Source: Flavobacterium daejeonense DSM 17708
GTDB lineage: Bacteria; Bacteroidota; Bacteroidia; Flavobacteriales; Flavobacteriaceae
NCBI RefSeq assembly: GCF_000425425.1
Contig: NZ_AUDK01000012.1
Coordinates: 1-64,000, forward strand
Length of the DNA stretch: 64,000 nt
Direction: 5' to 3'
The position numbers and the translations under genes were made by a program. Below are positions 1-64,000 of this stretch, piece by piece. Under the pieces are notes generated by a model, which searched no databases, was not told where the DNA came from, and saw only the letters and a program-made list of their open reading frames with translations. Positions within the stretch are counted from its first letter, which is position 1, and the number at the start of each line of letters is the position of its first letter.

Positions 1-1526
1 GCTTTCGCTTTGTTTTCAGCGTCCAGTTTGGCTTTCGCCAAAGCGTCTACTTTTGCTTTTTGTACGGCCAATGCATCAATTTTTGCTTTATTTTCAGCTT
101 CTGATTTTGTTTTTGCTAAGGCTTCGTTTTTGGTTTTTTCTTCGGCGTTTAGTTTTGCCCGGATTATAGAATCTATTCTGGCTCTGTTTTCGGCGGCTTT
201 TTTTGCTCTGGCTAAGGCGTAAGCTTTGGCTTTTTCTTCAGCGGCTTGACGGGCTTTGGCTAAGGCCTCCGCTTTGGCTTTGGCTTCTGCTGTTTGTTTC
301 GATTTGATTAAGGCGTCAGTTTTTGCTTTTGCATCAGCGGCTTTTTTAGCTTCTGTTAAGGCAACTGATTGTGCTCTTGCATCCGCGATGCGTTTGGCCT
401 GCGCAATAGAATCGGCTTTTGCTTTTTGTTTTGCTTCAGCGAGTTGTTGCTGTCTTTTTTCTTGCTGTTCTAATCTTAAAGCTTCTTTAAGTTCTCTTAG
501 TCTTTGCGCGTCTTTTGGAGATAGAAGCGGAGAATCTTTTTGCTTCGCAGCAACATATTTTTTCTTTTGTGCTGGCGGGATAATCGAACCCTGTTCGTCT
601 TCGTCGTTGTAATAAAATGTCTTTTTGTTGAATTTGTAAGCAAAAACAATTTCGTGGGAAGCACCAAAATTGGATAAATTTCCGGTGCCTTTTTCGAAAT
701 TGTATTCAACAGAAATCTTTGGTGAGATGTTTACTCCAAGACCGGCACTCATTCCGTAAACGGAATTGTAACCTGCCTGAGCCCAAATTCCGCTTGGAAC
801 AGCAAATAAGACTAAGCCGGAAACTTCTGTTTTGTCTTTTTTCAAATCGGTTTTAATTAATGCCGAAAATTTACTTTTGTCAAAAAAACCATAGGTGTCA
901 AGATAACCGGTGTGCATAATGTGAGCTTCAATGCTTCTTTCGGGATCATCCTGAACAATTTTTGAAGTTTTAAGGTTGTACAAAACCAAGTTGTTTACCG
1001 AAACCCCAAAATCCAGAAAAGCCGTTCCGTAGTTAACACCCGGATTGATGGTAATGAGGGAATTGTTAGGAATATTATTCAGTGAAGGATCATCGTAATT
1101 TGTAATCACTCGGCCTTTGTTGATGCCGCTTTTGTAAAAACCAAGATTTAATCCAAAGGTTAAATTATTGTCTTCCTGAAGCATGACGTTGTGTGCAAAA
1201 TTGACGACTCCTCCAAAAGTGGAAAGGACACCGTAATTTTGTTGGAATAATCCAATGGCTGCTCCCTGATTTTCGGTTATCCTGCCGGAATAACCAAATA
1301 AATAAGTTTGTGGAGCATCATCAAATTGAACCCATTGTTTTTTGGTATAAAAACTAATATAAGAGCTTTGTTCGCGAACAAAACTAAAAGCAGGATTAAT
1401 TAAATATCTGTTGAATTTTAAAGAATTTCTTATAGGAATACGGTACGAAACAACGCCGTCTTCCTGCGCCTGTAGCTGCTGGAGAACACAAAGAAATAAA
1501 CTTAAAATTATAACAACATTCCTCAT
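1..1526 (-). CDS. PorP/SprF-like outer-membrane protein with Ala/Lys-rich repeat tail (partial)
   Basis: Reading from the ATG at 1526 leftward gives an open frame to the window edge, so the C-terminus is missing. The N-terminus is a signal peptide ending in a Leu-Gln-Ala-Gln-type cleavage site. Residues about 20-310 read as a PorP/SprF family beta-barrel: an opening with 'FNRYLINPAF', many short glycine/aromatic beta strands, and a late 'VEYNFEKGTGNLSNFGASHEIVFAYKF'-like strand region. PorP/SprF proteins are Bacteroidota outer-membrane partners of type IX secretion substrates. From about residue 325 the protein changes to an Ala/Lys/Glu-rich, probably coiled-coil tail made of 16-residue repeats, which is unusual because family members normally stop near 300-350 residues. 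The start codon lies one base after the stop of the upstream gene, so the two are translationally coupled. Family assignment is by pattern recognition and was not searched. Confidence 0.75.
   Translation of the reverse strand, partial: MRNVVIILSLFLCVLQQLQAQEDGVVSYRIPIRNSLKFNRYLINPAFSFVREQSSYISFYTKKQWVQFDDAPQTYLFGYSGRITENQGAAIGLFQQNYGVLSTFGGVVNFAHNVMLQEDNNLTFGLNLGFYKSGINKGRVITNYDDPSLNNIPNNSLITINPGVNYGTAFLDFGVSVNNLVLYNLKTSKIVQDDPERSIEAHIMHTGYLDTYGFFDKSKFSALIKTDLKKDKTEVSGLVLFAVPSGIWAQAGYNSVYGMSAGLGVNISPKISVEYNFEKGTGNLSNFGASHEIVFAYKFNKKTFYYNDEDEQGSIIPPAQKKKYVAAKQKDSPLLSPKDAQRLRELKEALRLEQQEKRQQQLAEAKQKAKADSIAQAKRIADARAQSVALTEAKKAADAKAKTDALIKSKQTAEAKAKAEALAKARQAAEEKAKAYALARAKKAAENRARIDSIIRAKLNAEEKTKNEALAKTKSEAENKAKIDALAVQKAKVDALAKAKLDAENKAK
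87..434. repeat. 48-bp tandem repeat inside the PorP-like gene
   Basis: A recurring ttcagc/ttcggc/atcagc block falls at about 93, 141, 189, 237, 285, 333 and 381, which is a spacing of exactly 48 bases. It encodes degenerate 16-residue units of the type AEeKAKadALAKAK on the minus strand. The flanking units at about 15-90 and 430-450 are out of register by insertions of 30 and 6 bases. Units differ in many positions, so the array looks old or diversified. Confidence 0.8.
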
Positions 1527-1527
1527 T

Positions 1528-2964
1528 TTATTTCACTAGTGTTATAGACCCCTTTTTGGTTTTTTGATCTTTTGTGGTAATGATATAGTAATACACCGGA
1601 TTTACATTTTTGAAAGTAGTGCTGGTTTCCGGCCAGTTATTTTGATAATTATTGGTTTTCAGTACAATTTCTCCCGTAGCGTTCATCAATATAACTTCGG
1701 TATCGGTTCCGCTGGTATATTCCTGAGGAATAATCCAGGTATCGTTGAATCCGTCGTTATTGGGACTCACTAAATTGGGAATTTTTTCTGCATTAGAATC
1801 TACTGAAGAAATGATTCTGAAGGTCAGTTCCTGAGATAAGACGCATCCGGAAGTTTGGGTAATTGTCACTTTGTAATTTCCTAATGTGCTTGCCTGATAA
1901 GAAGCTGCGGTTGCATCAGGAATAAGAGTTTCGTTTAAAAACCACTTGTATTCCGGATTGATAGCATTTGTGGTAACAGCTGCTGACAGTGTTTCACCCG
2001 AATTAATAAAATTTGTTTCCGGAACATCGATGCTGCTTGTAAACTGATACGATTGTAAATTAATGGCAGCTGTTGCGGTACATCCTCCAAAATTTACGGC
2101 AACGGAATATTGTCCCGCCTGAGTTGCGGTGTAGGTTTGATTGGTTGCTCCTGAAATTGCTTTACTGTCTTTGTACCACTGGTAGCTGTTTCCGGAAACC
2201 GTACTCAGGGTGGTAGTGCCATCATTAGAACAAAACGGATTGCCCTGACTGGAACTGATGGTAGTGCTGTTTCCCGAAGCCGATTCGCTTACGGTTACTT
2301 TATTAGAATAAGAATCTGAAGTACAGGAGCCATAATTGGTTTTTACATAATACACTCCGGGTTGGGTTACTGTTAAATTGTTTCCCGTTGCAATGGGAGT
2401 TGTGCCGGGTTCTTTGTACCAGTTAAATGTTAGTGATGGGTATTTTAACGGCGAATCATTATTGCCGGTTCCGGGATTATCGATGTTTAAAATATAGCTT
2501 GCCCCCGGGCAATAAGAGGCAGTGGAAACTAAATTGTTAATTGAAAACGGGCTGTCCTGAATTTTGTAATAAGCAGGAAATGCGACTGAATTTGAACTGC
2601 TTGTGGCTGGATTGGTGCTTTTTATTCTCAATTTATAATTTTCTCCGCCCGTATTTGTGGGAATCGAAAAGGCTACGTTCGCAGGAGAAACAGTAATTGC
2701 ACCCGGATTAGAAGTATAAAGTACGGTAGGATTGGCAAAAGTTCCGTTAGCATCCGAAAGTTCTACTCTAAATTGATTATTTGGTCCCAGTGTTGCGGGA
2801 TCGAATGTAAATTGTACTTCGAAAGTATTAAAAGTATTATTGGCACAAATTTGATTAAACTCAAAAGATGGATTTCCAATAACTAACTGAGCATAAATTT
2901 CTTTAGTTAAAGGGGAAAGAAAAAAAACGAGACATAGGAAATAGTTGTGTAGTTTTTTGCTCAT
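1528..2964 (-). CDS. Secreted Ig/PKD-like repeat protein with T9SS type B C-terminal sorting domain
   Basis: This 478-residue protein has a signal peptide (residues 1-25, ending YAQ) and several Ig/PKD-like beta-sandwich segments. The segments contain the phrases 'FNWYKEPGTTP', 'YQWYKDSKAIS' and 'YKWFLNETLIP', each followed by a 'G.Y.V' strand, which is typical of surface proteins of this phylum. The last 85 residues ('PNLVSPNNDGFNDTW', then 'VYYYIITT' and a terminal KGSITLVK) match the gliding-motility-associated type B C-terminal domain that directs export through the type IX system. It sits directly upstream of a PorP/SprF-like gene, the usual arrangement for type B substrates and their outer-membrane partner. 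The ligand or surface role is unknown. Confidence 0.85.
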   Translation of the reverse strand: MSKKLHNYFLCLVFFLSPLTKEIYAQLVIGNPSFEFNQICANNTFNTFEVQFTFDPATLGPNNQFRVELSDANGTFANPTVLYTSNPGAITVSPANVAFSIPTNTGGENYKLRIKSTNPATSSSNSVAFPAYYKIQDSPFSINNLVSTASYCPGASYILNIDNPGTGNNDSPLKYPSLTFNWYKEPGTTPIATGNNLTVTQPGVYYVKTNYGSCTSDSYSNKVTVSESASGNSTTISSSQGNPFCSNDGTTTLSTVSGNSYQWYKDSKAISGATNQTYTATQAGQYSVAVNFGGCTATAAINLQSYQFTSSIDVPETNFINSGETLSAAVTTNAINPEYKWFLNETLIPDATAASYQASTLGNYKVTITQTSGCVLSQELTFRIISSVDSNAEKIPNLVSPNNDGFNDTWIIPQEYTSGTDTEVILMNATGEIVLKTNNYQNNWPETSTTFKNVNPVYYYIITTKDQKTKKGSITLVK

Positions 2965-3035
2965 TATCTTCGGCGGTTTAATTATTTGTCCTTCGCATTT
3001 CGGATTTAATTAATTGATTTTGAATTGGTTTTAAG

Positions 3036-4322
3036 TTATTCGTTAGAAACAGTAATCTTTCCTATTCGCAATCTGTAATCGGGTTTTTTATCATCTGAAG
3101 TGTTTATGAAAGTTTCAACATTGTCGCTTTTAGCATAAACATTGGAGAAGGCGGCATTACCATACCAGTCTTCTAAATCTTCGTTGTTTTGATTAAATTC
3201 GGTAAAAATATTGCCGTTGCAGGAGTTGAAATACATGTCTTCAAAGCTTAATTTTCGCAGGTTTTCATCGTTAATTTCAATTTTGTTGCTTAGTAATACG
3301 GCCGGATTAAATCCGGAAACAACGGTTCTTTTAAAGTTTATTTCAGCATTTTCGGCAATGTAAATCGCTTCTTTGATAAGGCCGGACTGAATGTCGGCAT
3401 TGATGTTTTCGCTGTCGTTAACCAGTGTCATATTAGTAGCGGTCACAAAGGTTTGTTTTTTAGAAAAATCAACTTCTTCTTTTTTGTCATACGAAGCTAC
3501 ATTCATACATCTTGAACCTAAACTGCTGGTTAAAAAGGAAGAACGAACCGCCAGTGAATTGTTTATTTTGCATTGAGCACCATAGTTGAATTTATAATCG
3601 TCCCGACTGCATTTGTACGAAACCATTTTGTTCATGTTAAGATTACCGCCGTATATTTCAAAAGAATCTCCTGCGGCATAGCTTACCATAATGTTTTCTA
3701 ATACGGTTTTGTTTCCTACTCCGGCTAATAGTAATCCGTTGAAGTTTTCTTCACCTCTTATTTTTTTTCCGGCAAATTCAATACGTACATATCTCAAAAT
3801 CCCGGAATTGCTTTCAGAGTTTTCACCTCCATAAGTTGTTAAAGAAGTATCCAAACCCAGATTTATCGAAGAGGAATTTCCGAATTTGTTAATTGGAGCG
3901 TCTCCTAAAACGATAATTCCTCCCCAGTCGCCGGCTTTTTTTAAACCCTTATTTGAGGTAAAAATAATTGGATCTGTTTCGAGTCCGTCGGCAATTATTG
4001 TAGCTCCTTTGGTGATAATCAAAGCGGCATTTGTTGCATAATCACCAATGATTGTTGTTCCGGGTTCGATGGTTAAAACAGCGTTATTGGTAATATATAC
4101 ATTTCCCTGTAAGATGTATTTGTTTTTCTTGTATAATTTGGTATTAACCGCAATATTGCCTGCTAATATTTGGTCGGCTTCACCATAATCGACTTTGTTT
4201 GGTCTAAACTCGGTCCAATTATTTAACCAATTGTTCGAACCAGTGATTCCTTTTTCCTGTTGAGCCTGAGCGCCAACAACGACCAAAAGGAAAATGCTTA
4301 AGATTTGGGATATGCTTTTCAT
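3036..4322 (-). CDS. Predicted secreted beta-helix protein, function unknown
   Basis: The protein has 428 residues with a cleavable signal peptide (about residues 1-20, ending AQAQ). Residues about 65-300 contain the segment 'NAVLTIEPGTTIIGDYA', then 'GDWGGIIVLGDAPIN' and repeated short Asn/Ser-rich strands. This is the pattern of a parallel beta-helix secreted protein common in Bacteroidota and often found beside type IX secretion genes. There is no clear sorting domain at the C-terminus and no recognisable catalytic motif. It is separated by 71 bases from the type B CTD gene on the same strand, so the three minus-strand genes may be co-transcribed. The exact family was not determined. Confidence 0.6.
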   Translation of the reverse strand: MKSISQILSIFLLVVVGAQAQQEKGITGSNNWLNNWTEFRPNKVDYGEADQILAGNIAVNTKLYKKNKYILQGNVYITNNAVLTIEPGTTIIGDYATNAALIITKGATIIADGLETDPIIFTSNKGLKKAGDWGGIIVLGDAPINKFGNSSSINLGLDTSLTTYGGENSESNSGILRYVRIEFAGKKIRGEENFNGLLLAGVGNKTVLENIMVSYAAGDSFEIYGGNLNMNKMVSYKCSRDDYKFNYGAQCKINNSLAVRSSFLTSSLGSRCMNVASYDKKEEVDFSKKQTFVTATNMTLVNDSENINADIQSGLIKEAIYIAENAEINFKRTVVSGFNPAVLLSNKIEINDENLRKLSFEDMYFNSCNGNIFTEFNQNNEDLEDWYGNAAFSNVYAKSDNVETFINTSDDKKPDYRLRIGKITVSNE

Positions 4323-4456
4323 AGGTTGCTAAAGTTTAATGGTTAATGTTAATTGTTTGGTTCTTAGTTATAAAATTAAGAATGCACCGGGTATGTATTG
4401 AATTGGTCGAATGAGTTATAATGCGCCTTTTTTTGTTTTGGCTAAAGGTTTAGCAC

Positions 4457-4900
4457 TTATATTTCATTAAATTCATGCAAAGCTTTCAGTGTGTTCTCAT
4501 AGAATAAAATGGCTGCAATTAAATTTTTAGTGTCCGAATAAGGCATCATTCTTTTTTGAAATTCAGTTGTTACATTTAGAAAATCAGCTGTGCTTTCTTC
4601 TTGTTCGGTTAATGATTTTTTGTTTTCGTTATTGTCCGGAATTCCTAAATCGGTCAAAGTAACGCCTGGTTTAGTAGCCAAAGCAATATAAGGCAGTGTT
4701 TTTACCAAAACAGTGATGCGTTCCGTATATAAATCCAATAGTTCTCCTTTTTTCATTTCCTGAAGCTCTTTCAGGTTGTGGTATTTTTTAATCGTGGCGC
4801 TAGTGCTAATGATGCTTTTGGATGCTTTTTTATCCTGAGCAGATGCCAGATTTATAGTTGTTAAAAAAAGAAAGCTTAGGAAAATAATTTTACTTTTCAT
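4457..4900 (-). CDS. Small secreted protein of unknown function
   Basis: This 147-residue protein has a signal peptide (residues 1-22, ending ASAQ) followed by a mostly helical, charged mature region. I recognise no family. A good promoter (CAA at 4960-4962 and CAAAAATA at 4933-4940, read on the minus strand as TTG-N20-TATTTTTG) lies 33-62 bases upstream of the start, so it probably has its own transcript. It is the farthest upstream of the four co-directional minus-strand envelope genes. Confidence 0.6.
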   Translation of the reverse strand: MKSKIIFLSFLFLTTINLASAQDKKASKSIISTSATIKKYHNLKELQEMKKGELLDLYTERITVLVKTLPYIALATKPGVTLTDLGIPDNNENKKSLTEQEESTADFLNVTTEFQKRMMPYSDTKNLIAAILFYENTLKALHEFNEI

Positions 4901-4932
4901 GAAATGAGAATTATAAATTAATATTATTCAAA

Positions 4933-4962
4933 CAAAAATAGATAATTAATCCCTATTAACAA
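4933..4962 (-). promoter_or_regulatory. Predicted promoter for the small secreted protein gene
   Basis: On the minus strand the site reads TTG, a spacer of 19-20 bases, then TATTTTTG. This fits the Bacteroidota consensus TTG-N19-TAnnTTTG. The predicted transcript would have a leader of about 28 bases before the ATG at 4900. Confidence 0.5.
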
Positions 4963-5308
4963 CTTTCTTGGAGCTTTTTTCTTTGTAAAAAGATTACAAA
5001 ATTTTAAAAAAAATGCATTTTGTCCGATAAATTTGTATTTTAAACGATGTTTTTGTGGTTTTTGAAAATCCTAAAAGCCTTAAACAACGGAGCTTTTGTT
5101 TATAAGATGTTGAAAAAAAATAAATTAGAGTGATTTTTGGAATTATTTTTTTGTTTATCAAATAATTACTTACAATTTGTTTTTTCGGATAGAGATTTTT
5201 GAAAAAAATATTGAAAAATAAAGGGTTTTAAAGCTTTTTTTCGGGTAAATAAATTAGTGTTTTGGTGGTGAAAACACATTTGAAAAAGAAGAAATTGGAC
5301 GGAAAAAA
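4963..5308. other. AT-rich intergenic stretch without a gene
   Basis: Together with the promoter to its left, this is the 408-base gap between the small secreted protein gene and the end of the AraC gene. It is strongly A/T-rich with poly-T and poly-A runs and no convincing reading frame. I see no clear terminator hairpin. Confidence 0.5.
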
Positions 5309-6187
5309 TTATTTAACCTGATTGTTTTGACTACGATATTCTCCCGGCGTCAAACTAACGATTTGTTTGAAGATTTTCGAAAAATGAGGTAAATTAGAGA
5401 AACCGGTATCTAAGGCAATTTCTAAAAAAGTCTTGTTAGTAGTTGTAATAAGATATTGTGCTCGTTCTATCTTTTTTTCGTGAATGTAATTTAAGGGTCT
5501 TTGTCCGGTATGTATTAGGAATTGTTTTGAGAAATAATCCTGATTTTGATTGACTCTTTGGGCTAATTCAGCAATAGTTAAATTTTTGTCCAAATGAAGC
5601 TGGATGTAGCTCATTGTGCCTAAAATTTTTGAAGGAGTGCTTTGAGGAGTGCTTGGTTTGAAATTTTTAGTACTCAAAAATTTGGAAATTAACAGGAGCA
5701 GTGTCCCCTGATTTTCAAATTTCAAGTGTAGTTTGAGTTCTTTGTTAAGTGCTTGATATTCCTTGTAATAAGCTTCTTTTTCATAAACTTTAGGATTGTC
5801 AGAACGATTAATTCCTCTGCCGGGATTGTTTTGAAGCATTTGTTTGATAAGAGTGATGTCGGTTTCAGTGGCGGGTAATTTCATCACATTTCTATTTTGA
5901 TTAAACAGTGAAATTCCATCGGGAGATTCTTCAAAAAACTGGATGAAATATTGGCTTAGGTATTTTTCACAGTTTAAATTACAAATGGTAAAACTTGGTA
6001 TAAGATATAGAAATCCGGGTTCTAAAAGCAATTTTCCTGAATTATCCGAAATAGAACCCATGCCTTCATCTATGTAATAAAGTCGGTAATACGGACTAAT
6101 TACATTGTTGAAATTCCATTTTTGATTCAGTTTTACATAATCAATGTGTAGCAGTGAAAAATAATATTTAAAAATGTTTTTGGACAT
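5309..6187 (-). CDS. AraC-family transcriptional regulator
   Basis: The protein has 292 residues. Residues 1-160 look like a cupin-type ligand-sensing domain ('YRLYYIDEGMGSISDNSGKL' style). Residues about 185-288 are the AraC double helix-turn-helix domain: 'LTIAELAQRVNQNQDYFSKQF' is the first HTH, followed by the signature 'FLEIALDTGFSNLPHFSKIFK' and 'TPGEYR'. It is divergent from the GH29 fucosidase and mutarotase genes, 275 bases away, so it probably senses a sugar (perhaps L-fucose) and controls them. The effector is inferred from context only. Confidence 0.9.
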   Translation of the reverse strand: MSKNIFKYYFSLLHIDYVKLNQKWNFNNVISPYYRLYYIDEGMGSISDNSGKLLLEPGFLYLIPSFTICNLNCEKYLSQYFIQFFEESPDGISLFNQNRNVMKLPATETDITLIKQMLQNNPGRGINRSDNPKVYEKEAYYKEYQALNKELKLHLKFENQGTLLLLISKFLSTKNFKPSTPQSTPSKILGTMSYIQLHLDKNLTIAELAQRVNQNQDYFSKQFLIHTGQRPLNYIHEKKIERAQYLITTTNKTFLEIALDTGFSNLPHFSKIFKQIVSLTPGEYRSQNNQVK

Positions 6188-6462
6188 AAAGTGTTTTTTG
6201 GTAAAAAAAGTCGGTTTTGTATAATAAATAATCGGTTTTAGGTAAAAATAGAAGTTGAAGCCTTGTTTATATTTGTGATTATATCCTTTTATTAAGAATC
6301 AAAAATAATGAATAATATATTTTTAATCTTAAATATTTGTTTAAAATATAAAATGAATTTGTTTTTGAGTAATTGATGTTCAATTTGATAAAATGAATTT
6401 GTTGAAATAATTAAAAATATAAAGTCGGAAATAAATAAATGACTTTTTCAAAATAAATACAA

Positions 6463-8106
6463 ATGAACAGAAGAAATGCTTTGAAATTAGGTGCATCGGC
6501 ACTGGCGGGACTTTATTTATCTCCTCTATTAGGACAATCCTCAATTTTGAATGCTGCTAAAATTGACGGTCCATTCCAGCCTGCCTGGGATTCCTTAGGG
6601 AAATATCAGGTGCCGGATTGGTTTCGGGATGCTAAATTTGGTATGTGGGCGCATTGGGGACCTCAGTGTGAACCCGAAGCAGGCGATTGGTATGGTCGGG
6701 GAATGTATGAAGAAGGCTCTCGCCAATATAAATTTCATGTTGAAAAATATGGACATCCTTCAAAATTTGGTTTTAAAGATGTAATTAATATTTGGAAAGC
6801 CGATAATTGGAATCCGGAGGAATTGGTGAATTTGTACAAAGATTCCGGAGCCAAATATTTTATGGCTATGGCTAATCATCATGATAATTTGGATTTGTAT
6901 GATAGTAAATACCAGCCACAATGGAATTCGACCAAAGTGGGACCTAAAAAAGATATTATTGCCGGATGGGAAAAGGCTGCCCGAAAAGCAGGATTGCCTT
7001 TTGCGGTAAGTGTTCACGCGGCTCATGCCTGGAATTGGTTTGATACTTCTCAGGGTGCCGATAAAAACGGTTTGTTAGCAGGAGTGCCTTACGATGGAAA
7101 ATTAACTAAAGCGGATGGAAAAGGAACCTGGTGGGAAGGTTTGGATCCTCAGGATTTGTATGCGCAAAATCATGAATTAAGCGCTAAACCATCAGGGAAT
7201 TCGTCTGTACACAGTCAGTGGGATTGGGGAGATGGAGCTTCAGTCCCTAACTCGGCTTATTGCGAAAAATTTCACGATCGTACCATTGATTTGATTGACA
7301 AATACAATCCGGATATGGTTTATTTTGATGATACCGCATTGCCGTTATGGCCAGTGAGCGATGCTGGTTTGCGTATTGCGGCACATTTGTACAACAAAAG
7401 TTTGCAGAAAAATAAAACCGTTCAGGCGGTAATTACCGGTAAAATTTTAACCGAACAGCAGCGCAAAGCTATCGTTTGGGATATTGAAAAAGGGCAAAGT
7501 AATAACATCGAACCTTTGCCTTGGCAAACCGATACCTGTATCGGGAACTGGCATTACGATAGAAGACTCTATGATGAAAAGCGCTATAAATCGGCAAAAA
7601 CGGTTATTCATACGTTGGTAGATGTGGTGAGTAAAAACGGAAATTTGATGTTAAATATTCCGGTGCGTGGCGATGGAAGTATTGACGAATTAGAACATGA
7701 AATTGTTAAAGAAATTGGTGTTTGGATGAAATTGAACAGCAAAAGTATTTATGGTACACGTCCCTGGAAAATATTTGGCGAAGGTCCGCAACAGGCAAGT
7801 GCAGGAGCTTTGTCTGCTCAGGGTTTTAATGAAGGAAAAGGAAAGCCTTATACTTCTGAGGATTTCCGTTTTGCACAAAAAGATAAAAAACTGTATGCTA
7901 CGGTGATGGCCTGGCCGGAAAATGGGATGGCGGTAATAAAAAGTTTGGCAAAATCTAATTCGTATCATACAGAGAAAATTAAACAAATAAAATTAGTGAG
8001 CACCGGAGAAAAGTTGAAGTTTAAACAAACCGAACAAGGGCTTGAAGTGTATTTCCCGAGTCAAAAACCGGAGGCTTCGTATGCTAATGCGTTGGAAATT
8101 GTTTAA
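6463..8106 (+). CDS. GH29 alpha-L-fucosidase, Tat-exported
   Basis: This 547-residue protein starts with a twin-arginine-type signal (MNRRNALKLGASALAG) ending near residue 25, so export by Tat is likely. The mature part is a GH29 TIM barrel: 'WFRDAKFGMWAHWGPQ', 'GAKYFMAMANHHDNLDLY', and 'PDMVYFDDT' around residues 284-291, where the first Asp after Phe is the expected nucleophile of the family. The C-terminal part (about 430-547) is a beta-sandwich. Retaining release of L-fucose from glycans, probably in the periplasm, is the expected reaction. The RhaM-like mutarotase gene follows after only 15 bases, which supports a deoxy-sugar product. The exact linkage preference cannot be read from the sequence. 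Confidence 0.9.
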   Translation: MNRRNALKLGASALAGLYLSPLLGQSSILNAAKIDGPFQPAWDSLGKYQVPDWFRDAKFGMWAHWGPQCEPEAGDWYGRGMYEEGSRQYKFHVEKYGHPSKFGFKDVINIWKADNWNPEELVNLYKDSGAKYFMAMANHHDNLDLYDSKYQPQWNSTKVGPKKDIIAGWEKAARKAGLPFAVSVHAAHAWNWFDTSQGADKNGLLAGVPYDGKLTKADGKGTWWEGLDPQDLYAQNHELSAKPSGNSSVHSQWDWGDGASVPNSAYCEKFHDRTIDLIDKYNPDMVYFDDTALPLWPVSDAGLRIAAHLYNKSLQKNKTVQAVITGKILTEQQRKAIVWDIEKGQSNNIEPLPWQTDTCIGNWHYDRRLYDEKRYKSAKTVIHTLVDVVSKNGNLMLNIPVRGDGSIDELEHEIVKEIGVWMKLNSKSIYGTRPWKIFGEGPQQASAGALSAQGFNEGKGKPYTSEDFRFAQKDKKLYATVMAWPENGMAVIKSLAKSNSYHTEKIKQIKLVSTGEKLKFKQTEQGLEVYFPSQKPEASYANALEIV

Positions 8107-8121
8107 AAAACCATGCTGTTT

Positions 8122-8472
8122 ATGAAAATTGAAAGATTATGCTTTGCCTGTGATTTAATTGATAATCCAAAGTTGATGGCTAAATATAAACGTTATCATT
8201 TAAAAGAAAATGCCTGGCCGGAAATTACTCAAAGTATCAGGGATTCCGGAATAGTCAATTTGGAAATATATTTATTAGCAAACCGCCTGTTTATGATTAT
8301 GGAAGTGAATGAAACTTTTAGTCCGGAACGCAAACAAGAGATGGATGCGGCTAATCCAAAAGTGCAGGAATGGGAAAAGTTGATGTGGCAATTTCAACAG
8401 GCGCCTCCGGGAGCAAAAGAAGGGGAGAAATGGTTGCCTATGGAAAAGATTTATAAATTGCCTGACAATTAA
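8122..8472 (+). CDS. RhaM-like (DUF718) mutarotase, probably acting on L-fucose or L-rhamnose
   Basis: The protein is about 116 residues from the ATG at 8122, and another in-frame ATG lies at 8113. The start at 8122 fits family members, which begin with a short strand 'M...CFACDL'. The family signature is present: 'YKRYHLKENAWPEI' keeps the Tyr-x3-His pair and the Trp-Pro-Glu motif of E. coli RhaM, and 'QEWEKLM' occupies the conserved Trp region. Family members interconvert anomers of L-rhamnose, and a subgroup is linked to L-fucose. Coupling to a fucosidase 15 bases upstream favours fucose. There is no signal peptide, so it is cytoplasmic, unlike the copy fused to the GH141-like enzyme at 20951-23464. 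Confidence 0.85.
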   Translation: MKIERLCFACDLIDNPKLMAKYKRYHLKENAWPEITQSIRDSGIVNLEIYLLANRLFMIMEVNETFSPERKQEMDAANPKVQEWEKLMWQFQQAPPGAKEGEKWLPMEKIYKLPDN

Positions 8473-8575
8473 ACAACCTGTCGCTGTTGTCATTCTATTG
8501 TTGTTTAGGTTTTAAATAAGCTTTTTGCGTCTTTAAACTTTACCATCTAAAATTTTAGACTTATCCATTTTCTGC

Positions 8576-8583
8576 TATCTTTG
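8576..8583 (+). promoter_or_regulatory. Minus-7 promoter box upstream of holB
   Basis: The sequence tatctttg is a perfect TAnnTTTG box only four bases before the holB ATG at 8588. Transcription would then start about at the start codon, giving a leaderless or nearly leaderless mRNA. No clear TTG minus-33 element is visible. Confidence 0.45.
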
Positions 8584-8587
8584 CTTC

Positions 8588-9736
8588 ATGCAATTTTCGG
8601 AAATTTTAGGACAGGAACATATAAAAAATCATCTTACCCGAACAGTCGATTTGGGTCGGATTCCACACGCGCAACTCTTTGTCGGACCGGAAGGCAGCGG
8701 AACTCTGGCACTGGCCATTGCCTATGCACAATATATTTTGTGTAATAATTCGGGAGGCGAAAATGATGGTGAAAATCACGCCTGTAATATTAAGTTTCAA
8801 AAGTTATCCCATCCTGATTTGCATTTTGCTTACCCAACAGTAACTACTGATGAAGTAAAGAGAAATCCACGAAGTATCGATTTTATCGCCGATTGGCGTG
8901 AGTTTGTGCTTCAAAATCCCTACGGCGGTTTGTTTGACTGGTACGCCGTTTTAGGGGTGCAAAATAAGCAGGGGGAGATTCGTGTAGATGATGCTCAGGA
9001 AATCCTGAAATCCCTTTCTTTAAAAGCCTACGAAGGTGGTTATAAAATTATGATTGTCTGGATGGCTGATAAGATGAATATTGCAGCCTCCAATAAATTA
9101 CTGAAATTAGTAGAAGAACCGCCTGAGAAAACCATTTTTATCCTTATTTCCGAAAACGAAGAAGATATTATTCAAACCATTCGTTCTCGTTGTCAGGTGT
9201 TGCATTTTAACGGATTGAGCGAGGCTGTAATTGCCGATGCTTTGGTGGCTCGTGAAGGAATAGATTCTAAATTGGCAACTAAATTGGCACATCAGGCACA
9301 GGGGAATTTTAATACGGCTTTGCAATTATTGCATGATAATGACGAAGAACATCCGTTTGAACAATGGTTTGTTACCTGGGTTCGTGCGGCTTTCAAGGCT
9401 AAAAAAGATGCAGCAGCTATTCAGGATTTGATTCTTTGGAGCGAAAAAATCGCAGCTTTGGGAAGAGAAGCTCAAAAGAAATTCCTGCAATTTTGCATGG
9501 AAATGTTCCGTCAGGCTTTGTTGATTAATTATGAAGCACCTGCCTTAGTATATTTCGAACCAAAAGTCGATAAATTCAAATTGGAAAATTTTGCGCCTTT
9601 TGTAAACGGAAATAACATTCAGGATATTTTCAAAGAACTTTCAGATGCGATGTATCATATCGAACGCAACGGAAATGCCAAACTTATTTTAACCGATTTA
9701 TCAATCAAACTGACACGTTTAATCCATAAAAAATAA
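8588..9736 (+). CDS. holB: DNA polymerase III subunit delta prime
   Basis: The protein has 382 residues and is an AAA+ clamp-loader subunit: 'ILGQEHIKNHLTRTVDLGRIPHAQLFVGPEGSG' at the N-terminus, 'HPDLHFAYP' after a Cys pair, 'NKLLKLVEEPPEKTIFILISE', and 'IRSRCQ' (the SRC arginine-finger motif). The Walker A region reads GPEGSGTLAL without the usual lysine, consistent with delta prime being a non-hydrolysing subunit. The gene is followed five bases later by a DoxX-like gene. It is a normal housekeeping gene inserted between the two fucosidase-type loci. Confidence 0.92.
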   Translation: MQFSEILGQEHIKNHLTRTVDLGRIPHAQLFVGPEGSGTLALAIAYAQYILCNNSGGENDGENHACNIKFQKLSHPDLHFAYPTVTTDEVKRNPRSIDFIADWREFVLQNPYGGLFDWYAVLGVQNKQGEIRVDDAQEILKSLSLKAYEGGYKIMIVWMADKMNIAASNKLLKLVEEPPEKTIFILISENEEDIIQTIRSRCQVLHFNGLSEAVIADALVAREGIDSKLATKLAHQAQGNFNTALQLLHDNDEEHPFEQWFVTWVRAAFKAKKDAAAIQDLILWSEKIAALGREAQKKFLQFCMEMFRQALLINYEAPALVYFEPKVDKFKLENFAPFVNGNNIQDIFKELSDAMYHIERNGNAKLILTDLSIKLTRLIHKK

Positions 9737-9741
9737 CTGTT

Positions 9742-10125
9742 ATGAATAATCCTGCTTCATTTTTAATTTTGGTGTTCTTCGGGATTACCTATTTGCAATC
9801 CAGTTATGAAAAACTCTTTTATTGGGAAGATAATTTGAATTGGTTAAAAGGACATTTTGCCCAAACCCGATTAAAAAATCATGTAAAATTAGCGCTGATT
9901 AATCTGGTAATAATGGAGCTGATTTCAACCATTTTGTGCTTTGTGGGCTGTGTCGAATTGTATGTTAGCAATGGAAGATTATTTGGTTTTTATGGTGCGA
10001 TATTTTCAGCTATAACTTTGCTTATGATGCTTTTTGGTCAGCGATTGGCCAAAGATTACGATGGTGCCCGAACCATTGTGATTTATTTTATTCCGGCAGT
10101 AATGGCGGTGTATTGGTTGAATTAG
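9742..10125 (+). CDS. DoxX-like small membrane protein
   Basis: The protein has 127 residues with four predicted membrane helices (about 5-20, 52-75, 80-98 and 108-125) and a cytoplasmic-type charged loop at 25-48 (KLFYWEDNLNWLKGHF). Length and layout fit the DoxX/SURF4-like family common in Bacteroidota, whose function is not settled. It starts five bases after holB and is probably in the same operon. Confidence 0.65.
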   Translation: MNNPASFLILVFFGITYLQSSYEKLFYWEDNLNWLKGHFAQTRLKNHVKLALINLVIMELISTILCFVGCVELYVSNGRLFGFYGAIFSAITLLMMLFGQRLAKDYDGARTIVIYFIPAVMAVYWLN

Positions 10126-10243
10126 AAATCAATTGCAATGGCAATGACAAAAAACAATGTCGAGTAAATTTGAATTCAAAAATCCAAACCTGATAGCTTT
10201 ACTAGAATTGGTAAAGTAATCTAGAATCAAAAAAATAAAAAGT

Positions 10244-10759
10244 ATGCCATTAACCCCTAAACATCCATCGGAATCCTTAACGGTATTAACTGATTTGGTT
10301 TTGCCAAGTGAAACCAATCACATTCATAACTTATTTGGGGGTGAATTATTAGCCCGAATGGATCGTGCGGCCAGTATTGCGGCGCAAAGGCATTCCAGAA
10401 ATATTTCGGTTACTGCTTCGGTGAATCATGTGGCTTTTACCAAGGCTATTTTGCTGGGAAGTGTGGTAACAATTGAAGCTAAGGTTTCCCGGGCGTTTAA
10501 GAGTTCGATGGAAGTGTATATTGATGTTTGGGTCGAAGACAGGAACTCGGGAGTTAAAACCAAGGCTAATGAGGCCATTTATACTTTTGTTGCTGTTGAC
10601 GAAAAAGGAACGCCGGTAGAAGTTGCCCAAATCATTCCTGAAACCGAACTGGAAAAACAACGTTACGATGCCGCTTTAAGACGCAAACAGCTGAGTTTGG
10701 TATTGGCCGGAAAAATGAAACCTGAAGAGGCTACGGAGTTGAAGGCTTTGTTTGTGTGA
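10244..10759 (+). CDS. Acyl-CoA thioesterase (hotdog fold, YciA/ACOT type)
   Basis: The 171-residue hotdog-fold protein contains 'VLPSETNHIHNLFGGELLARMDRAA' and 'NHVAFTKAILLGSVVTIEAKV', the pattern of YciA-like cytoplasmic acyl-CoA thioesterases, which hydrolyse acyl-CoA to free acid and CoA. A C-terminal charged helix (residues 140-171) extends it a little beyond the minimal domain. A possible TAAATTTG box at 10165-10172 lies 72 bases upstream. Confidence 0.85.
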   Translation: MPLTPKHPSESLTVLTDLVLPSETNHIHNLFGGELLARMDRAASIAAQRHSRNISVTASVNHVAFTKAILLGSVVTIEAKVSRAFKSSMEVYIDVWVEDRNSGVKTKANEAIYTFVAVDEKGTPVEVAQIIPETELEKQRYDAALRRKQLSLVLAGKMKPEEATELKALFV

Positions 10760-10797
10760 ATGTTATATAAATAAAATAGATTCTGTTTTATTTTATG

Positions 10798-10805
10798 TAA
10801 TTTTG
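10798..10805 (+). promoter_or_regulatory. Minus-7 promoter box for the MNT/HEPN pair
   Basis: The sequence taattttg fits TAnnTTTG and lies 19 bases upstream of the MNT gene start at 10825. No good minus-33 TTG was found at the right spacing. Confidence 0.35.
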
Positions 10806-10824
10806 ATACTATAATTTTATAAAA

Positions 10825-11124
10825 ATGAACCTGATAGAAAGAGTAAATAAAGAAATATTCGCTTTGTGCAAAACACATAAAGTCAAATCTTTGTATGCTT
10901 TTGGTTCTGTTTTAACGGATAAATTCACTCCTGAAAGTGATGTAGATTTAATAGTTGATTTTGAACCCATAGACGTTTTAGAATATGGCGACAATTATTA
11001 TAATCTTAAGTTTTCTCTTGAAAATATTCTAAAAAGAAACGTTGACTTATTAGAGGAAAAAGCCATTAAAAATCCCTATTTCCGAAAAACATTAAATCAA
11101 AATAAAAAATTGATTTATGGATAA
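10825..11124 (+). CDS. MntA-like nucleotidyltransferase antitoxin
   Basis: This 99-residue minimal nucleotidyltransferase carries the pol-beta type signature 'YAFGSVLTDKFTPESDVDLIVDF' (GS motif and DxD pair). In HEPN/MNT toxin-antitoxin modules the MNT protein neutralises the toxin by adding AMP to it. The following HEPN gene overlaps its end by eight bases, the usual coupling in this system. Family identification is firm from the motif. Activity as an antitoxin is inferred from the pairing. Confidence 0.85.
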   Translation: MNLIERVNKEIFALCKTHKVKSLYAFGSVLTDKFTPESDVDLIVDFEPIDVLEYGDNYYNLKFSLENILKRNVDLLEEKAIKNPYFRKTLNQNKKLIYG

Positions 11125-11455
11125 CAGTATTAAAACCTGGCTTTTTGATATTTTAAATTCTATAAATGAAATAGAAAGTTATTTTGTAGATACTCCTAAA
11201 TTGTTTGAAGTGTATCAAAATGATTTAAGAACCAAAAGAGCAGTAGAAAGAAATATCGAAATTATTGGTGAAGCAATGAACCGCATTCTTAAAGAAGATA
11301 AATCTATCGAAATTTCAAATTCCAGAAAGATTGTTGATGTTCGAAATCGAATAATTCACGGTTACGATTCTGTTTCAGATGATGTAATTTGGGGAATTGT
11401 CATTAAAAACTTGCCTGTTTTACAAAAAGAAGTTGAAATATTATTAGAGGAATAG
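11117..11455 (+). CDS. HepT-like HEPN toxin (DUF86)
   Basis: The 112-residue all-helical protein has the motif 'RNRIIHGYD' near residues 76-84, which matches the RX4HXY RNase motif of HepT toxins. Together with the overlapping MNT gene it forms a type VII HEPN/MNT toxin-antitoxin module. The 'IRNRIIH'-type active-site residues look intact. Confidence 0.85.
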   Translation: MDNSIKTWLFDILNSINEIESYFVDTPKLFEVYQNDLRTKRAVERNIEIIGEAMNRILKEDKSIEISNSRKIVDVRNRIIHGYDSVSDDVIWGIVIKNLPVLQKEVEILLEE

Positions 11456-11635
11456 TAATAGGAAAAACTACGGAGTTAGAAGTGTTGTTTGTTTAATAAG
11501 TTATTTTTTTGATTTGAAATCTTCGCATCAAAAAAAGAAGTATTTTTACGAACATAAAAAATGAAATGAATCAGCGTTGATTGATTTTAAATCTTTTAAA
11601 AAAAATAATTTAACGATAGAAAAGCGAAATAGAAG

Positions 11636-12643
11636 ATGAGTACAGAGAAAGAAGCCAAATTAAAAGCGTTACAGCTTACCCTTGATAAACTTGATAAAAC
11701 CTACGGAAAAGGGACCGTCATGAAAATGGGGGATAAGGCGATTGAAGAAGTTGAGGTAATTTCTTCGGGATCTTTAGGTGTGGATTTAGCCTTGGGAGTA
11801 GGTGGATATCCAAAAGGAAGAATTATCGAAATTTATGGTCCGGAATCTTCAGGTAAAACTACTTTAACCCTTCACGCTATTGCCGAAGCGCAAAAAGCAG
11901 GTGGAATTGCAGCTTTTATTGATGCGGAACATGCCTTTGACAGAAATTATGCTGAGAAATTAAATGTAGATATTGAAAATTTAATTATTTCGCAACCGGA
12001 TAATGGTGAGCAGGCTTTAGAAATTGCTGAAAACCTGATTCGTTCAGGAGCAATTGATATTGTGGTAATCGACTCGGTAGCAGCTTTGACTCCAAAAAGT
12101 GAGATTGAAGGCGAAATGGGAGATTCTAAAATGGGGCTTCATGCCCGTTTGATGTCACAGGCTTTGAGAAAACTAACCGCTACGATTAGTAAAACTAATT
12201 GTACTGTTTTCTTCATCAACCAGTTGAGAGAGAAAATTGGGGTGATGTTTGGAAATCCTGAAACAACTACCGGAGGTAATGCTTTGAAGTTTTATGCTTC
12301 GGTACGTTTAGATATTCGTCGTTCGTCTCAAATTAAAGACGGAGAGAATGTTATTGGAAACCGAACTAAAGTTAAAATTGTTAAAAATAAAGTGGCACCG
12401 CCTTTCAAAGTTGCTGAATTTGATATCATGTACGGCGAAGGAGTTTCTAAAACAGGAGAAATTTTGGATTTAGCAGTAGAATTTGAAATCGTAAAAAAAT
12501 CAGGTTCCTGGTTTAGTTATGGTGAAACCAAATTAGGACAAGGTCGTGATGCGGTAAAATCCTTAATTAAAGACAATCCGGAATTAGCCGATGAACTGGA
12601 GGAAAAAATCAAATCCAGAATCAAAGAATTGGCTGATAATTAA
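11636..12643 (+). CDS. recA: Recombinase RecA
   Basis: The 335-residue protein has the Walker A motif 'GPESSGKTT' at about residues 66-74, the '[21 protein letters not shown]' region, the L2 loop '[30 protein letters not shown]', and an acidic C-terminus. It binds single-stranded DNA, drives strand exchange and stimulates self-cleavage of LexA-type repressors. Length and motifs are normal and the gene looks intact. A strong hairpin terminator follows at 12667. Confidence 0.98.
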
Positions 12644-12666
12644 TAAAATACAGTTTGAAATTATAG

Positions 12667-12698
12667 AAAATGCCCGGTTTTTTGCCGGGCATTTTTTT
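12667..12698 (+). terminator. Rho-independent terminator after recA
   Basis: The arms tgcccgg and ccgggca, extended by aa/tt pairs, enclose a T-rich loop and are followed by a run of seven T. Confidence 0.9.
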
Positions 12699-12825
12699 GT
12701 TCAAAAAAGGTGTTATTGTAATTTTTTTGAAAAAAAATCGTTATATAAAGCAACCTTTTTAAATGTTCACGCTCTTTATAAAAGAAACCTAACGAAAGAT
12801 TGTTAATTTATAAAATCAAAAGAGA

Positions 12826-13272
12826 ATGAAAAAAATTGCTTTATTATTAGTTTTAATGACCACTTTTTTAAGTTGTAGTATTGGTGATTCGGATACGTAT
12901 ACTAATTATGTTTTGCCGGTAGATAGTTATACTTTGCCGGAAGGGACTTTAGAAGTTGGTCAGATTTATCAGGTAAAATTAAAATATGATAAACCGGGTG
13001 ATTGTTTTAATTATAGAGGAGTTTATTATTATAAAGTTGAAGGGACTAAGGAAAGACTTATCGGTGTTTTAAATGATAAAAAAGATGGTGATACTTGTTC
13101 AGATGATTCTACTGAGCTAACGGAAGTGTCATTTAATTTTCAACCCGAAACTGCAGGAACTTATACTTTTAAATTTTATAAAGGAAAAGATGTAGATGAT
13201 GCAGATGATGATGGGAATACTACCGAAGATCTTTTTGAAGATGTTGAAATCGTTGTAAACGAAGCGCCATAA
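12826..13272 (+). CDS. Small lipoprotein of unknown function
   Basis: The protein has 148 residues. Its signal peptide ends in 'TFLSC', a Bacteroidota-type lipobox with lipidated Cys at residue 17. The mature part is acidic, with a beta-rich region about residues 35-140 ('AGTYTFKFYKGKDVDDADDD') that resembles a small Ig-like fold. No function is assigned. It follows the recA terminator, so it has a separate transcript. Confidence 0.65.
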   Translation: MKKIALLLVLMTTFLSCSIGDSDTYTNYVLPVDSYTLPEGTLEVGQIYQVKLKYDKPGDCFNYRGVYYYKVEGTKERLIGVLNDKKDGDTCSDDSTELTEVSFNFQPETAGTYTFKFYKGKDVDDADDDGNTTEDLFEDVEIVVNEAP

Positions 13273-13296
13273 AAACTTTTTTTGCCCTAAAATGAA

Positions 13297-13327
13297 AATG
13301 CACCTGCCTTGGCGGGTGTTTTTTTTA
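13297..13327. terminator. Bidirectional terminator between the lipoprotein and acyltransferase genes
   Basis: The arms cacctgcc and ggcgggtg (one G-T wobble) with a two-base loop are followed by a long T run. The stop of the converging acyltransferase gene lies inside the T run. Confidence 0.75.
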
Positions 13328-14086
13328 TATGGTTTCCAGTTTTTTTTCGTTTTCAAAAATCACTAACTGCTGGTAAATGGTTTTATATACATCTTCTCTA
13401 ATGGCTTTTCTGTGCGATTCGTTTTTGCTAATGGTGTCCTTCGGGTTGTGAATTTTTACTCTCATAATACCCGGACTTCCGGCAAAAAAAGTATAAGGGA
13501 AACGCTCTTTGTTGTCTCCAAAACTGATAGGTAAAATAGGAATTTGATGTTGAATAGCCAGTTTAAAAGCGCCTTCTTTAAAATGATCTAAAAGAATCGA
13601 TTCGTCATCCGGAACACCGCCTTCCGGGAAAATACAAACACTGAGTCCGCGCTCGATTCGTTTGTGAGCTTTCGTAAAAACAGCCATTCGACTTTGGGAA
13701 TCTTTTCGATCCACGAGAATACAAGTCCTTTTGTAGAAAAAACCAAAAACCGGGATTTTGGCTAACTCCTGTTTGCCCACAAAAACAAAAGGATTTTTGA
13801 TTACAGCCAGCATCAGCATAATATCGGTCATCGAAGTATGATTGGCTACAATCATATAACTTTTATGAGGGTCAATTTCCTGTTCGTTTTCTACTTTGTA
13901 ATAAAATCCCATGCCAAAAAGGATGAATTTGGCCCAAATTCTGGCTATCATAAAAAAATAAGGATAACCTTTTTCGGAAAGAATTGTAAGGATTAATATA
14001 GGAAATAGTAGGATTATAGGAAGTGCCATGAGGATGTAAAACCAAATGCGCCAAAGAATCCAAAAAATTATTTTTATGCTTTTCAT
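13325..14086 (-). CDS. PlsC-type 1-acyl-glycerol-3-phosphate acyltransferase
   Basis: Taking the ATG at 14086 (14134 also begins an open frame) gives about 253 residues starting MKSIKIIFWILW, a membrane helix. The extra upstream sequence is a repeat and not a good N-terminus. The acyltransferase motifs are present: 'NHTSMTDIMLM' (HX4D) near residue 82, 'FPEGG' near residue 155, and 'FKEGAFKLAIQHQIPILPI'. It should acylate lysophosphatidate in phospholipid synthesis at the inner membrane. Confidence is high for the family, moderate for the exact substrate. Confidence 0.85.
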   Translation of the reverse strand: MKSIKIIFWILWRIWFYILMALPIILLFPILILTILSEKGYPYFFMIARIWAKFILFGMGFYYKVENEQEIDPHKSYMIVANHTSMTDIMLMLAVIKNPFVFVGKQELAKIPVFGFFYKRTCILVDRKDSQSRMAVFTKAHKRIERGLSVCIFPEGGVPDDESILLDHFKEGAFKLAIQHQIPILPISFGDNKERFPYTFFAGSPGIMRVKIHNPKDTISKNESHRKAIREDVYKTIYQQLVIFENEKKLETI

Positions 14087-14104
14087 GTTGTCAAATTTAC
14101 TTTT

Positions 14105-14136
14105 TAACCGCAAAGTTTGCAAAGATTTTCGCAAAG
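14105..14136. repeat. Inverted repeat, left copy, beside the broken GxxExxY gene
   Basis: The repeat begins taaccgcaaagtttgcaaag and ends gcaaag. Its reverse complement is nearly identical to 14665-14696 (one mismatch and small indels). Confidence 0.75.
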
Positions 14137-14212
14137 TATAATAAGGAATGGATCTGTTTTTAGTGAAATTAATTAAATTTGATAGGAATTAACTGCAAGA
14201 AACAAAGTAACG

Positions 14213-14591
14213 ATGACAGAAAATGGTATTTCAAAAATTATAATCGGTTTAGCGATTGAAGTTCATAAAGCGCTTGGTCCAGGGTTGTTGGGAAGTACTT
14301 ACTAAAGAATGTTTGTTTTATAAAATAAATAAGTCTGGGTTTTTTGTTGAAAAAGAGAAATCAATGCCCGTAATTTTTGAAGAAGTAAAATTAGATTGTG
14401 GTTATCGGGTTGATTTACTGGTAGAAAATAAATTAATTGTTGAGCTTAAAAGCGTAGAGTCTTTGAGTGAGATACATCTTGCTCAGACTTTGACATATTT
14501 AAGATTGGGGAATTTTAAACTTGCTTTATTAATCAATTTTAATGAAATACTTCTAAAGAACGGAATTAGAAGAGTAGTTAATAATTTATAA
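14213..14591 (+). pseudogene. Frameshifted GxxExxY protein gene
   Basis: From the ATG at 14213 the frame reads '[30 protein letters not shown]' and then hits TAA. The rest of the protein continues one frame over ('KECLFYKINKSGFFVEKEKSMPVIFEEVKLDCGYRVDLLVENKLIVELKSVES ... NNL'), ending at 14591. Both parts match the short GxxExxY family (about 125 residues). One added T next to the TAC codon explains the break. The namesake motif reads GLLGSTY with the Glu changed to Gly. A sequencing error would explain the frameshift but not the Glu change. An ATG at 14256 opens the second frame but would lack the N-terminus, so I do not call it as an intact gene. Confidence 0.8.
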
Positions 14592-14610
14592 AATTTTGAA
14601 ATGTATGTCG

Positions 14611-14642
14611 CTTTGCGAAAAACTTTGTGACCTTTGCGTTAG
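14611..14642 (+). repeat. Third CTTTGCG-type repeat copy
   Basis: The sequence ctttgcgaaaaactttgtga and the following cctttgcgttag is a direct copy of the 14665-14696 unit. Confidence 0.7.
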
Positions 14643-14664
14643 AAAAAAACACAAATTTTGTGAA

Positions 14665-14696
14665 CTTTGCGAAAACTTTGCAACCTTTGCGGTTTA
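14665..14696. repeat. Inverted repeat, right copy, beside the broken GxxExxY gene
   Basis: The sequence ctttgcgaaaactttgcaac, then ctttgcggttta, pairs with 14105-14136. It sits immediately upstream of trpS. Confidence 0.75.
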
Positions 14697-14723
14697 AAAA
14701 TTTCAGCTAGAGAAAAATATATA

Positions 14724-15701
14724 ATGGCAAAAATACTTACGGGAGTTCAAAGTACCGGAACTCCACATTTAGGAAACTTACTTGGAGCAATCATTCCGGC
14801 AATTCAATTGTCCAACAATTCAGCAAATGAATCTTTTCTTTTTATTGCCGATTTGCATTCGGTAACCCAAATAAAAAACGGAGAAATCTTAAGAAACAAT
14901 ACCTACAGCGTTGCCGCTGCCTGGTTGGCTTTTGGATTAGATGTGAACAAAGTAGTTTTCTACAGACAGTCAGATGTGCCACAAACAGCAGAGTTGTCCT
15001 GGTATTTGAGTTGTTTTTTTCCGTACCAACGATTGACTTTAGCGCATTCTTTTAAAGATAAAGCAGACCGTTTAGATGATGTAAATGCAGGTTTGTTTAG
15101 CTATCCGATGTTGATGGCGGCTGATATTTTATTGTATGATGCCGAGTTTGTTCCTGTAGGAAAAGACCAATTACAACATTTGGAAATGACACGTGATGTG
15201 GCTTCCCGTTTTAATCATCAAATGGGGGAGACTTTTGTTTTGCCTGAGGCCAAAATTCAGGATGATAGTATGTTGATTCCGGGAACTAATGGTGGAAAAA
15301 TGAGTAAATCGGCTAATAATATCATTAATATTTTCCTTGAAGATAAAGCGTTACGCAAACAGGTAATGAGTATTGAAACCGATAGTACGCCACTTGAAGC
15401 ACCAAAAAATCCGGATACTTGTAATGCCTTTGCTATTTATTCGTTGTTGGCCAATGAAGAGCAAATTGCACAAATGAGAGCCAATTATCTGGGTGGAAAT
15501 TACGGTTATGGTCATGCCAAACAGGCTTTGTTTGAGTTAATCTGTGATAAATTCAAAAACGAAAGAGAAAAATACCATTACTACATTAATAATCTTCAGG
15601 AAGTGGATGCTTTGTTGAAAATAGGAGCTGAAAAAGCTTCGGCTGTAGCCAATGGTGTTTTGGCCAGAGTAAGAGAAAAATTAGGTTTTGAACCGAGATA
15701 A
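14724..15701 (+). CDS. trpS: Tryptophanyl-tRNA synthetase
   Basis: I choose the ATG at 14724 (325 residues, starting MAKILTGVQSTGTPHLGNLLGA) because the longer frame from 14667 runs through repeat sequence. The class I motif 'TGTPHLGN' (residues about 10-17, the HIGH-type site) and 'GGKMSKSANN' (KMSKS loop, about residue 190) are present. It charges tRNA-Trp in the cytoplasm. The preceding 14591-14724 region holds only the CTTTGCG repeats. Confidence 0.95.
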   Translation: MAKILTGVQSTGTPHLGNLLGAIIPAIQLSNNSANESFLFIADLHSVTQIKNGEILRNNTYSVAAAWLAFGLDVNKVVFYRQSDVPQTAELSWYLSCFFPYQRLTLAHSFKDKADRLDDVNAGLFSYPMLMAADILLYDAEFVPVGKDQLQHLEMTRDVASRFNHQMGETFVLPEAKIQDDSMLIPGTNGGKMSKSANNIINIFLEDKALRKQVMSIETDSTPLEAPKNPDTCNAFAIYSLLANEEQIAQMRANYLGGNYGYGHAKQALFELICDKFKNEREKYHYYINNLQEVDALLKIGAEKASAVANGVLARVREKLGFEPR

Positions 15702-15720
15702 TTTTTAATAAAAATAATTT

Positions 15721-15771
15721 ACCGCAGATTCGCAGATTATAATTTTAAAATCTGTGAATCTGCGGTTTTTT
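15721..15771. terminator. Hairpin terminator between trpS and the thioredoxin-like gene
   Basis: The arms accgcagattcgcagatt and aatctgtgaatctgcggt (one wobble) form an 18-bp stem followed by a run of T. A single arm of the same sequence occurs at about 17503-17527. Confidence 0.8.
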
Positions 15772-15809
15772 CTTTTCTAAGTTTTATGCTTTACAAAAGT
15801 TACAAATTA

Positions 15810-17351
15810 TTAATTTATGGCATCATCCAATTGTTTTATTAATGTTTCTCTATTCATTGGATAACCTGCTTTTGAAAGTTCATAGCTTCCATCTTTTTTC
15901 AGAATAATATAAGTTGGATAACCTTTTCCTTTTGTTTTAGTCATGATGTCATTAGTCAATGCGTCATTGGCAAGTATATGATTCCCTTCAATGCTATGGT
16001 AGGCAATCATTTTTTTCCAGTTTTCAGGGTTATGAATATCATAATTAGCTATGTATAAAAATTGGAGTTCTTTGTTTTTGAAATATTCATGTAAAGCCTG
16101 GCTGTGTTGAGTAATTTCTTTTTTGCAAGGGCTACACCAAGTTCCCCACATATCTATTAAAACAGTTTTTCCTTTAAATTGATTGATGACTTCTTCAAAA
16201 GTTTTTAATTCTTCTCCTTTTTCAATAAAAGCCATTTTCTCGGTTAAAGTTTTGTTGTTATTTTCAATGATTTTATTGATTTTAGGTTCAAATTGAGCGA
16301 TGTATTTACTGTTAGGGAATTGTTTCTTGAAATTTTCAAATATTTGAGGAAGGTTTTTATTGTTTTCTTGTTCAATAGAACCCTTGAATAAGATTGCATA
16401 TGCAGATTCAGCTGATTTTCCGGTATAGTATTTTTGGATGATTTTCTCAGTTAATATATTTTCTGGATCGTCTATAAATAACTTGTTTCCTTCTACGATA
16501 GAACTATTGTACCATTCTTTGTAAAACTGTTCTTTGTTCTCTCCAGAAGATTCTTTCCAAAGTTCTTCTTTGGTACGGAGTAAAATGTCTCTAACAAGGT
16601 GTTGATAAGATTCTGAAATTAGTGCTTCGTCATTACTTATCTTTATTTTTGAAAATAATTTATTGCGGTAATTTTTCCATTTGTCAATATTTCGAGCATA
16701 GGAATCTCGAATACTAAATTTGTTATTGTGTTCAAAAGTATAGTATTCTTGAGGGGCTAAATATTCTAAATTAATTTGCCATGATTTGATGAATTCTTTT
16801 GTAGGTTTATATTTTGTGATATAATTTTCCAATTGTAATTTGTTGTTGTGAGTGATACGTTCAAGTTCGTTATAAACCTTGTCAGGTAGGGTGTCTCCTT
16901 TGAATTTTTGAAGATCAATATATTTTGATATATCTAGAAATTGATTGTTTTCTTTATGTTTACCGCTGACTTTAATGTTTTTAGGATTTAATGAAGTGTC
17001 GATGTTGATGTTAAGGTTGTCTCCGGGGGTCAGAAATAAATGGTGTAAAAGTCTTGTTTTAGAGTTTTTATCATAATATTGGAGGTGAATTATTTGGGGG
17101 TTTGAAAGCTTAATTTCCTGATAAAAATTTCCATTTTGATCAAGTTTTACATTATATATGCTGTTTTTTTCTTCTTGGCTGTAATATTGTGTTGCTAGTA
17201 CTATTCTGAAGGATTCGTTTTTAACATTTTCGAAAGTCCCTTTTATAAGGGCTTTTTGTGCAAAAGACGCAATTGAACATTGTAAAATAAGAAAAAACAG
17301 CAAAGAAGTTTTTTGAAAAAATGAATGAGGAAAGGTTGTGGGTTGATTCAT
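15810..17351 (-). CDS. TlpA-like thioredoxin-family protein
   Basis: This 513-residue protein has a signal peptide (residues about 1-30, ending ASFAQ) and an N-terminal DUF4369-like beta region (about 33-130). A long helical middle follows (about 130-390), then a C-terminal thioredoxin domain: 'VLIDMWGTWCSPCKKE', with CSPC around residues 406-409, and the cis-Pro loop 'GYPTY' around 478. Such proteins act in the periplasm as disulfide oxidoreductases. The start at 17351 is supported by the signal peptide. It is flanked on both sides by a shared gcagat-type repeat. Confidence 0.85.
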   Translation of the reverse strand: MNQPTTFPHSFFQKTSLLFFLILQCSIASFAQKALIKGTFENVKNESFRIVLATQYYSQEEKNSIYNVKLDQNGNFYQEIKLSNPQIIHLQYYDKNSKTRLLHHLFLTPGDNLNINIDTSLNPKNIKVSGKHKENNQFLDISKYIDLQKFKGDTLPDKVYNELERITHNNKLQLENYITKYKPTKEFIKSWQINLEYLAPQEYYTFEHNNKFSIRDSYARNIDKWKNYRNKLFSKIKISNDEALISESYQHLVRDILLRTKEELWKESSGENKEQFYKEWYNSSIVEGNKLFIDDPENILTEKIIQKYYTGKSAESAYAILFKGSIEQENNKNLPQIFENFKKQFPNSKYIAQFEPKINKIIENNNKTLTEKMAFIEKGEELKTFEEVINQFKGKTVLIDMWGTWCSPCKKEITQHSQALHEYFKNKELQFLYIANYDIHNPENWKKMIAYHSIEGNHILANDALTNDIMTKTKGKGYPTYIILKKDGSYELSKAGYPMNRETLIKQLDDAIN

Positions 17352-17502
17352 AAGTGTATGGTTTTTAATAGATAAATTAAAAATATTAAATAAAAACTTA
17401 CAAAAATTAATTAATGTATAAGCTTTAACAAATATTTAGCATCTTTGTCGGGTATTTAACCTAGGCAGTTTTTGCAATTATATAAAGCTTGTAAAATGAA
17501 TA

Positions 17503-17527
17503 AATCTGCGAATCTGCGGTTTTTTTA
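17503..17527. repeat. Single-arm copy of the gcagattcgcagatt repeat
   Basis: aatctgcgaatctgcggttt matches one arm of the hairpin at 15721-15771. Between 17352 and 17502 there is otherwise only AT-rich sequence. Confidence 0.6.
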
Positions 17528-18625
17528 AATCGCCTCAAACAATTTTCCCGGTAAAGGTCTAATCACGCCTTTCAATTCCATATTTAATAAAATACTGGAA
17601 ACTCTGTAAATAGGAAACTCACATTCCAGTGCAATAATATCCATTAATTCTTTTCCTGTTTTTATGAGGTAATCGTATATTTTTTGTTCTTCATTGTCGA
17701 GGGAAACGAATAATTGTTTTTGTATGCTTTTGGTTTCTTCTTTGATGTCCCAATTGAGCATATAAACCAAATCGGCGGCATTGGTGAGTACATTTGCTTT
17801 TTGGGTTTTGATAAGGTGATTACAGCCGGCGCTGTATTTGTCGGTGGTGCGACCCGGAACGGCAAAAACATCCCGGTTGTAATCATTAGCTATATTAGCG
17901 GTAATTAACGATCCGCCTCGTTCTGCGGATTCAATTACAATTGTGGCTTCGGCAATTCCGGCTACAATGCGGTTTCTTTTTACAAAATTTTCTTTGTCTG
18001 GATTGCTGCTGCTCCAAAATTCCGTCATAAAACCGCCGTTTTGTTCCATTTTGGCCATGTATTTCTTGTGGTTTTTGGGGTAAATTTGGTTCAAGCCATG
18101 AGCCAAAACGCCTATGGTTTGTAAATTATGTTCCATTGCCAACTGATGAGCAACAATGTCAACGCCATAAGCAAATCCGCTAACAATAACGGGATCTAAG
18201 GGGGCTAAATCTTCAATGAGTTTTTTGCAAAACTCCGTTCCGTAAGAGGTAATCTGGCGGGTTCCCACAATGCTGATGATTTTTCGGTTTTTTAAATCGA
18301 TATTGCCAGAAGTGAATAAAATTACCGGCGCGTCAACACAATGTTTGAGTTTGTCAGGATAATTTTCGTCCTGAAAATAAGTAACATTGATGTCGTTTTT
18401 TTCAATAAATGCTAGTTCTTTATGTGCTTTGTCAAAAACGCTTTCGTCTTTCAAATTTTTGAGAAGCATGCTTCCAACGCCGTCAATAGAAGCCAAGTGT
18501 TGCTTTTTTGTTTTAAAAACCGCTTCGGCTGAACCACAATGACTGATTAGTTTTTTGGCCATGATGTCGCCTACGCCTTCAATTTTAAGCAAAGCCAGAG
18601 TGTAAAATAAATCCGATGTTGTCAT
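17525..18625 (-). CDS. dprA: DNA-processing protein DprA
   Basis: The 366-residue protein has an N-terminal helix-hairpin-helix region (residues about 1-60). Its Rossmann-type DprA domain is marked by 'IISIVGTRQITSYG', 'VIVSGFAYGVDIVAHQLAM', 'GVLAHGLNQIYPKNH', 'NRIVAGIAEATIVIESAERGGSLITANIAND' and 'VFAVPGRTTDKYSAG'. It ends with a small winged-helix-like tail. DprA loads RecA on incoming single-stranded DNA during transformation. It is divergent from the HU-like/SPOR gene. Confidence 0.94.
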   Translation of the reverse strand: MTTSDLFYTLALLKIEGVGDIMAKKLISHCGSAEAVFKTKKQHLASIDGVGSMLLKNLKDESVFDKAHKELAFIEKNDINVTYFQDENYPDKLKHCVDAPVILFTSGNIDLKNRKIISIVGTRQITSYGTEFCKKLIEDLAPLDPVIVSGFAYGVDIVAHQLAMEHNLQTIGVLAHGLNQIYPKNHKKYMAKMEQNGGFMTEFWSSSNPDKENFVKRNRIVAGIAEATIVIESAERGGSLITANIANDYNRDVFAVPGRTTDKYSAGCNHLIKTQKANVLTNAADLVYMLNWDIKEETKSIQKQLFVSLDNEEQKIYDYLIKTGKELMDIIALECEFPIYRVSSILLNMELKGVIRPLPGKLFEAI

Positions 18626-18691
18626 GCTAAATATTTGAGATTGAAATGTATAAATTTTCGCTGGAATTGTTAATAAAAATTGTGAATAAAA

Positions 18692-18722
18692 TTTTGATAA
18701 CTATATTGGATGTTTAACTTTG
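18692..18722 (+). promoter_or_regulatory. Predicted promoter for the HU-like/SPOR gene
   Basis: ttttg at 18692 and taactttg at 18715-18722 fit TTG-N18-TAnnTTTG. The box ends five bases before the ATG at 18728, again suggesting an almost leaderless transcript. Confidence 0.5.
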
Positions 18723-18727
18723 TATGT

Positions 18728-19684
18728 ATGAATATAGAACACTACATAAGCCAGCTATTATATCGTTACCAATGTGTTACCATTCCTGGGTTTGGTGCTT
18801 TTTTGACCGAAATCCAATCGGCACAGTGGGTTGAGAGCGCAAATTCTTTTTATCCGCCTAAAAAATTAATTTCTTTCAATACCAATATTAAAAACAATGA
18901 CGGTTTGTTGGCTAATCATATTGCCAGAACCGAAAAAACCTCTTATGAATATGCTATTAGTGCAATTCAATATGAGGTGTTGAATTGGAAAAAGGAATTG
19001 GAACAAAACCGAACTTTGACGGTTAAAAATGTAGGTAGTTTTGTTTTGAATGCTTCTGATAATTTAATTTTTACGCCGTCGGAACAAAAGAATTATTTAA
19101 CGAGTTCTTTTGGTTTGGCTTCTTTTATTGCTCCGGTTGTTAAAAGAGAAGTTGCTGAAGAAAGCATGTCGGCTGTTGAGGAAACAGAAGTTATTGCTTT
19201 GGTTCCGGAAGAAAGAAGTGGTCAATCTTATTTAAAATATGCGGCTATTTTTATTTTGGGATTAGGTTTGGCAGGAACTGCGGCTTATTCGGTTTACAAT
19301 AATCAAATTGAAACGCAAACGATTTTAGTGGAGAAAGCAGTTCAAAAGAAAGTAGAATCTAAAATTCAGGAAGCGACTTTTTTTATCAAAAGTCCGATGG
19401 CTCCGGTGACCCTTTCTGTAAAAGCAGATAAAGAAGAAGCTAAAGAAGTAAAAATGCCTTATCACGTGGTGGCCGGTGCTTTTAGAGATGAAGCAAATGC
19501 GGAACAGGTGGTTAAGCAATTAACAAAAGCAGGCTTTAAAGCCAGAAGATTAGAAAAAAATAAATATGGTTTGTATCCGGTTCTTTACGGTAGTTTTGCA
19601 ACTTATGCCGAAGCTCAAAAAGTAAAGAATGAAGTTCGCGCCTCTGAAAATCCCGAAGCCTGGTTGCTGGTGGAATCTTTATAA
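18728..19684 (+). CDS. HU/CCDC81-like and SPOR-domain membrane protein
   Basis: I start at the ATG at 18728 (318 residues; MNIEHYISQLLYRYQCVTIPGFGAFL), because the promoter box ends just before it. Residues 1-135 look like the two HU-type domains known from Bacteroidota SPOR proteins ('CVTIPGFGAFLTE', 'VKNVGSFVL'). A membrane helix lies at about 170-190. A SPOR domain lies at about 240-318 ('YHVVAGAFRDEANAEQVVKQLTKAGFKARRLE'), which binds denuded peptidoglycan at the division site. It probably links the envelope and the cell-division machinery. Confidence 0.85.
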   Translation: MNIEHYISQLLYRYQCVTIPGFGAFLTEIQSAQWVESANSFYPPKKLISFNTNIKNNDGLLANHIARTEKTSYEYAISAIQYEVLNWKKELEQNRTLTVKNVGSFVLNASDNLIFTPSEQKNYLTSSFGLASFIAPVVKREVAEESMSAVEETEVIALVPEERSGQSYLKYAAIFILGLGLAGTAAYSVYNNQIETQTILVEKAVQKKVESKIQEATFFIKSPMAPVTLSVKADKEEAKEVKMPYHVVAGAFRDEANAEQVVKQLTKAGFKARRLEKNKYGLYPVLYGSFATYAEAQKVKNEVRASENPEAWLLVESL

Positions 19685-19690
19685 TTTCAA

Positions 19691-19720
19691 AGCCTTTCTT
19701 AACGGAAAGGCTTTTTTTTT
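19691..19720. terminator. Terminator after the HU-like/SPOR gene
   Basis: agcctttc and gaaaggct form an 8-bp stem with a six-base loop, followed by a T run. The converging AraC gene ends in the same stretch. Confidence 0.85.
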
Positions 19721-20669
19721 ATTTCCTTTTTTTCTGTTGTTGCAGTTGAAATTTTCTGGGGCTAATTCCGTTGCGTTGTGAAAAAGTAGAAGTGAAATGC
19801 TGTAATGACGAAAAACCGCAACTAAAGGCAATTTCAGTCATGCTAATACTTGGATTGGTTTTGAGTAATTGAATGGCTTTTTCAAGTTTTAAACTGATGA
19901 TAAAACTGTTGGGAGGAAAACCTGTAAGTTTTTTAACCTCATAAGTGAATTTGGTTTTTCCCATGTTGAAAACGGCGGCCAAATCTTCGATGTGCCATTT
20001 TTTAGTTAGATCACTTTCAAGTAATTGGGTGAGTTTTTCAATGAAAGTATCACTTTCCTGATTTTTATGGATTTTATTCGAAAGTTGGCGATGCAAATCG
20101 ATAAACAAATTTTCCAGAATATTTTGCACTTTGATTTCAAAACCTTCTTCCTGATAAGCCAGTTCGTTTCGCAGTTCATCAAAATATTTCTTGAAATTCC
20201 TGGCTTTTTCAATAACGGAATTATCGGCGTCGCCAATCATTTTTCCTAAGTTTTCCTGAAATGCTGCAGGTAATTTGCTCCAGTTTCCAAAGTTTAATGC
20301 TTTTTCATTTGTGAATTCCTGAGGTTTGATAATAATCCAGTTAATCTGACCAATATCCATAATCCCTGAAATGCTGCCGTTTTCGTGCCAGGGAGCCGTT
20401 ACCGATAAATTTTCGGGAAACAATTCAATTGCTTTGCCTTCAATAACCCAGTCGTATTTTCCACTGTTTACATAATGAATTTCGATTCCGTCATTAAGGT
20501 GCGGACGCATGCTGTCGTCAATGCGTACTTTCGAGAATTTCATGCTGCCAAATTGTTTGATGAAAGGCAATTTTTTTAGTGGTCCGGGATTGTTTTCGTG
20601 CCACCAAACTCCGTAATTTCCATGCTCATCTTTTTCTCTAAGGTTTTTTGGTAACAAAAAGGAATTCAT
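19719..20669 (-). CDS. AraC-family transcriptional regulator, next to the PUL
   Basis: The protein has 316 residues. Residues about 30-150 form a cupin-like sensor region ('GKYDWVIEGKAIELFPENLSV'). Residues 210-312 are the AraC DNA-binding domain, with 'WHIEDLAAVFNMGKTKFTYEVK' (first HTH) and 'SMTEIAFSCGFSSLQHFTSTF' (second HTH). It is divergent from the GH141-like gene, 281 bases away, mirroring the AraC/GH29 arrangement at 5309-8106. It likely controls the PUL or its first operon, with an unknown inducer. Confidence 0.9.
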   Translation of the reverse strand: MNSFLLPKNLREKDEHGNYGVWWHENNPGPLKKLPFIKQFGSMKFSKVRIDDSMRPHLNDGIEIHYVNSGKYDWVIEGKAIELFPENLSVTAPWHENGSISGIMDIGQINWIIIKPQEFTNEKALNFGNWSKLPAAFQENLGKMIGDADNSVIEKARNFKKYFDELRNELAYQEEGFEIKVQNILENLFIDLHRQLSNKIHKNQESDTFIEKLTQLLESDLTKKWHIEDLAAVFNMGKTKFTYEVKKLTGFPPNSFIISLKLEKAIQLLKTNPSISMTEIAFSCGFSSLQHFTSTFSQRNGISPRKFQLQQQKKRK

Positions 20670-20857
20670 AAAACAATTTATATTAAATTGGTATAAAGAT
20701 AATTATTAAATTTATTTGTTAGAAAATTATCTGTTTTTATAAAATCGACCGTTGTTTAAAAGTATGATTTATTTTGAATAAAAATAGGTAACTTGCCCAT
20801 TACAATTTATTTATTTAAAGGGTATTAGAGTCGGAAGACTTTTTTTTAACTTTAAAA

Positions 20858-20873
20858 ATGATAACGTTTACAT
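20858..20873. promoter_or_regulatory. Operator-like half-palindrome upstream of the GH141-like gene
   Basis: ATGATAACGTTTACAT differs at two positions from the ATGTAAACGTTTACAT palindrome found twice upstream of susC. It lies 78 bases before the start codon at 20951. Confidence 0.45.
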
Positions 20874-20950
20874 TTTGAGTTTGCTTAAAATGATAAGGTT
20901 TTGGGGATTAGGACGTTTTTGAAATTTATTTATAATTAAAAAATCATTAT

Positions 20951-23464
20951 ATGTTTTTAAAAAATCGATATGGTTTATTCGCTTTTTTAGCGTTGTTTTT
21001 TACTGCTCTTTCCATGCAGGCTGCGGATATTTGGGTGGCAACTAATGGAAAAGATACCAATGAAGGAACCAAAGAAAGCCCGCTGGCAACCGTACACATG
21101 GCTTTGCGAAAAGCCAGAGAATTACGCCGACTAAATGACGTTTCTATCAAAGGCGGAATCCATATTATTATCAAAGACGGAACTTATTATTTTGATGAAG
21201 CTTTATTCGTTAGACCGGAAGATTCCGGAACTGCAGATAGCCCGACAACTATTGAAGCTGATGTGAATGCAAATCCAATTTTTAGCGGGGGAATTGCCAT
21301 TAAAAACTGGAAAAAATCAACTACTGTTATCAACGGACAGAAAGCTGGTACGGTTTGGATAGCCAATGCACCACAAATTGCCGGAGAAGTGATTAATTAC
21401 CGCCAACTTTGGGTGAATGATGTAAAAGCTGTTCGTGCCAAAAGTACTGCCGGAAATAAAATGGAAAGAATTTTGTCCTGGGACAAAACGACCGAAACCT
21501 GCTGGATTCCTTTTAAAGACAAATCGGTGAAGTATGAACCGGGGATGGAAATGTATATTGTACAATGGTGGGCGATTGCTCATTTGAGAATAAAAAATAT
21601 TGAAGTTGTTAAAGACAGCGCGAGACTTTCATTTGAAAAACCGGAAAGTCGCATTCAAAGTGAGCATCCGTGGCCGGCACCCTGGATTTCAAAGAACAAC
21701 GGAAATTCAGCTTTCTTTTTAAACAATGCTAAATCTTTGCTGAATGAAGCCGGAGAATGGTTCTTGGACCGAAGAAATGCAAAGATTTACTATATCCCAA
21801 GAAAGGGAGAAAATATGGCTTCGGCCAAAGTAATAGCGCCGGTTTTAGAAAATTTGGTAGATATAAAAGGAACTATCGACAGACCGGTTCATGACGTAAA
21901 ATTCAAAGGGATTTCGTTCCAGTACAGCAATTGGCTGCGTCCGTCGCAACAAGGTCATGTGCCGTTACAGGCCGGAATGTATTTGCTGGATGCTTATAAA
22001 TTGAAAATTCCGGGAACGCCTAATCAGGCTTCTTTGGAAAATCAGGGTTGGGTAGGGCGACCAAGAGCCGCTGTAGAAGTGAATTTTGCTCATAACAATA
22101 CTTTTGAGGGATGTCGTTTTGAGCATTTGTCTTCCACTGGTTTGGATTTGAATAAGGGAACCAATCATAATACGATTCAGGGAAATTTATTTAAAGACAT
22201 TGGTGGAAACGGAATTTGTTTAGGCGTTTTCTCTGAAGAAGCTTATGAGTCGCATTTGCCTTTGCAGGTAAAAGACGAAAGAGAGATTTGTTCTAACGAA
22301 TTGATTGCCGATAACCTAATTACCAATGTAGCCAATGACGATTGGGGATGCTTAGGAATCGCAGCTGGTTTTGTGAAAGATTTGACCATTGAACACAATG
22401 AAATTTCGGATGTGGCATACAGTGGTATTTCGATGGGTTGGGGTTGGACACATACCGAAAATGTGATGAAAAACAACAGAATTTTGGCAAATAAAATCCA
22501 TCATTATGCCAAACATTTACATGATGTAGCCGGAATTTACACGCTATCTTCTCAGCCAAATAGTTTTATTGAGGAGAATTATATTGACAAGGTATATTAC
22601 AGTCCGTATGCACACGATCCGTTTTTGTGGTTGTATTTGTACACCGATGAAGGTTCTCAGCATTTCACCATTAAAAACAATTGGATTCCGATTCAAAAAA
22701 TCCTGAAAAACAATAATGGTCCTGCAGGAAATATTTGGCAGGATAACAATCAGTTTGTGAGCAATTCGATTAAAGAAAATGCCGGAATTCGTGCGCCTTA
22801 TACCAATTTGAAAAAAGAAGTCGTAATTGACGAGGCATGGGGATTACAGGAAATGCCAAAATCGGTTGCGATTGAAGTGATAGGGAAGAATTTGGATGTA
22901 GCCAAAATCAAATCGACTATCAAAGGTTTCCGTATCGTGGGCGAAGAATTGTACCAATGGGAAAATCATCTGGTGATTTACGGTTTGATGAATCAACCGG
23001 AACGAACGAAAAGAAAATTGGCTTTGGCTTTCCCTGATTTGCAAATAAAAATTTATGAAAACCCGGTTTACGATTTTCAAAATTTTGAAAGATGTCCGGG
23101 AGTAAAACCAGCCTCTGAATGGGAAAATATTGTTTTGACAGCTAATCTGGTTGAAAACCCAAAAATGCAACAGGAATATTTGGATTATCATAAAACCCAG
23201 TTTGAAAAATGGCCGGAAATAGCAAAAGGATTTTGTAATGCCGATTTTCAACAATTGCAGGTTTTTAAAAATGGCCGACAATTGATGTTAGTCATCAGTA
23301 TTCCAAAAGGAGAAGATTTGGATAAATTAAATCCGAAAACTACCGAAAACAATCCGCGTGTGGATGAATGGAATGCTTTGATGAAAAAATACCAAACCGG
23401 AATTGAAGACGCTAAAGCCGGGGGAACCTGGATTTTTTTGAAAAAAGTAGAAGAGAAAAAATAG
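20951..23464 (+). CDS. GH141-like beta-helix glycosidase fused to a RhaM-like mutarotase domain
   Basis: The protein has 837 residues with a signal peptide ending near residue 25 (QAA). Residues about 25-640 form a right-handed parallel beta-helix with 'WVATNGKDTNEGTKESPLATVHMAL' at the start and many 'N.I..N.I' turns ('LTIEHNEISDVAYSGISMG'). The pattern and length fit GH141, which includes RG-II alpha-L-fucosidase and xylanase activities. Residues about 645-715 form a small ferredoxin-like segment. Residues about 721-837 are a RhaM/DUF718 domain with 'EYLDYHKTQFEKWPEI' (Tyr-x3-His and WPE) and 'DEWNALM'. The whole protein is exported, so the mutarotase would act in the periplasm. The GH141 assignment is by pattern only and was not searched. 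Confidence 0.75.
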   Translation: MFLKNRYGLFAFLALFFTALSMQAADIWVATNGKDTNEGTKESPLATVHMALRKARELRRLNDVSIKGGIHIIIKDGTYYFDEALFVRPEDSGTADSPTTIEADVNANPIFSGGIAIKNWKKSTTVINGQKAGTVWIANAPQIAGEVINYRQLWVNDVKAVRAKSTAGNKMERILSWDKTTETCWIPFKDKSVKYEPGMEMYIVQWWAIAHLRIKNIEVVKDSARLSFEKPESRIQSEHPWPAPWISKNNGNSAFFLNNAKSLLNEAGEWFLDRRNAKIYYIPRKGENMASAKVIAPVLENLVDIKGTIDRPVHDVKFKGISFQYSNWLRPSQQGHVPLQAGMYLLDAYKLKIPGTPNQASLENQGWVGRPRAAVEVNFAHNNTFEGCRFEHLSSTGLDLNKGTNHNTIQGNLFKDIGGNGICLGVFSEEAYESHLPLQVKDEREICSNELIADNLITNVANDDWGCLGIAAGFVKDLTIEHNEISDVAYSGISMGWGWTHTENVMKNNRILANKIHHYAKHLHDVAGIYTLSSQPNSFIEENYIDKVYYSPYAHDPFLWLYLYTDEGSQHFTIKNNWIPIQKILKNNNGPAGNIWQDNNQFVSNSIKENAGIRAPYTNLKKEVVIDEAWGLQEMPKSVAIEVIGKNLDVAKIKSTIKGFRIVGEELYQWENHLVIYGLMNQPERTKRKLALAFPDLQIKIYENPVYDFQNFERCPGVKPASEWENIVLTANLVENPKMQQEYLDYHKTQFEKWPEIAKGFCNADFQQLQVFKNGRQLMLVISIPKGEDLDKLNPKTTENNPRVDEWNALMKKYQTGIEDAKAGGTWIFLKKVEEKK

Positions 23465-23497
23465 AAAGCCAAAATAAACAGTAAGAACATAAAATTT

Positions 23498-23563
23498 TAC
23501 CATTAAGTAATTAAGAAAATTAAGTTTAGAAAATATAAATGAAACTTAATTTCTTAATGGTTT
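23498..23563. repeat. Imperfect palindrome between the GH141-like and oxidoreductase genes
   Basis: ccattaag, then aattaagttt, pair with aaacttaatt and cttaatgg around an A/T-rich loop. It may act as an mRNA processing or termination structure. Confidence 0.55.
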
Positions 23564-23589
23564 TAAAAACGAATTAAACTAAATAATCA

Positions 23590-24660
23590 ATGTTAAAAAT
23601 AGCCATTTTAGGTCTTGGAGAAGGACGCAGTACCATGTCGGCCGCAATAGAAAGCAGCAAAGTAGAATTGGTAAAAGTGTGTGACAGAAATGAAGAACTG
23701 TGTAAGCAACGCGCTAAGGAATTTGATTTTCCGCACTACACTACGAATTATGATAATTTGTTGCAGGATGAGGCTATTGATATTATTGCTATTTATACTC
23801 CGGATCATTTACATGCCGAACATGTAAAACAGGCTTTATTGCATGGAAAACACGTAGTTTGTACCAAGCCTTTTATTGATGATTTGGCTGCTGCCAAAGA
23901 GTTAATTGCTATTAGTGAGCAAACAGGAAAAAAAGTTTTTGTGGGACAAAGTTCTCGTTTCTTTGAACCAGCTAAAAGACAAAGAAAAGATTTTGAAGCA
24001 GGAGTTATTGGCGATTTGATTACCATTGAATCACATTATCATGCAGATCACCGTTGGTTTTTAAAGAAAGAATGGTCTTTGTTACAATCTTTCAAATGGT
24101 TGTATGGCGGGTTAAGTCATCCAGTAGATTTCATCCGTTGGTATTTACCAAATATCGAAGAAGTAATGGGCTACGGAATGATAAGCAGCAACGGAAAAAC
24201 AGCAGGTTTGAAAAACGAAGATACGATGCATTTTATTTTCAAAGCTACTGATGGACGTATTGCCCGCGTAAGTGGTGTTTATACTTCGCCAACACAGCCT
24301 ACCAAACGAGACAGCGGAATGACCGTTATTTTAAGAGGAACTGAAGGCGCCAGTCAGGCTGATTATCACGAATTGCGTTATTCGGTGACCGATAAAGAAG
24401 GAGAAGAAAAAATCATTCACTGGGGTGATGCTACTATAAAATACTATTTCCGTTTTGAGGGGCAAAGTCACCATGGGGGAGAATATCAAAATTACTTAGA
24501 ATATTTTGCGGATAGTATCGAACAAGGGTTTACGGCTTATCCGGATATGAAAGAAGGAATTGGAACCGTAGCTTTGTTACAGGCAATGGACAAGACTTTA
24601 CAAACCGGAATGCCCGTAAAAATTGCCGATGTTTTGGGCGAATATGATATTCAACTTTAA
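23590..24660 (+). CDS. Gfo/Idh/MocA family NAD(P)-dependent oxidoreductase
   Basis: The protein has 356 residues. Residues 1-125 form the Rossmann fold: 'IAILGLGEGRS' is the dinucleotide-binding loop, then 'VCDRNEEL' and 'IYTPDHLHAEHVKQALLHGKHVVCTKPF', the last ending in the family CTKP motif. The C-terminal half carries the catalytic region 'YGGLSHPVDFIRWYLP'. It has no signal peptide and should be cytoplasmic. It oxidises or reduces a sugar or inositol derivative, and the substrate is unknown. The SSS symporter starts 12 bases later, so import and oxidation are likely coupled. Confidence 0.85.
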   Translation: MLKIAILGLGEGRSTMSAAIESSKVELVKVCDRNEELCKQRAKEFDFPHYTTNYDNLLQDEAIDIIAIYTPDHLHAEHVKQALLHGKHVVCTKPFIDDLAAAKELIAISEQTGKKVFVGQSSRFFEPAKRQRKDFEAGVIGDLITIESHYHADHRWFLKKEWSLLQSFKWLYGGLSHPVDFIRWYLPNIEEVMGYGMISSNGKTAGLKNEDTMHFIFKATDGRIARVSGVYTSPTQPTKRDSGMTVILRGTEGASQADYHELRYSVTDKEGEEKIIHWGDATIKYYFRFEGQSHHGGEYQNYLEYFADSIEQGFTAYPDMKEGIGTVALLQAMDKTLQTGMPVKIADVLGEYDIQL

Positions 24661-24672
24661 AACCCATAAAAA

Positions 24673-26262
24673 ATGAGTAAAATCAGTAGTTTTTTAGAAC
24701 CAGTAGATTATGCAGTAGTAATAGGCTATCTTTTGGTGTTGATTGCTTTTGGATATTATATTTCTTTTATAAAAAATAAAAAATCAGAAGACGAAAGTAT
24801 TTTTTTAGCCGGAAATACTTTAGGATGGTTAAGTATCGGATTGAATATGTGGGGAACCAATGTGGGGCCTTCGATGCTGATTGCTTCTGCCAGCGTAGGA
24901 TTTACTACGGGAATTGTAGCCGGTAATTTTGCCTGGTATGCTTTTATTTTTATTTTGCTTTTGGCTGTCGTTTTTTCACCAAGATATTTAGGAGCAAAAG
25001 TTTTGACTTTACCGGAATTTATGGGAAAACGCTTTGGCGATTCAACCCGAAATATATTGGCCTGGTACACTTTGATTACTATTCTGATTTCGTGGCTGTC
25101 TTTAACCTTGTTTGCCGGAGGTGTTTTGGTGAAACAATTGTTGGATTTACCGATGTATCTTTCCGTAATTATGATGGTCATACTATCCGGTTTTTTTGCG
25201 GCTGCGGGAGGATTAAAAGCTATTGCTTATACGAATGTTTTCCAGATGTTATTACTGATTGGAGTTTCGTTATTATTGGTGATAATGGGGGTTAACAAAG
25301 CAGGAGGATTAGAACATATTTATCATAGTACTCCGGGTTCTTATTGGAATTTATTATTACCGGCAGACGATAAAAACTATCCTTGGTTGGCCATTTTATT
25401 AGGGTATCCTATTATGGGAGTTTGGTTTTGGTGTACCGATCAGTCGATGGTACAATCTATTTTGGGTGCCAAAAATTTAAAACAGGGACAATTAGGAGCC
25501 AATTTTATCGGTTGGTTAAAAATATTGGATGTGCCTTTGTTCATCCTTCCGGGAATTGTATGTTTTGTATTGTTTCCGCATTTAAAAAATCCGGATGAGG
25601 CTTATATGACTATGGTAACCCAATTGTTTCCGGCTGGATTACGTGGTTTGATTATTGTGGTGTTGATTGCCGCTTTAATCAGTACAATTGGTTCGGCTTT
25701 GAATTCCTTAAGTACAGTGTTTACTATGGATGTTTATGTGAAAAACCATAAACCGAATGCGACTAACAAAGAGATTGTAAAAATAGGAAGATTGGTGACT
25801 TTATTTGGTTCATTATTGGCCATTTTAATCACATTGGCTATTGACAGTATCAAAGGATTGAATCTTTTTGATATTTTCCAATCGGTTTTAGGATTTATAG
25901 CTCCACCAATGTCGGTTGTATTTTTATTTGGGGTACTTTGGAACAAAACCACCACAAGAGCAGCCAATTTAACCCTGACTTTAGGAACAGTTATCAGTTT
26001 AGGAACGGGAGTTTTATACTTATGGGTTTTTCCAAACGGAGTCTATCACTGGCCTCATTTCTTATTGTTGTCGTTTTACATTTTTGTTGCCTTGGCAGTA
26101 ATGGCTTATGTGATTACAATTACTGACAAAGCGGGACAAAAAGACAATCAGGAGTTGTTGAAAATCAATCCGGCAGCCAAACCGGACAGGCAGGTGAAAA
26201 TGTTATGGGTGGTGTTAACTTTAGTAATGATTGCACTTTACGTTATTTTTAATGGTCATTAA
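24673..26262 (+). CDS. Sodium:solute symporter (SSS family)
   Basis: The protein has 529 residues with about 13-14 hydrophobic membrane helices. 'NTLGWLSIGLNMWGTNVGPSMLIASASVGF' near the N-terminus and 'SALNSLSTVFTMDVY' around residue 350 are typical of SGLT/NIS-like symporters. In Bacteroidota such carriers often sit in PULs and import monosaccharides or uronic acids together with sodium. It lies between the oxidoreductase and the degenerate M23-like gene. The substrate is inferred as an RG-II sugar, perhaps L-fucose or L-rhamnose. Confidence 0.85.
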   Translation: MSKISSFLEPVDYAVVIGYLLVLIAFGYYISFIKNKKSEDESIFLAGNTLGWLSIGLNMWGTNVGPSMLIASASVGFTTGIVAGNFAWYAFIFILLLAVVFSPRYLGAKVLTLPEFMGKRFGDSTRNILAWYTLITILISWLSLTLFAGGVLVKQLLDLPMYLSVIMMVILSGFFAAAGGLKAIAYTNVFQMLLLIGVSLLLVIMGVNKAGGLEHIYHSTPGSYWNLLLPADDKNYPWLAILLGYPIMGVWFWCTDQSMVQSILGAKNLKQGQLGANFIGWLKILDVPLFILPGIVCFVLFPHLKNPDEAYMTMVTQLFPAGLRGLIIVVLIAALISTIGSALNSLSTVFTMDVYVKNHKPNATNKEIVKIGRLVTLFGSLLAILITLAIDSIKGLNLFDIFQSVLGFIAPPMSVVFLFGVLWNKTTTRAANLTLTLGTVISLGTGVLYLWVFPNGVYHWPHFLLLSFYIFVALAVMAYVITITDKAGQKDNQELLKINPAAKPDRQVKMLWVVLTLVMIALYVIFNGH

Positions 26263-26276
26263 AATTTAAATAAATT

Positions 26277-27134
26277 ATGAAAAACACTATTGCTTCCGGA
26301 AAAAATAAGTTGTTTAGTCTATTGCTTTTATTTGTGATTTGGGTTACTTCGTATGCACAAGAAAATCCTAATCTTCATATTAAAGCCAATAAAAATGCTG
26401 ATAATACAGTTGACTTTTATTATGAAAAAGGAGCTGTAGGAAGTTTTATTGTAAGTTTAAATTTCTCAAAGCTTGAAAATGCAGAAAATGATAGCATTCC
26501 CAAATTTAATGTAACTGCCAATTCGGGTTTTCTTTTTAAATTAAAACCCTTAAATAAGAATAAAAAAATTGATTTCTTCTATAGTTATAACGTTACTCAA
26601 GGATATCTTAATCCTAAAATAAATTCTGCCTTAACTTATGAACTCCCATTTAAAAATGGAAAGAAAGTTAAGATTTATTGGGGGACTAGGCCAGGTATAA
26701 GTCCTGACAGATGGAAAAAATATATTGTTTATTCAAATAATCAAGATAGTGTTTTTACAATGAGAAAAGGAGTTGTTGTATTTCTAAGAACTTTAACAAG
26801 ATTTGATAAAGACGAGACAGCTCAAGAGACTAAAAAAGTAGCGGTAAAAGAAATTGTTGTAGAACATTCGGATGGTACTTTCGCATCATATTCAGGGATA
26901 GAAGAAAATTCAATTGCTGTTAAAGTGGGACAAAATATCAATTCTCATGATTATTTAGGTCTTATGGACAAATCTAATGGAGGACGTTATAGTCTTACTT
27001 TTGATATTTATTATCATGAAGCTGATACGGAAGAATTTAGAGGGAATTTAGTGGCTGTTAATCCTATTTTTTTGACTCAAAATGGAAGTGAAAAATTAGA
27101 GAATAAAAAAGAATATGTGGTGAAACACAATTAA
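26277..27134 (+). CDS. Secreted protein with a degenerate M23/LytM-like domain
   Basis: The protein has 285 residues. The signal peptide ends near residue 27 (SYAQ). An Ig-like beta region covers about 30-180. Residues about 188-268 resemble the M23 peptidase core: 'IVVEHSDGTFASYSGIEENSIAVKVGQNINSHDYLGLMDKSNGGRYSLTFDIYY' has the family spacing of 'DG', 'Y..', 'VK.G..' and 'G.....G...L.F'. The metal-binding His of HXH and the HLHF motif are replaced (Tyr-Ser-Leu-Thr-Phe), so it is probably not a peptidase. Its location between the symporter and GH78 is odd. It could bind a ligand or assist envelope localisation, and its function is unknown. Confidence 0.55.
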   Translation: MKNTIASGKNKLFSLLLLFVIWVTSYAQENPNLHIKANKNADNTVDFYYEKGAVGSFIVSLNFSKLENAENDSIPKFNVTANSGFLFKLKPLNKNKKIDFFYSYNVTQGYLNPKINSALTYELPFKNGKKVKIYWGTRPGISPDRWKKYIVYSNNQDSVFTMRKGVVVFLRTLTRFDKDETAQETKKVAVKEIVVEHSDGTFASYSGIEENSIAVKVGQNINSHDYLGLMDKSNGGRYSLTFDIYYHEADTEEFRGNLVAVNPIFLTQNGSEKLENKKEYVVKHN

Positions 27135-27177
27135 TGTATTTTGAAAAAAGCAATAAAATATTAAACAATAACCTTAT

Positions 27178-29379
27178 ATGAAACATCAATTTTTAATTTT
27201 TAGAACATTAATAACATTGTTTATTCTGGTTATTCTATTTTCTTTTAATAATCTTAATGCACAAACGCAATCCAAAGAAAATAAAGCCACCTGGATCTGG
27301 TATCCGGGTGATTTTGAAATTTGGTTAAGCAATAAAATGCAGGTAAGACGTACCGAACGCGAAGCCGTATTTCCACCGCTTTGGCAATATTATAGTCCGT
27401 ATGCTTTGGTAACTTTTCAAACAGAAGTAGATATTCCGGAAGCCGATGAGGTGAAAATCTTCACTGAAGGTCCTTTTCAATTGCTTTTGGATGGAGTGCA
27501 AATTTATGGCCAGCCAAAATCTTTAAAAATTCCTGCCGGCAAACACAAAATTTCTTTTAAAGTATATAATCAGGAAGTGTTGCCGGCTATTTATATTGCG
27601 GGTAAATATGTAAAATCTGACGCTTCTTGGATTGTGACGAATGAAGATAAATTGTGGATTGATGAAAATGGAAAAGCACAGCAATCGGGAACGCCTTGGG
27701 TGCCTGTGGGTTCCTGGAATTTTGATGCGCCTGAAAATAAGCCTTCTGGTTTTAAATTAACAACGACACCTTGGTTTGCCAAAAAAACAGAAAAAATTGG
27801 CGCTGGGAAGTTGGTGGATTTTGGCAAAGAAACCTTTGGTTACATCAAAATTCACGGTTTAAAAGGTAAAGGTAAAATAGCATTGTATTATGGTGAGTCT
27901 CGTGAGGAAGCTCTGGATACTGCCAAATGTGAAACCTTAGACCATTTGTCTTTTGACGGAAAACAGGCGGAAACTTACACGCATAATGGATCCAAAGCAT
28001 TCCGTTATGTTCAGGTGGTTGCAGATCCATCGGTGCAATACGATTCCATTTCGATGGATTACGAATATTTGCCGTTAGAATATCGAGGTGCTTTCAAATC
28101 TTCCGACCAGGAATTGAATAAAATTTGGGATGTGTCGGCTTATACGATGCATTTAACATCCCGCGAATTTTTTATAGACGGGATCAAGCGCGATCGCTGG
28201 GTTTGGTCCGGTGATGCGTATCAAAGTTATTTAATGAATTATTATTTGTTCTTTGATTCGGCTTCGGTAGAAAGAACGCTTTTGGCACTTCGTGGCAAGG
28301 AGCCTGTGACGGCTCATATTAATATCATTATGGATTATTCTCTGTATTGGTTTGTAGGTGTTTACGATTATTATTTGCATACCGGCGATACGAAATTTAT
28401 CAAAACTTTTTACCCAAGAATGAAATCGCTGATGGAATTTTGCTTGGAAAGAAGAAACAAAAACGGATTCCTCGAACCTTTAGAAGGAGACTGGGTTTTT
28501 ATTGACTGGGCAAACGGATTACCAAAAACGGGCGAGGTGAGTTTTGAACAAATGCTTCTAGCCAGAAGTCTGGAAGCTATGGCGGTGAGTGCTAAAATTG
28601 CAGGTCAAAATGAAGACCAAAAACAGTATGAAAAATTAGCCGCCGATTTAAAAACCAAACTATTCGATGTGTTTTGGGATAAAAAAGAGAACGTCATGAA
28701 ACACCAGCGTATTGATGGTAAAATGCAGGATATTGTTACCCGATACGCCAATATGTTTGGGATTTTCTTTAATTATTTTACGGAAGAACAAAAACAAAGT
28801 ATTAAAAATAAAGTCTTGTTGAATGACAATATTCTTCAAATCACCACGCCATACATGCGTTTTTACGAGTTGGAAGCCTTATGTGCTATGGGCGAACAGG
28901 ATTATGTATTGAAAGAAATGAAAGACTATTGGGGAGGTATGCTAAAAGAGGGCGCAACCTCTTTCTGGGAAGAATACAACCCAAATAAAAAAGGGGCAGC
29001 ACATTTAGAAATGTACGGTCGTCCTTATGGAAAAAGTCTTTGCCATGCCTGGGGTTCCAGCCCGATTTATTTGTTAGGGAAATATTATTTGGGTGTAAAA
29101 CCTACTGCTCCCGGATATGCTCAATACGAAATCAAACCTAATTTGGGCGGATTACAATGGATGGAAGGAAAAGTGCCTACACCAAAAGGAGAAGTTTCAT
29201 TGTTCATAAGTAAATCTGAAATCAAAGTGAAAGCGGCTGAAGGCGAAGGAAAATTGATTATCGAAAGTAAATCAAAACCAAAAACCAATTCGGGAACGAT
29301 TGTTGTGTTAGGGAAGAACAAATATCAATTAACGGTTAAACCAAATGTAAGCTATCAAATTAGTTACAAAGCAATTTAG
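27178..29379 (+). CDS. GH78 alpha-L-rhamnosidase
   Basis: The 733-residue protein has a signal peptide ending near residue 30. N-terminal beta-sandwich regions (about 35-290, including 'YLPLEYRGAFKSSDQELNKIW') lead into an (alpha/alpha)6 barrel. The GH78 motifs are 'FFIDGIKRDRWVWSGDAYQ' (residues about 330-348, the expected general acid Asp/Glu region), 'WVFIDWA' and 'GATSFWEEYNP' near 592-599 (general base Glu region). It releases terminal L-rhamnose in the periplasm. It follows the M23-like gene by 44 bases and precedes a palindromic repeat. Confidence 0.88.
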   Translation: MKHQFLIFRTLITLFILVILFSFNNLNAQTQSKENKATWIWYPGDFEIWLSNKMQVRRTEREAVFPPLWQYYSPYALVTFQTEVDIPEADEVKIFTEGPFQLLLDGVQIYGQPKSLKIPAGKHKISFKVYNQEVLPAIYIAGKYVKSDASWIVTNEDKLWIDENGKAQQSGTPWVPVGSWNFDAPENKPSGFKLTTTPWFAKKTEKIGAGKLVDFGKETFGYIKIHGLKGKGKIALYYGESREEALDTAKCETLDHLSFDGKQAETYTHNGSKAFRYVQVVADPSVQYDSISMDYEYLPLEYRGAFKSSDQELNKIWDVSAYTMHLTSREFFIDGIKRDRWVWSGDAYQSYLMNYYLFFDSASVERTLLALRGKEPVTAHINIIMDYSLYWFVGVYDYYLHTGDTKFIKTFYPRMKSLMEFCLERRNKNGFLEPLEGDWVFIDWANGLPKTGEVSFEQMLLARSLEAMAVSAKIAGQNEDQKQYEKLAADLKTKLFDVFWDKKENVMKHQRIDGKMQDIVTRYANMFGIFFNYFTEEQKQSIKNKVLLNDNILQITTPYMRFYELEALCAMGEQDYVLKEMKDYWGGMLKEGATSFWEEYNPNKKGAAHLEMYGRPYGKSLCHAWGSSPIYLLGKYYLGVKPTAPGYAQYEIKPNLGGLQWMEGKVPTPKGEVSLFISKSEIKVKAAEGEGKLIIESKSKPKTNSGTIVVLGKNKYQLTVKPNVSYQISYKAI

Positions 29380-29464
29380 TCATTGCGAGCGATAGCGCGG
29401 CAATCACACTTGCATAGTCAAGTTTTTTGTAATTGTTAGGAGATTCCTCCTTCGTCGGAATGAC
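29379..29464. repeat. Dispersed repeat of the gtcattgcgagcg type
   Basis: The sequence starts gtcattgcgagcgatagcgc and ends cggaatgac. The ends pair imperfectly, as in the palindromic gtcattgcgag elements seen in many bacterial genomes. It fills most of the gap between GH78 and the following beta-propeller gene. Confidence 0.6.
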
Positions 29465-29502
29465 AAAATCGTAGAAAAACTGTTGCTTAAAAAGAAAAAA
29501 TT

Positions 29503-31188
29503 ATGTTTTCAAACAAAATGAAATATTATTTTAATTCAAAAATAAAAACCGCATTTGTTGCACTGTTTCTGTTATGTATTCAAGCAAATGCGCAAAAAAA
29601 CAATTGGGAAGCTGCTTCTTTCGAAGTCGTAAAATCGAAATATAAAACTTTTAAAACAACACAATACGCTCATGTTTTTTCGGGAAGTAAACACAATATT
29701 GTCGGTTTGGCTCCGGAATTGGAAGGTTTAACAGGTGTTGAAATTCCATTAGATTTATATAAAAATGGAACGAATGCTCCTTTGAAATTGAAGTTCAAAG
29801 AAAAATCGGTGTTGTTGGTGGGGATTTTTCAGGAAAAAAGCGAACAATTTTTACAATTAGACAATTCGCCTTACAAAGCTACTTTGTTGTTGCAAAACGG
29901 AGTTACAATTACCGGATTGCCGCCGGTTAATGTGCATGCGCTTTCGTTCGAAAAAGGGACGCACACGATTTTACCTGATGCTAAAGGACTTTTTTCGGTT
30001 TTGGGTGTGGTTAAAGTGAAGCAGGCTTTGGAAGCACGAAATGCCGAAAAATTAGACGGAAGATTATGGAATCCAACGTATATCATCGAAGGATTTTCGG
30101 ATGAAAAACCTTTGTTTGAAATTATCGGTGGAGAAAATAAACCGGTTATTGACGAAGGTTTTCCGGGAACTGAAGGGATTCAGGGCGGTTTTGAAGGCGG
30201 TCGTGTGGTAAAAGTTGGCGATACTTATCATATGTTTCCAACGGAAAGAGCCGGTGAAAAAGGAGTCGAAATGTATTACGACCGTGTGAAAACCAAAATT
30301 GGTCACTGGACAAGTAAAGATGCGATTCATTGGAAAAGAGAATCAACCATTTTGCAGGCCAGCGGAACGTATGCCATTACTGAAGATGATAATCCAATGA
30401 ACGATCGTCGTGGAGCAATTTGGTCGTATATGCCGGTTTTTAACGAAAAAGAAAATAAATGGTACGGCTATTATTTGGCCTATACCGTTCACAAAGAAAT
30501 TCAACCCAATCATTCTTTCGGACGTATCTGGAGATGCGAATCTACTGTAGCAGGAATCAACGGCATTGCCGGTCCGTACAAAGACATTGGAATTATCATG
30601 GAACCAGGATTGGATTCTCAACCTTGGGAAGGTCGTCAAGGTGTTGCTTCCTTTTTTCCGTATCAAGTAGGCGATAAATATTACGGTTTTTACAGCGGTG
30701 CTTATCCTTTTGAAAGCTGGAAAGATTATCCTAAAAAATCCGGAAAAGGTTGGTTTGTGGCTTTGGCTGAATCAAAAAGTTTAGAAGGACCCTGGACACG
30801 ATTAAACAAAGGTTTGGAACCGATAAAATCCATTCATCCCATGTTTGTCGAAAATCCAATTGTGAGTCAGTTGCCAAACGGCTTGTACATCGCTGTTTTT
30901 GATGGAGGTCCCGAAGGTTGGGGGCATCATTTGCCAAATATGATGGGCTATACACTTTCTAAAGACGGAATTAACTGGTCAGAAGCACATTATTGGCCTA
31001 TTGAAACCAAAGTCGACAAATGGTGGGATATTATGCGAACACCGCTTTGTTTGATTCCCGAAGGAAACGATGTGTATACGATTGTGTACAATGCCATCGA
31101 CTTGAAAAAGCGTTTTCATCCTACCGGAATGGTTAAAGTAAAGTTGAATCGGGAGGTGATGGAGCAACGATTGAAAGAGTTGAAATAA
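29503..31188 (+). CDS. Beta-propeller glycosidase-like protein (candidate GH143 or new family)
   Basis: The protein has 561 residues. The signal peptide ends near residue 31 (NAQ). Residues about 32-215 form a beta-sandwich. Residues about 225-545 look like a five-bladed propeller of the GH43/GH32/GH117 superfamily, with 'GRVVKVGDTYHMF', 'RRGAIWSYMPVFNEKENKWYGYYLAYTV', 'VENPIVSQLPNGLYIAVFDGG' and 'DIMRTPLCLIPEG'. In RG-II loci, one known propeller enzyme is GH143 (Dha-hydrolase), found as the N-terminal part of a larger Bacteroides protein. I cannot confirm this assignment, and a new family is also possible. Confidence 0.6.
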   Translation: MFSNKMKYYFNSKIKTAFVALFLLCIQANAQKNNWEAASFEVVKSKYKTFKTTQYAHVFSGSKHNIVGLAPELEGLTGVEIPLDLYKNGTNAPLKLKFKEKSVLLVGIFQEKSEQFLQLDNSPYKATLLLQNGVTITGLPPVNVHALSFEKGTHTILPDAKGLFSVLGVVKVKQALEARNAEKLDGRLWNPTYIIEGFSDEKPLFEIIGGENKPVIDEGFPGTEGIQGGFEGGRVVKVGDTYHMFPTERAGEKGVEMYYDRVKTKIGHWTSKDAIHWKRESTILQASGTYAITEDDNPMNDRRGAIWSYMPVFNEKENKWYGYYLAYTVHKEIQPNHSFGRIWRCESTVAGINGIAGPYKDIGIIMEPGLDSQPWEGRQGVASFFPYQVGDKYYGFYSGAYPFESWKDYPKKSGKGWFVALAESKSLEGPWTRLNKGLEPIKSIHPMFVENPIVSQLPNGLYIAVFDGGPEGWGHHLPNMMGYTLSKDGINWSEAHYWPIETKVDKWWDIMRTPLCLIPEGNDVYTIVYNAIDLKKRFHPTGMVKVKLNREVMEQRLKELK

Positions 31189-31196
31189 ATAGTAAT

Positions 31197-31330
31197 AGGC
31201 CACTGATTATACGGATGAAACAGATTGGCACAGATTTAAATTTAAAAATAAATCTGGGATAATCTTTTGATCTGTGGCAAAAAAAAAATAAATCCGTGGG
31301 AATCTGTAAAATCAGTGCCATCCGTGGCCT
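31197..31330. repeat. Long palindromic repeat between the two propeller genes
   Basis: aggccactgat at the left and atcagtgccatccgtggcct at the right enclose several shorter copies of cagatt/aatctg and ggcaca/tgtggc. Related shorter elements lie at 35982, 39535 and 45907. Confidence 0.7.
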
Positions 31331-31345
31331 AATAAAATTTATAAA

Positions 31346-35880
<4,535 letters not shown>

Positions 35881-35899
35881 ATTTAAGAATGTTTTAATT

Positions 35900-36034
35900 C
35901 TGCAAGGTTTTCAAAACCTTGTAGGTATTTTAAATAATAGTTTATATCTGCAAGGTCAAAAGAGACCTTGCAGGATCAGCGAAAATCTGTCAAATCTGCG
36001 TGCAAATTTTTTTCACGCAGATTTAGCTGATTTT
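35900..36034. repeat. Cluster of three palindromes between GH2 and GH106
   Basis: tgcaaggttttcaaaaccttg (35900-35921), ctgcaaggtc with gaccttgcag (35949-35972), and aaatctgcgtg with cacgcagattt (about 35991-36023). All could fold as mRNA hairpins in the intercistronic space of 183 bases. Confidence 0.75.
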
Positions 36035-36063
36035 TAAAATGATACATTAGAAAAACAACAATA

Positions 36064-39000
36064 ATGTTTAATAAAAAATACTTCTTTCTTATTTTACTTC
36101 TTTCGGGAATGCTTTCCGCACAGGAAGTTCGTCTAAAAGAGAACTCGGCTTTTCAGCCTACAATTGAATCCTCAAAGCCTTGGGTATATTGGTATTGGAT
36201 GAAAGCCGCCTATTCCAAGGAAGGAATCACGGCCGATTTGGAAGCCATGAAACAAGTGGGGATAGAAGGGGCATATTTGATGACGATTAAAGGACCTGCC
36301 GAACCGCCACTCATCAGTCCGCCAGTTTTGCAATTGAGTCCTGAATTTTGGGATATGGTCAAATGGGCTTTTGTAGAAGCTGATCGTTTAGGCGTAAAAT
36401 TGGCCTTTCACGCAGCCGATGGTTTTGCGGTGGCTGGAGGTCCTTGGATTACTCCCGAAATGTCAATGCAAAAAGTAGTTTGGTCCACTATTGAATTTAC
36501 CGGAGGTAAAAAGATAGCGACGCAATTGGCTGTGCCGGAACATTACAAAGATTATTATAAAGACATTGCCACTTTTGCGATTCCGATAAAAGATTGGGAA
36601 CAAAATTCGAAAGTCTTACTTCCAAAAGTCATAACTTCCAACGGTGAAAATGCAGATTTTTTGGTCAATCCAACACTTGATGGTAATTTGAAAATAAGTG
36701 AAAAAGGCTGGATTTTATACGAATTTGAAAAGCCTTTTTTGTGTCGAAATATAAATATTCAAACCAAAGGATTGGATTTTCAAGCACAACGATTGATTGT
36801 GGAGACCAGCAATGATGGGGTGAATTTTACTTTTCATCAAAGATTACATCCACCTCGACAAGGCTGGCAAAACACCGATTATGGAACCACAGCTACTATC
36901 AAAGCTATTTCAGCCAAATATTTCCGATTTGTTTTTGATCCGGCTGGAACTGAGCCAGGAGCCGAAGATTTGGATTTTGCCAAATGGAAGCAAAGCAGCT
37001 TGAAAGTAAGTAAAATTACACTTTCCAATCAGGCAACAATTGGAAATTACGAAGGGAAATCAGGGGCAATATGGCGTTTGAGTCCAGCAACAACCACCGA
37101 TGAAATTCCAGATGCTTTTCCCAAAGCTTCAATTATCAATGTGAGTCAATTTGTAGATGCCAATGGTAATTTGAATTGGAAAGCACCAAAAGGGAAATGG
37201 AAAATTATCCGTATGGGACATACTTCTACCGGACATGAAAATGCGACTGGAGGTGCCGGAAAAGGTTTGGAAGTGGATAAATTCCATCCAGAACTGATTC
37301 GTTTTCAGCTCGACCATTGGTTTGGAGAAGCAATTCGAATTGCAGGTCCAGATTTGGCTTCGAGAGTTTTGCAAATTTTACATTTGGACAGCTGGGAATG
37401 TGGCAGCCAAAATTGGTCTTCCATTTTTCAAAGCGAATTCAAGAAAAGAAGAGGTTACGATATTGTAGACTATTTGCCGGTTATGGCCGGAATTCCTGTT
37501 GAAAATGTGGATACTTCTGAAAAGCTTTTGTATGATGTTCGAAAAACTATCGCCGAATTGGTAGCTGAGAATTTCTACGGGACAGTTGCCCAGATTGCCA
37601 AAGAAGCCAAGGTAAAATTCAGTTCCGAAAATGTGGCGCCAACCATGATGAGCGATGCCTTATTGCATTTTCAATATGTGGATTATCCTAGTGGGGAATT
37701 TTGGTTAAAAAGCCCTACGCATGATAAACCATTTGATATGTTGGATGCGATTTCGGGCGGACATATTTATGGAAAAGATATTATTCAAGCCGAAGCTTTT
37801 ACCGCTTTGCGAATGGATTGGGATGAGCATCCGGGGAATTTAAAAGTCATTGCCGACCGAAATTATGCCTTGGGAATCAACCGTTTTTTCTACCATGTTT
37901 TTGTACATAATCCGTGGTTGGATCGAAAACCGGGAATGACTTTGGACGATATTGGTTCGTTTTTCCAAAGGGATCAAACTTGGTGGAAACCCGGAAAGGC
38001 TTGGTTTGATTATGCACAGCGTGTACAATTTCAATTGCAAAAAGGTAAACCCGTAGTGGATTTGGCTGTTTTTATTGGCGAAGATTTGCCTTCCCGTTCT
38101 TTGGTGCCGGATCGTTTGTTTCCTTTTGTGCCTCATGTTTTTGGTGAAGATAGAATTGCCAGTGAAAAAATCCGATTGGCAAATGAGGGGCAGCCCGATG
38201 CCAAAATGCCAAAAGAAGTAAGTTACTCAAAAAATAATACCGATTTGTCCCAATGGGTGAATCCGATGAATGGCTACCAATACGATTCGTTCAACGCCGA
38301 TGTTTTTTTACGGAAAGCAAAAGTGATAAACGGAAAAGTGAGCTTTGATGCCGGAATTGAATATGGTGCATTGCTGTTCCCGGGAAGCAGAAGAATGGCT
38401 CCGAACAAAATTATTTCTTTGGCTGTAGCCGAAAAAATGTTGGCTTTGGTCAAAGAAGGAGCGACCCTTTTTATTGATAAAAAACCGATTGCAGCTCCAA
38501 GTTTTCAAACTGCTGAAGAAGCCAAAAAATGGCAGGTGGTCGTAGATGAATTATGGTCTAATGCAAAAAATACGGTGTCAGGTTCTTGGAAATTAGGAAA
38601 GGGAACCCTTATCCGGCTACCTTTTATGGATGCTGATTTTTCCAAAATTGGCATCACTGCAGATCTATTATTTGAAGATAAAATCGATAGTGACAGAGGT
38701 TCGATTGCCTGGACGCACCGCAGAAGTGGCGAGGAAGAAATTTATTTTATTTCCAATCAGTTGGAAAAAAAGCGAATGCTTACTTTTTCCTTTCGCGAAA
38801 GCGGAAAAATTCCACAATTGTACAATCCGGTGACGGATGAAACGACAGTATTGAATGAATGGAAAAGACTAAACGGAAGGACGATTATTCCATTAGAATT
38901 GGACAAAAATGAATCCTGTTTTGTAATTTTCAAAGAAAAAACCATTCAAAGTAAAGAATCAAAAGCTTCGAATATTGTGACTTTCAAAAGGGATCAAACT

Positions 39001-39471
39001 TTGGATGAAAATTGGAAATTGCAATTTGATCCGGCTTATAAAGGGCCAGAAAAAGCCTTACGAATCAGCAAACTTTTTGATTGGAGCTCTTCGGAGAATG
39101 AAAGTATTAAATATTATTCGGGGACTGCGGTTTATGAAAAAGAATTTGTTTGGAAACAAAATAGCAAAGAGCCGGTTTATATCAATTTGGGTTCAATAGC
39201 CAATTTGGCCGAAGTGAGCGTAAACGGAATAGATTGTGGAACGATTTGGACTTTCCCGTATCGATGTAATATTTCGAAAGCTTTGAAAAAAGGAAAGAAT
39301 ACCATTGTTATTAAAGTAACGAATACCTGGGCAAATCGTTTAATTGGTGACCAAAAATTGCCAGAAAATGAGCGATTAACCTGGACAACTGCCCGCTACC
39401 GATTGGTGGAAAGTGAAAATTTGTTACCAGCAGGTTTGTTAGGTCCGGTGATATTAGAAATAAAGAAATAG
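36064..39471 (+). CDS. GH106 alpha-L-rhamnosidase
   Basis: The protein has 1135 residues with a signal peptide ending near residue 20 (LSAQ). 'SKPWVYWYWMKAAYSKEGITADLEAMKQVGIEGAYLMT' marks the start of the GH106 barrel. 'LQILHLDSWECGSQNW' (about residues 436-450) and 'KDIIQAEAFTALRMDW' (about 570-584) carry conserved Glu residues expected at the active site. C-terminal beta-sandwich domains ('TAVYEKEFVW', 'NLGSIANLAEVSVNGIDCGTIW') follow. In RG-II breakdown a GH106 enzyme removes L-rhamnose from a side chain. It is followed, after a 150-base gap, by the acetylesterase. Confidence 0.9.
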   Translation: MFNKKYFFLILLLSGMLSAQEVRLKENSAFQPTIESSKPWVYWYWMKAAYSKEGITADLEAMKQVGIEGAYLMTIKGPAEPPLISPPVLQLSPEFWDMVKWAFVEADRLGVKLAFHAADGFAVAGGPWITPEMSMQKVVWSTIEFTGGKKIATQLAVPEHYKDYYKDIATFAIPIKDWEQNSKVLLPKVITSNGENADFLVNPTLDGNLKISEKGWILYEFEKPFLCRNINIQTKGLDFQAQRLIVETSNDGVNFTFHQRLHPPRQGWQNTDYGTTATIKAISAKYFRFVFDPAGTEPGAEDLDFAKWKQSSLKVSKITLSNQATIGNYEGKSGAIWRLSPATTTDEIPDAFPKASIINVSQFVDANGNLNWKAPKGKWKIIRMGHTSTGHENATGGAGKGLEVDKFHPELIRFQLDHWFGEAIRIAGPDLASRVLQILHLDSWECGSQNWSSIFQSEFKKRRGYDIVDYLPVMAGIPVENVDTSEKLLYDVRKTIAELVAENFYGTVAQIAKEAKVKFSSENVAPTMMSDALLHFQYVDYPSGEFWLKSPTHDKPFDMLDAISGGHIYGKDIIQAEAFTALRMDWDEHPGNLKVIADRNYALGINRFFYHVFVHNPWLDRKPGMTLDDIGSFFQRDQTWWKPGKAWFDYAQRVQFQLQKGKPVVDLAVFIGEDLPSRSLVPDRLFPFVPHVFGEDRIASEKIRLANEGQPDAKMPKEVSYSKNNTDLSQWVNPMNGYQYDSFNADVFLRKAKVINGKVSFDAGIEYGALLFPGSRRMAPNKIISLAVAEKMLALVKEGATLFIDKKPIAAPSFQTAEEAKKWQVVVDELWSNAKNTVSGSWKLGKGTLIRLPFMDADFSKIGITADLLFEDKIDSDRGSIAWTHRRSGEEEIYFISNQLEKKRMLTFSFRESGKIPQLYNPVTDETTVLNEWKRLNGRTIIPLELDKNESCFVIFKEKTIQSKESKASNIVTFKRDQTLDENWKLQFDPAYKGPEKALRISKLFDWSSSENESIKYYSGTAVYEKEFVWKQNSKEPVYINLGSIANLAEVSVNGIDCGTIWTFPYRCNISKALKKGKNTIVIKVTNTWANRLIGDQKLPENERLTWTTARYRLVESENLLPAGLLGPVILEIKK

Positions 39472-39534
39472 TACATAATCTAAAGGGTTTTAACCCGATG
39501 ATTTGAAATTTAGAAATAAAAAAGGAAATTAATG

Positions 39535-39605
39535 GGCACGCAGATTTTGCAGATAAACGCAGATTTTGTTTTATAAAATCCAATAAATCTTTTTAATCTG
39601 TGGCA
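39535..39605. repeat. Repeat of the cgcagattttg/aatctgtgg type between GH106 and the esterase
   Basis: cacgcagattttgcagata and taatctgtggcaaaat are imperfect inverted copies, related to the elements at 31197 and 35982. Confidence 0.5.
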
Positions 39606-39620
39606 AAATAAATTAGAAAT

Positions 39621-41054
39621 ATGAAAAATCTCAGAAATTCAATTGTTGCAATTTTATGTCTTGTTGGAAGTTTCCAAATGAAGGCAGCGATTAAATTACC
39701 GGCTTTGTTTTCCGATAATATGATGTTGCAGCAACAAAGCAGCGCTCCTATTTGGGGTTGGGCAGACAAAAATCAAAGTCTGAAAATCCAAACTTCATGG
39801 GATGCAAAAACCTATGAAGTAAAAGCGGATAAAGACGGAAAATGGAAAATTGCATTGCAAACTCCGATTGCGGGCGGTCCTTATGAAATTAAAATTTCGG
39901 ATTATGCGGAAACGAAAACAATTAAAAATATCTTGATTGGGGAAGTTTGGTTGTGCTCCGGTCAGTCCAATATGGAAATGCCGTTGAAAGGCTTTCCGGG
40001 ACAGCCTGTTTACAAAGGAAATGAGGCAATAGTTCATTCTGCCAATAATCAAATACGATTTATTACGGTTCCAAGAGCCACAGTTTTGACGCCTAATGAA
40101 GATTTCGTGGGTAAATGGAATGCGGCAGCTCCTCAAGCTACGGGTGATTTTAGTGCCACAGCTTGGTATTTTGGTTCCTTGTTGCAGGAGGTTTTGCAAG
40201 TTCCAGTAGGATTAATCCATGTTTCTTATGGAGGTTCGAGTATGGAAGCCTGGATGAATCAGGAAATGTTGAGAGATTTTACGAGTGCTAAAATTCCAAC
40301 CAAACAAGAAGATTTAGCCAAGGATCCCAACCGTGTAGCTACTACTTTGTTCAATGGGATGCTTTCTCCGGTAATTGGTTACGGAATCAAGGGATGTATC
40401 TGGTATCAGGGAGAATCCAATTATGAGCGTGCAGCACAATACAAAGAATTGATGAAGAAAATGGTGAGCAGCTGGCGCGGACTTTGGAATCAGGGCGATT
40501 TTCCTTTCTATTATTGTCAGATAGCCCCCTTTAATTATGCACAATTTCATCCAAAAGATAACAAAGAAGAATACAATTCGGCTTATTTGCGTGAGGCACA
40601 ATTGCAGGCTTCCAAAGAAATTCCAAATTCCGGAATGGCTGTTTTGATGGATATTGGTGAAGAAAATAATATTCATCCTATTTATAAAGAAGCCGGAGGA
40701 ACTCGATTGGGGTATTTGGCTTTGACAAAAACCTATGGATTAAGCGGATTTGAATTTGAAAGTCCGGAATATAAAGCCATGGAAATCAAAGACAATTCGG
40801 TAACCGTTTCCTTTGATAAGGCGCCAAATGGTATTACTGCAAATGGAAAAGATGTAACTGGATTTGAAATTGCGGGTGCAAACAAAGTGTTTTATCCTGC
40901 CAAAGCAGAAGTGAGAAGAAAATCGGTAGTGTTGACTTCGGATAAAGTTGCTCAGCCGGTTGCTGTACGTTATTTATTTAAAGATTTTGCCGAAGCACAA
41001 ATTTTCAGTACCGGCGGATTGCCGCTTTCTTCGTTTAGAACGGATAATTGGTAA
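39621..41054 (+). CDS. SGNH-type sialate O-acetylesterase-like enzyme
   Basis: The protein has 477 residues with a signal peptide (ending near residue 23, MKAA). The N-terminal Ig-like part begins 'LPALFSDNMMLQQQSSAPIWGWA'. 'IGEVWLCSGQSNMEMPL' carries the catalytic Ser block at about residues 115-120. 'IKGCIWYQGESNYERA' is block III, and 'DIGEENNIHP' carries the Asp/His pair. The family removes acetyl groups from sugars. RG-II carries O-acetyl groups, so it probably deacetylates the polysaccharide before glycosidases act. It ends 34 bases before the DUF5703 gene. Confidence 0.88.
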   Translation: MKNLRNSIVAILCLVGSFQMKAAIKLPALFSDNMMLQQQSSAPIWGWADKNQSLKIQTSWDAKTYEVKADKDGKWKIALQTPIAGGPYEIKISDYAETKTIKNILIGEVWLCSGQSNMEMPLKGFPGQPVYKGNEAIVHSANNQIRFITVPRATVLTPNEDFVGKWNAAAPQATGDFSATAWYFGSLLQEVLQVPVGLIHVSYGGSSMEAWMNQEMLRDFTSAKIPTKQEDLAKDPNRVATTLFNGMLSPVIGYGIKGCIWYQGESNYERAAQYKELMKKMVSSWRGLWNQGDFPFYYCQIAPFNYAQFHPKDNKEEYNSAYLREAQLQASKEIPNSGMAVLMDIGEENNIHPIYKEAGGTRLGYLALTKTYGLSGFEFESPEYKAMEIKDNSVTVSFDKAPNGITANGKDVTGFEIAGANKVFYPAKAEVRRKSVVLTSDKVAQPVAVRYLFKDFAEAQIFSTGGLPLSSFRTDNW

Positions 41055-41088
41055 GAACTTAAAATAGTATAAACAAGAATAAAAAAAA

Positions 41089-43407
41089 TTGAAAAAATTA
41101 ATTTCCATATTTCTACTTCTTCTAACGCTTTCTGTCAAAGCGCAACTTCCTGTGCTTGATAATTACAATCAGGTTTGGAATACACAAAGCAATAATTCCT
41201 CCGAATCCATGCCGTTGGGTGGTGGCGATATTGGTGCCAATGTATGGGTTGAAAAAGGGGATTTGTATTTTTATTTTTCTTGTTCGGGAACTTTTGACGA
41301 GCATAATACTTTGCTGAAATTAGGAAGAGTAAAAGTAAGTTTGAGTCCAAATCCCTTTCAGGGAAATGAGGGTTTCCAACAGAAATTACATTTAAAAGAA
41401 GGATATATTACTGTCTCTCAAAATGGAACTACTGTCAAACTTTGGGTCGATGTGTTTCATCCGGTGATTCATGTTGAGGTTGCGAGCAAAAATCCAACCC
41501 AAATGAAAGTGGCTTACGAAAGTTGGCGTTATAAAAATAGAGCGTCCTTAGGCAAAGCCAATAATGCCAATTCGTACAAATGGGCTCCACAAGGGGAGAT
41601 TGTCACGTTTAAAGATTCTATTTCTTTCGAAAAAAATGGAGTGCAATTTTATCATAGAAATAGAGCCAATACGGTTTTTGATGTAGCGGTGAAACAGCAA
41701 AAAATGGAAGCGGTAAAAGACCAAATGCTGAATCCATTGGCAAATCTGACCTTTGGCGGAAGACTTTTTGGTGTTAATTTAAAGACCGATGGAACTTACA
41801 CAGGATTGTATCAGGATACGGATTTTAAAGGTTACCAACTTTCGAGTGTGAAAGCGGCTAAGAAATATCAGTTCCAAATCCAGTTGCATACCAATCAATC
41901 GGCAGATGCTACTTTATGGGCTAATGAATTGCAAAAACAGATTTCGACCTATAAAAAAGATGCCAAAAAAACGGTTGCCTGGTGGAATGCCTTCTGGAAT
42001 CGCTCTTTTATTTATACGCAAAAAGCAAAAACGGATAAAGATTCGGTTTACCAAATAGGACAAAATTACCAGCTGTTTCGTTATATGTTGGGTTGCAATG
42101 CTTATGGCAAATATCCAACCAAGTTCAATGGTGGATTGTTTACCGTAGATCCGGTTTTTACCAACAAGGATTTGAATTTCACACCTGATTTTCGCAATTG
42201 GGGAGGTGGGACAATGACAGCACAAAACCAACGTTTGGTTTATTTTCCCATGTTGAAAAGCGGCGATTTTGATATGATGACTTCTCAATTGGATTATTAT
42301 TTGAGTTTGCAAAAAAATGCCGAACTGCGTTCTCAGGTATATTGGAAACATAATGGAGCTTCTTTTACCGAACAATTGGAGAATTTTGGTTTACCAAATC
42401 CTGCTGAATACGAGTGGAAACGCCCGGCAGATTATGATCCCGGCATGGAATACAATGCTTGGTTAGAGTATGAATGGGATACGGTTTTAGAATTTTGCCA
42501 AATGATGTTGCAACAAAAAGTGTATGCAGGTAAAGACATTAAAAAATACAATCCGTTTATTTTGAGTTGCCTTCGTTTTTTTGACGAACATTACCAATAT
42601 TTGGCCAAACAACGTGGTAGAAAAGCTTTGGATGGAGACGGAAAATTAGTTTTGTATCCGGGTTCCGGAGCTGAAACCTATAAAATGACGTACAATTCAA
42701 ATAGTACAATTTCGGCTTTAAAAGTAATTACGGAACAATTATTGATGTTATCGGAAAATAATTTGTCAAAAGAGGATATAGAATATTTGAAAGCGTTTCA
42801 AATGCGCATTCCTCCTTTGAATTTTAGAGAATTTGACGGCCATAAAACATTGGCTCCGGCCAAACATTGGGAACGCATCAATAATAGCGAAGTGCCACAG
42901 CTGTATTCGGTTTTTCCGTGGAAAATACATGGTCTTGGCAAAGCCGATTTGGAAATTGCATGGAATACTTGGAAATACGATACAGATGCCTTGAAATTTA
43001 GAAGTCATGTGGGTTGGAAACAAGATAATATTTTTGCCGCCAGATTAGGTTTGACCGAGGAAGCGGCCAAATACAATTTGCTCAAAATGGCTAATTCCGA
43101 AAGACGTTTTCCTGCTTTTTGGGGGCCCGGATTTGATTGGGTTCCTGATCATAATTGGGGAGGTAGCGGGATGATAGGAATGCAGGAAATGCTGTTGCAA
43201 ACTAACGGTGATAAGATTTATATTTTTCCTGCCTGGCCAAAAGAATGGGATGTGCATTTTAAATTGCATGCGCCCCAAAATACTACTGTTGAAGGAAAAT
43301 TAGAAAATGGAAAACTGACTTTGTTGGAGGTTTTTCCAAAAGAAAGAAAAAAAGACATCATCAATCTGTTGGGGATGAGTACAGCAGATAAATTACAATT
43401 AAAATAA
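41089..43407 (+). CDS. DUF5703 protein, putative glycosidase, TTG start
   Basis: The protein has 772 residues. The start is TTG at 41089: there is an in-frame stop just upstream (41080) and no ATG until well past the signal peptide (KKLISIFLLLLTLSVKAQ). Residues about 20-250 match DUF5703_N ('PLGGGDIGANVWVEKGDLYFYFSCSGTFDEHNTLLKLG'), resembling the N-terminal domain of GH95-type enzymes. The rest is mostly helical and tryptophan-rich, with 'WKHNGASFTEQLENFGLPNP' and 'SNSTISALKVITEQLL', consistent with an (alpha/alpha)6 barrel. The reaction is unknown. Its position between esterase and PL1 suggests a role on an RG-II side chain. Confidence 0.65.
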   Translation: MKKLISIFLLLLTLSVKAQLPVLDNYNQVWNTQSNNSSESMPLGGGDIGANVWVEKGDLYFYFSCSGTFDEHNTLLKLGRVKVSLSPNPFQGNEGFQQKLHLKEGYITVSQNGTTVKLWVDVFHPVIHVEVASKNPTQMKVAYESWRYKNRASLGKANNANSYKWAPQGEIVTFKDSISFEKNGVQFYHRNRANTVFDVAVKQQKMEAVKDQMLNPLANLTFGGRLFGVNLKTDGTYTGLYQDTDFKGYQLSSVKAAKKYQFQIQLHTNQSADATLWANELQKQISTYKKDAKKTVAWWNAFWNRSFIYTQKAKTDKDSVYQIGQNYQLFRYMLGCNAYGKYPTKFNGGLFTVDPVFTNKDLNFTPDFRNWGGGTMTAQNQRLVYFPMLKSGDFDMMTSQLDYYLSLQKNAELRSQVYWKHNGASFTEQLENFGLPNPAEYEWKRPADYDPGMEYNAWLEYEWDTVLEFCQMMLQQKVYAGKDIKKYNPFILSCLRFFDEHYQYLAKQRGRKALDGDGKLVLYPGSGAETYKMTYNSNSTISALKVITEQLLMLSENNLSKEDIEYLKAFQMRIPPLNFREFDGHKTLAPAKHWERINNSEVPQLYSVFPWKIHGLGKADLEIAWNTWKYDTDALKFRSHVGWKQDNIFAARLGLTEEAAKYNLLKMANSERRFPAFWGPGFDWVPDHNWGGSGMIGMQEMLLQTNGDKIYIFPAWPKEWDVHFKLHAPQNTTVEGKLENGKLTLLEVFPKERKKDIINLLGMSTADKLQLK

Positions 43408-43415
43408 GTTAAGAT

Positions 43416-45884
43416 ATGAATTTAATGAAACAACTGGCTTTTTGTGCCGGAACAATGATAACGTTTACATCGGGTTTAGTGGCTCAGGAAAAGCAAATTT
43501 TTCCGCTTACACAGTCATTGAAAGTCGATTTCGATTTGGCGCAACGCCGCACTCAGGAAGTTAATGATCCTAATTATATTTCCTGGCCAATTAGTGAAGG
43601 AACTGTTATTGAAAAGAAATTTGGAACTATTAAAGTAACTTTAAAAGGGACTATTAATTCAAGTTGGTACAAAACCGGAGTGCAATCGCCTTATTATGCC
43701 CGACTGGTCAATGACGGAATTGTTGCCGATAAAAATGTTGAAATGCGAATTAGCGGATTAGCGAGAGGAAAACATACGTTGCTGACTTTTAATAATACGT
43801 TCGATAGTCCGGAAGTGGCTCATTTTGCTCCGGTGAAAGTGTTTGTAAACGGCGTTTATTCGCAAACTATTTTGCCAAGTAACAGAGCGACAGCAACTAT
43901 CGATGCGGCTACTTCGTATATTAAATTTGAAGTAAAGGATGCTAAAGAAGTGGTTATTCGTTTTGAATCGGATGCTGAAGCTATTGGGAAAATTCAAAAA
44001 GTGGTTTTGAACGGTTTTGAATTGGATTTGCCAAACCTGAAGAAACAGGCCAATACGCCTAAACCGGTGAATAATGACGAACATGTGGTTTTAGCCGAAG
44101 ATTTTAAATTGGAATGGAATGCACCGGAAGGGACGGTTTCGCATGATTTTTATTTTGGTGAAAACGAAAAAGAAGTGGCGGATGCCAATAGAAATTCGGC
44201 GGCATTCAAAGGAAATTTGAAACAAACAGAAGCGAAGATTGACTTAACTTCATTGAGTAATTTGAAAAATTATTATTGGAGAGTAGATGAAATTGATGCC
44301 GATAATGAAGTGACCAAAGGGAAAGTCTGGTATTTTAAACCGGCACAATTAGCTTTTCCGGGAGCCGAAGGTTATGGGCGTTTTGCCATTGGTGGACGTG
44401 GTGGAAAAGTCATTGCAGTAACCAATTTGAATGATAGTGGACCGGGAAGTTTGCGTGATGCTGTAGAAAAAGAGATAGGTCCTAAAACCATTGTGTTTAA
44501 TGTTTCGGGAAATATCCAATTGAAATCTAGGTTAGTGGTGAGTCAGCCTTATGTAACTATTGCGGGACAAACCGCTCCGGGTAAAGGAATTATGATTAGC
44601 CGTGCGCCAATTGGTCTAACCGGAAATGACGGTATTATTCGTTTTTTAAGAGTGAGAATTGGTGGTGGTACTACTTATGATGGTATGGGATTAACAGGAG
44701 CCAACAATAGTATTATAGATCACGCTTCGATTAGCTGGACCATTGATGAATCGTTCAGTTCCAGAGGAGCACACAACATTAGTTTGCAACGTACTTTGAT
44801 TGCCGAAGCACTAAATGTGGCGGGTCATGATAAATATGGTGCGGGTAAAATGCACGGTTATGCGGCAACCATTGGTGGTGATGTAGGTAGTTTTCACCAT
44901 AATTTATTGGCGCATAATTATGGTCGTAACTGGAGTATTGGTGGCGGTTTGAACGGAGATGGTTATTATGGCGGAAAAATTGATATTCGTAATAATGTCG
45001 TTTATAACTGGGGACACCGCGCTACTGACGGTGGTGCCAATCAGGTGAATTTTGTCAATAATTATTACAAACCGGGTGCTTCGACTAATTTCTTTTTTGC
45101 TTTAAATGCACAGCATGAAGGCGTTGGCAAAGGGAAACAGCAATATTATTTTGATGGTAATGTGATGCCGGGTCATTTTAATGAAAAAAACCAGGAAAAA
45201 GGAAGAACAGTAACTTACTCGCATGGTGATAAATCAAGTTATGAAACTTATTTAAATAAACCATTTTTCGAATCTTTTGTAAAAACGCAATCTGCTGAGG
45301 CAGCCTATAAAAATGTGCTTTCTGATGTAGGAGCTAATCAACCGTTTTTTGATGAACACGATCAGCGAATTATCAAGGAAACTTTGAAAGGAACGTATAC
45401 GTATAAAGGAAGTAAAAGTGGTTTAGGCGGAATGATTGATAATGAAAAGGATGCCGGAAGTTGGGAAGATTATCCAAATGAAAGCCGTCCGGCCGATTGG
45501 GATACGGATCAGGACGGATTGCCAAATTGGTGGGAAACTGCCAAAGGATTGAATTCAAATTCAACAATTGGTGATTTTACCGATGCGAATGCAGCTAGTG
45601 GAAATGGATATACGCAGTTAGAAGATTATTTGAACTGGATGGCGCAACCACATTATTTTGTGAATGCGGGAGAAAAATTAAATTTTTCGGTAGCTGATTA
45701 TTTCAAAGGGTACGAGAAGAAACCGGTTTATTCCTATAATGATGTTGTTAATGGAAACGTAGTTTTAAAAAGAAAAGAAATTGAATTTTCTTCTAATAGT
45801 AAAGGATTTGCTTCATTGGTGATTTCAGTTAAAGATGCTGATGGAGATACAATGAACCGTACAGTTAATTTTTTTGTAAAATAA
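43416..45884 (+). CDS. PL1 pectate lyase with N-terminal modules
   Basis: The protein has 822 residues with a signal peptide ending near residue 24 (VAQ). Residues about 25-215 and 215-305 are beta-rich modules, the second an Fn3-like one. The PL1 beta-helix starts at about 313 with 'FPGAEGYGRFAIGGRGGKVIAVTNLNDSGPGSLRDA', then 'PYVTIAGQTAPGKGI' and 'NSIIDHASISWTIDESFS', to about 620. A C-terminal calcium-type segment 'DTDQDGLPNWWETAKGLN' and a beta module follow. It cleaves homogalacturonan by beta-elimination. The start lies eight bases after the DUF5703 stop. An operator-like sequence lies inside its early codons at 43455. Confidence 0.88.
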   Translation: MNLMKQLAFCAGTMITFTSGLVAQEKQIFPLTQSLKVDFDLAQRRTQEVNDPNYISWPISEGTVIEKKFGTIKVTLKGTINSSWYKTGVQSPYYARLVNDGIVADKNVEMRISGLARGKHTLLTFNNTFDSPEVAHFAPVKVFVNGVYSQTILPSNRATATIDAATSYIKFEVKDAKEVVIRFESDAEAIGKIQKVVLNGFELDLPNLKKQANTPKPVNNDEHVVLAEDFKLEWNAPEGTVSHDFYFGENEKEVADANRNSAAFKGNLKQTEAKIDLTSLSNLKNYYWRVDEIDADNEVTKGKVWYFKPAQLAFPGAEGYGRFAIGGRGGKVIAVTNLNDSGPGSLRDAVEKEIGPKTIVFNVSGNIQLKSRLVVSQPYVTIAGQTAPGKGIMISRAPIGLTGNDGIIRFLRVRIGGGTTYDGMGLTGANNSIIDHASISWTIDESFSSRGAHNISLQRTLIAEALNVAGHDKYGAGKMHGYAATIGGDVGSFHHNLLAHNYGRNWSIGGGLNGDGYYGGKIDIRNNVVYNWGHRATDGGANQVNFVNNYYKPGASTNFFFALNAQHEGVGKGKQQYYFDGNVMPGHFNEKNQEKGRTVTYSHGDKSSYETYLNKPFFESFVKTQSAEAAYKNVLSDVGANQPFFDEHDQRIIKETLKGTYTYKGSKSGLGGMIDNEKDAGSWEDYPNESRPADWDTDQDGLPNWWETAKGLNSNSTIGDFTDANAASGNGYTQLEDYLNWMAQPHYFVNAGEKLNFSVADYFKGYEKKPVYSYNDVVNGNVVLKRKEIEFSSNSKGFASLVISVKDADGDTMNRTVNFFVK
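43455..43470. promoter_or_regulatory. Operator-like site inside the PL1 gene
   Basis: ATGATAACGTTTACAT is identical to the site at 20858-20873 upstream of the GH141-like gene. It lies 39 bases into the coding region. It could be a chance match or an intragenic operator. Confidence 0.3.
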
Positions 45885-45906
45885 AGAAAAACATTTAGTA
45901 AGATAA

Positions 45907-45976
45907 AATCTGCTAGAATCTGTTTTAATCTGCGTGCCATATTATTTCACGCAGATTTAGCAGATTTATACAGATA
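45907..45976. repeat. Palindrome between PL1 and GH127
   Basis: aatctgcgtgc and cacgcagatt flank an A/T-rich loop, with outer copies of tctgctagaatctg and cagatttatacaga. It is the same element type as 35982-36034. Confidence 0.7.
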
Positions 45977-45993
45977 AAATAAAAACATAAAAA

Positions 45994-48012
45994 ATGAAAA
46001 GATATATTATCCTATCGTCAATTTTATTTATTACTGGTTCAATCGCGTTTGCCCAAAACAAAGGTTTAGTAGATAATTCGGCTAGCCCTTTTACCAAGTT
46101 AAAAAGTGTGGGTTTACAGGATGTACGATGGACCGGTGGATTCTGGCAACAACAGTTAAACGTGGAAAATAAGGAAACGCTGCCGTATATGTGGGATTTG
46201 TATCATAATGATGAGGTTTCACATGCCTACGCTAATTTTGAAATTGCTGCCGGACAGATGAAAGGAACTTTTAAAGGTCCTTCTTTTCATGATGGTGATT
46301 TTTACAAAATTTTTGAGGGTTTGGCAGCTACTTATGCCGTGACCAAAGATAAAAAGCTGGACAAACAAATGGATGAAGCTATTGCTTTGTTTCAAAAAGT
46401 GCAACGTAAAGATGGTTATTTGCATACTCCGGTTTTAATTGATGAACGTTGGGGGACTTTGGGACCTGAAGAAGTAAAAAAACAGTTAGGTTTCGAAAAA
46501 TACAACATGGGACACTTAATGACTGCTGCCTGTGTACATTATCGCGCTACCGGAAAAAGCAGCTTTTTGAATGTTGCTAAAGGCGTAGCCGATTATTTGT
46601 ATGATTTTTACAAAAAAGCCTCGCCGGAACTGGCTCGAAATGCCATTTGTCCATCACATTATATGGGAATTGTCGAAATGTACCGTACGACAAAGAATCC
46701 AAAGTATTTAGAATTAGCTAATAATTTAATTGATATTCGCGGAACTACGAATGACGGAACTGACGATAATCAGGATCGAATTCCGTTCAGACAGCAAACC
46801 ACCGCGATGGGACACGCTGTGAGAGCCAATTACTTGTACGCGGGAGTGGCCGATTTATATGCCGAAACCGGAGAACAAAAATTATTGGACAATCTAAAAT
46901 CCATTTGGGAAGATGTCGCTTATCGAAAAATGTATATTACCGGAGCCTGTGGTGCTTTGTACGACGGTGTTTCACCGGATGGAACTTCCTATAATCCGAC
47001 TGAAGTTCAAAAAATCCATCAGGCTTACGGACGTCCTTTTCAATTGCCAAATGCTACGGCACATACGGAAACCTGTGCGAACATTGGAAATGTATTGTGG
47101 AACTGGCGTATGCTGCAACTTACCGCGGATGCCAAATATGCTGATGTAATTGAATTGGCTTTGTATAACAGCGTGTTATCCGGAATTAATTTAGAAGGAA
47201 ATAAATTTTGCTACAACAATCCGTTGAATGTATCGGTTGATTTGCCATTCAAACAAAGATGGGGAAGTGAGCGTGAAGGTTATATTGCTTTGTCTAACTG
47301 TTGCGCTCCTAACGTAACCCGCACTGTGGCTGAAGTAAGCAATTATGCGTACAGTTTGACCAAAGAAGGATTATATGTGAATTTGTATGGAACAAATGCA
47401 TTGAATTCTAAGACTGAGGAAGCTGCGCCAATTCAATTGCACCAACAATCCAATTATCCTTGGGACGGAGCGATTGCGATAACATTTGATAAGGCTCCAA
47501 AAGGAGATTATGCTTTGTTTTTAAGAATCCCAGGTTGGAGTAGTGGTACTGTTGTGAAAGTAAATGACAGGGTCGTAGATGCAAATAGTATTTCGGGAAG
47601 TTATTTGAAAATCAATCGCCAATGGAAGAAAGGAGATGTTATTAGTTTAAATATTCCAATGCCGGTACAGTTGATGGAAGCGAATCCCCTGGTGGAAGAA
47701 ACTAAAAATCAGTTGGCTGTAAAAAGAGGCCCTTTGGTGTATTGTTTGGAATCCAATGGTATTTCTAAAGAGGCATCTATAAATGATGTTGTTTTAGATG
47801 TTAATTCCAATTTTAAAACAGAAACGATAAAAGTTGATCATAGAGATTTAGTTGCCATCAATGCTCAGGGTTTTTTGAACTCAGAATCCTGGGATAAAAA
47901 ATTGTACCAACCGGTTCAAAAAAGTAAAACTGCGGTTTCTTTGCAATTAGTACCGTATTTTTCATGGGGCAATGCCAATAGTAAGGAGATGACGGTGTGG
48001 TTTCCGCATTAA
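45994..48012 (+). CDS. GH127 beta-L-arabinofuranosidase/aceric acid hydrolase family enzyme
   Basis: The protein has 672 residues. The signal peptide ends near residue 21 (FAQ). It has an (alpha/alpha)6 barrel (about 30-460) and a beta-sandwich tail. The GH127 zinc-type site is visible: 'HTETCANIGNVLWNW' (Glu-Thr-Cys at about residues 358-361) and 'ALSNCCAPNVTRT' (Cys-Cys at about 435-436). In RG-II breakdown by B. thetaiotaomicron a GH127 removes L-aceric acid, while other members cut beta-L-arabinofuranose. Which applies here cannot be read from the sequence. It sits directly upstream of susC with a long regulatory gap. Confidence 0.9.
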   Translation: MKRYIILSSILFITGSIAFAQNKGLVDNSASPFTKLKSVGLQDVRWTGGFWQQQLNVENKETLPYMWDLYHNDEVSHAYANFEIAAGQMKGTFKGPSFHDGDFYKIFEGLAATYAVTKDKKLDKQMDEAIALFQKVQRKDGYLHTPVLIDERWGTLGPEEVKKQLGFEKYNMGHLMTAACVHYRATGKSSFLNVAKGVADYLYDFYKKASPELARNAICPSHYMGIVEMYRTTKNPKYLELANNLIDIRGTTNDGTDDNQDRIPFRQQTTAMGHAVRANYLYAGVADLYAETGEQKLLDNLKSIWEDVAYRKMYITGACGALYDGVSPDGTSYNPTEVQKIHQAYGRPFQLPNATAHTETCANIGNVLWNWRMLQLTADAKYADVIELALYNSVLSGINLEGNKFCYNNPLNVSVDLPFKQRWGSEREGYIALSNCCAPNVTRTVAEVSNYAYSLTKEGLYVNLYGTNALNSKTEEAAPIQLHQQSNYPWDGAIAITFDKAPKGDYALFLRIPGWSSGTVVKVNDRVVDANSISGSYLKINRQWKKGDVISLNIPMPVQLMEANPLVEETKNQLAVKRGPLVYCLESNGISKEASINDVVLDVNSNFKTETIKVDHRDLVAINAQGFLNSESWDKKLYQPVQKSKTAVSLQLVPYFSWGNANSKEMTVWFPH

Positions 48013-48131
48013 AAAACTTATTAAAAGTAAAAAAATAATACGATAAAGAAAATTTAACATAAAAAAAACACGAAAACTAAAAAAAAATGTGCTAAAAAAT
48101 CGTGTTGTAATAAAATTTTAGTACATTTGAA

Positions 48132-48151
48132 AAATGTAAACGTTTACATTT
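48132..48151. promoter_or_regulatory. LacI-type operator 1 upstream of susC
   Basis: AAATGTAAACGTTTACATTT is a perfect 20-bp palindrome with the CG centre typical of LacI/GalR family operators. Its right half plus the next G reads TACATTTG, a TAnnTTTG box. It lies 67 bases from operator 2. Confidence 0.75.
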
Positions 48152-48188
48152 GATTGAGTTAGCTTAATTTCGGTTGTTAAAATCTGAT

Positions 48189-48219
48189 TTGTCTTACGAA
48201 ATGTAAACGTTTACATTTG
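48189..48219 (+). promoter_or_regulatory. Predicted susC promoter overlapping operator 2
   Basis: ttg at 48189-48191, a 20-base spacer, and TACATTTG at 48212-48219 fit the consensus. The minus-7 box is the right half of operator 2, so a bound regulator would block RNA polymerase directly. Confidence 0.6.
48199..48218. promoter_or_regulatory. LacI-type operator 2 upstream of susC
   Basis: A second perfect copy of AAATGTAAACGTTTACATTT, 149 bases before the susC start. No LacI-family gene is visible in the window. Confidence 0.75.
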
Positions 48220-48366
48220 GAATTTGTAAAGAATAAAATACAATTAAATGTTAACAAGGCCTGAAAAGAGGCAGTTGTAATTAACATGATCCATTTGATT
48301 TCTCATTTTTTTAGAAATATAAACCAAACGAAAACAATTAATTTTTTAACCAAAAGAAACACACTT

Positions 48367-51300
48367 ATGAAACAAACATTTAAAATGGTATTTAGTGTAT
48401 TGCTTTTCAGTATGATGGCTCTGACCGGCTTTGCGCAAAATGCAAGAGTTACCATTACAGGAAAAGTAATAGACAAAGACGGACTTGGTGTTGTCGGTCT
48501 TAACGTTATCGAGAAAGGTACTAAAAATGGTACGCTAACCGATTTTGACGGGGCCTATAAAATTCAAGTGGCTAAAGGGGCTGTGTTGCAGTTCTCTTAT
48601 ATTGGGATGAAAACCCAGGAAAGAACGGTAGGAGATGCAACATCAATTAATATAACGATGCTGGAAGATGCTTCTACCTTGAATGAGGTAGTAGTGGTAG
48701 GATATGGTACCCAAAAGAAAAATAATTTGACTGGAGCTGTAGCTACAATTAAACCAGATGATATTAGAGATTTGCCTGTTACAAATTTAGCGGAATCGTT
48801 GAGAGGTCAGATTCCTGGTTTGTCTGTTGGAGGTAATGGAGCTAGACGTCCTGGAGAAACCGCTGATTTGCAAATTCGTCAGGTTTTTTCTTATTCTAAA
48901 GATGGTAGTACATCTTTTCCATTAATCGTAATAGATGATATGGTGCAGATAGATCCTCAAACAGGACGTTCTTCAATGGAGATGTTTAATAGATTAGATC
49001 CTTCTGAAATTGAAAGTATTACAGTGTTGAAAGATGGTTCGGCAGCTATTTATGGTACACGTGCAGCTCAAGGAGCTATTATTGTAAAGACGAAAAGAGG
49101 TAAAGAAGGTAAAACTAAATTATCCTATTCTAGTCAATTTGCACTTAATGATGCCATTAGTCATGGAAAAACTATGTCTGCTTATGAAAATGGTATTTAT
49201 AATAATAGATTATGGGGAGCAGCTGGTCAAACGGATCCAAAATACTTTTACTCTGATGCCGAGTTAGATGAAATGAAAACCTTAAATTACAATTGGTTGA
49301 AGAAAGCTTGGAAACCGGCAACACAACAAAAGCACACACTTACCGTAAGTGGTGGTACTGATAAAGCAACTTATTTTGCAGGTATCAACTATTTAACTCA
49401 GGGTGCTAATTTAGGTGAGCAGGATTTTAAAAAATGGAATTTCCGTACAGGAGTGAATGCTAAAGTAACTAAGGATTTGGATTTGTCTTTTTCTGTTTCT
49501 GGAAATACTGGAGATATCGAAAAATCATTTACAAAATCTTCCAGTAGTGTGAGAAATGGTTTTGCAAGTGCTGTTACTAATGCGGAGCAAGCAGATTATG
49601 GTTTTTTACTGCACATGCCAAAATTTGTGCCTTGGGAAACCACAATTAATGGAGAAAAACATTATGTTTCTCCGTTTCCTCGTACCGATCGTAATTTAGG
49701 AGGAACCCAAAATACAAACTCTTCTATTGCAGGTTGGAACTACTTTGCTTTACTAGATAGTGGTTCTAAACAAACTTCATCAGATTTTACGATGAACGTA
49801 AATACTTCGTTGACCTATAATGTGCCTTTTATTAAAGGATTGTCATTGAAAGGAACTTATGCCAGAACACAGTTCTCAGATCAAACAAATCAAGTAGCAC
49901 TACCATTTGAGTTGGCAAGGATTAAAAATTTCAATGCTGCAGATCGTCATTTAGCTAGTGGCGCAGCTTCTGCTTCTGATTGGGATATTAGAGACAATGT
50001 TAGACAGTCGAGAGTGGTTTATGATAATACAACTTCTAAAAATATTCAGGCTAACTTTTTTGCCAATTATTCTAGAACTTTTGGAGATCATAGTTTTGAT
50101 GCAATGGTAGGTGTGGAACGCTCTGAAGGTATCTATAATTTTGCTCGTTTGTATTATGAAAATCCTTCAAAAGATTATTTGGGTACTTCTGCAACTGCAG
50201 GAACTTTGACAACAAACTCCTTTAGTGATAAAAGAGAGTCAGGAACAATGTCTTACATGGGACGTTTTAATTATAGCTTTAGAGATAAGTATCTATTCCA
50301 ATTTGTTTTTAGAGAGGATGCTTCAACAAAATTCGCGCCAGAAAATTATTGGGCATTCTTTCCTTCTGTTCAGGCAGGTTGGGTAATTTCTAAAGAAAAC
50401 TGGTTTGCTGATAATGTAAAATGGATGGATTATTTAAAAGTTCGTTATTCAGTAGGTAAAACGGGAAGAGATAATGTTCAACCTTGGAGATGGGCTACTT
50501 ATTATGATATAATTGTAGATAAAGGGTTGCAATTTGGTTCTAATGGAGGTTTGTTAGGAGGTGCAGTTGCACCAAAAGTAACACCTAATAGAAATGTGGG
50601 TTGGGATACCGACTGGAAATATGATTTAGGTATTGATATGACATTGTTAAATAACAGATTGTCTATTACTGCAGATTACTATGTAGATAAAAATACAGAT
50701 ATTCTTTTCCCGGTTACTGATGCAATTGGAGTGCCAATTTCTGTTGGAGGAGGTTTTGCAGAAGAAAACCTAATTGCAGTTACTGCTTGGGGTACTGAGT
50801 TTGCAATTAACTGGAAAGACAAAATCAATGATAACTTCAGTTACAATGTAGGTATCAATACTGGTTTCTCAAATAATGAAATTAAAAAATATACGGATCA
50901 GCCATTTTCTCATCCATCTAATAATGCAGCTATGGTGGGAAGAAAAGCAATTAATCCAGTATGGGGGTTTAAAACTTGGAATGAGACTTCAACAGGAGAC
51001 GGTATCTTACGTACAGATGATGATGTAGCAAACTACTGGCAATATTTAACTGATCATGCTACGGCAGTTGGAGGTTCTCCTAACTTTTTGGGAATTACTA
51101 GCCAAGCAAATCTTAGAAAAGGTATGTTAGCTTATCAGGATTTAGGAGGAACTTATGATACAACTACTGGAATTCAGGCACCTGCTGATGGTAGAATTGA
51201 TAAGAATTTTGATTATGGAAAATTAGCAAATAGTAACAGAACCTATAGTTTTACAACTAATCTAGGAATGAAATATAAAAATTTCTATATGAAATCTCAA

Positions 51301-51711
51301 ATAGCTACATCTTGGGGAGGATATCAATCAATAGATAATGTGGCACAATATACTTCAACAAATGATGCTATCTGGAGTAGAGAGTCTTTCTGGACTGATA
51401 TGTACGGGCCAGACAATGTAGATGGAAAATATCCTAATCTTTCTTTTAGAGATCAATTATCTGTTCCATCTGATTTCTGGTCAGTAAATACATTCCGTTG
51501 TACAGTAAGAAATTTGACTGTAGGTTTTGATTTTCCAAAAGAAGTGTTATCACAACTTGGAGTGTCTAATGCTTCACTGGGTCTAACTGGATATAATCTT
51601 TGGGATTTATACAATCCATATCCAGATCACTATCGTAACATGTATGATGATTCTTCAGTGGGTTATCCTACACTTAGAACTTGGACGCTTAATCTAAACG
51701 TAACATTCTAA
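48367..51711 (+). CDS. SusC/RagA-type TonB-dependent transporter
   Basis: From the ATG at 48367 the protein is 1114 residues starting MKQTFKMVFSVLLFSMMALTGFAQ, a clean signal peptide. A longer frame opens at 48286, but its extra N-terminus is unlikely. Residues about 27-105 are a carboxypeptidase-regulatory-like domain ('ITGKVIDKDGLGVVGLNVIEKG'). The TonB plug follows ('EVVVVGYGTQKKNNLTGAVATI', 'LAESLRGQIPGLSV'), then a long beta-barrel ending in an aromatic residue ('LNLNVTF'). It imports oligosaccharides across the outer membrane with its SusD partner, whose start is 13 bases after its stop. Confidence 0.93.
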   Translation: MKQTFKMVFSVLLFSMMALTGFAQNARVTITGKVIDKDGLGVVGLNVIEKGTKNGTLTDFDGAYKIQVAKGAVLQFSYIGMKTQERTVGDATSINITMLEDASTLNEVVVVGYGTQKKNNLTGAVATIKPDDIRDLPVTNLAESLRGQIPGLSVGGNGARRPGETADLQIRQVFSYSKDGSTSFPLIVIDDMVQIDPQTGRSSMEMFNRLDPSEIESITVLKDGSAAIYGTRAAQGAIIVKTKRGKEGKTKLSYSSQFALNDAISHGKTMSAYENGIYNNRLWGAAGQTDPKYFYSDAELDEMKTLNYNWLKKAWKPATQQKHTLTVSGGTDKATYFAGINYLTQGANLGEQDFKKWNFRTGVNAKVTKDLDLSFSVSGNTGDIEKSFTKSSSSVRNGFASAVTNAEQADYGFLLHMPKFVPWETTINGEKHYVSPFPRTDRNLGGTQNTNSSIAGWNYFALLDSGSKQTSSDFTMNVNTSLTYNVPFIKGLSLKGTYARTQFSDQTNQVALPFELARIKNFNAADRHLASGAASASDWDIRDNVRQSRVVYDNTTSKNIQANFFANYSRTFGDHSFDAMVGVERSEGIYNFARLYYENPSKDYLGTSATAGTLTTNSFSDKRESGTMSYMGRFNYSFRDKYLFQFVFREDASTKFAPENYWAFFPSVQAGWVISKENWFADNVKWMDYLKVRYSVGKTGRDNVQPWRWATYYDIIVDKGLQFGSNGGLLGGAVAPKVTPNRNVGWDTDWKYDLGIDMTLLNNRLSITADYYVDKNTDILFPVTDAIGVPISVGGGFAEENLIAVTAWGTEFAINWKDKINDNFSYNVGINTGFSNNEIKKYTDQPFSHPSNNAAMVGRKAINPVWGFKTWNETSTGDGILRTDDDVANYWQYLTDHATAVGGSPNFLGITSQANLRKGMLAYQDLGGTYDTTTGIQAPADGRIDKNFDYGKLANSNRTYSFTTNLGMKYKNFYMKSQIATSWGGYQSIDNVAQYTSTNDAIWSRESFWTDMYGPDNVDGKYPNLSFRDQLSVPSDFWSVNTFRCTVRNLTVGFDFPKEVLSQLGVSNASLGLTGYNLWDLYNPYPDHYRNMYDDSSVGYPTLRTWTLNLNVTF

Positions 51712-51724
51712 TTTTATTGTAATT

Positions 51725-53722
51725 ATGAAAACAAAGATAAATAGATATTTAGCATTAGCACTTTTAATAATTTTAGGTGCTTCTTGTAGTGATGATTTCT
51801 TGCAGGAAAAGAAAAATTATGGACAGGTTGATAATTCATTTTATGAAAGTCAGGAACGTGCAGATTGGTATATTAATAAATTATATTATAATTTTTATTA
51901 TGGATACAATTCACCACTATCCACTATTGTAGGTTCTTTCAGTGATGCAAGCTCTTATTATACAGAAGAACGAGCTGGGATTCAAAATTTAATTAATCCA
52001 GCAATTTCATATTCTACGATAAATGATATATCAAATGTGACGAGCTATTATGGTGCAAAATTAGGAGCTAGTTTGACTAATAACCCATATACAAGAATTA
52101 GAGATATCAATTCATTTATAGTAAATGTTGATATTTATGGATCAAACTTAGACCAAACTTATCGTGATCAGGCCAAAGGGCAAATGTATTATTTGCGCGC
52201 TATGCAGTATTTTGACTTAATGCGTGTTTATGGTGGTGTGCCAATTGTCACTACTGTTCAAAATGGTTCTTCGACTGATGAAAGTATTAAGTTACCTAGA
52301 GCTTCGGTAGGTGAAGTAGTGGCTCAAATCACAAAAGATTTGGACAAAGCTGCTGAATTATTACCTAATAACTGGAACGCAGCAAATTATGGTCGTTTTA
52401 CAAAAGGAGCAGCAATGGCTCAAAAAGCAAGAGTTTTATTAACCTATGCAAGTCCATTATTTAACAAAAATTGGGATACCGATAATACAAGATGGCAAGC
52501 TGCTTTAGATGCCGGTCTAGCAGCTGAAACACAATTGACTCAAGATGGTTATGGCTTGTATGGAAGTTCTGCGAAAGACTGGGCAAATATGTTTTTAATA
52601 GATAATGCATTCTGTAAAGAAGCTATTACTGTTAAATTATTATCTTCTAATCAAACTGTAGCAGAAAATAGTGGTTGGGAAAAAGGTCTTCGTCCTGTTA
52701 GTCAAGGCGGCGGCGGAGCTTTTGAAGCACCAAAAGAAATGATTGACTTATTTCCAATGAAAGATGGTGCTAAGCCAGTAGCAGGAACAAATTATGATCC
52801 TTTTATTTTCTTTAAAGATCGTGATCCTCGTTTTTACAGAACTTTTACTTTCTCAGGAGATAAATATGCATATAAAGAAAATACTAATTCAGTTCTTTGG
52901 GCATATAGATACGTAGATGTAAATGATAAAGGGTATTTTAGTGATAATAATCAGGAATCAAGTCCTGCTTTCGTTAGAAAAATGTCTAATCCAGCTGCTT
53001 CAAATTCAAGTGCTTTTCAATATTCGTCAACGGATATTATGGAATACCGTTATGCAGAATTGTTGTTAAACATTGCAGAATCTTATGCTGCTTTAGGAGA
53101 TATTCCTAACACTATAGCTTATATTGGAAAAGTTAGAAATCGTGTAGGTATTCCTTCTGTAAACAATTATGGACTTGGAACTTTAGCGGATAAATATGCT
53201 GCAATTAATGCTGCTTTATATGAAAGAAGAGTAGAGTTGGCTTATGAAGGAAAACGTTTTTGGGATGTGCAACGCTGGATGTTATATAGTGATGATGCGG
53301 TGTCAGGCATCACAAATAATACTTGTGCTAAATTAGGTTTAACTCCTATCAATGGAACAAAACGTACAGGACATTATTTACAATATAAAAATGCCGTACC
53401 TGCTCCTGTACCTGCAAATACGACTCCTCCAGATCCTTTAGCAGCTCAAAGAGCTCTTTTAAGTCCTGTTGATCCTGATTCTGCTAATTTTGCTGCTCAA
53501 ATTGCAGCTTTAGAAACGTTCTACAATAATAATTTTGTGTTAGCCGATTTAATTACTCCATTAGATAGTTATAATAATGTGGCTAGTTACATTGATTGGA
53601 AACCAAACTATTATATTAACGGTCTTCAAACTGGAGTGTTGTCATACAACCCTTGGTTAGAACAAACCATAGGATGGGGTGATGCCTCAGGTTCCACAGG
53701 AACTTTTAACTATCAAGAATAG
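51725..53722 (+). CDS. SusD/RagB-type surface glycan-binding lipoprotein
   Basis: The protein has 665 residues. 'LIILGASC' is a lipobox, with lipidated Cys at residue 21, followed by 'SDDFLQEKK', typical of SusD proteins. TPR-like helices ('GQMYYLRAMQYFDLMRVYGGVPIV') and the C-terminal RagB signature ('YRYAELLLNIAESYAALGD', 'ALYERRVELAYEGKRFWDVQRW') are present. It captures the oligosaccharide for SusC. It is longer than most family members (usually about 500-600), mainly through a Pro/Ala-rich insertion near residues 555-590. Confidence 0.93.
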   Translation: MKTKINRYLALALLIILGASCSDDFLQEKKNYGQVDNSFYESQERADWYINKLYYNFYYGYNSPLSTIVGSFSDASSYYTEERAGIQNLINPAISYSTINDISNVTSYYGAKLGASLTNNPYTRIRDINSFIVNVDIYGSNLDQTYRDQAKGQMYYLRAMQYFDLMRVYGGVPIVTTVQNGSSTDESIKLPRASVGEVVAQITKDLDKAAELLPNNWNAANYGRFTKGAAMAQKARVLLTYASPLFNKNWDTDNTRWQAALDAGLAAETQLTQDGYGLYGSSAKDWANMFLIDNAFCKEAITVKLLSSNQTVAENSGWEKGLRPVSQGGGGAFEAPKEMIDLFPMKDGAKPVAGTNYDPFIFFKDRDPRFYRTFTFSGDKYAYKENTNSVLWAYRYVDVNDKGYFSDNNQESSPAFVRKMSNPAASNSSAFQYSSTDIMEYRYAELLLNIAESYAALGDIPNTIAYIGKVRNRVGIPSVNNYGLGTLADKYAAINAALYERRVELAYEGKRFWDVQRWMLYSDDAVSGITNNTCAKLGLTPINGTKRTGHYLQYKNAVPAPVPANTTPPDPLAAQRALLSPVDPDSANFAAQIAALETFYNNNFVLADLITPLDSYNNVASYIDWKPNYYINGLQTGVLSYNPWLEQTIGWGDASGSTGTFNYQE

Positions 53723-53735
53723 TAATCTAAATAAA

Positions 53736-53764
53736 GAAATGCCTGATTTATTCAGGCATTTTCT
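53736..53764 (+). terminator. Terminator after susD
   Basis: aatgcctga and tcaggcatt form a 9-bp stem with a five-base loop, followed by ttttctt. It may reduce downstream transcription so that susCD is expressed more strongly than the lyases. Confidence 0.8.
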
Positions 53765-53845
53765 TCTATAATAACTAACAAAATTTTTAATTTAATAAAT
53801 AGCAGTTCTAACCAAACATTTTTTATTAATTAAGAAAACTCTAAA

Positions 53846-55564
53846 ATGAACAAATTAAATTTTTTATTGGCTTTTTTGGTTTTGGGAAGTGCGAATTGTT
53901 TTGCACAATATCCAAAAATATCCCCTGAAGTGCAGGCGAGAGAGAAAGCGATTAAGGCGGAAGCAGAAAAACTTTCTAATGAGGCTTGGGAAAGAGCTAA
54001 AGTAATTGTGGAACAGGACGCTAGTCATGGTAAACCATTCGTGCCTTGGGCATCCAGACCTACCGATTTACCACAGGCTTCCATTCCTGCTTTTCCAGGT
54101 GCTGAAGGAGGAGGAATGTATAGTTTTGGTGGTCACGGAGGTAAGGTGTACACGGTAACCAGTCTGGAAGACAGAGGACCGGGAACTTTGCGTGAAGCTT
54201 TGGAACAAGGCGGAGCCAGAATAGTGGTTTTTAACGTTTCGGGAATTATCAGGTTAAAAAGTCCTTTAATTGTTCGTGCGCCTTATGTTACCATCGCGGG
54301 ACAAACTGCTCCTGGTGACGGAATTTGCGTAGCGGGTGAAACTATTTGGATTGATACACATGATGTGGTAATACGTCACATGCGTTTCCGTCGTGGAGAA
54401 ACTTTTGTAGGTCGTCGTGATGATGCTATTGGTGGAAATCCGGTAGGAAACGTAATCATCGATCACGTTTCGGCTACCTGGGGATTAGACGAAAATATGT
54501 CTTTTTACCGTCACATGTACAACGATGAAACAGGAGGACCTGAAAAGAAAATGGGAATCGTAAATGTAACCATCCAAAACAGTTTGTTTGCCGAAGGTTT
54601 GGATACTTACAATCATGCTTTTGGTAGTACTTTAGGAGGTGAAAATTGTTCTTTTGTTAAAAATTTATGGTCTTCTAATACCGGTAGAAATCCTTCTATT
54701 GGTTGGAACGGAATCTTCAATTTTGCTAATAACGTAATCTTTAACTGGGTAAACCGTTCTATTGACGGAGGTGATTATACCGCTCAATATAATATCATTA
54801 ACAACTATTTCAAACCGGGACCGGCTACTGATTTGAATGATCCGGTAAGTTACCGAATTTTAAAACCGGAAGCAGGTAGAAGCAAATTGCCTTATTTGAC
54901 TTTTGGTAGAGTATATGTAAACGGAAATGTGGTGGAAGGAAACGAAAAAGTTTCTAAAGACAACTGGAATGGTGGGGTGCAAATGGAAAACAAAAAAGGA
55001 GATCATATGTCATTTGAAGAAGCTTCTACTTATTTTCCTAAAATGCGTTACGATAAACCATTTCCAATGCCTTGGTTGAAAAAGTTTATGACTGCTAATG
55101 AAACTTATGATTATGTAGTGAAAAATGTTGGAGCTACTTTGCCATTGCGTGATCCTGTGGATACACGTATTTTGAGAGTGGTTCAAACCGGAAAACCGGA
55201 ATATGTTAAAGGTTTAGACCCAAAATCATTCTATCAGTTTGAGCACAGACGTTTAGGTCAGGATTCTTATAAATTAGGAATTATTACTGATATTTCACAA
55301 GTGGGTGGTTATCCGGAATACAAAGGAAAAGCCTATAAAGATTCAGATAAAGACGGAATGCCGGATGCCTGGGAGAAAAAATACGGTTTGAATCCTAACG
55401 ACGCATCAGATGCTAACGGAGACATTAATGGCGATGGATATACTAACATCGAAAAATATATTAATGGTATCGATCCTACGAAAAAAGTAGATTGGACAAA
55501 TTTGGATAATAATGAAGATACTTTGGCTAAAAACGGAGAAGAATTAGCAAAGTATAAGAAATAA
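53846..55564 (+). CDS. PL1 pectate lyase, paralog A
   Basis: The protein has 572 residues. The signal peptide ends near residue 21 (FAQ). Residues about 25-75 are a short helical linker. 'IPAFPGAEGGGMYSFGGHGGKVYTVTSLEDRGPGTLREALEQGG' starts the PL1 beta-helix at about residue 80, with 'PYVTIAGQTAPGDGI', 'VVIRHMRFRRGE' and 'VIIDHVSATWGLDENMS' following. The C-terminus carries a calcium-binding thrombospondin/dockerin-like loop 'DSDKDGMPDAWEKKYGLNPNDASDANGD'. It is very similar in layout to the protein at 56458-58143. It is expected to cut polygalacturonate. Confidence 0.9.
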   Translation: MNKLNFLLAFLVLGSANCFAQYPKISPEVQAREKAIKAEAEKLSNEAWERAKVIVEQDASHGKPFVPWASRPTDLPQASIPAFPGAEGGGMYSFGGHGGKVYTVTSLEDRGPGTLREALEQGGARIVVFNVSGIIRLKSPLIVRAPYVTIAGQTAPGDGICVAGETIWIDTHDVVIRHMRFRRGETFVGRRDDAIGGNPVGNVIIDHVSATWGLDENMSFYRHMYNDETGGPEKKMGIVNVTIQNSLFAEGLDTYNHAFGSTLGGENCSFVKNLWSSNTGRNPSIGWNGIFNFANNVIFNWVNRSIDGGDYTAQYNIINNYFKPGPATDLNDPVSYRILKPEAGRSKLPYLTFGRVYVNGNVVEGNEKVSKDNWNGGVQMENKKGDHMSFEEASTYFPKMRYDKPFPMPWLKKFMTANETYDYVVKNVGATLPLRDPVDTRILRVVQTGKPEYVKGLDPKSFYQFEHRRLGQDSYKLGIITDISQVGGYPEYKGKAYKDSDKDGMPDAWEKKYGLNPNDASDANGDINGDGYTNIEKYINGIDPTKKVDWTNLDNNEDTLAKNGEELAKYKK

Positions 55565-55584
55565 TTTAATTGTAAATGGCACAC

Positions 55585-55622
55585 TTCTTGCTTCGTCTAT
55601 AACGGATGAAGCAAGAATTTTG
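55585..55622 (+). terminator. Hairpin after PL1 paralog A
   Basis: ttcttgcttc pairs with gaagcaagaa around a short loop, followed by a weak T run (ttttgcttt). Confidence 0.6.
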
Positions 55623-55655
55623 CTTTATAAATATTAAGTTTTAAAAAAGATAATA

Positions 55656-56330
55656 ATGAAAATGATGAAAATATTTCAAAAAAATCTGGTAGCGGTTTTA
55701 TTTCTTGCTATCTGTTCAAACGTTGTAGCACAATCTAAGGTTGATCCGGAATACGTAAAAGTAACAAACGAAAGAGCGCAGAAAATTGTAAATGATTTGA
55801 AGTTGAATTCTCCGGCAGATCAATTAGCCGTTAGAGATATTATTGCTGAACAATACCGTTCTTTAAATAAAATTCAGGATGGACGCGATGCGAAAATTGA
55901 TGCTGTTAAAAAATCAGTTACTGATAAAGAAAAGCAACAAAAGTCAATTGACAAAATTAAAAATTCGGCTGACAAAGAAATTCTTTCTTTACATAAATCT
56001 TACTTGAAAAAACTAAGTAAAAAGTTAACGAATAGTCAGATTGTTCAGGTTAAGGACGGTATGACTTACGGAGTATTGCCTATTACTGTTTTAGGATACA
56101 ATGATATGTTACCTAATTTAACAGAGGCTCAAAAAAAATATATTTATGACGCTTTAGTAGAAGCCAGAGAACATGCGATGGACGGAGGTTCTTCTAAAGA
56201 AAAACACGCTTGGTTTGGAAAATACAAAGGAAGAATCAACAACTATCTTTCAAAACAAGGATATGATTTGAACAAAGAAAGTGCCGACTGGCATAAAAGA
56301 TTGGAAGAAAGAGAAAAAAATAAGAAATAG
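55656..56330 (+). CDS. DUF3826 secreted protein
   Basis: The protein has 224 residues. The signal peptide ends near residue 24 (VAQ). The mature protein is highly charged and helical ('VTDKEKQQKSIDKIKNSADKEIL'), with 'LPNLTEAQKKYIYDALVEAREHAMDGGSSKEKHAWFGKYKGRINNYLSKQGYD' near the C-terminus, which I recognise as the DUF3826 family. Its role is unknown. It lies between two paralogous PL1 lyases on the same strand, so it may act with pectin fragments or be a chaperone or inhibitor for a lyase. Confidence 0.7.
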   Translation: MKMMKIFQKNLVAVLFLAICSNVVAQSKVDPEYVKVTNERAQKIVNDLKLNSPADQLAVRDIIAEQYRSLNKIQDGRDAKIDAVKKSVTDKEKQQKSIDKIKNSADKEILSLHKSYLKKLSKKLTNSQIVQVKDGMTYGVLPITVLGYNDMLPNLTEAQKKYIYDALVEAREHAMDGGSSKEKHAWFGKYKGRINNYLSKQGYDLNKESADWHKRLEEREKNKK

Positions 56331-56343
56331 TAGTTGTTTTGAG

Positions 56344-56419
56344 ATTCTCAAAAACGTCAGTTCGAGTGTTTTTTACGTAATGAAATGAAGTAAAAAATGT
56401 ATCGAGAACCGTTTTTGAT
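56344..56419. repeat. Palindromic gtcagttcgag repeat
   Basis: tcaaaaacgtcagttcgagtg at the left and atcgagaaccgtttttga at the right form an imperfect stem. It is the flavobacterial-type dispersed repeat. Confidence 0.65.
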
Positions 56420-56457
56420 TAAACAAATAAATAATTCATTCTAAAAAAAATACAAAA

Positions 56458-58143
56458 ATGAAAAACCATATAAAGCAGCTGTTAGGATTAGGTATTGTAT
56501 TACTTAGCTCTTCAGTGATGTACGCACAATATCCGGATATTCCACCGGCACTTCAGGAAAAAGCGGATGCCGATTTGGCTCAGGAAGAAGTACGATTGGC
56601 TAAAATCTGGGCCGATAATGAAGCAACTATTAAAAAGGAGGCACTGCAAGGGCGTCCGTATTTGCCCTGGGCAGCTTATCCAAAAGATTTTGTTCCGGCA
56701 GCAATTCCTGCTTTCCCGGGAGCCGAAGGTGGTGGTGCTTATACTCAGGGAGGTAGAGGCGGAAAAATATTCGTAGTTAACAGTTTGGCTGATAGCGGAT
56801 CGGGTACTTTTAGAGAAGCCTGTGAAGCAGTGGGAGCGAGAATTATTGTGTTTAATGTTTCGGGAATTATTCAATTAAAAAAACGCATTAGTATGCGTGC
56901 GCCTTATGTTACGATTGCCGGGCAAACGGCTCCGGGCGACGGAATTTGTATTGCCGGAGAAACTTTGGAAATCGATACGCATGATGTGATTATCCGTCAC
57001 ATGCGTTTTAGAAGAGGTGCTACCGAGGTTACCCGCAGAGATGATGCTTTAGGTGGAAATGTAATTGGAAATGTAATTATAGATCACTGTTCGGCTAGTT
57101 GGGGATTGGACGAAAATATTTCCTTATACCGCCACCAGTTTCAGGCGAATGAGAAGTCTAAATTAGAAAAATTACCTGCTGTTAATATTACTATTCAAAA
57201 CACCATTTCTTCGGAAGGTTTAGATACGTATAACCACGCTTTTGGAAGTACTATCGGAGGTTTGAACAGTACTTTTATGCGTAATCTTTGGGCTGATAAT
57301 ATCTCCAGAAACTGCTCTATCGGGATGTATGGCGATTTTAACTTCGTAAACAATGTAGTATTCAACTGGTGGAACCGTTCTTTGGATGGTGGGGATTACC
57401 GTTCGATGTTTAATATCATCAATAATTATTTTAAACCGGGACCAATTACGCCAAAAGATGAGCCTATTCGTTACCGAATCCTAAAACCGGAATCAGGTTA
57501 TATGGTTCCAAAAACTTTTGGACGTGCTTACGTAAACGGAAACTATATTGACGGTGTTCCGGAAGTAACAAAAGACAACTGGAATGGCGGAGTACAATTG
57601 GAAAATCTTAGTTTTGAACAAGCCAAAGAGAAATTGGCTTACATCAAACAAAATAAAGCCTTCCCAATGCCAAAAGTTACTGTGATGAATGCTCAGGAAG
57701 CTTACGAATTTGTGTTAAACAATGTAGGGGCTACTTTGCCAAAAAGAGATGCGGTAGATGAAAGAATCATCAAGCAGGTTCGTACCGGTCAAATCGATGT
57801 AAAAGACGGTCTGGAAAACACGATTGGCAAAGAATTTATCAAAAGAAGATTGCCTGCGGACTCCTATAAAAAAGGAATTATCACCCATCCTGATCAGGTA
57901 GGCGGTTATCCGAAATATAAAGGAAAAGCTTATAAAGATTCAGATAATGACGGGATTCCTGATGCTTGGGAAAAGAAATTTGGATTAAATCCAAAAGATG
58001 CTTCTGATGCAAACGAAGATATGAACGGTGATGGCTATACTAATATTGAAAAATATTTTAACGGAATCGACCCAACTACAAAAACAGATTGGACGAATCC
58101 TGATAATAATACGGATACTTTATCTAAAGCCTTATTGCAATAA
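56458..58143 (+). CDS. PL1 pectate lyase, paralog B
   Basis: The protein has 561 residues. The signal peptide ends near residue 23 (YAQ). The same layout as paralog A: 'IPAFPGAEGGGAYTQGGRGGKIFVVNSLADSGSGTFREACEAVGA' at about residue 85, 'PYVTIAGQTAPGDGICIAG', 'IIDHCSASWGLDENIS', and a C-terminal calcium loop 'DSDNDGIPDAWEKKFGLNPKDASDANED'. Both end with 'DPT.K.DWTN'. A recent tandem duplication, with DUF3826 in between, is the simplest explanation. Confidence 0.9.
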   Translation: MKNHIKQLLGLGIVLLSSSVMYAQYPDIPPALQEKADADLAQEEVRLAKIWADNEATIKKEALQGRPYLPWAAYPKDFVPAAIPAFPGAEGGGAYTQGGRGGKIFVVNSLADSGSGTFREACEAVGARIIVFNVSGIIQLKKRISMRAPYVTIAGQTAPGDGICIAGETLEIDTHDVIIRHMRFRRGATEVTRRDDALGGNVIGNVIIDHCSASWGLDENISLYRHQFQANEKSKLEKLPAVNITIQNTISSEGLDTYNHAFGSTIGGLNSTFMRNLWADNISRNCSIGMYGDFNFVNNVVFNWWNRSLDGGDYRSMFNIINNYFKPGPITPKDEPIRYRILKPESGYMVPKTFGRAYVNGNYIDGVPEVTKDNWNGGVQLENLSFEQAKEKLAYIKQNKAFPMPKVTVMNAQEAYEFVLNNVGATLPKRDAVDERIIKQVRTGQIDVKDGLENTIGKEFIKRRLPADSYKKGIITHPDQVGGYPKYKGKAYKDSDNDGIPDAWEKKFGLNPKDASDANEDMNGDGYTNIEKYFNGIDPTTKTDWTNPDNNTDTLSKALLQ

Positions 58144-58177
58144 CTTTAGGCTTCTTAATTGTAAACTTCATTTTATA

Positions 58178-61100
58178 ATGAATTCTATATTTAAAAATAT
58201 CATTACAATAAATAAAGACAAACTGCTACTTTGCAGTTTGGCTTTATTTTTTTTTGTAAATAAAGCTACTTCGCAGGAAAAATATCCTGACATCGTCATT
58301 ACTAAAGGAAAAATATCTCATACGTCGGATGCCTTAGGAAATCAAATTCCTGATTTTTCTTATGCGGGTTATCAGGCTTCAGAAAAGGCAATTCCGAATG
58401 TGGACAATAAAATCTTCGTTCCTGTACAAAAAGGCGATGCCACTCAAAAAATTCAGGCAGCTATTGATTATGTGAGTAATCTAAAAGCAAATAAATCCGG
58501 TTTTAGAGGAGCGGTTCTTTTAGATAAGGGAACTTTTAACGTTAGCGGAACTTTATACATTCGTACTTCCGGAGTAGTTTTGCGCGGAAGCGGGAATTCT
58601 GAAAACGGAACAGTACTTTTAGGAACGGGTATCAGGAGAGAATCGGTAATTCGGGTTTTAGGAACGGATGATAAAAAAATCGGTGAAAGTTTCGAATTGA
58701 ATGCTGCTTATACCCCTCTTGGTACACAAAAAATCCAACTTAAAAATGCAGCTAAACTAAAGTCTGCTGACGAAATAATTATTACACAACCACTTACCGA
58801 TAACTGGATTAAGGAATTAAAAATGGACGATTTTGGTGCCGAAACCGGATGGATAAGTTGGAAAAAAAAGGATTGGGATATTAGTTGGAATCGCGTTGTA
58901 ACTGCTGTTAATGGGAATGTGGTTAGCCTGAACGCGCCTTTGACAATGACTCTTGATGAAACTTACGGAAAGGCAAAAGTAGCCCTTTACAACTGGTCCG
59001 GCAGAATTGAAAATATTGGGATTGAAAATATGTTGATGAAATCTGCTTTCAATGCCGTTAATCCAAAAGATGAGGAACACAGATGGCAGGCTATCAGTAT
59101 CGAAAATACCCGAAATGCCTGGGTAAAGCAGCTTAATTTTAAACATTTTGCCGGAGGAGCAGTTTCCGTTTTAAAGTCTTCCCAACAAATTACTGTTGAA
59201 GATTGTATGGCTACGGAGCCCGTTTCGGAAATTGGAGGTTTCAGACGTCATACTTTTTATACCGAAGGGCAACAAACGCTGTTTCAAAGATGTTATTCGG
59301 AATATGGTTATCACGACTTTGCCGTGGGCGGTTTTGGAACTACGGGACCAAATGTTTTTATCCAATGTGAATCGCATTTGCCTTTTAACAATAGTGGCGC
59401 CATCGGAAGCTGGGCAACCGGAGTTTTATTTGACGTTTCTTATGTTGACGGTCATGCCTTAAGTTATAACAATCGCGAACAAAACGGTCGCGGTGCCGGA
59501 TGGACGGCTGCTAACAGTGTGATTTGGGAAACTTCGGCTTCTAAAATAGATTGTTATAGTCCGCCAACAGCTCAAAACTGGGCTTTTGGAGTTTGGGGTG
59601 GTATCATGGGCGGCAACGGACATTGGAAAGATGTTAACAATCATATTGCGCCAAGAAGTTTGTTTTATGCACAATTGGAAAACAGATTAGGCAGATTGCC
59701 AATGAATCCTTTTGTTTTCGATTTAGGTTCTGAGCCTTCTTCGAGTCCGACAGTTGAAGTCGCTCAGGAGTTAACTAAAACAGCCTTGAATCTAACGGAA
59801 AGTTTGCCGGAATGGATTGCGGAAGTATCCAAACAAAATCCGATAAACAGCAATAGTAAAGGACTTAAAAACGCCAATGATTTAAAAATTGAAGCTCAAA
59901 ATACGACTTCCAATTCGATAAAAGTAATGGCTAAAAACGGCTGGCTGACTTATGATGGCAAATTAATTGCCGGAAACAGACTGAGCGTTCCCTGGTGGAG
60001 AGGAAGTTTGAGAGACAGCGATTTGGCTAAAGCCGTTCCTGATATTACAAGATTTGTTCCGGGCAGAAGAGGTACCGGTTTGACGGATAATATCAACGAA
60101 GTCGTTTCTTATTTAGGAACGAAAAACATGATTGCAGTAGAACATAACTACGGATTATGGTATGAGCGTCGTATGGATGATCATGAGCGTGTACGTCGTT
60201 TTGATCCGGATGTTTGGCCTCCGTTTTATGAACAACCTTTTGCCCGTTCGGGTGAAGGCCTGGCCTGGGATCAGTTGAGCAAATACGATTTGACTAAATT
60301 CAATACTTGGTATTGGGATCGTTTGGCTCGTTTTGCAAGTTTGGCCGAAGCCAACGGACAATTGTTGGTTAATCAGCAATATTTCCAACATAACATTATC
60401 GAAGCGGGAGCGCACTGGTCGAGTTCGCCTTGGCGTTCGGCTAATAATGTGAACCAAACCGGATTTCCGGAGCCGCCTCCTTATGCGGGTGACAAACGTA
60501 TTTTTATGGCGGAACAATTTTATGATGTGAGCAATCCGGTGAGAAGAAAATTGCATCAGGGTTTCATTCGTAAAAGTTTAGAAAATTTTGAAAATAATTC
60601 TAATGTTATTCAGTTAACCAGCGCCGAATATACCGGACCTTTACATTTTATGCAGTTTTGGCTGGATGAAGTTCAAAAATGGAAAGACGAAACGGGTAAA
60701 AAAGAAATTATCGGTTTAAGTGCGACGAAAGATGTTCAGGATGCCATTTTGAAAGATGCTAATCGAGCTAAAACCGTTGATGCGATTGATATTCGTTATT
60801 GGTATTACAAAGACGACGGAACGGCTTATGCTCCGGAAGGTGGAAAAAATTTAGCTCCGAGACAACACGCCCGCCAAATGAAAGTGGGTAAAGAAACCGA
60901 TGAGCAGGTGTATCGCGCCGTTAGAGAATACCGTGAAAAATATCCGGAAAAAGTAGTTTTGTATTCTACGGACGGATCGCCACGTTTTGGATGGGCTGCT
61001 TTAATGGGGGGCGCTTCTTTGCCGGCACTTCCTAAAATTGCTTTACCTGAATTTTACCAATCGGTTGCTGATATGAAACTGGTTTCCGGAAACAGCTATA

Positions 61101-61330
61101 CTGATGCGGTTTGGAAATTGGAAAACAAAGGCGAGAGTTATCTTTTTTATTTTAATAAAAATCAGGATCTTTCTCTTGATTTAAGTTCTTTTAAAGGTGT
61201 TTTTGAGGTTTACGCCATCAATGCACAAACGGGAGAAATTGTTAAAAAAGAAGTTGTTCAGGGTGGAAAATCGGTATTGTTTGCCGCTCAGGATAGCAAG
61301 GGAAAAGTATTATTTGTTATAAAAAAATAA
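58178..61330 (+). CDS. Two-domain beta-helix plus DUF6298-like secreted protein
   Basis: The ATG at 58178 gives 1050 residues starting with a signal peptide (about residues 1-32, ending TSQ). An upstream frame from 58028 overlaps the PL1 gene by 116 bases and is unlikely. Residues about 60-560 form a parallel beta-helix ('SGTLYIRTSGVVLRGSGNSENGTVLLGTGI', 'IENIGIENMLMKSAF', 'QQITVEDCMATEPVSEIGG'), like GH28/PL-type folds. Residues about 580-950 look like a (beta/alpha)-barrel glycosidase region with several acidic motifs ('EHNYGLWYERRMDDHERVRRFDPD', 'QYFQHNIIEAGAHWSSSPWR', 'IRYWYYKDDG'), which I match to DUF6298. A beta-sandwich tail ends in 'GKVLFVIKK'. The function is unknown. Confidence 0.6.
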   Translation: MNSIFKNIITINKDKLLLCSLALFFFVNKATSQEKYPDIVITKGKISHTSDALGNQIPDFSYAGYQASEKAIPNVDNKIFVPVQKGDATQKIQAAIDYVSNLKANKSGFRGAVLLDKGTFNVSGTLYIRTSGVVLRGSGNSENGTVLLGTGIRRESVIRVLGTDDKKIGESFELNAAYTPLGTQKIQLKNAAKLKSADEIIITQPLTDNWIKELKMDDFGAETGWISWKKKDWDISWNRVVTAVNGNVVSLNAPLTMTLDETYGKAKVALYNWSGRIENIGIENMLMKSAFNAVNPKDEEHRWQAISIENTRNAWVKQLNFKHFAGGAVSVLKSSQQITVEDCMATEPVSEIGGFRRHTFYTEGQQTLFQRCYSEYGYHDFAVGGFGTTGPNVFIQCESHLPFNNSGAIGSWATGVLFDVSYVDGHALSYNNREQNGRGAGWTAANSVIWETSASKIDCYSPPTAQNWAFGVWGGIMGGNGHWKDVNNHIAPRSLFYAQLENRLGRLPMNPFVFDLGSEPSSSPTVEVAQELTKTALNLTESLPEWIAEVSKQNPINSNSKGLKNANDLKIEAQNTTSNSIKVMAKNGWLTYDGKLIAGNRLSVPWWRGSLRDSDLAKAVPDITRFVPGRRGTGLTDNINEVVSYLGTKNMIAVEHNYGLWYERRMDDHERVRRFDPDVWPPFYEQPFARSGEGLAWDQLSKYDLTKFNTWYWDRLARFASLAEANGQLLVNQQYFQHNIIEAGAHWSSSPWRSANNVNQTGFPEPPPYAGDKRIFMAEQFYDVSNPVRRKLHQGFIRKSLENFENNSNVIQLTSAEYTGPLHFMQFWLDEVQKWKDETGKKEIIGLSATKDVQDAILKDANRAKTVDAIDIRYWYYKDDGTAYAPEGGKNLAPRQHARQMKVGKETDEQVYRAVREYREKYPEKVVLYSTDGSPRFGWAALMGGASLPALPKIALPEFYQSVADMKLVSGNSYTDAVWKLENKGESYLFYFNKNQDLSLDLSSFKGVFEVYAINAQTGEIVKKEVVQGGKSVLFAAQDSKGKVLFVIKK

Positions 61331-61348
61331 AAATTAAATCTATTAAGC

Positions 61349-62755
61349 ATGAATCTAAAGTCAAATTTTTCAGTTGCCTTTTTTATGTCTTTTTTGCTGT
61401 TGTTAGTAACGGCAAAAGGAAATTCGCAATCTAAAGCTTTACTTAAATTAGAAGTATCCAAAGAAAATCCGCATTATTTTCAAACCGAAGACGGCAAACC
61501 ATTTTTCTGGTTGGGAGATACGGGTTGGCTGACTTTCGGAAAATTAAGTCGTGAGGAATTAAACACCTATTTCCAGGACAGAAAGAAAAAAGGATACAAT
61601 GTGGTTCAGGTGATGGTTTTACACACTTTGGCCGTAAAAAATGTATATGGAGATTTTGCTTTAGAAGATAACGATGTTTCAAAACCATTGACGACTCCGG
61701 GAAATGATTTTAAAAATCCGGCAGAATATGATTTTTGGGATCATGTGGATTATGCTTTAAAAGTAGCGCAAAAAAACGGAATTTACGTTGCTATGGTTCC
61801 GGTTTGGGGAACTAATGTAAGCAGTAAAGACAGCAAAGTTACTAAAGCTGATGTGGAAAAATATGCGAAATTCTTAGCCGAAAGATATAAAAACCGTACC
61901 AATGTAGTTTGGCTGAACGGTGGCGATACCCGTGGAAATGAATTTATGGATATCTGGAACGCTATTGGAAGTACTTTGAAAAATAATACCGACCAATTAG
62001 TGACTTTCCATCCTTTTGGTCGTACGGATTCTTCTGAAAATTATCACAATGCCAAATGGCTGGATTTTAATATGTTCCAATCCGGTCACCGAAGATACGA
62101 TCAGGATAGTACCGAAGGCGCTTTCAAAGAAGACAATTACAAATTTGTATTGAGAGATTATGCTTTGAAACCAACAAAACCAACATTAGACGGAGAGCCT
62201 TCTTATGAAGGAATTCCTCATGGATTGCACGATACCTTGCAGCCAAAATGGAAAGATAGTGATGTAAGAAGATATGCTTACTGGTCTGTTTTTGCCGGAG
62301 GTGCCGGTTTTACTTACGGAAATAACGCGGTAATGCAAATGTTTCATAAAGGAGAAAAGAAAGGAGCTTACGGAAACAAAGACATTTGGAGTGATGCTTT
62401 AAACGATCCGGGAGCGGGACAAATGCAGTATGTGAAAGATTTGATTTTGAAATTTAATTATTTTAATCGTATTCCGGATGCTTCTATGGTGGTCAATCAG
62501 GGTGAAAAATACGATTATCTGGCGGCTACAAGAGGTGAGGATTATGCCTTGATTTATACTTACAATGGCAAAACAATGTCGTTGAATATGGGGGAAATAA
62601 AAGGAGATAAGGTAAAAGCTTCCTGGTATAACCCGAGAAATGGTAAACTAAAAACAATTGGTACTTTTAATAACAAAGGCGTTCAGGAATTTAATCCTCC
62701 GGGAGAAAAAGAGGATGGAAATGACTGGGTTTTAGTTTTAACATCAAAAAAATAA
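61349..62755 (+). CDS. GH140-like apiosidase (DUF4038)
   Basis: The protein has 468 residues. The signal peptide ends near residue 27 (NSQ). The TIM barrel starts with 'TEDGKPFFWLGDTGWLTFGKLSREELNTYFQDRKKKGYNVVQVM'. 'RTNVVWLNGGDTRGNEF' carries the likely acid/base Asp near residue 191, and 'KPTLDGEPSYEGIPHG' the likely nucleophile Glu near 283. A C-terminal beta domain ends in 'WVLVLTSKK'. The only characterised function of the family is endo-apiosidase on RG-II side chains, making this the strongest RG-II marker in the window. Confidence 0.85.
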   Translation: MNLKSNFSVAFFMSFLLLLVTAKGNSQSKALLKLEVSKENPHYFQTEDGKPFFWLGDTGWLTFGKLSREELNTYFQDRKKKGYNVVQVMVLHTLAVKNVYGDFALEDNDVSKPLTTPGNDFKNPAEYDFWDHVDYALKVAQKNGIYVAMVPVWGTNVSSKDSKVTKADVEKYAKFLAERYKNRTNVVWLNGGDTRGNEFMDIWNAIGSTLKNNTDQLVTFHPFGRTDSSENYHNAKWLDFNMFQSGHRRYDQDSTEGAFKEDNYKFVLRDYALKPTKPTLDGEPSYEGIPHGLHDTLQPKWKDSDVRRYAYWSVFAGGAGFTYGNNAVMQMFHKGEKKGAYGNKDIWSDALNDPGAGQMQYVKDLILKFNYFNRIPDASMVVNQGEKYDYLAATRGEDYALIYTYNGKTMSLNMGEIKGDKVKASWYNPRNGKLKTIGTFNNKGVQEFNPPGEKEDGNDWVLVLTSKK

Positions 62756-62788
62756 ATCTGCAATTTGCTTTGGCTTAAAATAATAACT

Positions 62789-64000
62789 ATGAAAATTAAA
62801 AATATAATACTGCTACTTTGTTTTCTCATTGGATTCAATCATTTGAATGCCAAAAACGATGGTTGGATTAATATTTTGAATGAAGGCGGAAACAACAAAG
62901 GAATTTTGTGTACGCAGGCCATTCAAAAATCAATCGATAAAGCTTCCAAACAGGGTGGAGGAACAATCTTTTTTCCGGCTGGAAATTATTTAACCGGTCC
63001 GATAAAATTAAAAAGTAACATCACAATTTACCTGGATGCCGGAGCACTTTTAAAGTTTTCAAATAATTTTGACGATTATCTGCCTTATGTAGAAATGCGT
63101 TATGAAGGCTTGATGATGAAAACGTTTTCTCCTTTATTTTATGCTAAAGATGCCGATAATATCAGTATCAAAGGGCGAGGTGTTATCGACGGTCAGGGAG
63201 AAGCCTGGTGGAACGAAGTGTATCGAATTGAAACGGCCAAAGGCCCAATTCCGCCAACTAAATACCAAACGATGTGGGTAGAGCAAAACAAAGGAATTGT
63301 CTATTCGCCTTATTACCAAAGAACAATTGATAAGCATTTTTTCAGACCGGCTTTTTTTCAAACTATTAGCTGTAAGAATATTTTAATCGAAGGGGTTACG
63401 TTCCAAAATTCTCCTTTTTGGACCATAAATCCTGTTTTTTGCGATAATGTAACGGTTACCGGAATTACTATTTTTAATCCGCATTCTCCTAATACGGATG
63501 GAATCAATCCTTCTTCCTGCAAAAATGTACATATTTCAAATTGCCATATTAGCGTAGGTGATGATTGCATCACTATTAAATCCGGTCGTGACGAAGACGG
63601 TCGAAAATATGGTGTTGCAACAGAGAATGTTACTATAACCAATTGTACGATGTTAAGCGGTCACGGTGGTGTGGTTATTGGAAGCGAAATGTCCGGAGGA
63701 ATTAAAAAAATCACCATTTCAAACTGTGTTTTTGACGGAACCGACAGAGGAATCCGAATCAAATCAGCACGTGGTCGTGGAGGTGTGGTTGAAGATATCC
63801 GCGTAGATAATGTAGTGATGAAAAATATCAAAGAAGAGGCTTTTATGATGAATCTTTTTTATGATAAAAACACGGTTGAAGAGCCGGTTTCGGAGCGAAC
63901 GCCTATTTTTAGAAATATTCACATCAGTAATGTGACCGGTACTGATGTCAAGAAAGCCGGTACTGTTTTAGGAATTGCTGAAATGCCGGTACAGAATATT
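62789..64000 (+). CDS. GH28 polygalacturonase (partial, cut by the right edge)
   Basis: The frame opens at the ATG at 62789 (MKIKNIILLLCFLIGF..., a signal peptide) and stays open to the window end, giving 404 codons. The beta-helix carries all four GH28 active-site blocks: 'NTDGI' (about residue 235), 'GDDC' (about 256), 'GHGG' (about 290) and 'RIKS' (about 320). It hydrolyses alpha-1,4 bonds between galacturonic acids. It follows the GH140 gene by 33 bases. Confidence 0.93.
   Translation, partial: MKIKNIILLLCFLIGFNHLNAKNDGWINILNEGGNNKGILCTQAIQKSIDKASKQGGGTIFFPAGNYLTGPIKLKSNITIYLDAGALLKFSNNFDDYLPYVEMRYEGLMMKTFSPLFYAKDADNISIKGRGVIDGQGEAWWNEVYRIETAKGPIPPTKYQTMWVEQNKGIVYSPYYQRTIDKHFFRPAFFQTISCKNILIEGVTFQNSPFWTINPVFCDNVTVTGITIFNPHSPNTDGINPSSCKNVHISNCHISVGDDCITIKSGRDEDGRKYGVATENVTITNCTMLSGHGGVVIGSEMSGGIKKITISNCVFDGTDRGIRIKSARGRGGVVEDIRVDNVVMKNIKEEAFMMNLFYDKNTVEEPVSERTPIFRNIHISNVTGTDVKKAGTVLGIAEMPVQNI

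Follow-up and report, generated by a model that had tools for sequence, protein, structure and literature searches.

Mutarotation is generally regarded as a spontaneous process, and models of polysaccharide use omit it. The solved mutarotases of the RhaM/RhaU group are cytoplasmic and stand-alone, with chains of 104-144 residues (1X8D, 2QLW, 2QLX, and 6HHN, the last of which we take to be from Formosa), and the Tyr-x3-His and WPE motifs of RhaM have a catalytic role. The solved L-fucose mutarotase 7byu has a chain of 120 residues. Outside the cytoplasm, Escherichia coli has NanM, described as a Kelch-related periplasmic N-acetylneuraminate anomerase that supports anomer-specific uptake and might also lift the inhibition of a glycosidase (PMC8141875). 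For GH141, the described system closest to our locus is BT1002 of Bacteroides thetaiotaomicron (PDB 5MQP), an alpha-L-fucosidase that acts on rhamnogalacturonan-II. According to PMC10154630, its catalytic residues are D523 and D564, and its product is a fucose-ended disaccharide, 2-O-Me-Xyl-alpha1,3-Fuc, not free fucose. GH141 is also reported to include a xylanase and endo-fucanases (PMC10154630, PMC12786026), and its mechanism was undemonstrated at the date of PMC10154630.

Here we analysed a stretch of 64,000 nucleotides (the window) from Flavobacterium daejeonense DSM 17708 (contig NZ_AUDK01000012.1, positions 1 to 64,000), in which a BT1002-type GH141 and a RhaM domain are joined in one protein. 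The component families are known, and the GH141-RhaM architecture itself is new to the open-licence literature covered: no description of it was found there in titles and starts of abstracts among the matches listed, most subscription journals lying outside this literature. We give a probability of about 0.6 to the reading in which the protein would be an exported GH141 with an active extracytoplasmic RhaM anomerase that feeds the neighbouring SSS symporter. The fusion probably serves quick conversion of the released sugar to the form that the importer accepts.

Results

Domain architecture of the fusion protein

The features of the fusion gene are listed below, with positions counted in the window.

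20951..23464, + strand: ORF of the fusion protein, 837 aa, ATG start
20951..21022, + strand: signal peptide read by eye, residues 1-24 (cleavage approximate; hydrophobic N-termini in relatives too)
21023..22816, + strand: GH141 (BT1002-type) glycosidase by homology, residues 25-622
21347..21802, + strand: GH141_M insertion domain, residues 133-284 (PF21231)
22523..22525, + strand: Asp525, counterpart of BT1002 Asp523 (5mqp alignment, constant offset; 93/93 fusions)
22646..22648, + strand: Asp566, counterpart of BT1002 Asp564 (5mqp alignment, constant offset; 93/93 fusions)
22817..23122, + strand: predicted ferredoxin-like partner domain, residues 623-724, lacking the RhaM signature (predicted structure; weak in-register hhalign match)
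23126..23461, + strand: RhaM domain, residues 726-837 (PF05336 match at 732-833)
23177..23191, + strand: Tyr743-x3-His747 (aligned with solved mutarotases; 93/93 fusions)
23210..23218, + strand: Trp754-Pro755-Glu756 (93/93 fusions)
23369..23371, + strand: Trp807, aligned with the first Trp of the RhaM WW pair (93/93 fusions)
23393..23431, + strand: Gln815 to Trp827, an ending common to the solved L-fucose mutarotase (alignment; both residues 93/93)

The opposite strand of 20951-23464 contained many stops, and an antisense ORF at 22844-23281 was rejected as a gene, having a TTG start and lying opposite the conserved coding region. The N-terminus of the translation, inspected by eye, was Sec/signal-peptidase-I-like and had no lipobox cysteine. 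The signal peptide claimed in the preliminary description was therefore borne out by eye, and the fusion protein looks like an exported one.

Pfam matched GH141_M (PF21231) at 133-284 (212.4 bits, E 3.9e-63) and Beta_helix (PF13229) at 372-424 (43.9 bits), each exceeding its cut-off. Among solved chains, BT_1002 (5mqp) aligned to residues 22-622 (E 1.3e-197), and a second one, the beta-helix protein 9rx2, matched more weakly. The GH141_M and 5mqp matches agreed with the GH141-like glycosidase that had been proposed. Since the 5mqp match ended at 622, where the BT1002 chain stops, residues 623-837 are an addition relative to BT1002. The catalytic pair was kept as D525 and D566, with a spacing of 41 as in BT1002 (the numbering of 5mqp runs 5 ahead of that in PMC10154630). 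From this homology and the kept pair, we infer that the GH141 part would be an alpha-L-fucosidase acting on rhamnogalacturonan-II (RG-II) chain A.

At the other end of the protein, Pfam rhaM (PF05336) matched residues 732-833 at 43.8 bits against a gathering cut-off of 23.4 (E 3.1e-11). An NCBIfam search of the fusion protein gave no match at E 0.1, and PDB sequence searches with the 115-residue C-terminal sequence and with the tail profile found no RhaM. When the profiles of fused and stand-alone RhaMs were compared by hhalign, they matched at 99.8% over 102 columns (E 1.8e-29). Aligned with the solved mutarotases, the fused domain had Tyr743-x3-His747, Trp754-Pro-Glu, and Trp807, so that it shares with RhaM/RhaU (1X8D, 2QLW, 2QLX, 6HHN) the Pfam family, both motifs, and the first Trp of the WW pair. 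The signature attributed earlier to the C-terminal 115 residues thus held by Pfam, by alignment, and across 93/93 fusions. Unlike those solved chains, the domain is fused and, as read by eye, exported, and in the alignment it lacked two features of the rhamnose type, the second Trp and the NPDNSP ending. Gln815 and Trp827 have counterparts in 7byu and most stand-alone RhaMs of flavobacteria, and in sequence the C-terminal motif resembles the L-fucose mutarotase and flavobacterial stand-alone type more than the rhamnose type.

Distribution of the fusion

When genome contigs of GTDB were scanned with the tail alignment, 245 loci proved to encode relatives; we kept 80 of them, from records named Flavobacterium, Flavobacteriaceae, Flavobacteriales, or [Flexibacter]. 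All 80 kept loci were fusions, with frames of 832-887 aa. In a family-level sample of 397 genomes, 8 carried the whole tail (frames of 830-853 aa). GH141_M, searched in the family sample, matched below 1e-50 in 12 genomes, with frames of 830-853 aa in eight and of 632-641 aa in four. For the phylum, 18 of 395 sampled genomes had a GH141_M match below 1e-50, comprising 15 fusions and 3 unfused proteins; 5 of the 15 fusions belonged to two other families of the class. The same 15 were the ones in which the tail profile, run separately on 390 phylum genomes, matched along most of its extent, and these matches lay in frames of 833-872 aa only; the others listed lay in frames of 111-153 aa. Among the best RhaM matches listed for one family (f4, 146 genomes) the largest frame was 188 aa, a search in which a divergent fusion may be missed. 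The survey across Bacteroidota called for in the preliminary description therefore showed a fusion widespread in Flavobacterium and present in 5 genomes of two further families. An artefact or local accident was rejected as the origin of the tail, with the same three-part order in 80/80 kept GTDB loci and 12/12 further fusion loci. Four stretches in viral_contigs matched a pattern when a viral carrier was sought, and none encodes a relative.

A maximum likelihood tree of GH141 was built from 33 sequences, including 22 of the 93 fusions. The 22 fused GH141s formed one side of a branch with support of 94/93, just below the tool's star, and in 91% of 200 bootstrap trees; BT1002 grouped with the unfused GH141s. 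One fusion event is the simplest account of this branch.

Genes around the fusion

The other genes of interest in the window are as follows.

8134-8460: stand-alone RhaM gene, adjoining a fucosidase gene with PF01120
19719..20669, - strand: AraC-type regulator gene, divergent (PF12833)
23590..24660, + strand: Gfo/Idh/MocA oxidoreductase gene, conserved neighbour (PF01408)
24673..26262, + strand: SSS sodium:solute symporter gene, conserved neighbour (PF00474)
27178..62755, + strand: rest of the cluster, read as RG-II type, with alpha-rhamnosidase-like, GH2, GH106, SASA esterase, DUF5703, GH127, SusC/SusD-like, pectate-lyase-like, and Apiosidase members (Pfam; SusC/SusD and lyase labels by eye)
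41089-43407: DUF5703 gene (Pfam)

At 77 of the 80 GTDB loci, the next two genes after the fusion were the Gfo/Idh/MocA gene and the SSS symporter gene, in this order. Two of the three exceptions (L051 and L053) were on short contigs ending soon after the fusion, and in the third other genes intervened and the symporter gene was still there. Within 20-kb stretches of the 12 further fusion loci, the symporter gene was present in 12/12 and the oxidoreductase gene in 11/12. Both neighbours were also present at 3 of the 7 loci with an unfused GH141, so a tail is not required for the association. As far as PMC10154630 describes its setting, BT1002 sits, like the fusion, among pectin genes of the RG-II type.

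Four loci (L038, L040, L042, and L043) had two extra genes between fusion and symporter, identified by Pfam in L038 as GH31 and PhyH and 75-89% identical in the other three. The L038 GH31 had no signal peptide by eye. When 20 genomes were searched with the two L038 proteins, four had close versions of both, with identities of 83-100% for PhyH and 75-100% for GH31. Two others had a PhyH match of 25-27%, and 14/20 had some GH31 match at E 1e-60. The F. daejeonense genome gave no match to the L038 PhyH, and its best GH31 match was just 33%. Import of the disaccharide that BT1002 releases, followed by cytoplasmic cleavage and demethylation, would explain the extra GH31 and PhyH genes.

Besides the fused RhaM, three stand-alone RhaM genes were found in the F. 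daejeonense genome, and a single GH141. The stand-alone RhaM encoded at 8134-8460 retrieved the solved 7byu, 6hhn, E. coli yiiL 1x8d, 2qlx, and 2qlw. A search of this genome for fucose isomerase (PF07881, E 1e-5) was negative, with a positive E. coli control; this fits, and does not prove, a non-phosphorylating fucose route, in which FucM is reported to act (PMC11199699).

Putatively extracytoplasmic stand-alone relatives

We looked by eye at the N-termini of stand-alone RhaMs from the same bacterial family. Those of L191, L192, and L193 were lipoprotein-like with a lipobox, and those of L049 and L194 were signal-peptide-like. The RhaM genes of L192 and L193 lay directly after an SSS symporter gene whose product was 46-47% identical to the F. 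daejeonense symporter. In L192 aldo/keto reductase and enolase-superfamily genes come next, and a search for the latter's protein gave one match, at 24%. In L191 a GH141-like gene precedes the RhaM gene by 36 bases, and genes for AraA, aldolase-II, and an FGGY kinase are close by.

A RhaM tree was built from 35 sequences, comprising among others 7 of the 93 fusions, 12 of the 22 loci L015-L036 as stand-alone proteins, and the three lipoprotein-like ones; the short 2qlx fragment was left out. Fused RhaMs formed one clade (97/96) joined to L191-L193 (96/98), under a long-branch warning from the tool, and stand-alone RhaMs without signal peptides fell apart from this group. The nearest relatives of the fused RhaM are therefore proteins that likewise sit beside an SSS symporter or GH141-like gene, but are unfused and have no partner domain. 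The preliminary description had held that RhaM proteins are normally cytoplasmic and stand-alone. The fusion does depart from that rule; however, the lipoprotein-like L191-L193 indicate that an extracytoplasmic RhaM is not unique to it. Judged from these genes, an extracytoplasmic RhaM beside an SSS symporter is a recurring arrangement, of which the fusion seems to be a closer-knit form.

In the same tree 7byu was a long branch among the rhamnose-type references, apart from the fused RhaM. The substrate of the fused RhaM is uncertain on this evidence, 7byu grouping elsewhere and the L191 RhaM lying near arabinose genes. The tail might then be an active extracytoplasmic mutarotase for another freed sugar, such as L-rhamnose or L-arabinose, the fusion just placing the RhaM. 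The cluster has alpha-rhamnosidase-like, GH106, and GH127 genes, the related L191 gene is near one for L-arabinose isomerase, and the RhaM family is named for rhamnose. However, the full tail was seen on BT1002-type GH141 only (15/15 in the phylum sample), and the Gln815/Trp827 ending is unlike the rhamnose-type references. We consider this explanation unlikely.

Conservation of the RhaM domain

We compared 93 fusions, mostly of one genus: F. daejeonense, the 12 further loci, and the 80 GTDB loci. Tyr743, His747, Trp754, Pro755, Glu756, Trp807, Gln815, and Trp827 were invariant in 93/93, as were D525 and D566 of the GH141 part. Together with the 99.8% hhalign match, this means that the signature is kept more than by chance. 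Over all 93, the mean majority residue differed little between the domains, at 0.89 for RhaM, 0.85-0.88 for the GH141 parts, and 0.85 for the partner domain. Between F. daejeonense and the five fusions of other families, identity was 62-72% in RhaM, 54-60% in GH141, and 23-33% in the partner domain. NG86 dN/dS of RhaM was 0.017-0.098 in 9 of 10 pairs, with dS near saturation, and one pair had no dS. From these sequences, decay of the tail is unlikely.

The same comparison bears on whether the tail is a non-catalytic RhaM-like module that dimerises or stabilises the glycosidase or binds a pectin sugar. Such a module would fit the partner domain, poorly conserved and lacking the signature, as well as the occurrence of unfused GH141s and the abundance of the fold in non-mutarotase proteins. 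A merely structural tail does not explain the invariant signature, however, and a RhaM better kept than GH141 between families argues for an active enzyme. A non-catalytic tail is accordingly doubtful, somewhat more so than an enzyme for another sugar.

Predicted structure of the tail

The tail structure was predicted from 57 sequences (F. daejeonense and 56 of the 80 GTDB loci), and a full-length model from F. daejeonense and 33 of the 80; L053, which runs off its contig, was left out of the structure alignments. The tail model (pLDDT 75.7) had two ferredoxin-like units. The full-length model was poor (pLDDT 55.1), and the two active sites are not placeable from it. In a Foldseek search with the tail model, tandem alpha+beta barrel proteins came first (3fj2, E 6.5e-5). 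RhaU 2qlw ranked 21 (E 2.7e-3, 119 columns, TM 0.64 by target length) and 7byu ranked 37 (E 8.2e-3, TM 0.72 by target length, rmsd 3.4), the matched unit being unstated in both. The 7byu match, at 15% identity, is shared alongside the Gln and Trp of the C-terminal motif, whereas the two proteins stand apart in the tree. VIA aligned 9ltx over 175 residues (Z 11.6, rmsd 3.8); no RhaM was among the 50 matches it listed, which excludes nothing. The preliminary description had expected a RhaM fold, a ferredoxin-like segment before it, and possibly a tandem alpha+beta barrel. The model contains that segment and a ferredoxin-like C-terminal unit, with the 2qlw and 7byu matches in keeping with a retained RhaM fold, and its two units, Foldseek, and VIA agree with the tandem barrel.

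The order of the Foldseek matches, with the monooxygenase-like tandem proteins 3fj2, 5f9p, 3fez, and 9kdp above RhaM, might suggest other alpha+beta barrel chemistry in the tail, but with rhaM above its Pfam cut-off, no monooxygenase among the five Pfam families, and the 99.8% match to stand-alone RhaMs, this is very improbable.

By hhalign the partner domain gave a weak, in-register match to RhaM (22.5%), but 0.1% with the fused RhaM itself and 0.4% when set against stand-alone tandem proteins, of which the N-terminal halves were used. The predicted fold and the 22.5% match suggest that the partner domain may descend from RhaM, a descent that the 0.1% and 0.4% comparisons do not indicate. In the tandem barrel, the partner domain would take the place of the second subunit in the RhaM dimer.

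Discussion

Our preferred reading, an exported GH141 with an extracytoplasmic RhaM anomerase, can be set out as a series of steps. By analogy with BT1002, GH141 would cut the alpha-L-fucosyl bond of RG-II chain A and free a fucose-ended sugar as a single anomer. The partner domain and RhaM, whose folds are predicted, might form a covalent version of the stand-alone RhaM dimer, and RhaM would open and reclose the fucose ring, bringing the anomers rapidly to equilibrium outside the cytoplasm. The neighbouring SSS symporter would then take up the sugar, with an assumed preference for one anomer, and the sugar might pass to the Gfo/Idh/MocA enzyme, or to the GH31 and PhyH enzymes where these are encoded. 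Relief of GH141 product inhibition is a possible second benefit. In a more specific form, which we put forward tentatively, RhaM would be an oligosaccharide anomerase acting on the reducing-end fucose of 2-O-Me-Xyl-alpha1,3-Fuc and supplying an anomer-selective SSS symporter, and in four genomes the imported disaccharide would be cleaved and demethylated inside by GH31 and PhyH.

The proposed job is the one described for NanM. NanM differs from the fusion in being Kelch-related, a separate polypeptide, and directed at another sugar (PMC8141875). The Kelch family was not among the Pfam matches of the fusion protein at E 0.1, and the likeness is one of proposed role only.

Annotation of this protein as GH141 alone overlooks a second enzyme, a putative mutarotase. 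If our reading is true, retention of the fusion in many species of Flavobacterium and in two more families, with a RhaM better kept between families than GH141, would mean that anomer exchange limits the uptake of the GH141 product. The fusion and the SSS symporter form a directly testable pair, and together they point to an import route for RG-II products.

Genes neighboring the fusion and its relatives

In the window, a stand-alone RhaM with the L-fucose-type ending (C-terminal Gln plus Trp motif) was located directly 3' to a fucosidase gene.

6463-8106, fucosidase (PF01120)
8134-8460 (+), stand-alone RhaM

The N-terminus of the fucosidase resembled the twin-arginine type by eye.

Three further cluster proteins and an exported-looking protein are encoded in the window.

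41089-43407, DUF5703 protein, same cluster as the fusion
53846-55564, pectate-lyase-like protein (by eye)
56458-58143, pectate-lyase-like protein (by eye)
29503-31188, exported-looking protein, 561 residues

Neither pectate-lyase-like protein had a Pfam match at 1e-5, and Pfam searches at E 0.1 and 0.001 gave no family for the 561-residue protein, a relative of which adjoined a rhamnosidase-like gene in loci L039 and L040 of other genomes.

In L038, and likewise in L040, L042, and L043, the stretch from the fusion to the SSS symporter contained two additional genes.

L038 10731-13792, GH31 and PhyH-family dioxygenase genes

The GH31, which lacked a signal peptide by eye, was a candidate cytoplasmic alpha-xylosidase, and the dioxygenase a candidate cytoplasmic 2-O-methyl-sugar demethylase.

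The ORFs of L044-L048 encoded stand-alone tandem proteins (211-236 aa, no signal peptide by eye), in which the C-terminal half was RhaM and the N-terminal half likewise RhaM-like (hhalign 86%); these are a covalent RhaM pair achieved without fusion.

In L191, an unfused RhaM gene lay together with the following genes.

L191 10278-17986, GH141-like, lipoprotein-like RhaM, L-arabinose isomerase, aldolase-II, and FGGY-kinase genes

This grouping suggested that some extracytoplasmic RhaMs serve L-arabinose.
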